Assembly (NCBI GenBank): GCA_903845195.1
Contig: CAIMWO010000052.1
Location: forward strand, 62,001-126,000
Direction of reading: 5' to 3'
Length of the DNA stretch: 64,000 bases
DNA from: an uncultured Phycisphaerales bacterium
GTDB taxonomy: Bacteria > Planctomycetota > Phycisphaerae > WQYP01
Shown here: piece after piece, positions 1 through 64,000 of the stretch
Position numbering within the stretch: position 1 is the stretch's first letter
Layout of the letters: every line of letters starts with the position of its first letter
Made by a program: the position numbers and the translations under genes
Notes under the pieces: generated by a model
What the model was told of the DNA's origin: nothing
The model's input: only the letters and a program-made list of their open reading frames with translations
The model's database searches: none

Positions 1-500
1 CCAGCGTTCTTTCCTGATCTCGCCGTCTCGTATGCCTCAATCAGTTGATCGGCAATGGGAGCGATCAGGGGCATCGCTCGTGAGCGGAAACAGGAAGAAA
101 ATGCTCCTTCGAGTGTGCCTCGATTTGCTTTCGACACCATATCCTTCAGAAGCGGAATGTCACTCCTGCCGTCATTGGCGACGAGAACAGGGGCGGTGCG
201 GTATTTGAACGGCATGGATTTCGGTGACCAGAGAATTTCAAATCGAGTGCCCATATTCCTGACATGGACCACAGGCGTCAGATATACCAGCCGGAACCCG
301 TCACGCCCTCCTTGTGCAAAGGCCAGCCGATTGCCTTCGAGTTTGGGAGCATTCCTCGGACTGAGCAGGTTCGTCGAGTGGCAACCCGTGCATCCGAATG
401 AGCCAAACTCCCAGAACGGATCGGAACGCATTTCATTTGGATTCTCAGACGCACTCTTGGGGCGGCGAAGATGGACAATGAAAACCCGTGGCTGATCCAT
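1..500 (-). CDS. Hypothetical protein with CTGCH motif, 3' end runs off the window edge
   Basis: Open minus-strand frame from ATG at 500 (MDQPRVFIVHLRRPKSASENPNEMRSDPFWEFGSFGCTGCHSTNLLSP...) to position 1. Its ATG overlaps the TAA of the upstream 257-aa ORF (TAATG). Not in the supplied track because it has no stop in the window. Confidence 0.75.
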   Translation of the reverse strand, partial: MDQPRVFIVHLRRPKSASENPNEMRSDPFWEFGSFGCTGCHSTNLLSPRNAPKLEGNRLAFAQGGRDGFRLVYLTPVVHVRNMGTRFEILWSPKSMPFKYRTAPVLVANDGRSDIPLLKDMVSKANRGTLEGAFSSCFRSRAMPLIAPIADQLIEAYETARSGKNA

Positions 501-1273
501 TAGTTGTTCCTTTCGATGAGCGGCACACCTTGCTGTCGTAACCATTCGCTGAACTTCTCTGGCACTAGAAATGACGGCGGCACGGCACTTCGCTGGATAA
601 ATCCATCCTTCACCGACAACCCGCCCCACGCTTCCAGCACATCATTCCGCACCCGATAGGCTCCGTCACGCCATTCCCCGATGGGGATACATTTCTCCAA
701 CCTGCCCGACACGCCGGTCTTCGCCCGCACCACGATGTCGTGCGCCCAGTGTTTCACCTTCCGGGTATGAGCATTCTCGTGCCAACGGTCAGGAGGAATT
801 GATGGGACCGCAACCACTTCGGCCACCACGTAGACGCCGACCAATGCGTACAGGAGTTTGTGGCCACACTGGCTGACCGGCCGAAGCCCGGCATAGAAAA
901 CGAGCATGTCGCCATCGATGAGCGTCTTGATCCCAGCGCCACGATTGCTGCCGTCGTCACCATAGGTCAGGTAGCCGAAATCAGGATCGAGATGGATCGG
1001 CTGGTTGAAAGTGTCGGGATCGCATCGCAGATCGGCGTGCAGATCGATATGCCGTAGGCTACAGAATTGTTCCAGAGCAGGCTGGAACTCCTTGAGTCTG
1101 CGGCAGCAGGTGGGATGGAACTCAGTGGCACTCTCGGGAATCGGAACATAGACGAATTCGCCGGTGGCGGGATCGACAGGGGCGTTCCAGCCGCCAAAGG
1201 CTTGATCGACGCCAATTCTGACGAGGTAGGCGTTCACGTTAATCCTTATCGTCCAACGAAAACTACAACGCAA
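500..1273 (-). CDS. Probable Nmad-family (Nmad3-like) putative nucleotide modification protein
   Basis: 257-aa ORF; YLVRIGVDQAFGGWNAPVDPATGEFVYVPIPES ... HLDPDFGYLTYGDDG ... GDMLVFYAGLRP resembles Nmad3-like proteins as remembered. Confidence 0.55.
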   Translation of the reverse strand: MRCSFRWTIRINVNAYLVRIGVDQAFGGWNAPVDPATGEFVYVPIPESATEFHPTCCRRLKEFQPALEQFCSLRHIDLHADLRCDPDTFNQPIHLDPDFGYLTYGDDGSNRGAGIKTLIDGDMLVFYAGLRPVSQCGHKLLYALVGVYVVAEVVAVPSIPPDRWHENAHTRKVKHWAHDIVVRAKTGVSGRLEKCIPIGEWRDGAYRVRNDVLEAWGGLSVKDGFIQRSAVPPSFLVPEKFSEWLRQQGVPLIERNN

Positions 1274-1522
1274 GACCCGAATCCGCCGTCAAGGAATATC
1301 ATCGCCACAGGATATGGAAGCATCCTCTCCAACACCTTGAAGTCCATCGGCTCGGTCAGATGCGCCAATAAACCCGCCTCCTTGCTGCTGCGGATATCCA
1401 ATCGGTGGCTGGACGGAGGTCGTGATGATGGTGGCGACCCTGTACTTCTTCGGCTACTCAGCGATGATCGAGTTCTGGACTGCGATCTACTCGTTCCACG
1501 TGCTACTGAAAGCGAGGTACGG

Positions 1523-2446
1523 TCACACCTCGTCAGCCAAACTTTCGCAGAGTTCGCAATACCACCCTTTCTTGCCATGCCTGCCGCCAAGCTCAACGAA
1601 GACCGGTGCGTCACAGTGGACGCACACATCAACAGAGGCATCCTCATCACAATTCAGGCATCGCCCTGTCGTCCCGTGGTCTTTGACGTTTAGTGTGTCG
1701 TAAGCAAAGGCCTTCTCATCGCAGAATGGACACTTCACATACCCGATCGCATCGTCGGGAACGCTGATACCACAGCAGAAACAGTAGTAATATTGATGTA
1801 TTTCAGCGAGTGATTGATGCTTGCATTCCCAGCACAACAACACATCGTCCTCTGACCACTGCTCTGCTTCCTCTTCTGATTTCTCAATGTACGGCTTGTA
1901 CCCCATAAGCTTCTTGTAAAGCTCCTTGTCGATGTAGCCCGTGAAAGGAGCATGTGGGTCGTCTCCGATAATCCTTCGCATCACCTTGAAAGCCATATCG
2001 ATGGCCAATATTACTGATTGTTCGTGGGTCAGCGACATGAACGCATGAACTATGCGGTTTCGGTAAGTCTGGAACTTTTTTAGAAGCTCGATATCTGGCG
2101 GCTGCAAGCGATTCTGATTCAGGGAAATGAATTGCTGCTTCAGCGGATTGTAATCCTTGGAGCGTAGCTCCCCAGCCCAAATTCTCTTCCGAAGGTCGGC
2201 TATACCTGCAAGCGGTTTCTCAAAGATGGCCTGCGTGCCAACATTTGTGACCAGATGCCACTTAATGAGCAATTCTAGGCTCATTTGTAGATTTACGATC
2301 AAAAACTTCGCAGCCTTATCGTTCGCCGGGTGGGAGAGGAGGAAGACGAGACCTTGGTTCAGGAAGTCTCTAGCGTTCCCAAATAATTCGTCTGCTAAAT
2401 CGGCTCTTACTTCCTCTTCTGGTGTCATGCAGTCTTCCTGTTCCAA
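1523..2446 (-). CDS. HEPN-like N-terminal domain with C-terminal multi-zinc-ribbon protein
   Basis: 307 aa; helical N-terminus with YRNRIVH (Rx4-6H-type motif); C-terminus with repeated CxxC pairs (CWEC, CFCC, CPFC, CLNC, CVHC, CELC). Confidence 0.55.
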   Translation of the reverse strand: MEQEDCMTPEEEVRADLADELFGNARDFLNQGLVFLLSHPANDKAAKFLIVNLQMSLELLIKWHLVTNVGTQAIFEKPLAGIADLRKRIWAGELRSKDYNPLKQQFISLNQNRLQPPDIELLKKFQTYRNRIVHAFMSLTHEQSVILAIDMAFKVMRRIIGDDPHAPFTGYIDKELYKKLMGYKPYIEKSEEEAEQWSEDDVLLCWECKHQSLAEIHQYYYCFCCGISVPDDAIGYVKCPFCDEKAFAYDTLNVKDHGTTGRCLNCDEDASVDVCVHCDAPVFVELGGRHGKKGWYCELCESLADEV

Positions 2447-2709
2447 AATGCCTTTGAATCCAGCTACCTCGACTTGATTATCTCGTGGGTGTCACCAACT
2501 CGCTAAAGCGTGCCGCCCAAGTCGAAGCGATTGCGGGGGCTTCGGAAAATAACGACGTTCACCACCGTATTCTTCTTCTTCACTTCACGGCGGGCTTGTT
2601 TCTGAACCAAGTCACGAAGTACTTGGACGATTTGAATGACGCCTCCTTTGAATGGGATGATGCCGGAAAGGGGTGAGGGAGACAAGGGTTTGAGTCTTCT
2701 TGTATTGAG

Positions 2710-3294
2710 CTAAGTAAGCTGTGCGAGCGTTTGAGCCGTTTTGTGGAGTTGAATCTGATAAGCCGTGAGCGCAGAACGAACAACTTCCGCACCCAGTTTA
2801 GGGTCTACGTGAAAATCCTTCTTATGTGCATGCATCACAATTTTGAGTCTCTTTCGGAACTCCAAGGCCTTTTCTGGTTCTACAACTTCTTCACAAGTGT
2901 CCATCAAGCGATCAAGAAGACTAAGAACCAATGGAACTACTTCCGGTGAAATAAACGTACAGTTAACTCGGTGAGCAAACTTGTTCCGTATGTTCTTCAC
3001 ATCCCGTAGAGCCATTGCTATCGTTGTCGATATGATGCCCGTTAGAAGCGAAAGCTGGATGCGTGCCCCGAATGATCCGCAAGGCGCACGACCATCTGCA
3101 TTGAGACCCAAGAACTCCTCACATTCCTTTGGGTAATTCTTCAACCGCTTGCTTAACAACTCGGCTAAAGCCAAGTCAAGAACGCTCGCAGCTACAACGG
3201 CCAACTCTCGGTCGGACAAATGGGAATATGCCGAGCCGATCTTTTCTCTTCCGGGAAATATATCTGCCAGCCAGCTTTCAAGTTTCTTTGCCAT
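2710..3294 (-). CDS. MltR-like protein
   Basis: 194 aa; FGARIQLSLLTGIIS...ALRDVKNIRNKFAH resembles the MltR family. Confidence 0.55.
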   Translation of the reverse strand: MAKKLESWLADIFPGREKIGSAYSHLSDRELAVVAASVLDLALAELLSKRLKNYPKECEEFLGLNADGRAPCGSFGARIQLSLLTGIISTTIAMALRDVKNIRNKFAHRVNCTFISPEVVPLVLSLLDRLMDTCEEVVEPEKALEFRKRLKIVMHAHKKDFHVDPKLGAEVVRSALTAYQIQLHKTAQTLAQLT

Positions 3295-3349
3295 GTTAAC
3301 TCCATAGAGTCGCTAGTCGGAACCCGTTGATTCTAAGCCGTGTCGAATG

Positions 3350-3973
3350 TTAGGCCACTTCCGAAGTCCACAACCACACATGAATGCATTGGCCGGGACG
3401 ATAGCCATCCGACCACGAAGTCGTGAAGGCCATCCAACGAGCGGCGTCGAGCTTCGCCAAGGCTGCCAGTTCACAAACATCATCTTGCATCGGTGCGTTC
3501 ACGGAATCGAAACCGATCAGAAGATAGCCAACTCGATGGGCGTCTGGCTTCTTGAGTGTCGCCAATTTCTGCAGATCATGTGGGACCGTATGGGTTTTCT
3601 TCATCAAGCCGGGTTTCAGCGGATGGAACAGGTATGAGCGGTAGATGCCAGTGTTGCCGTAGTCGATCCAGTACTGCTTCCACGCTCCTTTGTTTTCCAG
3701 CCACAACAAACTGCCGTCAGGCATCGTCACAACATTATCGCATTTCCGCTTTGAACCGGGATAATGCACTTCGGCTTTCGTGGGATATCCCACAGTCGTT
3801 AGTATCTCTTTGAGTCGGCGAGTCCAACTGGTTTCAGTCGGTGGACGTTTTAAGGTGGGACGAAAATATCCCCCGTAGAAATTCAGCCCCGTGGGCGAAT
3901 TCTTGAAAGTCGTATTGGCTTCGGCATCCATCTGACGGAGAGCAGCCAAGAGCGTGTTGGCAAAATTATTCAT
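3350..3973 (-). CDS. Hypothetical protein, possible PD-(D/E)XK-like fold
   Basis: 207 aa; EVHYPGSKRKCDNVVTMPDGSLLWLENKGAW has a D...ExK-like signature. Confidence 0.45.
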   Translation of the reverse strand: MNNFANTLLAALRQMDAEANTTFKNSPTGLNFYGGYFRPTLKRPPTETSWTRRLKEILTTVGYPTKAEVHYPGSKRKCDNVVTMPDGSLLWLENKGAWKQYWIDYGNTGIYRSYLFHPLKPGLMKKTHTVPHDLQKLATLKKPDAHRVGYLLIGFDSVNAPMQDDVCELAALAKLDAARWMAFTTSWSDGYRPGQCIHVWLWTSEVA

Positions 3974-3988
3974 TCGTGTGCGTCCACC

Positions 3989-4477
3989 TCATTCCGACAC
4001 GGGATAACTGCGCATGATCGTCCGAGCCTCCTGCTCAGTGAGCACGGAGAGTTTCAGATGGGCAATAGCCTCGTCCTCCGAAGCCATCGACCGCATCAGG
4101 ATGACCTTGAAAGCTTCCTTCTTGGCGTCGAGGCTTCGGGGGTTGGCGGCAACATACTTCTCGTACGCCTTGGCCATGCCCTCCCAGATGGCAATCTCCC
4201 GGTCCACATGAAGATCACGCTTAAAGTCCTCGATGGTCGCCTCCAGCGTCACGCCTTGGATTTCGGCAAACGTGGTGTGGATACGTTTGATTCGAGCCAA
4301 CTGCCCTTCGGTCAACGTTTCGTGCTGGATGGGGCCGGGCTGGATCGTGTTGGGGTCCACCCACTGGACGGTTCCTGATTCTGGAGCCGGGGTGGCCTTG
4401 CCCTTCTGCCAGAGCACCAGTCCACCAATTCCCAGCAGAACTACGACGACCGCCGTGACTAGAACGCTACGTTTCAT
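3989..4477 (-). CDS. Membrane-anchored hypothetical protein
   Basis: Start re-assigned to MKRSVLVTAVVVVLLGIGGLVLWQKG (N-terminal TM) inside the 197-aa ORF. Confidence 0.6.
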   Translation of the reverse strand: MKRSVLVTAVVVVLLGIGGLVLWQKGKATPAPESGTVQWVDPNTIQPGPIQHETLTEGQLARIKRIHTTFAEIQGVTLEATIEDFKRDLHVDREIAIWEGMAKAYEKYVAANPRSLDAKKEAFKVILMRSMASEDEAIAHLKLSVLTEQEARTIMRSYPVSE

Positions 4478-4490
4478 CGGGTCTCCAGTC

Positions 4491-4976
4491 TTAGAATCGG
4501 CAGGCGAGTACATGATGGGTGGGTTCGTGGTCATACTCGGCCTTCCACCAATGAGGGTCGTTGATCTCTCGGAACACAACATCGGCCGGAAGCGTTACTG
4601 AACGCTTGCGGAAGGGCTCGGCGAGCATCACGAAGACGGCTCCCGCCACCGGCCAACCGCCAAAGGTTTCCACAACCCGGTTCCCGGCCGCTAGTTCGGC
4701 ATCGAGCAGAATGCGCAGCTCTGGACAGAGACGAGCCAGCAGGTCAGCGTCAGGAGCAGGCTGACCCTGATCGCTGCGTTCTCTCTGACGAAGAGCAATC
4801 TCATTGCGAAGGTATTCATCGCTGCCGAAAGGGGCAGAATTCCGGCTGGCCAAATCACGTCGAAGCTCGGCTGAGTGCTGCTCGACGATCTGCTTGCTCA
4901 GCTTCCTGAGTTCTTTTTTCCGGTCTTTGTCCATGTCAGCCACCAAGGTTGAGCGTAAATACACCATGACCATCAC
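4491..4976 (-). CDS. Hypothetical protein
   Basis: 161-aa ORF; its ATG overlaps the upstream stop (ATGA). Confidence 0.6.
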   Translation of the reverse strand: MMVMVYLRSTLVADMDKDRKKELRKLSKQIVEQHSAELRRDLASRNSAPFGSDEYLRNEIALRQRERSDQGQPAPDADLLARLCPELRILLDAELAAGNRVVETFGGWPVAGAVFVMLAEPFRKRSVTLPADVVFREINDPHWWKAEYDHEPTHHVLACRF

Positions 4977-5815
4977 GCACCAGTGTCGTCCTCGCTGATC
5001 CGCTTCACAACTCGCCGCACGGCATCCCAGTCTGTCTCTGCCGTGGCAAAGGACGAACTAGGCAGCAGTGTTCGCTCCATTTCGTCCTGTTCCTGCCGTA
5101 GCTGGTCTCGGTCAATGGCTATATTGGGGCGGGTCCAGTTTCGACAGATGCTCTGCACCCGCTCGCCCATTTGCTCAACAAATCGTTGCCGGAAGTCTCG
5201 AACCGCTTCGAGAAAAGCCGCTCTCGGCAACTTGTACGCTCCGAACTCGGCCGTCCACACCGGCAATCCTTTGTAGCGATGGCTCCGGTTGTCCCATCGG
5301 ACTTCGACTTCCTCCCCTTGGCTCCATATGTGGATCACGGGGCTGAACCGCAGGTGCATGACCGGCATTTGCCGATCTCCCCACCACCCCGTGGCGGCAA
5401 AGAGCATCTCTTCGGCATCGCTGAAGCCACGTCCGTCCTTGGCCGCAAAGGCACGGAGGACCGCTTCAGGTACAGGACTCGCTCCGGTGGTTCGTCGCCA
5501 TTCATGCACAGTGTCAATATGTGCCGCAATATCGGGCGGCACTGGTTCAAGGGCATGGGGGAGCACGTCAGCCAAGTCTGCCTCCAATCGCATGACCTGA
5601 TAGGCGTCGTAGGGCTCGCCGAAAGTTTCAAGTGTCTTGCCCTGTTCAGCGGCTTCGGCTTTCCAGCACGCCAGCACTTCGGGCGTGTAGCGGAACAACT
5701 CATCTCGGCCGACCTGAATCCAGTAGCACCCATCCGTCAGCCCAAAATAGTGCAGGCTTGGGGGCGGTCCCCAAGGTTCAATCTCGTCAACCGGTCGCAG
5801 TCGGAATTGAAACAC
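4973..5815 (-). CDS. DUF5984-like protein
   Basis: VFQFRLRPVDEIEPWG...LHYFGLTDGCYWIQVGRDELFRY; probable GTG start at 5815 within the 311-aa ORF. Confidence 0.5.
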   Translation of the reverse strand: MFQFRLRPVDEIEPWGPPPSLHYFGLTDGCYWIQVGRDELFRYTPEVLACWKAEAAEQGKTLETFGEPYDAYQVMRLEADLADVLPHALEPVPPDIAAHIDTVHEWRRTTGASPVPEAVLRAFAAKDGRGFSDAEEMLFAATGWWGDRQMPVMHLRFSPVIHIWSQGEEVEVRWDNRSHRYKGLPVWTAEFGAYKLPRAAFLEAVRDFRQRFVEQMGERVQSICRNWTRPNIAIDRDQLRQEQDEMERTLLPSSSFATAETDWDAVRRVVKRISEDDTGA

Positions 5816-5850
5816 TGACGATTGCCTCCAACAGATTCGACGGGGTGCGT

Positions 5851-6498
5851 TCACGCACGTCCAAACTTCTGCGCACTCTGCAATTCCTCGGCGATGCCGT
5901 TGATGCACCGCTGTGACCAGTCCTTGCAGTTGGCGTCTGTGGCCAACTCAGGGCGGAAGTACCATTTCAGGAACTCCGCAGGCTGGGCCGGAAGGAGTCG
6001 GTAATCCCATGCCAAGTCACTGGAGTGAACGAAGCCATTGGTCAACTCGGCCAACGAGGCGGCGAGAATGACATAGGCAACGTTGGTGATCGCCAGTTGG
6101 CCCGCCGAGCGACGGAAAGCCCAGTATCGACCGATCTGAAGACTCCGCTTGGGCAGGTCGCCTAGTCCTGATCCCTTTTCACCTGCGACTTCCTCGACCA
6201 AGCACTCACGGTGCAGATCGTTCATGATCCGAGCGTAGGCGTCGGTTCCACCGGGGACACCCTGCACGAAGAACCAAGCGTAGTGGTCATTGGGCCACCA
6301 AGCAGGGGCGTTCAGATCGAAAGGCAAATCTCGGTTCGTTTCATCGGCCTTGTGCCGCATGGCGACATCCAAGGTCACTGGTGTCGTGATGTCATAGCTG
6401 CGGAGAAAGGCGGTGAGATGGTTGGTCGCCACCGTCAGCAGTTGGGCGAAGGAGGGAATCAGGTCCGTCGAGGGATAGACATCGAAGGTGGTGCTCAC
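5851..6498 (-). CDS. Hypothetical protein
   Basis: 215-aa ORF; overlaps the stop of the upstream gene by 4 bp. Confidence 0.6.
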   Translation of the reverse strand: MSTTFDVYPSTDLIPSFAQLLTVATNHLTAFLRSYDITTPVTLDVAMRHKADETNRDLPFDLNAPAWWPNDHYAWFFVQGVPGGTDAYARIMNDLHRECLVEEVAGEKGSGLGDLPKRSLQIGRYWAFRRSAGQLAITNVAYVILAASLAELTNGFVHSSDLAWDYRLLPAQPAEFLKWYFRPELATDANCKDWSQRCINGIAEELQSAQKFGRA

Positions 6499-7178
6499 GG
6501 CTTGCCCTCCATCCTGTCAGCCTGCCCACCTCGTACAAAACGAGCTTCATTCTCGCCTTCGATCAGCGCAACGCCGACGTTGCGCAGGAAGGTGACGAAT
6601 GAAAGTCCCAAGGCTTCGGTTTCCTGTTTTCGCCTTGCAGGGCCTACGATCACGAGCCACCGGTTCTTCGTTCGGTTAGGCGGTCTTGATTTGCTCGTGG
6701 CTTCGTCGAGGACATACCACAGGCAGATACTCCAGTCGTTCATATCATGCCCGGCCATGCTGGTGGCCTGTCCGGTACTCCACTCGACCGACTCAATCCT
6801 GTCGAGAGCCACTGTCTCTCGGATAAAGCGATGGCCAAAGAGCAAGAAGCCGAAACGCACTTCCTTCGCTGGCTCTGCTTCCGGGGCGCTCTCGACAAAT
6901 TGCCTGCCCGCCAATCCGCCCAGCAGGTTGGTCAAATACCTGTGGACACCATGTGCTTCTCGAACACTGCTCCGCACCATGAACGTGACGAACACGATCC
7001 AAAGGCCCGATGCAACCATCGAGACGCCGCATATGAGATTGGCGACGGACAAGAGGACAAAGAACACAACGATGCTGGTCATGATCCAATAGAGAACAGT
7101 GCCGCTTCGTGATTTTGGAATGACCATCTCGTGGAGCATCGGGTTTTCAACCTTGAGCGAATGCTTGGTGGTATCCAT
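6495..7178 (-). CDS. Hypothetical membrane protein
   Basis: 227 aa with two N-terminal hydrophobic helices. Confidence 0.6.
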   Translation of the reverse strand: MDTTKHSLKVENPMLHEMVIPKSRSGTVLYWIMTSIVVFFVLLSVANLICGVSMVASGLWIVFVTFMVRSSVREAHGVHRYLTNLLGGLAGRQFVESAPEAEPAKEVRFGFLLFGHRFIRETVALDRIESVEWSTGQATSMAGHDMNDWSICLWYVLDEATSKSRPPNRTKNRWLVIVGPARRKQETEALGLSFVTFLRNVGVALIEGENEARFVRGGQADRMEGKP

Positions 7179-7483
7179 AGAGGCATTGTAATGGAGCAGG
7201 CCAGAGTCGTGGAGGACATTCAGGCTCCGGAGTTCTCTTTCGGGAATTGCCTCTCAGTCTTAATCCCGCAGCCAAATCTTTTCGCCGAGTACATGACCGG
7301 AATCAATCACAATGGCCTTGAACGGGCGAGAGGACAGTCCGTGCAGTGGCGAGTGCTCTTTTAGAAAAAGGGCGGGGATGGGGCCGGGCTACCCCAGCAT
7401 CATTTTTCTGTTTGTTTGAGCGGCGGTTCCGAACGTCAGTCCGGTGGACTGGTTGCGACGAATTCCATGATTATAATCCGACG

Positions 7484-8770
7484 ATGGATATCGAGGCATT
7501 TACTAACGCAATCAATAATGGTCTAGGACGGGTCCATCTCTGGCTGAAAGAGCATCCATGGCAGCCCTATGCCGAGGCGATTCGACATGTCTGCTTACAC
7601 AACACGGCTTATGATCGTCAATGTGAGAGAAGCCGGGCCGAGTATGTCTACGAGATCATCCGGCTCACGAACGCCCCCGAGTATTTTGCAGAAATTATCA
7701 CCATGGGCCTGTTAGCTTCGAAGGACTTCGGGGACACCTGCCACCTCTATCATCTCGCCCGACTCTTGGCCCAAGATGGCAACGCTGCCGCCCGTGAGGC
7801 CATGTACGCCAAGTTCAAGCAAGATGATGCCGAGGACCATTTCGTCGGGGCCGATCAGATATTTCGGCTCGATGGCATTACGGGCCTCTTCTTCGTATTG
7901 GAGCGGATCGGTCGGTGGTCGAAGACGCATCCCGAATACTGGGAAGATTACAGTTTGCTCAGCGAAGCCAAAGAGGTCTTGGGTGACGAAGTGATGGCGC
8001 AGGTCGCACAAGCTGCCCAGACGAACCCCGACATCGGCAGGTACATGGCCCTCTACGAGCGGTGGGAACGAGAGGACAAAGAACGTACTCCCACCGCATC
8101 CGTTTGGAAGAATTGGACCTATGCCGAACTGCGGCAGAGGATCGTTGAAAAACCCAGCGATGTTCCCCGTCACTGGTTGTTCATTTGGGGACGAAATGCT
8201 GCCGAAGATAGTCTGCGGGAAGCCGCTGCCGATGTAATGCAGGAAAGCGATCCCGAGCGGCTGCTGGCATACCTGCGGATATTTGCTCGGTCACGCTTTC
8301 CCCTTGACCCTCAGCGACTTATCGAGCTTGCAGCCGATGACAACACGGAGATCGCCACGGCCTCTCGCAGAGCGCTGCAACATATCCAACATGATTCAGT
8401 GCGTTTATATGCCATGAAAGTCATTGAGCAAGGAAAGGGCGATGGAGACGTGGTGCGACTGCTCGCCCTGAATTATGCGGCGGGGGATGAACGAGTGATC
8501 GAATCGCTCTTGATCGCACAGACCGATGAGGACGAACTGCACTGGATGTGCCATGCGGCGGTGAAGGTCTTCGAAGCCAACGTGGGCGCTGAGTTGTTGC
8601 CCTCGCTGCTTCAGGTCTATGAACGGTGTCGCTGCTCGATTTGCCGTGCCGAAGCAGTAGAGGTGTTGATGGCGAGGAAGTTGATACCGGAGTGGATGGC
8701 AGAGGAGTGCCGGTATGACTCCAGCGAGGACATCCGCAAGGCCGTTGCGCAAGGGGCAAAGGGTGGGTAA
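7484..8770 (+). CDS. HEAT-repeat-like protein
   Basis: Start at MDIEAFTNAINNGLG inside the 474-aa ORF; C-terminal helical repeat pattern. Confidence 0.6.
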   Translation: MDIEAFTNAINNGLGRVHLWLKEHPWQPYAEAIRHVCLHNTAYDRQCERSRAEYVYEIIRLTNAPEYFAEIITMGLLASKDFGDTCHLYHLARLLAQDGNAAAREAMYAKFKQDDAEDHFVGADQIFRLDGITGLFFVLERIGRWSKTHPEYWEDYSLLSEAKEVLGDEVMAQVAQAAQTNPDIGRYMALYERWEREDKERTPTASVWKNWTYAELRQRIVEKPSDVPRHWLFIWGRNAAEDSLREAAADVMQESDPERLLAYLRIFARSRFPLDPQRLIELAADDNTEIATASRRALQHIQHDSVRLYAMKVIEQGKGDGDVVRLLALNYAAGDERVIESLLIAQTDEDELHWMCHAAVKVFEANVGAELLPSLLQVYERCRCSICRAEAVEVLMARKLIPEWMAEECRYDSSEDIRKAVAQGAKGG

Positions 8771-8846
8771 GGCAACTCCGAACCCCTCGCCCTCTCGTGC
8801 GTCCAATCGCTTACGACCCCGCTGCCGAGGCTGCATCAAGGAGTCC

Positions 8847-9902
8847 ATGATGAAGAAGATCGCTGTGGTCATCTGCCTGTTGCTGCTAATCCAAGGTTGC
8901 GCACGGGCTGACACTGCGTCCACCCGGCCCGCTGCAACACCGAGAGTCAGCACCGATACGCTGGCAAAGCCGGAAGACGTTGCCAAGATCACTGCGGTAC
9001 TTGGCCATCATGGGGTGCTATTTATCCGTTCTGAGACTCGCTGGGAAGAATTCAAGAAGCTCTTGCCCAACCGGGCGCTCGAAACGGAAAACCCCATGCT
9101 CGACTTCGCCAAGCAGAATGTCGTGCTGGTTTACGATAGCGCCAGCCGCCCCAAAGACACATTCTCCCTTTCCGGGTCTGACCTTGGGGCCAACCCGCCT
9201 CAATTGAATTTCTTCCGTCGCTGGGACAACGGCCCCGAAGACATACCCGAGGCCCGTTCCAAGAAGTACATCCTCGCCATAATTCCTGCCACATCGACGG
9301 TCAAAGTCACGTTCTCCTCCGTACCCTTTAGCACGGACGAATTCTCCATCGTCTCTATCGTCACTTGGTTTTCCGCCACCCTCGGCGGCAAAGACGGTGG
9401 CGACATCGTGGATGGCCTGCAAGCGACCATCACGCCGAAAGCCGCCACGATCAAGCCCGGCGAAGACATTCTGATCGACTTTGAACTGCATCTTGCGAAC
9501 ATGCCCGATGCCCACCCTCAGCGTTTCGGCACAGACCCCGACATCGTTCATGTTTGGGATGGCGATTTTTCCAAAGGCTACCGCAATCATGGCTTTTTCG
9601 TTACCACACCTGACGGCAATACCAGCATTCTCCGGCCCAAGGAACTGCCCTTTTATTTCAACAGTGACCATTCCGAAGACGTTACGGCCAACGAGTCGTA
9701 TCACCTGCCTTATCCGGGCAAAGGCGAGGCGCTCAAATCGCTCAAGGCTCATGGCCTCGATACGTCCACCCCCGGCACTTACACGATCACCGGATTGTAT
9801 GAAGAGGCCGCAGTCACGAAGACCACGCCCGATGGCAAGACAACTTCACTCTGGGGCGGCTCCATCGCCTCCAACACCGTCACGGTCGAAGTCAAGAAGT
9901 GA
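8847..9902 (+). CDS. Secreted/lipoprotein-like protein
   Basis: Start MMKKIAVVICLLLLIQGCARADTASTRPAATP: signal peptide with possible lipobox and TRPAATP linker. Confidence 0.65.
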   Translation: MMKKIAVVICLLLLIQGCARADTASTRPAATPRVSTDTLAKPEDVAKITAVLGHHGVLFIRSETRWEEFKKLLPNRALETENPMLDFAKQNVVLVYDSASRPKDTFSLSGSDLGANPPQLNFFRRWDNGPEDIPEARSKKYILAIIPATSTVKVTFSSVPFSTDEFSIVSIVTWFSATLGGKDGGDIVDGLQATITPKAATIKPGEDILIDFELHLANMPDAHPQRFGTDPDIVHVWDGDFSKGYRNHGFFVTTPDGNTSILRPKELPFYFNSDHSEDVTANESYHLPYPGKGEALKSLKAHGLDTSTPGTYTITGLYEEAAVTKTTPDGKTTSLWGGSIASNTVTVEVKK

Positions 9903-9916
9903 CCAGCAGACAGGAC

Positions 9917-11887
9917 ATGAAAGGCAAAACGATGTGGAAGATCATGGTTCTCCTCGTGGCGATCATGCTGTTTGACAAGGGGTATGCGTGGGCCGATATC
10001 CCAGCCTCGCAGCCATCCACCCAACCGGCCAAGATCGATCTCAAAGAAAGTGAGGCCGTGCGGGTTAATGGAGTGGATTTTCAACTCGTGGCCCCGAGGG
10101 TCTGGATCGTGCCTCTCGGCGACCTGCGGATCAGCATCCCGTTGGCCCTCAAGGTGACGAATCAAACCGACCGGGACATTCACTTGCTGGACACCTGCCG
10201 CATCGTCCTCACGGATGCAGCGGGCAAAACGCTTTCGGTCGTAGCCGACAAGCAAGAAGGCAACTTCCCAAGCCAGCCTCCGCTACTCACGCAAGGCCAG
10301 TGTGTGAACCTCAAAAGTCCCGCCCAACTGACGCTCGTCAGTGACCGACAGAGCAGCCTCCGGCTCAGCGGCGTGGATGGGCAGTTCAAACCGTGGCACA
10401 TCGATGGGCTGAAACCCGGCAAATACACGCTGGGCATGATCTACGAAAACGCCGAGGGTGATGCCCAAGACCCGTCGGTCTGGGTTGGCAAAGCCACCAC
10501 CAAACCATGGCCCATCGAAATCACGGACCATTCCGCTATCGTCTCGGAGCCTGCCGTCAAAGACGGCCTAGCGGTGCAGGTCACGCTACCCAAGGCAACC
10601 TTCGCCGTGAACGAACCCCTGACGTTCACCGTAGGTTTGACCAATACTTCCAAGAAGCCGTTCCAGCTTTTCGACCTTGATTACCAATGGGATTGGCAGA
10701 TGCGCATCGAGGGTCAGGGTCAAAATGGGGCATGGCAGGTCCACCGGCTCTCTGCCGAGGACCGACTTCCGTTCAACCCGACGCCTATGAAGGCAGGACA
10801 GAGCCGGGAGGTTCCGGGGGTACTGGACCATAGCGGAGCGGAAACCTTCGAGTATGTATGGGACAAGAAGCAGGGACGGGAAATTCTACCGGTCGAAAAC
10901 CTGCCTCCGGGTCGCTACCGTTTCACCTTGCAGATGGACTTGAAGGCTGATTCCACCCTCCAACGACCAAGACCCCCATTCTGGACCGGCCAGATCGCCA
11001 GCCGCCCCGTGGAATTCGAGATCGGCGACCAAGGTGTCCCGACTCCGCAAGCATCTAAACCGGTGCGGGTCAACGGAGCCGAGTTTCAGGTCATCGCCCC
11101 TTTGATCTGGCGGATTCCCATGAGTGAGCAGCCAACGACCTTCATCCCCTTGGAGTTAAGGGTAAGCAACCACTCGGATAAGGCCCTGCAACTGAATCTA
11201 GGCGACTGCGTGCATTTGAAGGATGCGGTGGGCAACGAGTTATCCATCCAGCGGGACGGCGATTCCGATTTTCCGTTCAAGCCGGTCGTCGTGGCGAAAA
11301 CCAAAAGCGCCCGCATCGACCGTCATGCCACCCTCTCAGTCGGTGCGACGGAAGGCACCTTCCGGCTCAGCGGCGCAGATGGCTTGGCGGGAGTTTGGTT
11401 TTTCGATGATCTGTTGCCGGGCCAATACACGCTCTTCATGACCTATGAAAACACGGCAGAGGCCAGCGAGCAAACGGTCAAAGCCTATGGTCCGCTCGCT
11501 ACGGACCCAAAGGACGTGCCCTTCTGGAGCGGCAAGGTCACGACCGAGGAATTGACCATCGAGATCACGGACACGACCGTGCTTGCTGCTGCCGAGGCGG
11601 CATGGCAGAAGGTGCTGGCGACGTTGCAGGCGGGCGACAAGAAGGCGCTGGGGGCGGTGGCCACGGCCAAGGGACTCCAGTCGCTCATAGGCGAGAAAGG
11701 CGATGCCCTGACGGCCCAGCAAATGCAGGCCCGAGAGCAAGTGTGGGCCAAATGGCCGTTGCGGTGGGTGAAGAAGTCCGAAACCACCGTCAACGCCACC
11801 ATGGGTCCGGAGGCCAAGGAACACGGGTTAGAGTTCGTGAAAACGTCCGAAGGCTGGAAATTCAATGAGTGGACGCCGGGGGAGTAA
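9917..11887 (+). CDS. Secreted protein with two tandem homologous domains
   Basis: Signal peptide; internal repeat (VRVNGVDFQLVAPRVW.../VRVNGAEFQVIAPLIW...); C-terminus EFVKTSEGWKFNEWTPGE. Confidence 0.65.
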   Translation: MKGKTMWKIMVLLVAIMLFDKGYAWADIPASQPSTQPAKIDLKESEAVRVNGVDFQLVAPRVWIVPLGDLRISIPLALKVTNQTDRDIHLLDTCRIVLTDAAGKTLSVVADKQEGNFPSQPPLLTQGQCVNLKSPAQLTLVSDRQSSLRLSGVDGQFKPWHIDGLKPGKYTLGMIYENAEGDAQDPSVWVGKATTKPWPIEITDHSAIVSEPAVKDGLAVQVTLPKATFAVNEPLTFTVGLTNTSKKPFQLFDLDYQWDWQMRIEGQGQNGAWQVHRLSAEDRLPFNPTPMKAGQSREVPGVLDHSGAETFEYVWDKKQGREILPVENLPPGRYRFTLQMDLKADSTLQRPRPPFWTGQIASRPVEFEIGDQGVPTPQASKPVRVNGAEFQVIAPLIWRIPMSEQPTTFIPLELRVSNHSDKALQLNLGDCVHLKDAVGNELSIQRDGDSDFPFKPVVVAKTKSARIDRHATLSVGATEGTFRLSGADGLAGVWFFDDLLPGQYTLFMTYENTAEASEQTVKAYGPLATDPKDVPFWSGKVTTEELTIEITDTTVLAAAEAAWQKVLATLQAGDKKALGAVATAKGLQSLIGEKGDALTAQQMQAREQVWAKWPLRWVKKSETTVNATMGPEAKEHGLEFVKTSEGWKFNEWTPGE

Positions 11888-11902
11888 TAGAAGGGAACTG
11901 CT

Positions 11903-12535
11903 ATGTGGAAAATCCCTGTTTGGCTGGTTGGGGTCACGATCCTCGTCATGGCATATGCCGCATGGGCCGAGGCCCCGGCCACGCAGCCGTCCACCCAACG
12001 GGCCACGGGCGACATCAAAGAAAGTGAGGCGGTGCGGGTCAACGGGCTGGATTTTCAGATCGTGGCACCCGTGGTGTGGATGATGCCAGTCGAGAAGGAG
12101 GAAACCCCGATCCCCTTGGTCTTGAAGGTCACCAACCACACCGACAAGGCCGTGACGTTGAATCTGTTCGACACCATCACCATCAGTATGAAAGATGCAG
12201 CAGGCAAGGAACTGCGGATCGACGGTGGACGTGATGGCACCACCCCGTGCCCACCATTGATCGTAGAGAAGGGCCAGAACGGGACCGTGGACCGCAGTGC
12301 CAAACTCCAACCCTTGGACGGGAAGCTCGGCCAGTTCCGCCTGATCGGCTCGGACGGGGCCGGAGGCATCTGGTACTTCGATGGCCTCAAGCCGGGGAAG
12401 TACACCATCAGCATGGCCTATGAAAACACCAAAGCAGGCCCCGAGGATGCGCCTAACTGGGTCGGCAAGGCCACGACCAAGGAACTGACCGTCGAAATCA
12501 CGGACAAGTCTGCTGCTTCGCAGCCCGCCCGCTGA
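11903..12535 (+). CDS. Secreted single-domain paralog of the upstream protein
   Basis: MWKIPVWLVGVTILVMAYAAWAEAPATQPSTQRATGDIKESEAVRVNGLDFQIVAPVVW matches the upstream repeats. Confidence 0.65.
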   Translation: MWKIPVWLVGVTILVMAYAAWAEAPATQPSTQRATGDIKESEAVRVNGLDFQIVAPVVWMMPVEKEETPIPLVLKVTNHTDKAVTLNLFDTITISMKDAAGKELRIDGGRDGTTPCPPLIVEKGQNGTVDRSAKLQPLDGKLGQFRLIGSDGAGGIWYFDGLKPGKYTISMAYENTKAGPEDAPNWVGKATTKELTVEITDKSAASQPAR

Positions 12536-12568
12536 GGACCAGCGATAGTGCCATCAGAGGTGACGCCC

Positions 12569-13112
12569 ATGAAAACTTTGCTGCTGGTCGTGATGTCGGT
12601 GCTGCTGTTGTGGTTGGCCGGTGTGGTTCTGGCCGAATCAACCGCCAGCCAACCGGCCATACAGCCGGTGAACTGCTATGCCTACTGGTTGAGTGCCGAC
12701 GATCTCGGCGAGTACGTCGATCTGCTCATCTCGAACCAGCCGATTCAAAAGCTTCCGCAGATCACGCTCGACACCACCAAGCCCATAGGCGATGCCGCTG
12801 CCGTCGTGGTGAGAACCTATAGCAAGGACTCCATTTGGAATGTTGACCGCCGACCCTTCAAGCACGTCGAGGCCGTGGGAAGCGTCGATGCCGGTAAGCA
12901 GCGGGTCGTTCTGAATGGAAGGGAGTACAGGTACGCACCTGTGCCTCTGCGGGACATCTTGGCCTTGCTCGAAAGACCGGAAGGAAAAATGCCGGTCCAC
13001 CGTATTAACGCACCCCTCGCCGGGGCCGAGGATGACCGATGGCGGCATATTGGTCGAGTTCAAGAAGACTTCCGGAGGCTGGAAGGTCGATGGGTGGACG
13101 CCGGGAGAGTGA
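12569..13112 (+). pseudogene. Frameshifted secreted-protein paralog
   Basis: N-terminal part in the frame of ORF 12548..13177 (MKTLLLVVMSVLLLWLAG...). The family-like C-terminus (EFKKTSGGWKVDGWTPGE*) is in another frame (ORF 12915..13112). Confidence 0.5.
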
Positions 13113-13242
13113 AAAGGTCAATTTGTAGCATTCGGCTCATGCAGCCCACGATCACCTGCGGCCAGTTTCTTTTCTAACTCGTCCACCGACCCCATCTGCG
13201 CCAGACTCATTCTGATTCTGGCTTCGGCCACCGTGAACAGTG

Positions 13243-13653
13243 CTAATGAATATGAACCATGCTTAGTAGATAAATTATTGCAAGCCAGAGAATGCCTAAA
13301 GCAAATCCGATACTAGCAACGAGCCTACCTGTCAGTCGTGACGCCTTTCTAGTGATCAATATCCAAGCGGAAGCGGCGCAAATCACCGCAATTGTTGGCA
13401 TGACATACAGACTGCCGTTCTGAATCGTCACAGGTACTTGAGAATGCCAATATCGATATACCCCGGAAAACATGGCCGCACCCCCGCCACATACAAATGG
13501 AATTTGCATTCCACATAGCACAACCGAAGTAATAGCAAGCTTCGATAGCTTGGGCGCCTGCCTTATCGCTGGGGATACTCTTCGATAATTTATGTCGATA
13601 GGGTCACCATGATTGCCTGTGTCGATCACAAGACTCCTTCTCTTAGGTGTCAA
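13243..13653 (-). CDS. Hypothetical membrane protein
   Basis: 136-aa ORF with several TM segments. Confidence 0.5.
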   Translation of the reverse strand: MTPKRRSLVIDTGNHGDPIDINYRRVSPAIRQAPKLSKLAITSVVLCGMQIPFVCGGGAAMFSGVYRYWHSQVPVTIQNGSLYVMPTIAVICAASAWILITRKASRLTGRLVASIGFALGILWLAIIYLLSMVHIH

Positions 13654-13727
13654 AGACTTAATCCAAGCTCAGATTCCGTATATGTCCGATCAAGAGCGGC
13701 GTGTGTTTCATTTATGCAACCGTTGGC

Positions 13728-14645
13728 TCAATCAGGGCCTGCTGCACGAGCGACTCTTCTGCATTTGGTATAAAGCTCTTGCCGAAGGTCGGCATCGGAC
13801 ACGTAGACCCGCAGATAAGCCTTCAGCGCATCCCAGTCTTCATTGTTCACAGGGAATCTTTCGTACAGGGTGACGATATCTTCGTTCAAGGCCCTCTTAC
13901 GCCATGTTTCAGCATTCCGTCTAGCGGTGATCTGCTGGCTATTTCTTTCTAGCCTACGACTATTCTCCGCAAGCTTTTTTTCATAGGCTTGCCGAATTTC
14001 CGGTTCTTTGATGGAGTCGGGTGCAATGCCAACCATCAGATATCCGGGTGGTGACGTATTGAGAAACACCCTATTGTTCGGATCGTCTTCTTTCCACGTT
14101 GGGTCAATTTCCCCCACAATTCGCCGCCATACTCTGAGCCGATACTCCACGAAGGTGTTGCGATAGACGGCCCCGGACTGGGGGGTCAGCGGTCTGCTGT
14201 CCAGATCAAGGGAGTAGCTCATTTGCCTGACCAAATCCATAGCCAACGGCACTGGCACGGCGTCAACATACGGCAGGCATCCGACCACAATCGTCTGGCA
14301 CATCTCAAATCTTTTCTCGCCCATATTCATGGATGTCAGTTTGGTCGTGCATTCATAGCACGCATGAACATAGAGTTCGACCTGATCTGCGGCACTGGGT
14401 TTGGTAGCCTTGCAGACCTCCTCGATCCGGTTGGCCCAAGCCTCTCGTTGCTGAAGAGGCATTCGTGCTTCGGAGTAGTCCTCAAAGGCATGTCGCATGT
14501 CCTTTATGAAATCAAATATCGGAGTGATGTTGGGTTGGGAGGCGGGAATGCGGACTTCCCATGTACCTCCGGCCCATCCGGCAGAGGCGGCATACAACAC
14601 AAAGAACACCACGAGAAGTGAACCGGATTTACAGACGGTCTTCAT
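13728..14645 (-). CDS. Secreted hypothetical protein
   Basis: 305 aa; signal peptide MKTVCKSGSLLVVFFVLYAASAGWAGG then IPASQPNITP. Confidence 0.6.
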   Translation of the reverse strand: MKTVCKSGSLLVVFFVLYAASAGWAGGTWEVRIPASQPNITPIFDFIKDMRHAFEDYSEARMPLQQREAWANRIEEVCKATKPSAADQVELYVHACYECTTKLTSMNMGEKRFEMCQTIVVGCLPYVDAVPVPLAMDLVRQMSYSLDLDSRPLTPQSGAVYRNTFVEYRLRVWRRIVGEIDPTWKEDDPNNRVFLNTSPPGYLMVGIAPDSIKEPEIRQAYEKKLAENSRRLERNSQQITARRNAETWRKRALNEDIVTLYERFPVNNEDWDALKAYLRVYVSDADLRQELYTKCRRVARAAGPD

Positions 14646-14675
14646 CGACTGACTCCTGTTCGGTGCGGTTGGGTC
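14606..14675. repeat. 70-bp duplicated block, copy 1 (functional start region)
   Basis: Differs from 20441-20510 at 6 positions by hand alignment. Confidence 0.85.
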
Positions 14676-14870
14676 GCTAAGCTGGCTCGATCCATGGAGT
14701 AGCGGTGCTACCTTGGCAGAGATGCGAATACCTTTGCATCCAACTGCTCAATAAACGGAGTACCCGCAGATTTTACTGCCTCAGACAGGCGGAGGACCTT
14801 GGCGTATCCGCATTAAAGCCCGCTAGAATCGTTGAGTGGTGTTTGCTGACGATGACCGAGATCGCCACTG

Positions 14871-14921
14871 AGTCCACCTATTTATTGCCATTCATGTGGG
14901 GTCATTAATGTGAGTAGCACA
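14871..14921. repeat. Dispersed ~51-bp intergenic repeat, copy 1
   Basis: AGTCCACCTATTTATTGCCATTCATGTGGGGTCATTAATGTGAGTAGCACA. Confidence 0.85.
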
Positions 14922-14962
14922 GCTATCGGCGGGACAGCATCTGACGATATTCAAATATGCCG

Positions 14963-15445
14963 TTATTTTTCCTTTTGTCGAATCTGATCTGCGGCCTCAT
15001 CAATCCATGAAAGTTTCTCTTGGGCAGTGGGATTGGCTGTAAGAACCTCACGGGCCTTTGCGAGAATCGTCAACGCCTGATCTCCGCCCAGCGTCACTAA
15101 GCCATCGAGAGCATCTTTCCATACGTCGTCGCTAGAATCGTCTAAGGCCGCCGCAAGAGTCGCAAACGCCGCTGCGTCACGAAACTGCCAAATTATGCGA
15201 ACCAATCTGGCTCGATTTGTTGGATCGCTCTCCTTTTGAAAAGCCGAAATGAAATAGGGTATTGCACATATCCCATAGTCCATCCGTGGATCGTCATCAA
15301 TCCATGTTGAATCGCTCAGCCTGTCTAGATATCGAGTGCGAACATCCTGTTCAATATTTACCATTCTGTGCTCCCTAACTACTTTTCCGACAAGCTGGTG
15401 ATTTAATGGATGGACTAATTTCTGCTTTCTGCATGCTGCGATCAC
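14963..15445 (-). CDS. HEAT-repeat-like protein
   Basis: 160 aa; DAAAFATLAAALDDSSDDVWKDALDGLVTLGGDQAL. Confidence 0.6.
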   Translation of the reverse strand: MIAACRKQKLVHPLNHQLVGKVVREHRMVNIEQDVRTRYLDRLSDSTWIDDDPRMDYGICAIPYFISAFQKESDPTNRARLVRIIWQFRDAAAFATLAAALDDSSDDVWKDALDGLVTLGGDQALTILAKAREVLTANPTAQEKLSWIDEAADQIRQKEK

Positions 15446-15957
15446 CTTCCCCTAGTCTGCTTTAGGTTCGTAGCCGCAGCGATTTCCACTGGAAACGCCG
15501 ATGGGGGATGAAGCTTGGGTCGGGTCTTTCGCCAGACGATGAATAACACCCACGAGAAAACGGCTATGAGAAACCAATAGGGAACCCCCAAGCTGTAAGA
15601 ACTTGCACGGGAAGCTTCAGGGGTATATTCGTAACTCGACACATAATGGTTATGGCAATAATAGAAACCCAGCAGATTATAGTCGTTTAAATTGTGCTGG
15701 TCCGTCGGCCAGAACCGGATAGGATTTACGGGAGATACGAGACACAACCAGCCAACCGGAATTCTCCTACCAACCGGAATTCTCCCGTCCCACGCCAATT
15801 GAACATAGACGACACCCTGCCCGTGACCGCATGCCATCCAACGGCCATCGAGCGAATAATAAAATGTGGTAGCTTGCATCCCACTCCACCCCCACCCGAC
15901 CACGCAGAGCAGGATCGGCAGCATGAAGATTCCACGGATGATCCAACGTCGTCGCAT
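15442..15957 (-). CDS. Membrane protein of the TM family found in this region
   Basis: 171 aa with two TM segments; overlaps the downstream gene start by 4 bp. Confidence 0.55.
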   Translation of the reverse strand: MRRRWIIRGIFMLPILLCVVGWGWSGMQATTFYYSLDGRWMACGHGQGVVYVQLAWDGRIPVGRRIPVGWLCLVSPVNPIRFWPTDQHNLNDYNLLGFYYCHNHYVSSYEYTPEASRASSYSLGVPYWFLIAVFSWVLFIVWRKTRPKLHPPSAFPVEIAAATNLKQTRGR

Positions 15958-15994
15958 GACTGGGATTGTACCCTCAATCTACTGGCGGTCATGG

Positions 15995-16047
15995 TCTTCC
16001 ACCTATTTATTGCCATTCATGTCTGTTCATTGAGGTGAGTAGCACAC
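15995..16047. repeat. Dispersed ~51-bp repeat, copy 2
   Basis: TTCCACCTATTTATTGCCATTCATGTCTGTTCATTGAGGTGAGTAGCACAC; includes the 3' end of the 359-aa ORF. Confidence 0.85.
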
Positions 16048-17106
16048 GGTGTGCTCTAGGGCGAAATATTCCCTTGACGATGGTGTTGTGATGAATAGGG
16101 ACTTGGCACCTTTTGATCGGCCAGTTTCGGGATGAGTACGAGTGATTGCGAATACGCATACCGAATCCGTCCAGTATGCAACACCAAAGAAAGGAGCACC
16201 GCTTATAGTAGCAGGTATGTTCAAGTCCATTCCTTCATACCTATGCAAGGTGCCTCCTCCCACCATCGAGTAATCTTCTTTTGAGAAGTATGACGGCAGT
16301 TTTCGATTCAATACCATCGACTGAAATATTGTCCGGTAACAAGCTGGGAGATTATTGATCGCAGCGTCAGGTGTAATGTCGAGTTTTCCAGCGACAGGTT
16401 GGATGATGAAGACCGTTCGAACAACATCCTCGGTTATTTGAACATTAAATCCGTTTTGCGTGTAGCGACAGATGGTTGCTGGCTCTGCCTGTACAACCGA
16501 TTGCTGTTCCATATTGATCTGCGGCCACCAATGGAGTTTCTTGAGCCAGATGTGAGAGAACTCCGGTGGAATCATTGCTGGCTGAAGCACAATATTCGGC
16601 AGTTCCTTCGGATCGAAGTCGTTGTATCGTAATGCCTTTTCTTCCGTTGTTTCTGCAACTGGTTCCTTCGCCAGCGTATTAAACATCTGCATTACATGTA
16701 GAAGCGTGCCGCTTTCATGGGTGGGAGCCGGAAACAGCGAATTCTGTGTCGCTGCTGCCTTAGCGCCGCCGTTGAGGGCGGGGTGCGCCTTGATGTACAG
16801 AATCGAGCCCGCCTGCATTCCCACGGCGCTCACCAGAACTAGCAGGCACAGGGCCAGAATGACCGGTCTGAGACGTACTGGGCCAGATCGGCCGCAAACA
16901 AACCACGCCACGAAAGCAGCAGCAATGGCCTGCAACGGGCTGAGGAATACGATCCAAAATGCTCGGGGGTTGGCCCACATACATTCCTGCACTAGCGGAA
17001 TGTGAATCAAGGCGAGAACAAACATGGCTAGTGCCACCGAAGCGATGGCCCAACGCACAAGCGGATGGCGGCGTAAGGTAGTTGGAGCAGAGCAATCCAC
17101 GAGCAC
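16027..17106 (-). CDS. Hypothetical membrane protein
   Basis: 359-aa ORF with N-terminal TM segments. Confidence 0.55.
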   Translation of the reverse strand: MLVDCSAPTTLRRHPLVRWAIASVALAMFVLALIHIPLVQECMWANPRAFWIVFLSPLQAIAAAFVAWFVCGRSGPVRLRPVILALCLLVLVSAVGMQAGSILYIKAHPALNGGAKAAATQNSLFPAPTHESGTLLHVMQMFNTLAKEPVAETTEEKALRYNDFDPKELPNIVLQPAMIPPEFSHIWLKKLHWWPQINMEQQSVVQAEPATICRYTQNGFNVQITEDVVRTVFIIQPVAGKLDITPDAAINNLPACYRTIFQSMVLNRKLPSYFSKEDYSMVGGGTLHRYEGMDLNIPATISGAPFFGVAYWTDSVCVFAITRTHPETGRSKGAKSLFITTPSSREYFALEHTVCYSPQ

Positions 17107-17107
17107 G

Positions 17108-17677
17108 TTACTCCTTCGCCAAGAGGCGGTCGAGCTTCTTGAGCGCTTCCGTTCGGTGTTTCACTTCCAGAAAGTGTTTGGGAACGTGCCGCAGAAACCA
17201 AAAGTGTGTGCGTGCGATTCCCGTAAACTTCCGGTCAGGGCTGGCAATGTATGCCCGCAATGCTTCGGCTTCATCCCGGCCCCACGCCCACAACATCTGC
17301 CCCCGCACTTCCGTCTTGTAGTAGGCATCCTCAGGCCACTGGAACTCATGCTTGGCCCGATATCCACATGAACCGCATGTGCAAACTCCCCATTTCTCTT
17401 TGGTCCGAGCGCAAATCTGACTGCGGCGGCGGCGGTTTTCCGGGGCCTTCCATGGAAACTCTTTCGGGTACTTCTCGATCATGAACCCGCCGCCGAGTTT
17501 CACACCGTGAATATGCGGGTTAGCGGCTGCCGCATCGGCTTCTGGTCCTCGCACGAATTGGAAGGGATTAACCAGTGTGGCTTCGTGCTTACACCGAGGA
17601 CACTTGATCGAACACGGCAGTATGGGCGTAATCGACTGGTACTTCGGAATCGGCTGTCTATTTCTTGGCGGAGTCAT
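17108..17677 (-). CDS. Zinc-ribbon hypothetical protein
   Basis: 189 aa; CPRCKHE and CTCGSCGYRAKHEF. Confidence 0.55.
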   Translation of the reverse strand: MTPPRNRQPIPKYQSITPILPCSIKCPRCKHEATLVNPFQFVRGPEADAAAANPHIHGVKLGGGFMIEKYPKEFPWKAPENRRRRSQICARTKEKWGVCTCGSCGYRAKHEFQWPEDAYYKTEVRGQMLWAWGRDEAEALRAYIASPDRKFTGIARTHFWFLRHVPKHFLEVKHRTEALKKLDRLLAKE

Positions 17678-18719
17678 ATGAGTGTGTGCCTTTTTTGTGG
17701 TGAACGAATTTAATCGTCAGTCGAAGCGCAGTCGGGACAAGAAAGATGAGCGACAGATAATATGGCAGATAAAGTACTCGCCGGTAACGGGTCTGTTCAA
17801 ACCGGATGCCCTGCCTCGTCTCTACGGTTCCTGAATCACCATTTTCATAGCAGAAACCCAGCCACTTGTGTCTTTCGGGATCGCCACCCCATGTGGTGAC
17901 TTCGGTGCGCCTAGTGACCGCAGCGCCTGATGCAGATTCCGGTAGAACGATAGTGCCAGCGATCTGCCCATCAAATGACCAGCCAAGACCGGCGAAGTTA
18001 GCCATCAAACGAGATTCTACTCCGGGGAAGGGGAGGGCTATAGCCATCTCTCCTTTGTGTATAAGGATAGCCGGATAGAGGCTTGCGATACCCAGCCCGG
18101 CGAGAAGAGCAACCCACGAGAATGTGACGGCGGTATCCGCCAGTCTTCGACGGAGACGTACGAGACCCGATTCTGAATGTGGGTCAGCGATGATTGTTCC
18201 ACATTCCGGGCATTTGTCGCCGATCTTGTGGGCACGCAGGTCGTAGGAGCATTGCGAACAGCAGCCTCTCATTCGCCGACGCCTTCGTAGACGCCAACAC
18301 AGAATTGTCAGAGACAGCGTAGGCCATGACAAACCGATTGCCAGAACGAACCAATAAGGGAACGCAGTTCCGTACGTGTATGGACTTGAGCCTTTTCGGA
18401 AACGGAATCCCCACGTGCCGCCTCCGATTGCAGCTTTGGGGGCGGTCCAAGGTTGCGTACTCCATAGCCATCCTACCGGGCGTTCGTTGGTATTCAATTG
18501 AAGAAGGGAGGACACGAGGCCACTGTTATGTCGAATATCGAAATCGTATGTTCCGGCGGGCACGGCCCACCGATAGGAGATGTCATCATAGTTACCGTAG
18601 CTTCGTGGCCAGAGGTAAATCGTTGCTATGCACGTTGCGATGCTGAATGCCCACAAGAGGCAGACCCCGCATAGTTTCAGAAATTGTCCGATTCGTCGCA
18701 CGACAAATTGTTCCTTCAC
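17658..18719 (-). CDS. Membrane protein with GYDLRA-like zinc ribbon
   Basis: 353 aa; CSQCSYDLRAHKIGDKCPECGTIIADP flanked by TM segments. Confidence 0.6.
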   Translation of the reverse strand: MKEQFVVRRIGQFLKLCGVCLLWAFSIATCIATIYLWPRSYGNYDDISYRWAVPAGTYDFDIRHNSGLVSSLLQLNTNERPVGWLWSTQPWTAPKAAIGGGTWGFRFRKGSSPYTYGTAFPYWFVLAIGLSWPTLSLTILCWRLRRRRRMRGCCSQCSYDLRAHKIGDKCPECGTIIADPHSESGLVRLRRRLADTAVTFSWVALLAGLGIASLYPAILIHKGEMAIALPFPGVESRLMANFAGLGWSFDGQIAGTIVLPESASGAAVTRRTEVTTWGGDPERHKWLGFCYENGDSGTVETRQGIRFEQTRYRRVLYLPYYLSLIFLVPTALRLTIKFVHHKKGTHSYDSAKK

Positions 18720-18744
18720 CGGAGGTTACCCAATTGCACTTTGC

Positions 18745-19797
18745 TCACAGCCTCGACGAGGGGTTGGGAAGCGTTGCGGCCGGGCGAGTGGCTGTAGCGG
18801 GCGGCGTTTTCACTTCGTCGAATGATAGCGTGTGTCCAGTTTTTGGATCACGAAATTGGGTGGATACGCCGCCACTGGGCGTAGAAATGATGCCGTGGAA
18901 ATAAGGACAAAATTGCTTGAGTTCGTCGGGCTTTTGGCCAGCAGCCACAAGAAGTTCATAGGCTAATTGGCGAATTGGATAGCACGTAATGCCCTCAGCC
19001 TTAGGATGCTCTGGGGTCTGCGCTCGGAGGCTCACTGTGAGCTTATTGGCGTCACTCAAAGCGGATTTCACAGCGGCGACGACCTCGGGATCGTCCAAAT
19101 AGAACGAAAGCGCACAAAGGGAAATGATACCATCATCAAGGCCGTGGGGGCTGCGGAAGGCTTTGAGAAAGATGGCTTTGAACTCGGGGTCGGGAGGAAC
19201 CACCAGAAGCGTAGCACTACCGGCCCACAGGGCTTGTTCTGCTGCACCGGGAGCGTCAATATGCAGAGCACGCTCCGGGTGATCCACCTGTTGTTGAGGC
19301 GGCGGGAGATGACGTTTGGCATTGGCGGCGAGGGATTCTTTGGCGAGATCGAGAATGTCCTTGCTGGTGCGTAGGATGGCCCCAGCCTTCGTGTAGGCGA
19401 CCCCGGAGGACAACTCGGTAGCTGGCTGGTCGAGGTTGATAGCGTAGACCACAGTCGGTTCCTTGCTGGGGGGCCAGCGGGATTCGTCTTGGTCCAAGAA
19501 CAAAAGGTATTTCGTGCCGGATTGGCCGAGGTGGGTACAGGCGTCGGTGCTGAAGGTAATGCGTTCATCGGCCTTGCCTTTGAGCGTTTCGAGGGTCTTG
19601 CAGACGAGTTTTCCCCTTTCCCAATGACGGGAGCGAATGTCCTTCGTTTCTAAATCAGCGACGGAGACGACCTCGACGTGGACTACAGTCGGTCTAAAGG
19701 TGCAAAGCCATTCGAGGCTATACCCCGTATTGATGGAACCGTAGGCGGGACGTGTGCAGCAAAACAACACGCAAATCAGCATTCCGAGCAAGCGCAT
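18745..19797 (-). CDS. Secreted hypothetical protein
   Basis: 350 aa; signal peptide MRLLGMLICVLFCCTRPAYGS; C-terminal ATRPAATLP. Confidence 0.55.
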   Translation of the reverse strand: MRLLGMLICVLFCCTRPAYGSINTGYSLEWLCTFRPTVVHVEVVSVADLETKDIRSRHWERGKLVCKTLETLKGKADERITFSTDACTHLGQSGTKYLLFLDQDESRWPPSKEPTVVYAINLDQPATELSSGVAYTKAGAILRTSKDILDLAKESLAANAKRHLPPPQQQVDHPERALHIDAPGAAEQALWAGSATLLVVPPDPEFKAIFLKAFRSPHGLDDGIISLCALSFYLDDPEVVAAVKSALSDANKLTVSLRAQTPEHPKAEGITCYPIRQLAYELLVAAGQKPDELKQFCPYFHGIISTPSGGVSTQFRDPKTGHTLSFDEVKTPPATATRPAATLPNPSSRL

Positions 19798-19819
19798 CAG
19801 CGTCCTCCCATAGCGATAT

Positions 19820-19872
19820 AGTCCACCTATTCATTGCCATTCGTGTCGGGTCATTACGGTAAGTAGCACACT
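19820..19872. repeat. Dispersed ~51-bp repeat, copy 3
   Basis: AGTCCACCTATTCATTGCCATTCGTGTCGGGTCATTACGGTAAGTAGCACAC. Confidence 0.85.
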
Positions 19873-19881
19873 TTAGAATAT

Positions 19882-20376
19882 TCACTCTTCGAGCACTTTG
19901 CTGATCTCCTTTGCGACAAGGTGAGCGAATGCCTGCGCTATGTTGGTCTCACGTTTCGAGAATCGAATATAGATCGGGACTTCGCCCGGAAAAGCGATAA
20001 AGTATTCAGGATGCAAGACCATGTATAAAAACTCGGCGAACCAAAGAATAAGCAGACCCAATGCCCCATATAACATGTCGAAATATCCTCCGAGGATTGT
20101 TGACATGTTCCATGAATAATAAGTCAGAATTGAAAACACACTGACGCCAAGCACGCCAGCCATTATATTGGAATTGATACGGAAAAAGGTCTTGGTTCTG
20201 GTGCCTAGTAACCGTAGGGGTACGCTGGTCCGTTCGCAAATACAACCGAAAAACAACCTATCATGTTCGATCCGATCTGGGAAAAGCCTCCAAGAATCAC
20301 CCCAGAGTATGAAACTGCTGCGAAAAGTAGCTATAATTTCCGCCATTGCCTCTCCCGGAGTTCTTTCAATTCCCAT
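19882..20376 (-). CDS. Hypothetical membrane protein
   Basis: 164 aa with two TM segments. Confidence 0.5.
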   Translation of the reverse strand: MGIERTPGEAMAEIIATFRSSFILWGDSWRLFPDRIEHDRLFFGCICERTSVPLRLLGTRTKTFFRINSNIMAGVLGVSVFSILTYYSWNMSTILGGYFDMLYGALGLLILWFAEFLYMVLHPEYFIAFPGEVPIYIRFSKRETNIAQAFAHLVAKEISKVLEE

Positions 20377-20440
20377 AAATTACGGTCCCTATTTGTAATC
20401 GCAAACGCCCACGCTGCGGGCGGTCACGAATCCTTTAGGG

Positions 20441-20510
20441 ACACCACGAGAAGTGAACCGAATTTACAGACGGTTTTCGTCGATTGACTCCTGTTCAGTG
20501 GGGTTGGGTC
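20441..20510. repeat. 70-bp duplicated block, copy 2 (start codon lost)
   Basis: ACACCACGAGAAGTGAACCG...GGTTGGGTC; CAT (ATG on minus) changed to CGT. Confidence 0.85.
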
Positions 20511-20520
20511 AGCTTCCTGC

Positions 20521-21732
20521 TCAAGTAAAAAAGATTAAGCAATGTGAGGTGAAAGACAACCCATCATGGCTTGGTTGCGGCGGGGCGAACTTCTTCAGTG
20601 CCTCTTTGGCGGCAGCAAAACCCTGATCCGCTGCCTTGCGATACCATTTGACAGCTTCATTCTGGTCTTTTTCCACGCCCGTGCCATTCTCGTAGTAGAC
20701 GCCAAGATTATATTGACCGATAGCATTGCCCTGCTCAGCCGCTTTGCGGACCCACTTGACCGCCTCACGCTTGTCCGGTTCCACGCCCTTGCCAGTCTCG
20801 TAGCAGAGGCCAAGATAGCACTGGGCTTTGGCATCTCCCTGCTCCGCTGCCTTGCGGACCCACCCGAACGCTTCATGCCCATCTTGATTCACCCCTTTGC
20901 CCTCGAAGTAGCAGAGTCCGAGATTGTATTCGGCAGCAGCAAACCCCTGTTCTGCCGCCATGCGATACCATTTGACGGCTTCATGTTGGTCTTGTTCCAC
21001 GCCATCGCCGTTGAAGAAGCAGATACCAAGACCACATTGGGCCTTGGCGTCTCCCTGCTCCGCTGCTTTGCGGAGCCACTTGACCGCCTCACGCCAATCT
21101 CGACCAACTCCTTTGCCATCGGCGTAGCAGAATCCTAGATCGCTTTGGGCGGCGGCTAGTCCCTGTTCCGCCGCCTTCCGAAACCATTTGACTGCCTCAT
21201 ACCAGTCTTGTTCCATCCCGCTGCCGCTATAGTAGCAGACGCCGAGATTGTATTGGGCAGCGGCCAAATCCTGCTCCGCTGCCTTGCGATACCATTTGAC
21301 CGCTTCGTGGTGGTCTTGTTCCACTCCCGTGCCGTTGGCGTAGGCGAGACCCAGATTGTATTGGGAGGCGGCTAGTCCCTGTTCCGCCGCCTTGCGATAC
21401 CATTTGACCGCTTCGTGCTGGTCTTTCTCTACGCCGCTGCCTCTTTCGTAACAAAAGCCCAGATTGTGTTGAGCCTTGTCATATCCCTGCTCCACAGCCT
21501 TGAGATACCATTTGACCGCTTCCCGCTGGTCTTGCACCACGCCGTTGCCGCTATAGTAGCAAACGCCGAGATTGAATTGGGAATGCGCATCCCCCTGCTC
21601 TGCCCTCTTGCGCAACAACTCGACCGCTGGTGCAGTAGCCGTACTCGTGGTCGTATCCCTTGAACACGCCACTTGGCACAGCAATCCGACGACGACAAGG
21701 CCAAGAATGTTGAGCAGATGCAGACCTCTCAT
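20521..21732 (-). CDS. Sel1-repeat secreted protein
   Basis: 403 aa; many AxxQYNLGxCYxxGxGVExDxxEAVKWYRKAAEQG repeats. Confidence 0.9.
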   Translation of the reverse strand: MRGLHLLNILGLVVVGLLCQVACSRDTTTSTATAPAVELLRKRAEQGDAHSQFNLGVCYYSGNGVVQDQREAVKWYLKAVEQGYDKAQHNLGFCYERGSGVEKDQHEAVKWYRKAAEQGLAASQYNLGLAYANGTGVEQDHHEAVKWYRKAAEQDLAAAQYNLGVCYYSGSGMEQDWYEAVKWFRKAAEQGLAAAQSDLGFCYADGKGVGRDWREAVKWLRKAAEQGDAKAQCGLGICFFNGDGVEQDQHEAVKWYRMAAEQGFAAAEYNLGLCYFEGKGVNQDGHEAFGWVRKAAEQGDAKAQCYLGLCYETGKGVEPDKREAVKWVRKAAEQGNAIGQYNLGVYYENGTGVEKDQNEAVKWYRKAADQGFAAAKEALKKFAPPQPSHDGLSFTSHCLIFFT

Positions 21733-21781
21733 GGTGTCTCCTTCCTTTCGGACGTGAGACGAGATTGTACGTTTGCTTCCC

Positions 21782-22120
21782 TCATGTCATCGCCTCGCCC
21801 GCTCTCGTTGGCTTGCCTCTCACCTTTACCCAATACTCCTCCCGCACGTCTTCATCTATTGGTACGGGGCGATACCCGTATAACCCGTCCTCCCCATTCT
21901 TCTTCGGTCCCGAAACCCAGAACAACTCCCCGGTTTCCTCATCGAAGTGATTGTACTTATATCCCCGTCCAGTCTTCATCAACTTCCGGCCTTTGTAGTA
22001 CAACGTTCGGCCAGTCTTCGAAAACGTCACCCGCCCAATCACTGCTGGCCCTTGGACCCCATGAGTGCCTGCTTTCTGCGCCGATTTGTTTTCGATGTAC
22101 ATGATCCGTGAAGCAGGCAT
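21782..22120 (-). CDS. Conserved hypothetical protein
   Basis: MYIENKS...IGRVTFSKTGRTLYYKGRKL...GYKYNHFDEETGELFWVSGPKKNGEDGLY...IDEDVREEYW; start within the 132-aa ORF. Confidence 0.6.
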   Translation of the reverse strand: MPASRIMYIENKSAQKAGTHGVQGPAVIGRVTFSKTGRTLYYKGRKLMKTGRGYKYNHFDEETGELFWVSGPKKNGEDGLYGYRPVPIDEDVREEYWVKVRGKPTRAGEAMT

Positions 22121-22245
22121 TGATACACCATCCAGTCGGGTCACCGGCCAAGTCATCCGGCACACTACCGACATTGCCATCGGCGTCCGCTCGATCAGAA
22201 TACCCCGCTCCTGTATTTACAGAAAGTGCGAACGGGCAGAGAAGA

Positions 22246-22758
22246 TCATCCCGGTGCCTTGGGCTGCGTGGCTGGATGATTCGGCGGGGCAGATCGGAGG
22301 ACATTCAACCGCCGCAGTTCTTCGGTGAGTTGCTGTAGCCGGGCCGGTGATTTCTCGATGAAGATTGCTTCCCCCTCCGAATCACCTTGCTGGAAAATCG
22401 GAAAGGACAGGTGTTGTTGCTCCATTGTGGTCAAGAATCGAGTGGTGGGGACTCGATCCAGCCGACTGTCTGCATACCAGATCACCCCTTGGAGCATGAG
22501 GACGCACGAGAGTACAACGAACAGCGCAGACAGGTAGGGGAATCGCCGCCACAAGAGCAGCCAGATCACGACAGCAAGGGCGGGAACCACCCAATGAATA
22601 ACACTAAGAATGGTTGGAAATTGGATATTCAAATTCCAGAGTGGTCGCAGACTCAAAGAAACGATATCCGCCCCCATACCCACCGAACCGATCAAGACCA
22701 CCACAGGCAGGACAAGAGTGAGGATGACGTTGGGTTTGCGGCGAGTATGAACGGTCAT
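22246..22758 (-). CDS. Hypothetical membrane protein
   Basis: 170 aa with three hydrophobic helices; C-terminal NHPATQPKAPG. Confidence 0.55.
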   Translation of the reverse strand: MTVHTRRKPNVILTLVLPVVVLIGSVGMGADIVSLSLRPLWNLNIQFPTILSVIHWVVPALAVVIWLLLWRRFPYLSALFVVLSCVLMLQGVIWYADSRLDRVPTTRFLTTMEQQHLSFPIFQQGDSEGEAIFIEKSPARLQQLTEELRRLNVLRSAPPNHPATQPKAPG

Positions 22759-22810
22759 GCGATGTTTCCAAGATCAGGCGGCAGTCTTTGCTGATACACA
22801 ATTCATAAGG

Positions 22811-23557
22811 TCAGTGGACGTTTAGGTCGGTCTCATTAAGGAACTTGTAGATGCCGTGATGAGTGCGAGCAAGCTCTTGGATTTCCTTTTGATAATCAGC
22901 GATGGGGGACATGCAGACGGTGTGGATGTGGACGACATGAGCGGTGTCCAGTTGCCGAACCAGATCGAGTAAACCATTGGTCTCGCTGTTCGTCAGGAAG
23001 ATGATCGTGTCGGGCTGCATGGCAAAGGCATTCCTAAAAGCATCTTTGACGGCGTTGGGAGAATCATCATCCCCTCCTTCCACTCTAATCTTGTCGATTC
23101 GAGTGGCGACCTTGCCGCAGACCTCTTTCGTGGCAGGCTGAAGATGACTCGGACCAAGGATGTTGGCAGCGGATTCAAACTCGTTGAAAAAGATGACCGC
23201 AAAAGATTGACCAGACTGGAGAGATTGAACTGAACGTTTGAGTTCAAGCTTGATGAAGTCGAAATCATCCAAAAGTGAGCCATTATTGTCGATGATGTAG
23301 ACAACCTTGCTGGCGGGTACTTGGAGGGTGAAAAGGGTGACTTTGGGGCCGGGTTCGTTCACGACGGACGTATTGGCGGGCCGGGCGTCAGAAGGGGACC
23401 TGTGCAGAGGATTGTTTGTACAGGATACGCCGATGATCACCGTGGTCAGCAGTAAGCACTTGGCGAAGGAATTCAACCATGACCGTTTCATGTTTTGGCT
23501 CCTATTGTGATTGCCGTCCCGCATTCGGGCAGCAGTCCTACTCCGGGGCGAATGCAA
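22811..23557 (-). CDS. VWA-like secreted protein
   Basis: VVYIIDNNGSLLDDFDFIKLELKRSVQSLQSGQSFAVIFFNE ... PDTIIFLTNSE resembles a von Willebrand factor A fold. Confidence 0.6.
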   Translation of the reverse strand: MHSPRSRTAARMRDGNHNRSQNMKRSWLNSFAKCLLLTTVIIGVSCTNNPLHRSPSDARPANTSVVNEPGPKVTLFTLQVPASKVVYIIDNNGSLLDDFDFIKLELKRSVQSLQSGQSFAVIFFNEFESAANILGPSHLQPATKEVCGKVATRIDKIRVEGGDDDSPNAVKDAFRNAFAMQPDTIIFLTNSETNGLLDLVRQLDTAHVVHIHTVCMSPIADYQKEIQELARTHHGIYKFLNETDLNVH

Positions 23558-23576
23558 GCTGGTTGCCGATCAAACC

Positions 23577-23939
23577 TCATGAGCCGTAGGTATTGAAGGT
23601 GAAAGTCATTCCTGTCAACGTCGAGAGAAACGTCACCACACAGGCAAGGCCCAGCGCCAGCCAGAATCTTCCTTTGCCGATATTGAACCAGTACCGGTGA
23701 AAAATAAACGTATTGAGACAAAGTGCCGTGACTGTCGGCAAATAGAACCCGAGGTCAAGATCGAAGACAATAGACGGATTAGGAATCATCCGGCCAAGAA
23801 TGCCGCTCGGATAGAACAGGAACAACGCCAAGACATGGGCGACAAAGATTGCCAGTGTGAAGATCAAGATGCGCCCGATCCTCAGCCGCAGGGACGTTTT
23901 CAACGATTTCTCGTTACGCAGGTTCAGCCAACGTCTCAT
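23577..23939 (-). CDS. Small TM protein at the end of the coupled array
   Basis: Start MRRWLNLRNEK at 23939, overlapping the upstream stop at 23936 (ATGA). Confidence 0.55.
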   Translation of the reverse strand: MRRWLNLRNEKSLKTSLRLRIGRILIFTLAIFVAHVLALFLFYPSGILGRMIPNPSIVFDLDLGFYLPTVTALCLNTFIFHRYWFNIGKGRFWLALGLACVVTFLSTLTGMTFTFNTYGS

Positions 23940-24472
23940 TCCTGTCTCCCCGTTCTGCTCAAGGTCGGTGTGCCACATTCAGGGCAACGGTCTTTGCTGG
24001 CACGTAGGTCGTAGCCGCAGTTCACGCAAAGTCCGGCCTGCTGGCGATATTGACGCCGAACTCGCCGCCAATGGTACGTTCCCCACAATGTGAGGACGGC
24101 GGACAACACTGCTACGAACCAGAAGGGGACGAAGAGAGCGTAATGGTAATCCCCCCATCGCTCGCCAGTCACAAGCGAAAAACCAAACACATTCCAAAAG
24201 TAGACATTCGTTCCCGGCACTCGTTCAAACTTCACTGCGGGCTTGTCAACCCAGTAGTGAAACTCGAACGGCGTTGTCAGTTCAACACCAGAAAGGGGGA
24301 CGTTGTGTTCCAGTCGCAATTGGCCACAGGAAGTCCAAAGAAATGTGCTTCCACGTGAGTTCCCATACTCGAATAACTCGTTCTGCCAATAGCTCCGCAC
24401 CCAGAGAGCCAGTGCCGCCACGAATAGCAGCAGTGAAAAGATGGCGAGGATGTTAAGGAACCAGCGTTTCAA
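23936..24472 (-). CDS. TM plus GYDLRAS zinc-ribbon protein (array member)
   Basis: Probable TTG start (LKRWFLNILAIFSLLL) overlapping the upstream TGA (TTGA); C-terminal CVNCGYDLRASKDRCPECGTP. Confidence 0.6.
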   Translation of the reverse strand: MKRWFLNILAIFSLLLFVAALALWVRSYWQNELFEYGNSRGSTFLWTSCGQLRLEHNVPLSGVELTTPFEFHYWVDKPAVKFERVPGTNVYFWNVFGFSLVTGERWGDYHYALFVPFWFVAVLSAVLTLWGTYHWRRVRRQYRQQAGLCVNCGYDLRASKDRCPECGTPTLSRTGRQE

Positions 24473-25065
24473 GTGATCCGTTCCTTTACAAAGCCTGTTG
24501 GGATCGGAGTGCCGCACTCGGGGCAGCGGTCACCGGGCAGGTGAGCACGCAGATCGTAGCCACAACTTTGGCAACACCCGCTTCTGCGTCGTCGGTGCTG
24601 TCGCCACAGGCGCAATGCCCGGCGCAGCAGCCAGATTGCAGTTAGGCCCGTGGCCAGCGTGAGGAACCAATACGGGAAGCGGATGTCGTTGATCGTGCCT
24701 ATCTGCCTCGTGCCTGATACTGATACAGCCCCGGTGTATGTAGGAGCATCCCGCTCCACATGGAATCCACCCCATGCCCAACCATTAAAACCCCAATCAT
24801 CGAGTTCCCCCCACCCGGGCATACGATGCCATTGCACTACCCCTTCATAGGGGGCGGGAAATCTGGGGTTTTCTTTCTTGGAGTCATAGACGATGCAGTC
24901 GAAGCCGATGCGGCCTGTGCCCGAAGCCACTACGAATTCCCGTCTGATTGAGTTGCTCACGATGAAATAGTCGTAGGCACAGTAACTCTCGATCCACAGC
25001 CCCACGGTCGCCACAGAGAGCAGCAGCGACAGTCCAGTAACTATGTTGAGCAGCCAGCGTCTCAT
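24469..25065 (-). CDS. TM plus GYDLRA zinc-ribbon protein (array member)
   Basis: Start MRRWLLNIVTGLSLLLSVATVGLW; C-terminal CQSCGYDLRAHLPGDRCPECGTPIP; ATGA overlap upstream. Confidence 0.65.
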   Translation of the reverse strand: MRRWLLNIVTGLSLLLSVATVGLWIESYCAYDYFIVSNSIRREFVVASGTGRIGFDCIVYDSKKENPRFPAPYEGVVQWHRMPGWGELDDWGFNGWAWGGFHVERDAPTYTGAVSVSGTRQIGTINDIRFPYWFLTLATGLTAIWLLRRALRLWRQHRRRRSGCCQSCGYDLRAHLPGDRCPECGTPIPTGFVKERIT

Positions 25066-25610
25066 GCCTTGGCCTCGCTCGGGGCCGGGATTGGTGTGCC
25101 ACATTCTGGGCAACGGTCTATGCTGGCCCGCAGGTCGTAGCCGCACTGGCGACAGCAAAGGTGGCCGCTGGGTACGTGGCGGCGGCGAACGAAAGCGATG
25201 CACCACCATGCAGGAAGGATGGCGAAGACGAGAACCAGAAACCAGTGAGGAACAAAAAACGCCCATGAACGCACTGGGCCAAAATAGCGGTCCACGTAAA
25301 AGAGAAATCCCCAGCGGTTCCAGTACACCGTCTCGTATGAAACCGGTTGCTGGTAAACAGCGCTCTCGTTATAGCGAGGCCAATGCGTGTAGTTCCACCC
25401 GTTCCCACCCGGTGTAGCGTCTTTGTCTATGTCAGCAAATAACTGTAGCCGTCCCGGCTCGGTGATAATCCCGATGCGGTCAATGTATCTACCGATCTGG
25501 CCGTACCAGAGGAAATCGTGGTCAAAGTGAGAGTCCACCCACTGGACGATGGTGGCTATGCAAAACAGCATCGACGCTCCGGCAAAGATGTGGAACAGCC
25601 ATCGTCTCAT
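25062..25610 (-). CDS. TM plus GYDLRAS zinc-ribbon protein (array member)
   Basis: Start MRRWLFHIFAGASMLFCIATIVQW; C-terminal CRQCGYDLRASIDRCPECGTPIP; ATGA overlap upstream. Confidence 0.65.
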   Translation of the reverse strand: MRRWLFHIFAGASMLFCIATIVQWVDSHFDHDFLWYGQIGRYIDRIGIITEPGRLQLFADIDKDATPGGNGWNYTHWPRYNESAVYQQPVSYETVYWNRWGFLFYVDRYFGPVRSWAFFVPHWFLVLVFAILPAWWCIAFVRRRHVPSGHLCCRQCGYDLRASIDRCPECGTPIPAPSEAKA

Positions 25611-26176
25611 GCCTTGGCCTCGGCCTTGGTGGCAATCGGCGTCCCGCATTCAGGACAGCGTTCTTTGCTGGCCCGCAAATCGTAGCCACATTTCAGGCAG
25701 TGCCCTACCTTTGCCCCATGCCGCCTTCGCCACGCCCGCCAAGCCCACAGAACCGGCAGAACCAAGAACATCAGAGCGGAAATCCAATGCGGCAGAGCGA
25801 AGAAAGCAATTCGACAGACCACCCGACCGTCCTTTACGGCTTCGCTGTAATCCGCAACATTGCCCCATGTCCAGTCACGACTCTCTCTTGAATTCGCCCA
25901 GCCATTGAACACATAGCCGATCCGACCATCTCGGATGTGGCTAAAAAACCATTCCCTTGGCCCTACCGGTCGTGTGCTGCCCACACCGAGCCAGCGTGTG
26001 AAGGCGTACATCTGAAACTCGACACTTCCTTTCGAGGAATGCAGGCACAGGCAACATGTTCCTTCCTTGCCGACCCCGAAACTCTCGGTCGTCCCACTCC
26101 GTACCCACAGCACCACGGTCGCCACGCAGAGCAGCAGTGAGAAGGCGGCGAGAATGTTGAACAGGCGGCGTTTCAT
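25607..26176 (-). CDS. TM plus GYDLRAS zinc-ribbon protein (array member)
   Basis: Start MKRRLFNILAAFSLLLCVATVVLWVRS; C-terminal CLKCGYDLRASKERCPECGTPI; ATGA overlap upstream. Confidence 0.65.
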   Translation of the reverse strand: MKRRLFNILAAFSLLLCVATVVLWVRSGTTESFGVGKEGTCCLCLHSSKGSVEFQMYAFTRWLGVGSTRPVGPREWFFSHIRDGRIGYVFNGWANSRESRDWTWGNVADYSEAVKDGRVVCRIAFFALPHWISALMFLVLPVLWAWRAWRRRHGAKVGHCLKCGYDLRASKERCPECGTPIATKAEAKA

Positions 26177-26688
26177 CCCTTTCCTTCGTTCATCAGCGGG
26201 ATTGCCATGCCGCATTCGGGGCAACGGCCTTTGCTAGCCCGCAGATCGTAGCCGCAGGTGGGACAGATGTGGAGAAAGTGGCTTCGTAGAATAGACCGGT
26301 AGGCTCTAAGCCAGAGGAGGGGAAGCAGGAGGAAGATGAGGGCGAGCGACCAGTAGGGAATTTCGAGGGCATTTCCGGTGCTTGCGGCGTTGTTGATTGC
26401 AATTAATCGAGAAGTATAGAAGTTGCCCCATAGGAAGATGGGGCAATTCTCACTGTAGGAGAAACCGGCGAATATCCACGTACTGGCGGGAGGACTCGGG
26501 GCAAGGCTTGGGGGCGTAGTGACCCAGCAGAAAGTGATTCCGCCCATGGAGGAGGTGACGGATTTGTAGGGACGAGTGGGAATGCGGATGTGAATCATAC
26601 CGACGTAACTGATGAGCCAGAGGAGGATGGCGAATTCGAGCAGGAGTGTGGACAGGGTGGCGAGGATGTTGAAGAGCCAGTGTTTCAT
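26173..26688 (-). CDS. TM plus GYDLRAS zinc-ribbon protein (array member)
   Basis: Start MKHWLFNILATLSTLLLEFAILLWL; C-terminal CPTCGYDLRASKGRCPECGMAIP. Confidence 0.65.
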   Translation of the reverse strand: MKHWLFNILATLSTLLLEFAILLWLISYVGMIHIRIPTRPYKSVTSSMGGITFCWVTTPPSLAPSPPASTWIFAGFSYSENCPIFLWGNFYTSRLIAINNAASTGNALEIPYWSLALIFLLLPLLWLRAYRSILRSHFLHICPTCGYDLRASKGRCPECGMAIPLMNEGKG

Positions 26689-26762
26689 CGAATTGTTTCC
26701 TTCACCACGCCTGCGGGGAAAGATGTCCTGCATTTCGGACAACGGCCTTCGCTGCCCGCAGG

Positions 26763-27281
26763 TCAGAGCCATTCTGGGGGAATGCCCACGAGGTTGCAGA
26801 GTGCGAGGACTTCCGGCGATAGCTTGGTGCGGTCGTAGGTGCGTGTGATCCATTTCCCGCCGTCGTCCCAACTCACCAAGAAGGCATCTGCGTCTCGTGC
26901 GAAAGTTTGGCTGACCGGAAGGCGACCAAGGGCGGCATCTAGCGATGATCGCTGAGCTTCGGGCATAGGACCATCGTGGCCGTGCAAACCACTGACCCCC
27001 ATCCTCACGTTCTTGAAAAGTGTGACATGTCCTCGGATTCCATCATGGTAAATACTGCAATTCGTCATCAAGTGTATTTGTCCACCGCTGAAAAAGGAAA
27101 CCAGCACGACCGTGTTAGAAGTGCGGACGTTGCCGTCAATGCGTTCATGCGGCAGGCGCATTTCGGCGAGAGTGAACGTGCCGGGCCATGGCGGAGCGGG
27201 CTGGTGGAAGAAGCGTATTGCTGCCGCCAGACAAATAAGCAGCGAAATGGCGGCGAGGATGTTGAACTGGTAGCGTTTCAT
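26763..27281 (-). CDS. Small TM protein related to the array, without a zinc ribbon
   Basis: Start MKRYQFNILAAISLLICLAAAIRFF; N-terminus like array members. Confidence 0.55.
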   Translation of the reverse strand: MKRYQFNILAAISLLICLAAAIRFFHQPAPPWPGTFTLAEMRLPHERIDGNVRTSNTVVLVSFFSGGQIHLMTNCSIYHDGIRGHVTLFKNVRMGVSGLHGHDGPMPEAQRSSLDAALGRLPVSQTFARDADAFLVSWDDGGKWITRTYDRTKLSPEVLALCNLVGIPPEWL

Positions 27282-27341
27282 CGGCTGCTCATTGTACCGA
27301 AAGTTGATCATTCACGGCGATGATCTACCGATGGGCTACAA

Positions 27342-28124
27342 TCACCCCGTGGGATGAAGGATGTGCATCTTCGTGATCCTTTGGTTCCAACGATGAACTG
27401 CCATGAGGATTGTGACAAACAAGATCACGTAGATTACCCATCCCAGAAACAAGTCCACCCCGAATTCGCTTTCGAGCGCCGTAATGACCAACAAAAATGG
27501 AGCACCCAGCGGTGCGACGGCACAAATGATCCAGAAGATCGGCGTGTACCCTGCCGGAGTAGGAAGCAGAAGAATCACGCCAAAGAGGCCGTAGCTCGCC
27601 ATTACATAAGCCAAAAGGAAACTCTTCCAGTTGGGCCATTGCCGAATCCGAAGGCGGTAAGCCCTGTACAGAGGAAGTAGGGCCAAGGCCAGTGGGGGCA
27701 AGAACGCCGGAATGGTATGCTCTCTGTAAACACCCAGCGGGATGGGCCAACCGTGCGGGCCCCAGCGTTCGACTCCATGGATACGTGGAGCCGTGAGTGA
27801 AGACCCCATTTCCCAATGAGTCGAATCCCATGCTCTTCCATGCATGGTCCAATCGAATGTTGGATGGGCCGCAAGATAGGTATTGGATGGAATTTCGAGG
27901 GCCTCCACGATCCGTGTGGTTGCACGATGCGCCGTTCCGACATTCCCTCCGGTCCAGAAGAACCAGCGTTCGACTTCGGTGACGCTGGAGCCATGGACGG
28001 TCCAGTGCTGAGAACAGAAGTAAATCCCATCCCTACTTCCCACCCACCCGACGCACGCAGCTAAGCACAGAACCAACGAAAGTGCTGTTACCGTGTTGAG
28101 TAGGATGTTGCGGTATTTCTGCAT
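27342..28124 (-). CDS. Membrane protein related to the array at its N-terminus
   Basis: Start MQKYRNILLNTVTALSLVLCLAACVGWVGSR, re-assigned within the 330-aa ORF. Confidence 0.55.
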   Translation of the reverse strand: MQKYRNILLNTVTALSLVLCLAACVGWVGSRDGIYFCSQHWTVHGSSVTEVERWFFWTGGNVGTAHRATTRIVEALEIPSNTYLAAHPTFDWTMHGRAWDSTHWEMGSSLTAPRIHGVERWGPHGWPIPLGVYREHTIPAFLPPLALALLPLYRAYRLRIRQWPNWKSFLLAYVMASYGLFGVILLLPTPAGYTPIFWIICAVAPLGAPFLLVITALESEFGVDLFLGWVIYVILFVTILMAVHRWNQRITKMHILHPTG

Positions 28125-28377
28125 CGTTGGTGCCCCAAATGAGGTCGATGTGACTATCGTAACTGTCGGCTGTTTCATGCTCAATGCTACGCTGATTACG
28201 GAACGAATCTCACAGTTCCAATATCTGAGTCGCCACCGAACCGCTCGGTGTTTAGGGGCAAAGGATGTCCAAGAATATGGGTTCCCTGCGGCAACGAAAA
28301 TGGGGGATGGGTATGGGGGGTGCAGATGAAGCATTCTTTTTTTGTACGGAGACTGGAGACGGGCGATGGTCGTCTCG

Positions 28378-28989
28378 TCATTTCGGCGAAGGTGTGAACC
28401 TTCTATGCAACTCGATCAGAGAACCATAGTCGCCACCGTCAGCAGAGCGAATTGCCGCAAGGTATTCTTGACGAATTGTGCTTTCATTTCCCAGTGTATC
28501 TTCAGGCCAATCAGTCGGGGGATGATCATGAAGTATCAACCAGATGTTTGCCAACATTCTCGACCACCGACCATTCCCATTCAGGAAGGGATGGATTGCT
28601 ACGGCTCGGTGGTGCAACATCGCAGCCTGCTCGATCATTGGCCTCTCGCTCTTCTCCCAGAACTCAAGATCGCCCAGCAAGCCGTAAAGCTGCGATTCGA
28701 TTTGGTTGGGGGGAACACCAAGATTCAGATCACGGAGCCGTCTCTCTCCAGCCCAGACCCACACTCGGCCAAACATTTCTCCGTGTAGCGATTTGAGCCA
28801 GTGAAGATCAAAGGCGGCTTGCCGCCGAGTGGGCTTGGCGGACATGTACTTGATGACGACAAGCCGAATGTTTTCGGCTTCTACCGCATTTAGGGCAGTA
28901 CGGGTCTTGACGCTCCTGATCTTCAGACCAGAGATGTCATCGAGCGGTGTCTCGCCACTGATCGGCTTCCAGTCTGTCATTGCAATCAC
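28378..28989 (-). CDS. Fic-domain protein (mobile mystery protein B-like)
   Basis: HPFLNGNGRWSR matches the Fic motif HPFx[D/N]GNGRxxR; overlaps the XRE gene stop (ATGA). Confidence 0.85.
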   Translation of the reverse strand: MIAMTDWKPISGETPLDDISGLKIRSVKTRTALNAVEAENIRLVVIKYMSAKPTRRQAAFDLHWLKSLHGEMFGRVWVWAGERRLRDLNLGVPPNQIESQLYGLLGDLEFWEKSERPMIEQAAMLHHRAVAIHPFLNGNGRWSRMLANIWLILHDHPPTDWPEDTLGNESTIRQEYLAAIRSADGGDYGSLIELHRRFTPSPK

Positions 28990-29372
28990 TCAGCCCAGAG
29001 TTTTCGTGCTGGTCCCGCAAGAAGCTCGTGAACGGATCGACGCATCATCTGTTTGTACTTGGCGTGATTGACGGCCTGTGCTTCTAGTGCCGCCGTCCCT
29101 TGCACCATTTTCATCAGTCGCTGAGCTTTCTGCCTCCCTTGCTGTTCACGGAGGTCTTCGGGATCAGTGGTGGAGCGGAGTTCGAGCGTCATGCCCAATA
29201 CAGCAGCGAGGGATTGAATATCGGCGTAACTAGCTTTTTGGTGTTTGCCGGAGAGGATGCGCTGTGTGGTGCGAAATGCAACGCCGCTCTTCTGGGCCAG
29301 CGTGATCGCTGGCATACTCAGTTCCCGACGACGTAGGTCAAGTTCTGCGAATATGTTGTTCTGATTCTTCAT
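28986..29372 (-). CDS. XRE-family HTH regulator paired with Fic
   Basis: 128 aa; SMPAITLAQKSGVAFRTTQRILSGKHQKASYADIQSLAAVLG looks like an XRE HTH. Confidence 0.8.
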   Translation of the reverse strand: MKNQNNIFAELDLRRRELSMPAITLAQKSGVAFRTTQRILSGKHQKASYADIQSLAAVLGMTLELRSTTDPEDLREQQGRQKAQRLMKMVQGTAALEAQAVNHAKYKQMMRRSVHELLAGPARKLWAE

Positions 29373-29400
29373 CTGCGACTCCTCTGCAATGACAAATCAT

Positions 29401-29481
29401 ACGCCATATGTGGCGTTATTACCAAGAAAAATACGCCATATATGGCGTAAAAACAATTAATAATATGCCATATTTGGCGTA
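29401..29481. promoter_or_regulatory. Three tandem palindromic operator-like sites
   Basis: ACGCCATATGTGGCGT (29401-29416), ACGCCATATATGGCGT (29433-29448; perfect 18-bp palindrome with flanks), ATGCCATATTTGGCGT (29465-29480); 32-bp period; just upstream of the XRE gene. Confidence 0.85.
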
Positions 29482-29762
29482 TCGGATCAACCTTGACCTT
29501 GACTTTAGTAGATGGACTAATGACTTTGTTAATTATGTAAGTTGTTGTGTACAAATGCCTTATACGATTTAGAATGCTGTCACTTGTGCTTCTACGTACT
29601 CTTTCTTAACGCAGACATGCTCTACGCCAAGTGTCCTCCGTGCGCCGAATACGCCTTCTTTTTCTGCGAAGATGGCCCGTCCCCGCCCCAGCATCTGACC
29701 TGCTCAACCGATCCTGTCTTGGGGAATGGATTCCGAAGGCGCATCTAGAACGAACACAACAT

Positions 29763-30008
29763 CTAACTGCGCCGTCGTTCAAGGAGTTCGGCGAGCGCAT
29801 CCACCGGGTCCACCCCGCACGCCGTTGCCCAATCCGCAAATTCCGCCACATCGACCCGTCGTTCGGCCGTCTCCGAGCTATGAACCATCGTGTGGCTCAT
29901 TCGCAACTTCTTCGCCAAGGCACGCTGGGTGAGATTGGCCTTCTCTCGCATGTCACGCAACAGCGAGGGAAGACGACGATAACGTGATGCTTGCAGAGAC
30001 TTGGCCAT
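29763..30008 (-). CDS. XRE-family HTH protein
   Basis: 81 aa; LLRDMREKANLTQRALAKKLRMSHTMVHSSETAERRVDVAEFADWATACG. Confidence 0.8.
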   Translation of the reverse strand: MAKSLQASRYRRLPSLLRDMREKANLTQRALAKKLRMSHTMVHSSETAERRVDVAEFADWATACGVDPVDALAELLERRRS

Positions 30009-30160
30009 GGGGGCAATGTATGCACGAAGCTCCTTGTTTCGGTTTTCTGAACAGATTAGACTTGTTCAGGAAATGAGAACGACAATCAGCTTGCATGCAT
30101 CAGCCGCCGTGTCATGGGGATCAACTGGAAAGGCAGATCGTAACGGGAGGACGGAAGACC

Positions 30161-31522
30161 ATGATTACCATCACCTGTGGACAATGCAGAATGAGCTACC
30201 GAGTAGTGGATAAGCCGGTGGCATGGAAGGCCAAGTGCAAGAAATGCGGAACGGTCATGCTGATTCCGGCAGGGGAACAACGAGCGCAACGACCTGAGAT
30301 GGCTGCTCCCCTCGGACCATCACAACCGGATAAACAGCTATGTGACAATTGTGGGCGCATTTTGGGGAAACTAGAGCGGCTCTTTCCGTGGGGAGAACAT
30401 CATGTCTGCTACCAGTGCCATCAGCAGCTTCAACTTGAGGCCGATGCCGTTACGGCCTCGGCCTCTGGCGAGCAATCCGTTCCGCAAGCCAACGCAAGTA
30501 TTCCTTCGTTACTCGAAATGTCAGCAGCCGTTCCAGCTATGGGGAGTTGGTCACTGGCAGATGCCACGAGATCAAATGCTGGTCCGCAACCCAACACTGC
30601 TCCCGTTCAGGATCGAAAGAGCAGTTGGAAGAAGATATTGGGGTGGTACTTTGGCGTATGCTTGGTAGTTTCCGCCATATGCACAGGGCTCATCGGCGAA
30701 TGGATTATGTTACCGGTCTCGATCCTATGTTTCGTTGTTCTCTCCCTGTGTGTTGTCGGTCCAATTATTCTATCAACTCGTTGGGAGGAACGCAGAAAGC
30801 AGCGAATCCCAGACGACGTGAGTGGAAAACAGCGAATCCCAGATGATCTGAGTGGGCAGATGACAGAAGCTCGGGCGAAGCAGATCAGCGGAAAGAGCAT
30901 AGGTAAGGCTGTCCTTGTCTCCGGTATCTGCCTACTAATCCTGTTGATCGTCGGCTGTGTAATCTCCCTTGTAGTGCATCATGAGCATCACCTCTGCGCC
31001 CCAGTAGCGCTGCAGCCGACACTCCCCGGTTCTCGACCAAACTATACGGACGAACAGTTGGCGCAGGTTGGGATCAAAGACGCTGGCGGACAGCAATTCC
31101 GTGACGAAGACAGCAATGAAATCGTGTCTGACGAACAAGTTGCTGATCGGATGACACATCCACCCGGAATGGGGATCAGCTATTACGTTATCAATTTATT
31201 CCTCGGTTTTGTGGGACTTGTTTTTCTGATTGCACTATTCGTAGAACTCCATCGTCTATCCGAGTCCCAATGCCCGGCTTGCCGCTTCTACGGAATGGCC
31301 GTGCTCTTGGGGAATGAACATCTCGGTACTCGGGAGATTCACGAAACCCGGATGCAAAACGTGAAGGTCGGTGAAGGTATAAGCCAGATGGGGCGAGTGA
31401 TCGCCAATTACAATGTACCGGTGCAGGAACGTTACGTGGAAACTCATTGGCGGGAACACTGCAAATGCAAGTATTGCGGTCACCAATGGTCACGCCAAAG
31501 GCGTTCCCAGCAGAGAGCATGA
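30161..31522 (+). CDS. Membrane protein with N-terminal zinc ribbon
   Basis: Start MITITCGQCRMSYRVVDKPVAWKAKCKKCGTVMLIP (MJ0042-like ribbon); several TM segments; C-terminal CKCKYCGHQW. Confidence 0.65.
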   Translation: MITITCGQCRMSYRVVDKPVAWKAKCKKCGTVMLIPAGEQRAQRPEMAAPLGPSQPDKQLCDNCGRILGKLERLFPWGEHHVCYQCHQQLQLEADAVTASASGEQSVPQANASIPSLLEMSAAVPAMGSWSLADATRSNAGPQPNTAPVQDRKSSWKKILGWYFGVCLVVSAICTGLIGEWIMLPVSILCFVVLSLCVVGPIILSTRWEERRKQRIPDDVSGKQRIPDDLSGQMTEARAKQISGKSIGKAVLVSGICLLILLIVGCVISLVVHHEHHLCAPVALQPTLPGSRPNYTDEQLAQVGIKDAGGQQFRDEDSNEIVSDEQVADRMTHPPGMGISYYVINLFLGFVGLVFLIALFVELHRLSESQCPACRFYGMAVLLGNEHLGTREIHETRMQNVKVGEGISQMGRVIANYNVPVQERYVETHWREHCKCKYCGHQWSRQRRSQQRA

Positions 31523-31673
31523 CGACGAGCGGTGAGCCGCATTACCGATCCAATATTGACGGAGTAGGTCATCGCCGCAGACCTGTTTCACCGATCCTAT
31601 TTCGGCTCGGCAGGCGAGAAGAACTTCATCGCAATCTCGTCCCCGCACACACCCGCCAGCATTTCGTATGGCT

Positions 31674-31728
31674 GACCAATTCGCCGATGGGAACCCAGAG
31701 GAATTCGTGGTGGTGGCATGGGTGAGGG
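31674..31728. repeat. Dispersed ~50-bp repeat, copy 1
   Basis: GACCAATTCGCCGATGGGAACCCAGAGGAATTCGTGGTGGTGGCATGGGTGAGGG. Confidence 0.7.
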
Positions 31729-31772
31729 CCGTGCAGTCTAATCATTTTTTCTTTGGGACGGGTACACCGACA

Positions 31773-32141
31773 TCACAACACCCCCTTACCCACCACCTCC
31801 GGGTTGGCACGAGAAATAAGCGTACGCACCTTGGCCTGATCCACCTCCAGCAGCATGACCCGGTCGATCTCCACCCCAAACTCATGATGTTTGCGTTCTT
31901 CTTCCAGCGTCATCTCACGGTCTTCTGAAATGGCCTTCGCATCCAATGCCGCTTGAAAATCCTGAATCATATCCATTATGAACTTTTTGAGGAACAACGG
32001 CTTGGCCTTGATGAAGAGGCTGGGTTCTGCGACTCCTACGCACAACATCCCCTGCCGTTTGTTGCCCGCAAACAGTTCAATGTTCACGTGGGACTCGGTG
32101 TCGGTCCAGATCAACGAAACAACAATAAGATCAATCACCAT
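31773..32141 (-). CDS. Hypothetical protein
   Basis: 122-aa ORF. Confidence 0.5.
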   Translation of the reverse strand: MVIDLIVVSLIWTDTESHVNIELFAGNKRQGMLCVGVAEPSLFIKAKPLFLKKFIMDMIQDFQAALDAKAISEDREMTLEEERKHHEFGVEIDRVMLLEVDQAKVRTLISRANPEVVGKGVL

Positions 32142-32175
32142 GGCTGCCTCCTATACCCGTCTCACCGATCTTGCA

Positions 32176-32691
32176 TCACACGAACCAATGGAACATGACG
32201 TAGAAAAGGTGGCAGATGAAATCCAACCCATGCCCAATCGGGACGCCGGGACCAGACGGACCAAAAATGCGGCGGATCATGAAAAAATAGATCAAAGTAT
32301 AAAACACAAAACCTGCAAGAGGCATAGTTGAGGATGCGCCTCCCGGAATGTAGGTGTGCGAATAGCCGGTGAAATTACCTGACGATCCGTAACTCATTGT
32401 GGTGATCACGGTAGTGCCTGTGACTCCGAGCAGCAGGAAAAAGAAGACCACCTCTGCGAGGTAATTGTGATGGGCAAAGAATCCATGGTTCATATATTCA
32501 TCCGCCGCTTTGGATTCCGGAGTGTCACCGACCTCGATTTCAATCTGATCGACAATCGGGGCGGGAGTTACCTCCGCTGAAGGAGTCTCCGTGACAACAG
32601 GTTTGTGACCGGGAACAAAAACGTAGGTAACTCCCAAGAATCCCATCCAAAGAACAATGATGAAGAGAATGAAAAGTACAAACACTTTCAT
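32176..32691 (-). CDS. Hypothetical membrane protein
   Basis: Start MKVFVLFILFIIVLWMGFLGVTYVF; three TM segments. Confidence 0.55.
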   Translation of the reverse strand: MKVFVLFILFIIVLWMGFLGVTYVFVPGHKPVVTETPSAEVTPAPIVDQIEIEVGDTPESKAADEYMNHGFFAHHNYLAEVVFFFLLLGVTGTTVITTMSYGSSGNFTGYSHTYIPGGASSTMPLAGFVFYTLIYFFMIRRIFGPSGPGVPIGHGLDFICHLFYVMFHWFV

Positions 32692-32777
32692 GATGATCTC
32701 CAAAATCTTGAGATTGGTCTCACCGATCCTGTTAAGAGACGCAGCTAATAACCGGTCCATTCGCAGTGGGCCAGCCC

Positions 32778-33665
32778 TCATACAGGCAGATACATTGACG
32801 AGCTTTCAGTGGGGCGAGCGTGAAGGTATCGGCCAGTGGTGGCGATACTGGAATGACCGAGAGTGGCCTGTACGAGGGAGATGCTCGCCCCACGTTCCAG
32901 TGCGTGGCTGGCGTGGCCGTGACGCATCCAGTGTGGACTAACCAGCTTTTCAATCCCGGCACGCTGAGCAGCTTTCCGCACAATGCGCCACACCTGCATC
33001 GGACTGAGATGGTGCTTCTTTTTGCTGCGGAACATTGGCGCATCAACATCAGCATCGCCACGGAGTGCCACCAATTGGTGCCATACGGACGCTGGAAGCA
33101 TGATCGTGCGTGTTTTGTTACGTTTCCCACAGACCGTCACTTGGCCCGCATCATGACGGGGCTGAAGGTCGCTCCATTTGAGCGAACACAATTCAGAGAC
33201 CCGAAGACCAGCGACATACAGAAGAGTCAGCAGCATGTGGTTCCGGGGCTGGTTTTCCAACACCAACATCCGCTGCACTTGTGCTTCGTCGAGAATCCGA
33301 TCCGCCAGCCCATCCCGAAAGCCCGGCAGGAGCAGCGGACGGGCCGTGTCAAAAGGCAAATAGCCCAGCCGATGGCCGAAGGCGAAGAGGGATTTCACCG
33401 CCGAGAGCGCCCGATGAATGGAGGCGGGCTTGAGAATGCCGGAGTCCAGCGCCGTGGAAAACTGCTGGAGATCGCCAAGGGTGACATGATGCAGCGGCTT
33501 GGCGACCATGACCATGAACCGCTCTACATCAGCCCGGTATGCACGTTGGGTGTGACGGCTGCGACCGTGGAGCCAGAGGGCCAGCAACTGGCCATCGTTG
33601 TCGGCCTGTTGGGGGAGAGACATTCCAAGATTCGCAGGTTCGATTTTGGTGATGGCGTTTTCCAC
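32778..33665 (-). CDS. Tyrosine recombinase/integrase (XerC/D-like)
   Basis: 295 aa; GLRVSELCSLKWSDL, HWMRHGHASHALERG, LGHSSIATTGRYLHA: catalytic R...HxxR...H...Y pattern. Confidence 0.93.
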   Translation of the reverse strand: MENAITKIEPANLGMSLPQQADNDGQLLALWLHGRSRHTQRAYRADVERFMVMVAKPLHHVTLGDLQQFSTALDSGILKPASIHRALSAVKSLFAFGHRLGYLPFDTARPLLLPGFRDGLADRILDEAQVQRMLVLENQPRNHMLLTLLYVAGLRVSELCSLKWSDLQPRHDAGQVTVCGKRNKTRTIMLPASVWHQLVALRGDADVDAPMFRSKKKHHLSPMQVWRIVRKAAQRAGIEKLVSPHWMRHGHASHALERGASISLVQATLGHSSIATTGRYLHARPTESSSMYLPV

Positions 33666-33708
33666 GGGTTCCTCCGCACGATTGATAATGGCAATTCTCT
33701 TTCATAGA

Positions 33709-33826
33709 CCTAAACAGATAACCGACAGCTTCTGAACGATCTCTGACAACTTTTGAACACCTTCTGACTACGATCTAACCAACATTTGAGCGATGTCTGA
33801 CACTATTTAGGTGGTTGTCAGACATC
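33709..33826. repeat. Helically phased TCTGAMC array plus an 11-bp inverted repeat
   Basis: Motif starts at 33731, 33742, 33752, 33763, 33774, 33785, 33796 (10-11 bp spacing), followed by GATGTCTGACA(33792-33802)...TGTCAGACATC(33816-33826). Confidence 0.8.
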
Positions 33827-33839
33827 ATCGATGCATGAT

Positions 33840-34328
33840 CTAGCCAACACCTGTACGGCGCAGGTGCCGAAAAACGGCCCGCAGCACCGTTGATTCATCT
33901 ACTCCAGCGGTCCCTTGAGGGAAGGCCGCAGCGATGGCCTCCTCGATCTGTGCGGCCGTCGCTGACTGAATCCCAAGAGCCTTCACACCGTCCAGCAAAG
34001 CGTCATGCGTGGTTGCTTGCGGACGTGAACAATGCCGACCACGTGCGGCCAGCGGGCCTTCTTTTCGGCGCTCATAAAAAAGTACATATTCGCCGTTGGA
34101 GCCGATCCCAGTTTCACGGACGGCAAGAATCTCCCGCTGCATTTCGAGGGTGTAAAACGGACGACGGTTAGTGATCGAGTACAACGGCGAAACGAAGACA
34201 CCACGCTGGACGTGCGAGTAGAAAGCGGCACGACTCATACCAACGGCCTCGGCCATTGCGGAGACACTGATGATGGCCTTCATGCGAGTTGGTGTAGTTT
34301 GAGTAGGCACGGTTTGATGCTCCTTCAA
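33840..34328 (-). CDS. Putative HTH DNA-binding protein
   Basis: 162 aa; SVSAMAEAVGMSRAAFYSHVQRGVF looks like a helix-turn-helix. Confidence 0.55.
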   Translation of the reverse strand: MKEHQTVPTQTTPTRMKAIISVSAMAEAVGMSRAAFYSHVQRGVFVSPLYSITNRRPFYTLEMQREILAVRETGIGSNGEYVLFYERRKEGPLAARGRHCSRPQATTHDALLDGVKALGIQSATAAQIEEAIAAAFPQGTAGVDESTVLRAVFRHLRRTGVG

Positions 34329-35275
34329 GTCGTGGACACAGAGAGATGGGATGCACCAGCGGCGGTGAGCATGCGCCCATCTTCTGATTTCGTGACCAAT
34401 CCAAGTCGGATCAATTCGCTTTCGATGACGGCTTCGATGGTTCTCTTGGGCAGGCTCAGTTGCGTGGCGATCATATTGAGCCGCAACGGGCCTTGAGCAG
34501 CACGAAGCAGGTCGAGATAGCGGCGTTCGAGAATGTCGAGGCCGAGATGGTCATAGCCTTCGATCTCGCACATGCGGGCCAGATGCGTGACCGTGATCGT
34601 GTCGGCTCCTTCGGCACGTGCAGTGCGGCGGGCCGCTTCCAGCAGTCGGATTGCGATGCGTGGCGTGCCACGACCTCTTAACGCTAAGCCCTTGATCGCT
34701 TCCTCTTCGATGGGCCAGTGCAGTCCCTTCGCACGCTGTGCGACCAAGTGAACAATCTCGTCTTCACTGTAGTGTTCGAGATGTGCGACGATCTTGAACC
34801 GATCCCGCAACGGCTTGGCCAGCGCCCATTCGTCGGTCGTCGCCCCGATGAACGTGAATGGCGGAAGCATGATATTTTTTCGGTCGCCACCCAGAAATAA
34901 TCGTCGCTCTTCGAGACAGCGATACAGAGTGGTTTGTGCGATGGCCGGAAGCTCGTGAATTTCATCCAAAAACACAACATCTCCGACCTCGGCCATCATG
35001 AGTAGGCCGTGCAGATGACCCGGCGTGAGAATGTTCTGCGCCAACTCTTCGTAGCACTTCGCCCCGAGTTCGGCCGCAAAAAGTCCGGACAAGAGGCTCT
35101 TGCCAACTCCGGGAGGCCCCACCAGTAGCACATGTGGTGCGGCGGTTTCGGCCGTCGCAGCGGAGCGGTCGTTGAAGAAAGCGTCGAGAACAGTTTTTAG
35201 CTGGCGCACTGTTCGTTTCTGCCCAACGACGTGGTCGAGGGTCGGAGGTGCGCCATGAAGGTCGGAATTTTCCAT
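34325..35275 (-). CDS. RuvB-like AAA+ ATPase
   Basis: 316 aa; LDHVVGQKRTVRQLKTVLDA, GPPGVGKS, VVFLDEIHEL, GATTDEWALAKPLRDRF, RGTPRIAIRLLEAARRTA, RuvB-like C-terminal winged helix. Confidence 0.88.
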   Translation of the reverse strand: MENSDLHGAPPTLDHVVGQKRTVRQLKTVLDAFFNDRSAATAETAAPHVLLVGPPGVGKSLLSGLFAAELGAKCYEELAQNILTPGHLHGLLMMAEVGDVVFLDEIHELPAIAQTTLYRCLEERRLFLGGDRKNIMLPPFTFIGATTDEWALAKPLRDRFKIVAHLEHYSEDEIVHLVAQRAKGLHWPIEEEAIKGLALRGRGTPRIAIRLLEAARRTARAEGADTITVTHLARMCEIEGYDHLGLDILERRYLDLLRAAQGPLRLNMIATQLSLPKRTIEAVIESELIRLGLVTKSEDGRMLTAAGASHLSVSTT

Positions 35276-35290
35276 TTTAGTTTCACTCCG

Positions 35291-35656
35291 TTAATACTCA
35301 GACGGTAAAAGGATGGTTGTGACTGAGCGATCCCATTCCGTGATCACCCAGAGTTTCTCGTTGGCGCTCGTCAGATAGGAACTCATCACACGATCCTGAT
35401 GATCACGGTCACCTTCATGGGCAATAGCGTTGTCGTTCAGCGTTTTGTCTTCGGCGGGCATATCGCCCCAGTCACCTATGCGATGTCGTTCAATGAACTT
35501 CGCCGGATCGTCTCCGGACTTCTGGAGTGCTGCGATGGCTCCCGGTGTGGCAACCATTTGGCCGAGCTTGAATTTAGGGGTGGGGGGAGAAGAAACGGCA
35601 GCGACCATTTTGAATTCCTCCAGATCGAGGTGATGGGACGACAACTTGCGTTCCAC
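35291..35656 (-). CDS. Conserved 'plasmid-related' type hypothetical protein
   Basis: 121 aa; FKLGQMVATPGAIAALQKSG..PAKFIERHRIGDWGDMPAEDKTLNDNAI...LWVITEWDRSVTTILLPSEY. Confidence 0.6.
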   Translation of the reverse strand: MERKLSSHHLDLEEFKMVAAVSSPPTPKFKLGQMVATPGAIAALQKSGDDPAKFIERHRIGDWGDMPAEDKTLNDNAIAHEGDRDHQDRVMSSYLTSANEKLWVITEWDRSVTTILLPSEY

Positions 35657-35799
35657 CTATTAACCGATCATCCGGGATCGCCTGAAGAAAACACGAACCA
35701 TTCAGAGATGCAGACTTGTTTCACCGATCCTGTTGCCGTTGAGATCAGAAGATCAGCGTGCAAACGGAAACAGCGGACAGAATGCCGCTGACTGACTTC

Positions 35800-35985
35800 T
35801 CAATTTTTTCGCCATAATGCTTCGACGAAAATCCAGAACCCCACGATCAGAGCGGCCCAACCCGTGCAGCCGCCGAACATTGCCAGATAAGCGATTCCTG
35901 CCATTGCGCCAAAGAACAGCACGGCGAAGATGAGTACACCGAGGCAGCCACCGGGGGGCCTTGCGTCCATATTGAAATCACTCAT
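35800..35985 (-). CDS. Small membrane protein
   Basis: 61-aa ORF with two hydrophobic stretches. Confidence 0.45.
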   Translation of the reverse strand: MSDFNMDARPPGGCLGVLIFAVLFFGAMAGIAYLAMFGGCTGWAALIVGFWIFVEALWRKN

Positions 35986-36214
35986 GTTCCACCTCGCTTC
36001 CCACGGTCGGCTGCACTGGCCCGACGATCCGGATGATGCTCATACTGTTTGGGATGTATTCGCCCGTACCCGGCGTCAACTTGCGAATGGCATCGCTGAC
36101 CAACACGTCTTCGGGTATGTCGAGAGCCGCAGTGAATGTCGCTGAATAGGTGACGATGGCGGTGCGGCCGGTATTTGGCATGACAATCTCCTGATTGAAA
36201 TTCGGTGGACACAC
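35978..36214 (-). CDS. Small hypothetical protein
   Basis: 78-aa ORF; likely start MPNTGRTAIVTYSATFTAALDIPEDVL. Confidence 0.5.
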   Translation of the reverse strand: MCPPNFNQEIVMPNTGRTAIVTYSATFTAALDIPEDVLVSDAIRKLTPGTGEYIPNSMSIIRIVGPVQPTVGSEVEHE

Positions 36215-36243
36215 GTGCGGTGGACATGGTTGATAGATGGCTG

Positions 36244-36495
36244 CTATGGGCGAACTGACCGCTTGTCTTCTTGATTGCCTTCACGGGCCAGCCAAGCTGC
36301 ACATACGCTGCGATGATGTTCGGGAGGAGTGTGGCTCACTGTGCGGCACGGCCACAGACCGCCGTTGGCGTCACGGAGATAGACGCCTGTGTGTTCAGCG
36401 TCTTCGTCGAGCAGCGTGACCCCGACGATGTGGACGGGATATGCAGTCAGAGACGTGTGTTTGAAGTCTGATGGGGCAGAAATATCCATGGTCAA
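36244..36495 (-). CDS. Small hypothetical protein
   Basis: 83-aa ORF with a promoter-like shared motif upstream. Confidence 0.45.
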   Translation of the reverse strand: MTMDISAPSDFKHTSLTAYPVHIVGVTLLDEDAEHTGVYLRDANGGLWPCRTVSHTPPEHHRSVCAAWLAREGNQEDKRSVRP

Positions 36496-36551
36496 TCTCC
36501 AGCGGCATCATCGCCACTAATAAACCGATCTCCTGAACGTGCCTGAAGAAA

Positions 36552-36782
36552 TTACACCCGTTTGAACTTGAAGCCGTCTGTAATCATGTTGGGCAAACAG
36601 CAGCAGCACAGGTTCTCCGTCGCCTCTGCTTCCCCTTTGCGACTATGCGGACGGGTCACCCGATACATGCGAACGTCCTTGGTCCCACTGCAACGTTCAC
36701 ACGTCTTTTCCACCGAATCCTGACCGGCGTCAGACAGCTTCAAAACCGGGCGGTAGAATTCCCGCCGCATACGACGGCCCAC
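36552..36782 (-). CDS. Small cysteine-rich hypothetical protein
   Basis: 76 aa; CERC...CCCC. Confidence 0.4.
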   Translation of the reverse strand: MGRRMRREFYRPVLKLSDAGQDSVEKTCERCSGTKDVRMYRVTRPHSRKGEAEATENLCCCCLPNMITDGFKFKRV

Positions 36783-36877
36783 GTCGTTCTCGGCAGCCTT
36801 CGTCAGTTCCTGTTGGGGTTTGTCCCACCCATATATTATTTATTCTTAGTAGGGGTAGTGCCAGACCACCATCAGGG

Positions 36878-37062
36878 CTGATCTTCTAGAAGCTGTTCTG
36901 GGGTCTACATCGGTCTACATCCCCCCACTGCCAGATAATGGCATCGTACGGAAGACCATAGCAGGTTCTAGCAGTGTTCAGGATGCCCACCAGACCGTCT
37001 ATGAAGCCCGTGGCTGGGTTGTTGGGTTTTCTGTGGCTTCTAGGATCGTTCTAGAAGATCAG
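36878..37062. repeat. 185-bp non-coding segment bounded by 14-bp perfect inverted repeats
   Basis: CTGATCTTCTAGAA (36878-36891) and TTCTAGAAGATCAG (37049-37062); internal direct repeat GGTCTACATC x2 (36902-36921). Confidence 0.65.
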
Positions 37063-37445
37063 GGTCTGGGAAGGTGATTTGCTGGGATGAATGCATAACC
37101 CACCAAACGAATAGAATCCGCTGCGCCAGCAGAATCAATAAGTACCCCATCTTTGATTGCTATGGCATGGGCTTCACCCCACGCATAGGCAACAGAAACA
37201 ACAGCCATGGGATGTTTCTTTGCAAATTCGGCGATGGTGATACGCTTGCGTGGCGTGTATTTCCGCCAATCCCCGAACTGGTTCACAAGCCAGTAACCTT
37301 CGTCAGAATTCAGTCCACCCCTAACGCTTCTGCCATACGTCTGACGTACCAATCGGTATGACTTGCCCGTCGCATTGGCGATGGCGGCGATCATGCAATC
37401 ACTTTGGTTTCTTTGCCGCATCTTCTTTCGCTTCCGGTTTTTCAA
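37059..37445 (-). CDS. Putative papain/C39-like cysteine peptidase-fold protein
   Basis: 128 aa; NQSDCMIAAIANATG ... EAHAIAIKDGVLIDS has a Cys...His/Asp pattern. Confidence 0.45.
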   Translation of the reverse strand: MKNRKRKKMRQRNQSDCMIAAIANATGKSYRLVRQTYGRSVRGGLNSDEGYWLVNQFGDWRKYTPRKRITIAEFAKKHPMAVVSVAYAWGEAHAIAIKDGVLIDSAGAADSIRLVGYAFIPANHLPRP

Positions 37446-37629
37446 TCAACTTCAAATGGGGTTGTTGACGGACCCATTGCCGAACTTCTTCCAGTGTGCG
37501 ATCTGCGGCATAGAACCCACCAGCGGCGTACCGTCCACCTTATTTCCGTTGGGCATAAAGGATGCGCCAAGTATTACTCATCTTCTGATATTCAATGTAC
37601 ACATCACGGGTGTTCTTCGGCAGCTTCAT
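37399..37629 (-). pseudogene. 77-codon reading frame interrupted by one TAA
   Basis: MKLPKNTRDVYIEYQKMSNTWRILYAQRK*GGRYAAGGFYAADRTLEEVRQWVRQQPHLKLIEKPEAKEDAAKKPK*; starts in an ATGA overlap with the upstream 366-aa gene. Confidence 0.4.
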
Positions 37630-38726
37630 TTTCCACCCGTTCGTTTTGCGTTCTTTTTCACTGTGTTGTTTGCAGGCCAGTTGCGGTAATGATCAATGAC
37701 ATTCTGGATGGTTATACCGGGCACGTTACAGACATAGTTCCAATCAATTTCATGAATGTACATTCGGCAGCCGTCACTGATACGTGTGATGCTGTTTTCG
37801 TTGACCTTGAAGCCTGCTTTTTCCAGTGCGTTGCACAGTTCCGTAGATCGTATGGATTTTTCTTCTTGTCTTGGGTCTTCTTTCAAGCACCCCGGTATGG
37901 GGTTGCCTTTGGAGTCAAGCGAATAGCGGGGTTCATCTTCCTTCGCAGTCGCTTTCTTAGCTGCGATTGTGGGTGAATGTACGCCTTCAAACACGGCTGA
38001 TTGCGTTCTTTGTCGGCTAGAGTTCTTGGATTGCTTTTTCATTTCCATCCGAAGGATTATGTCTTCGGCGATTTCCGGACTGGTCTTCTTTATGCGGGCG
38101 ATTTCTGCTGGGATGTCCCAGCCTTTCGGATCACTGATCACCTGAAGCATCATGGGGTAGTCTTTCCACCTTGACCACGCCTTCCAGCCTTTGGCAGTGA
38201 TGCTGATTTTCCCAGCCGTCTTCTTCAGGAAACCATCCGCAAACAACCCGTCAGCGATATCGCCACGCTTTGTCAGAAGTTCCGACACGTGATTGCCAAA
38301 GTCAGCCAATTCACTGACAGCACAGCAGCCTTCGTGCCCACCGTACTTGACATACAGATAGCAGATGTTGTTCAGCACGAATTGTGAACGCTTGGCGTCT
38401 TCCTTCGCTGTCGTTTTCTGTTTCGTGACTGCTTTGATCTTTGCGCCTTTTTCGGGAGTCGTGGTTTTCTGTTGCGCCGTATTTTCAGCCTTCCCCAGAA
38501 CGTCCCACACCATCCCCAGATAGTCTGAATTCAAAGCTGCTTTGTCGGCAAGGAATTCGTAGATCGCCACAGCCGGAACAGTCTTCATGACCTGCGTGTA
38601 TTCCTTCAGTTTCGTCTTGTCCCTGAAGTGACAGACTACCTTTTTCCCTTTCAGTTCGTTCACCAGCCGATATGCAGACCAGCCCAATTCATCTAGCCGT
38701 TTTTGAACCTGCAACCGAATATCCAT
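37626..38726 (-). CDS. Hypothetical protein, paralog of 52998..53525
   Basis: 366 aa; shares VLNNICYLYVKYGG...ADGFLKKTAGKISITAKGWKAW...PGITIQNVIDHYRNW with the 175-aa ORF. Confidence 0.6.
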   Translation of the reverse strand: MDIRLQVQKRLDELGWSAYRLVNELKGKKVVCHFRDKTKLKEYTQVMKTVPAVAIYEFLADKAALNSDYLGMVWDVLGKAENTAQQKTTTPEKGAKIKAVTKQKTTAKEDAKRSQFVLNNICYLYVKYGGHEGCCAVSELADFGNHVSELLTKRGDIADGLFADGFLKKTAGKISITAKGWKAWSRWKDYPMMLQVISDPKGWDIPAEIARIKKTSPEIAEDIILRMEMKKQSKNSSRQRTQSAVFEGVHSPTIAAKKATAKEDEPRYSLDSKGNPIPGCLKEDPRQEEKSIRSTELCNALEKAGFKVNENSITRISDGCRMYIHEIDWNYVCNVPGITIQNVIDHYRNWPANNTVKKNAKRTGGK

Positions 38727-38954
38727 GATTTCTTCCTTCGCTACGGATGTCCGTACGATATTGTACCCAAACGGTCGAAGAAAAGGTGTTGGGTGAAAAA
38801 CAGTTCATGATCATTTTCGACACTGGCCGATTCCAGCGTGGGTTTCTGTATCACGGGCCACAGCCGGTGATGAAACGGACGGTCAGAACACAACCACAGA
38901 CGACGCCGATTATGGCGTCTAATCTGACGACGACAAACGGATGCCAGTGTGGGG

Positions 38955-39839
38955 CTAATCCGGCACGATGATTTCGCCGGTGTCGATTTCGATTCCGATC
39001 ACCGTGCGCAGTGCCACGTGCGTAACATTCGCTGGCCCTGTGGGAACGTGTTGCGCCCCGATAGTCCATGCAAAAGCTTCTAATAAGGATTTTGGATGCG
39101 TCGTGATCATCACTCGTGTATCCAACCTGACCAGCAGAAAATATTCCATCCCTGTGTGACCGAGCCACACTATTCGTTTTTCAATATCGATCAATGCCAC
39201 CGCAATAACACCGCTGTATTCTTCAAGTGCATGAGCCAATCCGACCCTCGGGCTCTCGGCCGTTTCCGCCAATCGCAGGATGGCCCCTGCCGTATCGACC
39301 GAAGTGATCGGAATGCTGTGCTTCGGCACATTTCCCATCGAGCCTGCATCGGAGCATGTGAATAGCAGGGCCAGCCGTCCATCACGGCTGATGAGCGGCC
39401 GGAACTGTGAGCCGTCGTCGCTGCTTGGCGGTGGGACTTCAGCGCCATTCGCCATGACTTTGGGGCCGTGAATTGTGGCGAGGAGGGCACTGGCCCGGTC
39501 CAACGTTCGCCATTCGTTTGATACGGCCAGAAACCACGGGGAATAGACGGGATACGAAACACAGATCGAAGGAATGCGTGAGTTAATTTCCGGCACGACG
39601 AACATTGAGATGCTCTTTTTGGCGAGGTCGTTACTGGCATGGTGGAGGATTTCTTTGAGCAATTTTCGTGTTTCTCGCCAGTGCCGTGGCGGCACTGGGC
39701 CGACGAATCCGAGAAGTGCGTCCATCTGCGGTCTCCGATTGATGAGGAACGTATCTTCCCGTAAACCGTATGATTGGAAGTGCCTGAAGAATATTGTGGC
39801 CCGATCTTTTGGCATTACTGGGGCCTGCAAATCCTTCAT
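38955..39839 (-). CDS. Hypothetical protein
   Basis: 294-aa ORF; the true start may be MDALLGFVG near 39725. Confidence 0.5.
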   Translation of the reverse strand: MKDLQAPVMPKDRATIFFRHFQSYGLREDTFLINRRPQMDALLGFVGPVPPRHWRETRKLLKEILHHASNDLAKKSISMFVVPEINSRIPSICVSYPVYSPWFLAVSNEWRTLDRASALLATIHGPKVMANGAEVPPPSSDDGSQFRPLISRDGRLALLFTCSDAGSMGNVPKHSIPITSVDTAGAILRLAETAESPRVGLAHALEEYSGVIAVALIDIEKRIVWLGHTGMEYFLLVRLDTRVMITTHPKSLLEAFAWTIGAQHVPTGPANVTHVALRTVIGIEIDTGEIIVPD

Positions 39840-40125
39840 GCGTGAAAGATTTGGCGTTACAGGTGACGGGCCGTGTCAGCCCGAGTGAAGAGGATCACCC
39901 ACATGACTCGCCACCCGACACGCACATACATCACCTCCAATCGCCACTTGCGTCTGGTGATGATATTGACGAAGCGGGAACTGCGGGCCTCGTACGGACG
40001 GGGCCGAGGATACGAGCGAGGATGAAGAGAGAGATGATGGGGTTGAATGGGTGGTACTTGAAATGGCAACCATTTGAAAAGAAGGTAAACTTCTCACATT
40101 AGGGCACCTTCACCGGACGAAATGC

Positions 40126-40689
40126 ATGAGCGGTCCAACAGACAACCCTCCGCCCACCAAACCCAAAACCACGGTGGAGCTTTACACTGACGGTGATTGC
40201 ATTGGCAATCCCGGCCCCGGTGGCTGGGCCTTCATCCTTCGCCATCCGTCTTCGGGCCGCACCAAAGAGAGAAGCGGAGGCGAGCATCAAACCACGAACA
40301 ATCGGATGGAAGTTTTGGCTGTAATCCGAGGTTTGGAGGCGCTGAAGCTTCCATCCGTGGTCGATCTCTACAGCGACAGCGAATACGTCGTGAAGGGAGT
40401 CATGGAACGAATGGCCACCCAAGCGGCTCACGGTTGGCACAAGTCCGTCAAGTCCTCGAAACTCATCAAGAATGATGATCTCTGGCGGCGGCTTTATGAG
40501 TTAGCTCAGGCGCACCAAGTGACGGCCCATTGGGTCAAGGGTCATGCCGGTCATCCCGAAAACGAGCGGTGTGACCAGATGGCTTCAGCAGCGGCAAAGA
40601 AAATTTCCACCTACCAGCCAAACGTCCCCAAATCATTGGAGCAGATGGCCGACGATCTGTTAGCTGAAGCTGAAAGGGCGGAAGGGTGA
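40126..40689 (+). CDS. rnhA: Ribonuclease HI
   Basis: TTVELYTDGDCIGNPGPGGWAFILR, TTNNRMEVLAVIRGLEAL, LYSDSEYVVKGV, VKGHAGHPENERCDQMA. Confidence 0.92.
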   Translation: MSGPTDNPPPTKPKTTVELYTDGDCIGNPGPGGWAFILRHPSSGRTKERSGGEHQTTNNRMEVLAVIRGLEALKLPSVVDLYSDSEYVVKGVMERMATQAAHGWHKSVKSSKLIKNDDLWRRLYELAQAHQVTAHWVKGHAGHPENERCDQMASAAAKKISTYQPNVPKSLEQMADDLLAEAERAEG

Positions 40690-40705
40690 AATTGGTTCTC
40701 TGCCT

Positions 40706-43036
40706 TCAGAGTGATTCGAGCGGCACATTCCGGTGGACCAACTCGGAGTAGCCGCACGGCTCGCATTCCAGAAAGAACTCCAGTTCGTCCTTCCTTATTC
40801 GACCCTTATTGCCACAGTTCGGACAGAGGGTGTCGATGGGAGTGTTCTCCGTGCAATCAATGCAGCGGAAGAAGTAGCCGAACCGCCCGTGCTGAGCGTG
40901 AAGCTTCTCGCTCTTGCAGTGACGACAGACCCTTTTTGTTACGGACTTCCTTGCTATGGTGGCGGCAACTATTGGGGGAGCGACCATTGCGGGCTTGGAA
41001 ACCACAACGGGGGGTACACCAATCTTTGGTGCAGCCATCGCTTTCCCCGCCAACATGATCTCGTCCAGCAACCCCGGCTTGGCCACCTTCACCCCCGAAA
41101 CGTAGAGCAGGAATTTCGCTCGGCTGGCCCCGACATAGAAACTGGCTCGGCCTTGCGGGTTCGTTTCCAGTTCGTCGGCTCCCAGCAGGAATACTATGGG
41201 TGCGTCATACCCTTTCGCACTGGCAATTGTGCTGATGGTCAGGTATCCGTCCTCAACAAGGGTCACGTTCTTGTTGGCGGGATGGTCGTTGTCTACGAAG
41301 TGCAGTTTGCAGCCATCACCAATCGCCGCTTGAAGCCGCTGTGGAAGTCTGTCCTTGAACGAATAGTGGCTCTTGTACAGGATCAGGATGTCGCTCGGCA
41401 GAACCTTCTGCGTCGTCACGAGTTCCTTGATGACCTCAGCAATCCCATCGATCTCAGCGTTCCGATGTGGATAGGCTTTGACGACCGGCGTTGGGCCGGT
41501 GCGAGGGGAAAAATGAATGTCATATCGGTCACCATTCTCGCTAATGAGGCCACGTTGTTTCAGGCTGGCAACATCGGCAAACTGCCTCGTGGCGACTCTT
41601 TGGCCTTCTGGAGCGAACGATCCGACCAACACATTGAAGGCAAAGGCGAGGGTTTGGGTGGTATTGCGAAGGCACTGGTCGAGAAAGACCGTGCGAGCGC
41701 CCTTGATATTGATGCCCAGTTTTTCCCACGTTGGTGGCGTCACGCCATAGATGTTTTGGGCGTTGTCGTAGAACAGAATGAACGTTTGTTTGTCATCCTT
41801 TTCCTTGCGGGCCAAACGAAGAAGGAATTCGAACTCTGCGGGGATCAAATCCTGAGATTCATCGACGTAGATGGCATCGAAGAGTAGTGATTCCTTGGTG
41901 GCAGCATCGAGCTTGTCGAAGGCCGCAGACAACGCCTTGGCCCGTTCTTCCTTCTTCTCATATGTCAGACCTGTGGCGAGTGACGGGTGCTTGGACTCGA
42001 TGTCACGTACCAGCCCTTCAAAGTGGGTGATCTTGAGCATATCCTCGGGAGGGGCTTCCAATGCCATGCGCCCGTACCCAACTTCGATTTTGCTACGGAG
42101 ATAATGGACCAGCGTGCGATTGAAGCAGACGACGAGGATGCGGCGTGAGGGCTGGTTCCCGCCAAACAAACCACTTGTTTCCTCGGCGAACTTCACCAAG
42201 GTCTGAGAAACGCTGAGTGCCAGCATGATCGATTTGCCACTGCCTGCGACTCCACGAAACAATCGATGGGAACCTCGCATGTCGGATTTGCCGAATTCTT
42301 TCTGCTGTTGGGTGGCTTCTTTGAGCGTAAGCTCCAACTCCTGAATCTGAACACCCAGTAGATTAGGATCAGAATCGTCGATGTAGGTGCGGCGTGGGGC
42401 ATGAAAGAGGCCCCCGCCATCGAGGATGTTCATGATCGCCTTGTGGGCAAATCTGTTGAGCCGCTCTGTTCTGTAGGCGATTCGTTGCTCGGCGTTGACT
42501 TGTGCAAGTACTCGCTCACGAAATGCGTGTTTGTCAGCACAACAATCGGCAAAGAGCGTCTCAGGCAAGAGACGAGTCTTGAAGCGTAACTCGAACTCGT
42601 CACGACGAATGCGGGGAAAGGCGACTGTGCTAAGAAAAAGAGCGTGGCGGAGATCGAAGTGCTTCTTGCAGAGGTCTTTGATGCCGAACATGACGTTGTC
42701 TGCTTGCTTGAATGGGTCTTCTTCTTTGGGAATGCCGTTTCGGAGGAGGGTCAACAAGGTGTGATGCACATTGAGAATTTCGCCGAGATCAACGCCCTTG
42801 TTTTCGATGACAAGCACGCCGATGTCAGGATGAAGAATGATCAGATCGGGTCGTGGAATGCCTCCGGCTGGAGGCTTCCCTTCGATATAGAAAGTGGCAC
42901 CGGGATTATCCCCGAAGGCTTCGATGGCGACCTTCACGAGAGCAGCGTGGTAGAAGTGATCGATTCGGCTGATCCCCACCACCTCCGCTTTGGCTTGGGT
43001 GGCGACTCGTTGTAGTTCTTGCTTCCAGTTGCTCAT
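40706..43036 (-). CDS. NERD-domain plus superfamily-1 (UvrD/Rep-like) helicase with C-terminal zinc ribbons
   Basis: N-terminal PDLIILHPDIGVLVIENKG; RGVAGSGKSIMLALSVS; IYVDESQDL; C-terminal CRHC...CIDC...CPNCG. Start at MSNWKQEL. Confidence 0.85.
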   Translation of the reverse strand: MSNWKQELQRVATQAKAEVVGISRIDHFYHAALVKVAIEAFGDNPGATFYIEGKPPAGGIPRPDLIILHPDIGVLVIENKGVDLGEILNVHHTLLTLLRNGIPKEEDPFKQADNVMFGIKDLCKKHFDLRHALFLSTVAFPRIRRDEFELRFKTRLLPETLFADCCADKHAFRERVLAQVNAEQRIAYRTERLNRFAHKAIMNILDGGGLFHAPRRTYIDDSDPNLLGVQIQELELTLKEATQQQKEFGKSDMRGSHRLFRGVAGSGKSIMLALSVSQTLVKFAEETSGLFGGNQPSRRILVVCFNRTLVHYLRSKIEVGYGRMALEAPPEDMLKITHFEGLVRDIESKHPSLATGLTYEKKEERAKALSAAFDKLDAATKESLLFDAIYVDESQDLIPAEFEFLLRLARKEKDDKQTFILFYDNAQNIYGVTPPTWEKLGINIKGARTVFLDQCLRNTTQTLAFAFNVLVGSFAPEGQRVATRQFADVASLKQRGLISENGDRYDIHFSPRTGPTPVVKAYPHRNAEIDGIAEVIKELVTTQKVLPSDILILYKSHYSFKDRLPQRLQAAIGDGCKLHFVDNDHPANKNVTLVEDGYLTISTIASAKGYDAPIVFLLGADELETNPQGRASFYVGASRAKFLLYVSGVKVAKPGLLDEIMLAGKAMAAPKIGVPPVVVSKPAMVAPPIVAATIARKSVTKRVCRHCKSEKLHAQHGRFGYFFRCIDCTENTPIDTLCPNCGNKGRIRKDELEFFLECEPCGYSELVHRNVPLESL

Positions 43037-43389
43037 GTGGCGCATGGTAAATGAAAGACTGGAGGTCGTCACGCAGCGTCTTGATTGACCGGTCAGCCGT
43101 TCCACGGACCACTGGCAGCGTTTGGTTGCTGCCCGCAAGAAACGGATTCTGCTGTCTTACGCTTTCTCACCTTTCATCTGTACGCTCGTGCTGCCCCGTC
43201 GTAGAATGTGCCGCATCGGGAATTAGTACGAAACGTTTCCTTAGATGCGGGGCAACATGAGTCCGGCAACTGCGACACCCCCTGAACAAGGTCAACTCGT
43301 GACGGTGCGGCAGCGGCACTACGTAGTGACCGAAGTCGCCCACGGTATCGTTCCCGACCACTCAACCAAGCCGTCCCACGCAAATACCA

Positions 43390-46059
43390 ATGGCCACCAC
43401 CAAAAAGCAACGGAGCCGTAGTATGGTTCGATCCACGACGACAGGTTCGGCTGTTCTCCCACCTGCGGTTGGCAAAAAGCAGTCCGAACGTCTCACGTTG
43501 CCCCGGCTCGAACGCAAACTCTTTGAGGCGTGCGACATCCTTCGTGGCAACATGGACGCCTCCGAGTACAAGGAGTTCATCTTTGGAGTCCTGTTTCTCA
43601 AGCGTCTGAACGACCAGTTCACCGAAGACCGAGCGGCACTACGAGGGGAGTATCAGAACAAGGGACTGAAGCCTGCCCTCATCGAGAAGCAACTCAGTAA
43701 TCCCGACAAATACGACTTCTTCGTCCCCGACGAGGCCCGTTGGAGTTACACCGATGGCAAGGGGCGCAACCACGGTATTGCACATCTGAAGACGGCAGTC
43801 GGCTCTGGTCTAAACAAAGCCCTTGCCGCCGTTGAGGATGCCAACCCCAACACGCTGCAAGACGTTCTGAAGGGCATTAACTTCAACCGCAGGATCGGCC
43901 AGCGGACTCTCGATGACAGCACGTTGGTGGAATTCATCCAGCACTTTAGCGATATCCCGTTGAGCAATGCCGATTTCGAATTTCCTGACCTCCTCGGTGC
44001 CGCCTATGAATACCTCATCAAGTATTTCGCTGACAGTGCCGGGAAGAAGGGCGGCGAGTTCTATACCCCCACGGAAGTCGCCCGGCTTCTCGTCCAGATC
44101 ATCGAACCCCACGAAGGCATGGCGATCTACGATCCAACTGGCGGCTCGGGCGGTCTGCTAATCCAGTCGAAGCAATACGCCCAAGAGATCGGCGGCGATC
44201 CCCGCAACATCGAACTTGCGGGGCAGGAGCTTAACGGCAGCACTTGGGCCATGTGCAAGATGAACATGCTGCTGCATGGCATCCGCAGTGCCGACATCCG
44301 GCACGGCGATACCCTCAAAGAGCCGCTGCATCTGGACAAGAACGGCGAGCTTCGTCGCTTTGATCGTGTGGTAGCCAATCCTCCGTTCTCCCAGAACTAC
44401 AGCACGCAGGACATGAAGTTCAAAGAACGCTTCACCCACTTCATGCCTGAGAGCGGCAAGAAGGCCGACTTCATGTTTGTTCAGCACATGGTTTCCTCGC
44501 TCAAGAGCGATGGGAAAATGGCCGTCATCATGCCTCACGGCGTGCTGTTCCGTGGCGGTGACGAGAAGGCCTGCCGCCAACGATTCATCAAAGACCGCAT
44601 TCTCGAAGCTATCATCGGCCTGCCGAGCAATCTCTTCTACGGCACCGGCATCCCCGCCTGCATCCTCGTCATCAATAAACAGGGAGCCAGAACTCGCAAG
44701 CAGGTGCTTTTTATCAATGCCGACCGTGAGTTCCGTGAGGGCAAGGCCCAGAACTACCTCCGGCCCGAAGACATTGAGAAGATCACGCAGGTCTATCGCT
44801 TCCGGCAGGAAGTTGAGAAGTATTCTCTACTGGTAACACTCGACGAACTAGAGCAGGAAGACTTCAACCTCAACATCCGCCGCTATGTGGACAATTCGCC
44901 ACCACCCGAGCCGCATGATGTGCGGGCACACCTTAATGGTGGCATCCCCATCACCGAAATTGAACAACTCGCTGGTTACTTCGCCAACTACGACGCCGTG
45001 AAGGGCCTACTCTTCAAGAACCGGGACGCCCGCTACAGCGACTTCGCTTCGGGAGTGCTATCCAAGGACAGCCTCAAGTCCTTGATCGAATCGGCACCCG
45101 GCGTCCAAGCCAAACATACCGCTTTTCACAAGGCCATCGACGGCTGGTGGCGTAAGAACGTGGCCGAGATCGAACGTCTTCCAGAGACCAAGAACGTGTT
45201 CGAGCTACGCCGTCTCTACATTGACAGCCTCGCCAAGACTCTTACCCCGCAGGACATGTTGGGAGTGCATCAGGTACGGGGGGCCGTCGCCAGCTACATC
45301 AAGGGATTGGACAGCGATCTCAAGTCCGTGGCGGCGAGTGGGTGGAATGCCGACCTGATTCCCGAGGAGGACATTCTGAAATCGCAATTCCCTGACGTGC
45401 TGGAGAAGATCGAGAAGGATCAGACTCGAATCGCTGAATTGGAGGGCTTATTCGCCGCTGCTAATGAAACTGATGAAGAGGATGCGGACCTTGAGAACGT
45501 GGACACCGAAAATGGAGTGTTGCCCAAAGCGTTGGTGAAGGTACTGAAAGAAGAACGCAAGAAATTGGCGGGCGAGGTCAAAGAAATTCAGAAGAGCGCC
45601 AAAGAGCGACGACAAGATGCCAAACGCACCGAACGGGCAGGTGCCTTCAGGAGCAACGGTGCCACATTGACTGAGGCCAGCGACACCGCATCCGAGGGCC
45701 GTGAAAAGCCCATGAGAATCGAAGAGATCGACCAGCAACTCGCCCGGCACACCGAGTTGGACGACGAACTCAAAACCCTCAAGGCTCACATGCGGGATGT
45801 GGAAAGGCAAAAGGAAGAGATGATCGCTGCCGCCCGTGCCAAAATCAGTGAGACTGATGCCAAGGAACTCATCCTTGCTCGGTTTCAGCGGTTGCTGGGC
45901 GAGCAGTTTGAGGGCTACCTGTGGCAATACCAGCGGGCTTTCATCGCCGCCGTCGAAAATCTCTGGGATAAATACGCTATGACCACGAAGCAGATTCTCG
46001 CCGAACGGGACCGGGAAGCGGCCCAACTCAACCAGTTCTTGAAGGAGTTGGGGGTATGA
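43390..46059 (+). CDS. hsdM: Type I restriction-modification system methyltransferase subunit
   Basis: [29 protein letters not shown]-terminal helical HsdM domain. Confidence 0.95.
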
Positions 46060-47360
46060 GTGAATTGCGGCCACCCATTGGCTGGAGCGTCAGGAGGCTT
46101 GGCGAGATCACCGAAGTGGTCAGTGGTGGTACCCCATCCCGTGAGAATCCCAGTTTCTGGGAGAATGGAACGATTCCGTGGGCTACGCCGACCGACATCA
46201 CCGACTGTAACTCACGCCTTCTGGCATCTACTGCGGATCGCATCACGCCGAAGGGGTTGCGGAGTTGTGCTGCACGACTTCTGCCGCCCGCTTCGCTGCT
46301 GATGACCTCCCGTGCGACTCTTGGCGAGATCAGGGTAGCTGCAACAGAGATTTGCACCAATCAGGGATTTAAGAGCTTGGTCCCCACGCCGCTGATCGAC
46401 AACTGGTATCTTTTTTACCAGATGCAGTTCAGCAAGCCACGGTACTCTGTTCTGGGGAAGGGCAGCACATTTCTCGAAGTCAACACTGGCGATACGCAGT
46501 CCTTTCCCATCCTCTACGCTCCACTACCCGAGCAACACAAGATTGCCCGCATTCTGGAGAGCGTTGATAACCTGATCGAAAAGACGGAAGCCCTGATTGC
46601 CAAGTATCAGGCGGTCAAGCAGGGCATGATGCACGACCTGTTCACCCGTGGCGTGGACGAACACGGTCATTTGCGCCCCAGTTGCGCCGAAGCCCCCTCA
46701 CTCTACAAACAGTCCGAATTGGGGTGGATTCCGAAGGAGTGGAGGGTCGCAGTGATGGTTGATCTGACTCTCAAGATTGTCGATGGAGTCCATCACACAC
46801 CAGAGTACGTTGAGCATGGCATCCCGTTTGTCACCGTAAAGAATTTGACGCAGAGTGATGGCATTGATTGGCAAGAACTTAATTACATTACCGAACTCGA
46901 CCATTCTGCGTTTATCCTGCGGGCTGACCCGAAACCCGGCGACGTGCTTGTAACCAAAGACGGGACGCTCGGTGTAGCTCGCATTGTTCCGAAAAACGTT
47001 CGGCCATTCAGCATTTTTGTCTCGGTTGCTCTCTTGCGTCCGAATCCTGCTAAGTGCCTTTCAAAACTTATTTGGTTGTTCTTTGACAGTGGCACATACC
47101 TATGCCAGATGGGAAGACTTTCGGCGGGAACAGGACTCAAGCATATCCATCTGGAGCATTTCCGTGAGTTTCGGGTCGCTACGCCGCCACTTGATGAGCA
47201 GGACAGAATGTTTGTTCGTCTCGACGCATCCGGCAGTAATCTTCTTCGAGAGAGAGCGCATCTACAAAAACTACACAAGATCAAGACTGGCCTCATGCAA
47301 GACCTTCTCACCGGCAAGGTCCGGGTGAAGATTGATGAGGAGGATGTGGCTCATGTCTGA
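46056..47360 (+). CDS. hsdS: Type I restriction-modification specificity subunit
   Basis: Two target-recognition-domain-like halves ([22 protein letters not shown]..., [19 protein letters not shown]...); overlaps hsdM by ATGA. Confidence 0.93.
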
Positions 47361-50300
47361 ACACGCCTTTGTAGAAAAGCCATTTCTCGCCCAACTGGCC
47401 TCCTTGGGCTGGGAAATCGCAGATCAGGGCATGGGTGTGCCGACCGATCCGACGAAGAGTTTCCGCACCAGCTTTCGGGAGGTCATCCTGAAGGACAGGT
47501 TCCGCAAGAGTCTGCACGACATCAATCGCACGGATCAGGGCCAGCCGTGGCTGACCGAAAAGCAGATTGACGACTTCATCGAGGCGTTGCTCAACCCGCC
47601 GACCAAGAGCCTCGTAGAGGCCAACGAGATGGTGCTGAAACTGCTGTTTCGGGCACAAGTGGAGAGGAACGAGATCACCGGCGAAGAGTGCCCCAACGTC
47701 AAGCTGATCGATTTCGAGCATCCCGAGCGAAACCACTTCCTTGCCATCAACCAGTTTCGCATTGACACGCCGGGGGCAGGCAAGGGCTTCATTATTCCCG
47801 ACATCGTGCTGTTCGTGAATGGCCTGCCCTTGGTCGTGGTCGAGTGCAAGGACGCCAACGCCTTCACCGCCAACCCGATGTACGAAGCCTTCCAGCAGTT
47901 GATGCGGTACAGCGATCAGCGAGAAGAAACGAAGCTGGCCGGGATGAAAGAGGGCGAGCCGAAACTCTTTTTCACGAATCAGCTTCTCATCCGCACCAGT
48001 GGCGACACGGCTGACTTCGGCAGCATCACGGCCACCAATGAGGAGTTCTTCTCGCCGTGGAAGGATATCCACCCTGAGAAATACCGGGACTACAAGCCGC
48101 CCCTCGGACATATTCGACAGCAAGAAACACTGATACTGGGAATGCTGCCAAAGGAAACCCTCCTCGACCTCATTCGCAACTGCATGGTATTCATGGATGT
48201 GGGCAAGGTGCGGGCCAAGATCATCGCCCGTTACCAGCAGTACCGGGCAGTCTGCAAGATCATTCACAGGCTTCGCACGGGAAAGACGCCGGAGGACCGA
48301 TCTGGCGTCGTCTGGCACACGCAAGGGTCTGGCAAATCTCTCACGATGGTCTTTGTCATCCGTAAGCTCCGCATGTGCGAGGACCTGAAGGACTTCAAGG
48401 TCTGCCTCATCAATGACCGAAAGGACCTCGAAAAACAACTTGGCGAAACAGCGGCGCTTACCGGCGAGAAAGTTACACCCATCACAAGTTCTGACTACCT
48501 GAAGGTGAAGTTGGCAGGACCCGCCTCGAACTTGAACTTAGTGATGATCCACAAATTTAAGGAGAACCTAAACCGGGACATGCCGGACTACATGGAGGAC
48601 GTGCTGGGCAAAGTGCCCGAGTACGCTCGCATCGGCATGGTCAATGAGTCCGAACGCATTTTGCTGATGATTGACGAGGCCCACCGCACGCAGTCAGGCG
48701 ATCTGGGTGACAACCTTTTTGAGGCGTTTCCCAATGCGACTCGTCTGGCCTTCACCGGGACGCCCCTGATCGTGGTGAAGGACAAGAAGACCACGACCCA
48801 GCGGTTCGGGAGTTACATCGACAAGTACAAACTCCAAGACGCCGTGGACGATGGAGCGACGGTGCAGATTCTCTACGAGGGGAAGACTGCGGATACCGCC
48901 CTGAAGGAGAAGTCCAAGTTCGATGACAAGGTGGATGCAGTTGCCGAGAAACACATCGCTTCCCAGATGCAGAAAGCCGAAAACGTCGAATTGGTGAAGA
49001 AGATTGCGGAAAAGCAGAATCGTTCCTTCGATAACCTGATGAAGGAGCTTTCGGACGCTGAAGTTAAGGCGTTGAAGAAGAAGTGGGGCACCACCGGTGA
49101 CATCATGGAAGCCCCGAAGCGAATCGAGGCCATCTCCGCCGACTTGGTGCGGCACTACATCGACAACATTCTGCCCAACGGCTTCAAGGCCCAAGTGGTC
49201 TGTGACTCCAAGTTGGCAGCCGTGCATTACAAGACCTACATCGACAAGGCTGTCGCAGAGAGGTTGGCCGAGGAGCAGGCCAAGCCCGCATGGACGGGTG
49301 ATCCCCATAAGTTGCCGGAAGACCGGCGAGCCGAGTACCGGGACGACCAGCTTTGCCAGAAGATCGCCTTCCTCAAGTCAGCGGTGGTCGTCTCGTCCGA
49401 CGGAACCAATGAGCGGCTGGTGATTACGCAGGCCCGCAAGCACGGCCAGAAGATCGATGCCGTCGAAAACTTCAAACGGCGGTTCGACTACGCCAACCAC
49501 GAGAAAGTAAACACCGGAGTCGCCTTCCTGATTGTGTGCGACATGCTGTTGACCGGTTTCGATGCCCCCATCGAGCAGGTGATGTACATCGACAAGAAGG
49601 TGAAGGATCACAACCTGCTACAAACCATTGCTCGGGTGAACCGGGTCGCCAAAGGCAAGACTCGGGGCTACATTGTGGATTACATTGGACTGACCGACCA
49701 TCTCAAGAAGGCGCTCTCCATCTATGCCGCAGACCAGCAGAAGGACCTGCACGATGGCTTCAAGGACATCAACAGCGAGCTTCCGATTCTGGAGGATCGA
49801 TACCGACGCCTGCTGCAATTGTTCCAAGCGCAGAAGGTGACCAACATCGAAGCGTGGGTGAAGCAGGAGATCGCCGATCCTCAGAAGAACTATGAGATTC
49901 TCGAACAAGCCATCGAGGCCATGAAAGACCTGCGGCTCCGGCAGACGTTTGAGGTCAACCTCAACGCCTTTCTTCAAAGCATGGACATCATTCTGCCGAA
50001 TGCTGCGGCCAATCCCTTTAAGATTCCGACCAAGCGATTCGGCTACCTGTTGGCGAAGGTCAAGGATCGGTACAAGGACGATAGCCTCAATATCTCTGGA
50101 GCCGGGGAGAAGGTGCGGCTGCTTATCAACGAGCATCTCATCAGCCTCGGCATCAATCCGAAGATCAAGCCGGTCGAACTCCTATCGTCCCGGTTCATTA
50201 CAGAATTGGAGAAGAACAAATCGCCCAAGGCCAAGGCCAGCGAGATGGAACATGCCATCCGCAAGCACTGCAAGGTACACCTCGAAGAAGACCCAGTGTT

Positions 50301-64000: not shown

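Follow-up and report, generated by a model that had tools for sequence, protein, structure and literature searches.

The window, by which we mean the whole stretch of 64,000 nucleotides that was analysed, carries on its minus strand a gene for a RuvB-like AAA+ ATPase (34325..35275; 316 aa), a gene for a 162-aa winged-helix (wHTH) protein predicted to be of the AlpA/Xis type (33840..34328), and a gene for an Xer-like tyrosine recombinase (int; 32778..33665; 295 aa). The order RuvB-like ATPase, HTH protein of about 160 aa and recombinase recurs, with few exceptions, across the loci of the Planctomycetota. The gap between the HTH gene and the recombinase gene is occupied by a non-coding array of 11-bp units (33706..33824), which adjoins a predicted recombination site resembling dif (33678..33705). 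The earlier note on this DNA, which described the array, overlooked three things: the dif-like core beside it, the operon's third gene, which is RuvB-like, and the fact that one recombinase can be exchanged for another. A conserved neighbour of these genes, also on the minus strand, encodes a 121-aa protein of the LGQ-VATPGA family (35291..35656), which is found near the module in nine loci and in the L098 island; homologues in L052, L055-L057, L059-L061 and L064 lie on either side of the module, and the two copies tested gave no Pfam match. The module is present in full once more in the same genome (L052; G000:C31, approximately 8326-11174), there with a recombinase that is 60% identical, an 11-bp array of its own (z22 of 6.3) and a diverged core.

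Read on the coding (minus) strand, the unit of the array has the consensus TGTCnRAnnnn, and 11 in-phase copies lie between 33706 and 33824, with spacings that are mostly 10-11 bp and in one case 12 bp. The earlier note had listed seven TCTGAMC-like heptamers (at 33731, 33742, 33752, 33763, 33774, 33785 and 33796) and two weaker copies (at 33721 and 33709), all nine of which are present where it placed them. The positions stand, but the strict motif does not: of the seven copies, just the one at 33731 reads TCTGAMC, and it is the phasing that constitutes the signal. Counting heptamers was rejected as a test of the array because it is misleading, strict TCTGAMC occurring 15 times in the window versus 19.1 expected, that is, without enrichment. 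On a measure of periodicity at 11, 22 and 33 bp the array scores highest of 63,890 window positions, and its lag-11 autocorrelation reaches a z of 2.9-3.1 relative to dinucleotide shuffles. Tandem Repeats Finder reported nothing at the array, because its copies are too divergent. The perfect 11-bp inverted repeat to which the last copy had been assigned (33792-33802 / 33816-33826; span 33792..33826, given no strand) is indeed there; since TGTCWGACA is nearly self-complementary, it can also be explained as two direct copies that are in phase at a distance of 22 bp, and the inverted-repeat reading was folded into the direct array. A search of the source genome found no further copies of the array, no terminator was found at it, and the lack of any Rfam match in 32500-35500 led us to reject an RNA element.

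In 19 homologous loci the gap between the HTH gene and int shows 11-bp phasing, even though the gap sequences differ. Combined over these 19 gaps, which are not fully independent samples as some of the loci are mutually related, z amounts to 11.5 at lag 11, 8.5 at lag 22 and 7.4 at lag 33, the next best lag giving 3.4, and no peak at lag 11 is seen in the controls, which were taken from inside int and from upstream of ruvB. Furthermore, an 11-bp motif matrix (a tandem-motif model) whose 16 training loci included neither the window nor its paralogue placed the window's array first of 1182 tiles, at 57.9 versus 24.0 for the next unrelated tile. Phased motifs upstream of homologous integrases, which the earlier note had set beforehand as the thing to look for, were thus found, and the observation of a phased array is confirmed. 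In the window and in most group I loci the array reaches the core, in phase with it, and does not lie at the 5' end of the operon; in the window the 11-bp phase runs on through the core, where there are two more in-phase 11-mers. The array of L035 consists of 21 consecutive copies that run into that locus's core. In other loci the array partly overlaps codons. L055, L057, L059, L061, L062 and L105 have similar arrays at a distance from the core, at the ruvB-HTH junction, and one of these modules encodes a serine recombinase; beside the serine recombinase itself the array is weak in L064 (2.7% of shuffles were as good) and absent in L105.

The predicted core, ATGAAAGAGAA-ttgcca-TTATCAATCGT, is a 28-bp site of 11-6-11 architecture on the minus strand that sits 12 bp before the start codon of the recombinase. 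When both strands of the 64 kb were scanned with a position weight matrix built from ten group I loci, the window being excluded, 33678-33705 was the best place in the window, with 16.0 bits versus 11.0 at the next unrelated place. A core whose 11-bp inverted arms enclose a 6-bp centre is found near the start of int, in the same position class, in 24 loci (the window and 23 others). The inner ends of the arms are typically TAA...TTA, the centres vary between loci, and among the spacers of 5-8 bp that were tried it was 6 bp that gave the best palindromes. Examples are the cores of L106 (ACGCAAGATAA-gtcccg-TTATCTTGCGT) and L060 (TGGGCGGATAA-gtgacc-TTATCCGCCCA); that of the window is weakly palindromic (7/11). 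Two loci fail leave-out tests: within its own locus the L052 core comes 227th, and L061 fails the group II test. Group II loci have an extra direct repeat on the flanks of the core; it carries the arm sequence GCGATAAT, falls within the terminal parts of the HTH and int genes and is reminiscent of the accessory motifs in the IRS of TnpI. There is one strong core per island, in single copy where tested. Scored for the similarity of its arms to these cores, E. coli dif comes out above most of its own shuffles, 5% of which reach its score.

By its sequence, the recombinase is a relative of Xer and not XerC/XerD: its RKHRH/Y residues are present, and it scores 159-163 bits against the NCBIfam XerC/XerD models, below their cut-offs of 330-335 for the housekeeping enzymes. 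Besides the paralogue mentioned above it has homologues in other Planctomycetota. Its domains are a SAM-like core-binding domain and a catalytic domain, preceded by 33 residues, and it is without an arm-binding domain. The proposal that the array consists of arm sites of the integrase does not agree with this domain composition, and it is further unsupported because arrays are also located at ruvB-HTH junctions, one of them belonging to a module that encodes a serine recombinase. Since the recombinase has no arm-binding domain, the wHTH protein is the likelier occupant of the array.

The class of the wHTH protein points in the same direction. Of 18 members, 17 match the excisionase family PHROG 66 and 13 match Pfam AlpA, while the window's own copy matches excisionase families weakly. 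Its predicted fold resembles those of RdfS, MerR and BldC, the best match being the RdfS excisionase (8dgl; probability 0.99, E 0.05), a weak match that is informative at the level of class only. We therefore place the 162-aa protein, on these similarities, in the excisionase (AlpA/Xis/RdfS) class of wHTH proteins. It has been reported that members of this class bind direct repeats cooperatively, in head-to-tail fashion and with one helical turn from repeat to repeat (PMC7498355, PMC11963761), and that Apl of phage 186 has sites at 10-11 bp, five at attP and seven between promoters (PMC7498355). Because these published arrays of recombination directionality factors (RDFs) are close to ours in spacing and copy number, the wHTH protein appears to be the likeliest occupant of the array, and the earlier suggestion of a same-face protein array belonging to the recombinase/HTH pair is borne out to the extent that the HTH protein falls in a class that binds one-turn repeats. 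The protein also has an extra C-terminal domain, predicted to consist of three helices, whose likeness to domain III of RuvA is only suggestive: hhalign gave a score of 22.5 versus 16.4 for the best of 60 column shuffles, at a probability of 11.5%, the Foldseek match to RuvA was not significant, and hmmsearch did not return RuvA. Across the phylum Planctomycetota, 9 of the 392 genomes sampled have the wHTH gene, as do 17 of 170 of one family, and no relatives were found in the plasmids, phages or viral contigs searched.

The RuvB-like ATPase has the RuvB domain order (RuvB_N, AAA lid and RuvB_C winged helix) over its full length, and its Walker A, Walker B and arginine finger are intact in the alignment. 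It stays below the NCBIfam equivalog cut-offs for RuvB (228 versus 282 bits and 201 versus 299 bits), and a canonical RuvB is also present in all eight genomes checked, so that the ATPase of the module is an additional paralogue. RuvB matches in plasmid records were considered as relatives of the module and set aside, as they look like ordinary RuvB.

The recombinase of the module is interchangeable. Small serine recombinases of resolvase size replace the tyrosine recombinase behind RuvB-HTH in L064 (10289-10888) and L105 (8887-9576), and a comparison of L103 with L105 shows that the whole RuvB-HTH-recombinase block has been swapped, tyrosine-type versus serine-type, between flanks that are 78-90% identical on both sides. 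The islands that harbour module loci also contain restriction and anti-restriction genes. One integrated island was delimited: the module of G463 is located inside a 57-kb insertion in comM (G463:C1:3970610-4027638; L111-L113, L098), bounded by the comM halves, with a gene for a 640-aa large serine recombinase at its left end, and the intact counterpart of comM is present in G351. As this island carries its own large serine integrase, the recombinase of the module is probably not its integrase; a smaller element may be nested inside the island. In several other genomes large serine recombinases are encoded 4-40 kb from modules. No tRNA was found in the window or in the 22 loci scanned, and integration anchored at a tRNA gene was rejected.

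Some further observations concern the islands and the window at large. The genus of G463 uses comM as an insertion hotspot for large-serine-recombinase islands (L132, L133, L134): G467 and G402 have different islands of this type at the same spot, where G351 is uninterrupted. In L058, inverted IS-like copies of 1.2 kb (6163-7341 and 11191-12369; 98.9% identical) flank the module, and the right one begins inside the 3' end of int, which is truncated before the catalytic tyrosine. The window also encodes a type I restriction system (HsdM, HsdS and HsdR) followed by a YgjP-like metallopeptidase (43390-51413), and in the G463 island HsdR lies next to a protein similar to the latter. At 28378-29372 a Fic/DOC-family gene overlaps an upstream gene for a 128-aa HTH protein, possibly forming a toxin-antitoxin pair. 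The genes at 20521-21732 and 61315-62370 are internally repetitive and have diverged DNA-level repeats in common, the second having Sel1 repeats according to Pfam, and the small membrane- or lipoprotein-like genes at 23577-26871, which include DNA blocks that are 75-86% identical, are likely tandem duplicates.

What could the array be for? That its periodicity is due to chance, or is a by-product of base composition or coding, is hardly credible: the z of the window alone is moderate and the arrays of other loci share sequence with codons, but the combined signal of the 19 loci with its clean controls, the first rank out of sample and the non-coding position of the window's array all argue otherwise. 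A second reading holds that the array is an operator only, through which the wHTH protein would autoregulate the operon and/or the recombinase gene and have no structural role in recombination. Excisionase-type proteins are often also regulators, as is Apl (PMC7498355), and the arrays at ruvB-HTH junctions lie off the core, as would suit an operator; the array that ends in phase at the core and not at the operon's 5' end, the lack of phasing upstream of ruvB, and the lack of a sigma-70-like promoter in 33600-33900, where it should be noted that planctomycete promoters may differ, make this reading an unlikely one.

The two remaining alternatives concern the core as much as the array. If the module were that of an integrative element, the core would be attP, the array an excisionase arm as in phages and ICEs, and the wHTH protein would set the direction of the reaction. 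Such a reading would fit the proximity of an excisionase-class protein to a tyrosine recombinase, and the islands in which the loci lie. Integration through the core would, however, have separated the HTH gene from int, whereas in chromosomal copies the core lies intact between the two genes, which makes an ordinary attP unlikely; in addition, the two halves of comM enclose the G463 island, which has a large serine recombinase at one of its ends, the recombinase of the module has no arm-binding domain, and the chromosome of G205 contains no second copy of the L055 core. Taken together, we regard integration as quite improbable. Very unlikely, finally, is an integron-like platform in which the core would be an attI-like site that captures DNA beside int. 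The core is directly upstream of int, and paralogues differ in the DNA that follows int (L055/L057, L107/L108); the recombinase does match integron-integrase models, but weakly (99 bits versus a cut-off of 265), repeated attC-like sites are absent, and each island has one core-like match.

We favour the view that the array has an accessory function within a complex recombination site, and that the module most likely resolves multimers or cointegrates of islands or plasmids, a reading to which we assign a probability of about 0.58. The wHTH protein would occupy the TGTCnRA units in a cooperative manner, head-to-tail and on one face of the helix, and its bending of the DNA would give a defined nucleoprotein structure beside the dif-like core, so that the array would serve as the accessory, topology-setting part of the site. 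The Xer-like recombinase would cleave the core at 33678-33705, and the target of the RuvB-like ATPase would be the synapse or complex, or else the Holliday junction made by the tyrosine recombinase, where it would have a motor role like that of FtsK or RuvAB elsewhere. FtsK is known to act at dif (PMC5357621), and in the Tn3 family serine and tyrosine versions of the resolution module can replace one another (PMC7157771). Together with the site, the three genes would form one module, carried by mobile islands, that resolves multimers or cointegrates instead of integrating the island. We infer this purpose, the best supported one, because of the single sites per island and the resolvase-sized serine enzymes. 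A bolder version, which we consider doubtful, is that the wHTH protein joins an excisionase-type domain to a RuvB-binding domain resembling domain III of RuvA. It would then polymerise on the array and load a dedicated RuvB-type motor beside the dif-like site, so that a Holliday-junction motor would drive element-encoded Xer-like (or serine) recombination in a self-contained dimer-resolution machine independent of FtsK.

Each part of the module has known relatives, and the combination looks undescribed: the open-access literature, to which our search was directed, yielded no description of such a module. If the reading is true, a single site brings together a RuvB paralogue, a filament of an excisionase-like protein and an exchangeable recombinase of the tyrosine or serine type. 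The module would add to the poorly known mobile elements of the Planctomycetota and provide a test system for the action of a RuvB-type motor in site-specific recombination, and, if it is real, an 11-bp TGTCnRA array abutting a dif-like core could serve as a DNA signature for annotating islands in this phylum.

The module can be compared with several known systems. With RuvA-RuvB branch migration it has in common an ATPase of full-length RuvB domain order, but there is no RuvA gene in the module. With the RDF arrays of lambda Xis, phage 186 Apl and ICEMlSym RdfS (BldC being a non-RDF relative) it has in common the AlpA/Xis winged helix and the direct repeats about one helical turn apart, whose many weak copies would suit a protein that binds cooperatively and head-to-tail. 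Unlike RDFs, the wHTH protein of the module appears to have an extra C-terminal three-helix domain and its array numbers up to 21 copies (L035), and its partner is a simple tyrosine or serine recombinase in an operon with a RuvB paralogue. The TnpI/IRS system of Tn4430 likewise combines an Xer-like recombinase with a site just upstream of its gene that has an inverted core and direct accessory motifs, and the interchangeability of tyrosine and serine forms is likewise seen in the Tn3-family modules TnpR-res and TnpS+TnpT-rst (PMC7157771). No Tn3 transposase was noticed among the ORFs of the window and the neighbourhoods. In contrast to TnpI/IRS, the accessory motifs of the module are an 11-bp array that apparently belongs to a separate wHTH protein, and a RuvB-like ATPase is added. 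Resolution of chromosome dimers by Xer at dif, and of plasmid dimers at cer/psi, is controlled by FtsK or relies on accessory sequences with ArgR/PepA. The 11-6-11 core with its TAA...TTA inner ends, the Xer-class recombinase and the AAA+ motor are features of the module too; its recombinase, motor and accessory protein, on the other hand, are all encoded by the element in one operon, its motor is of the RuvB type and not FtsK, and its site touches its own recombinase gene.
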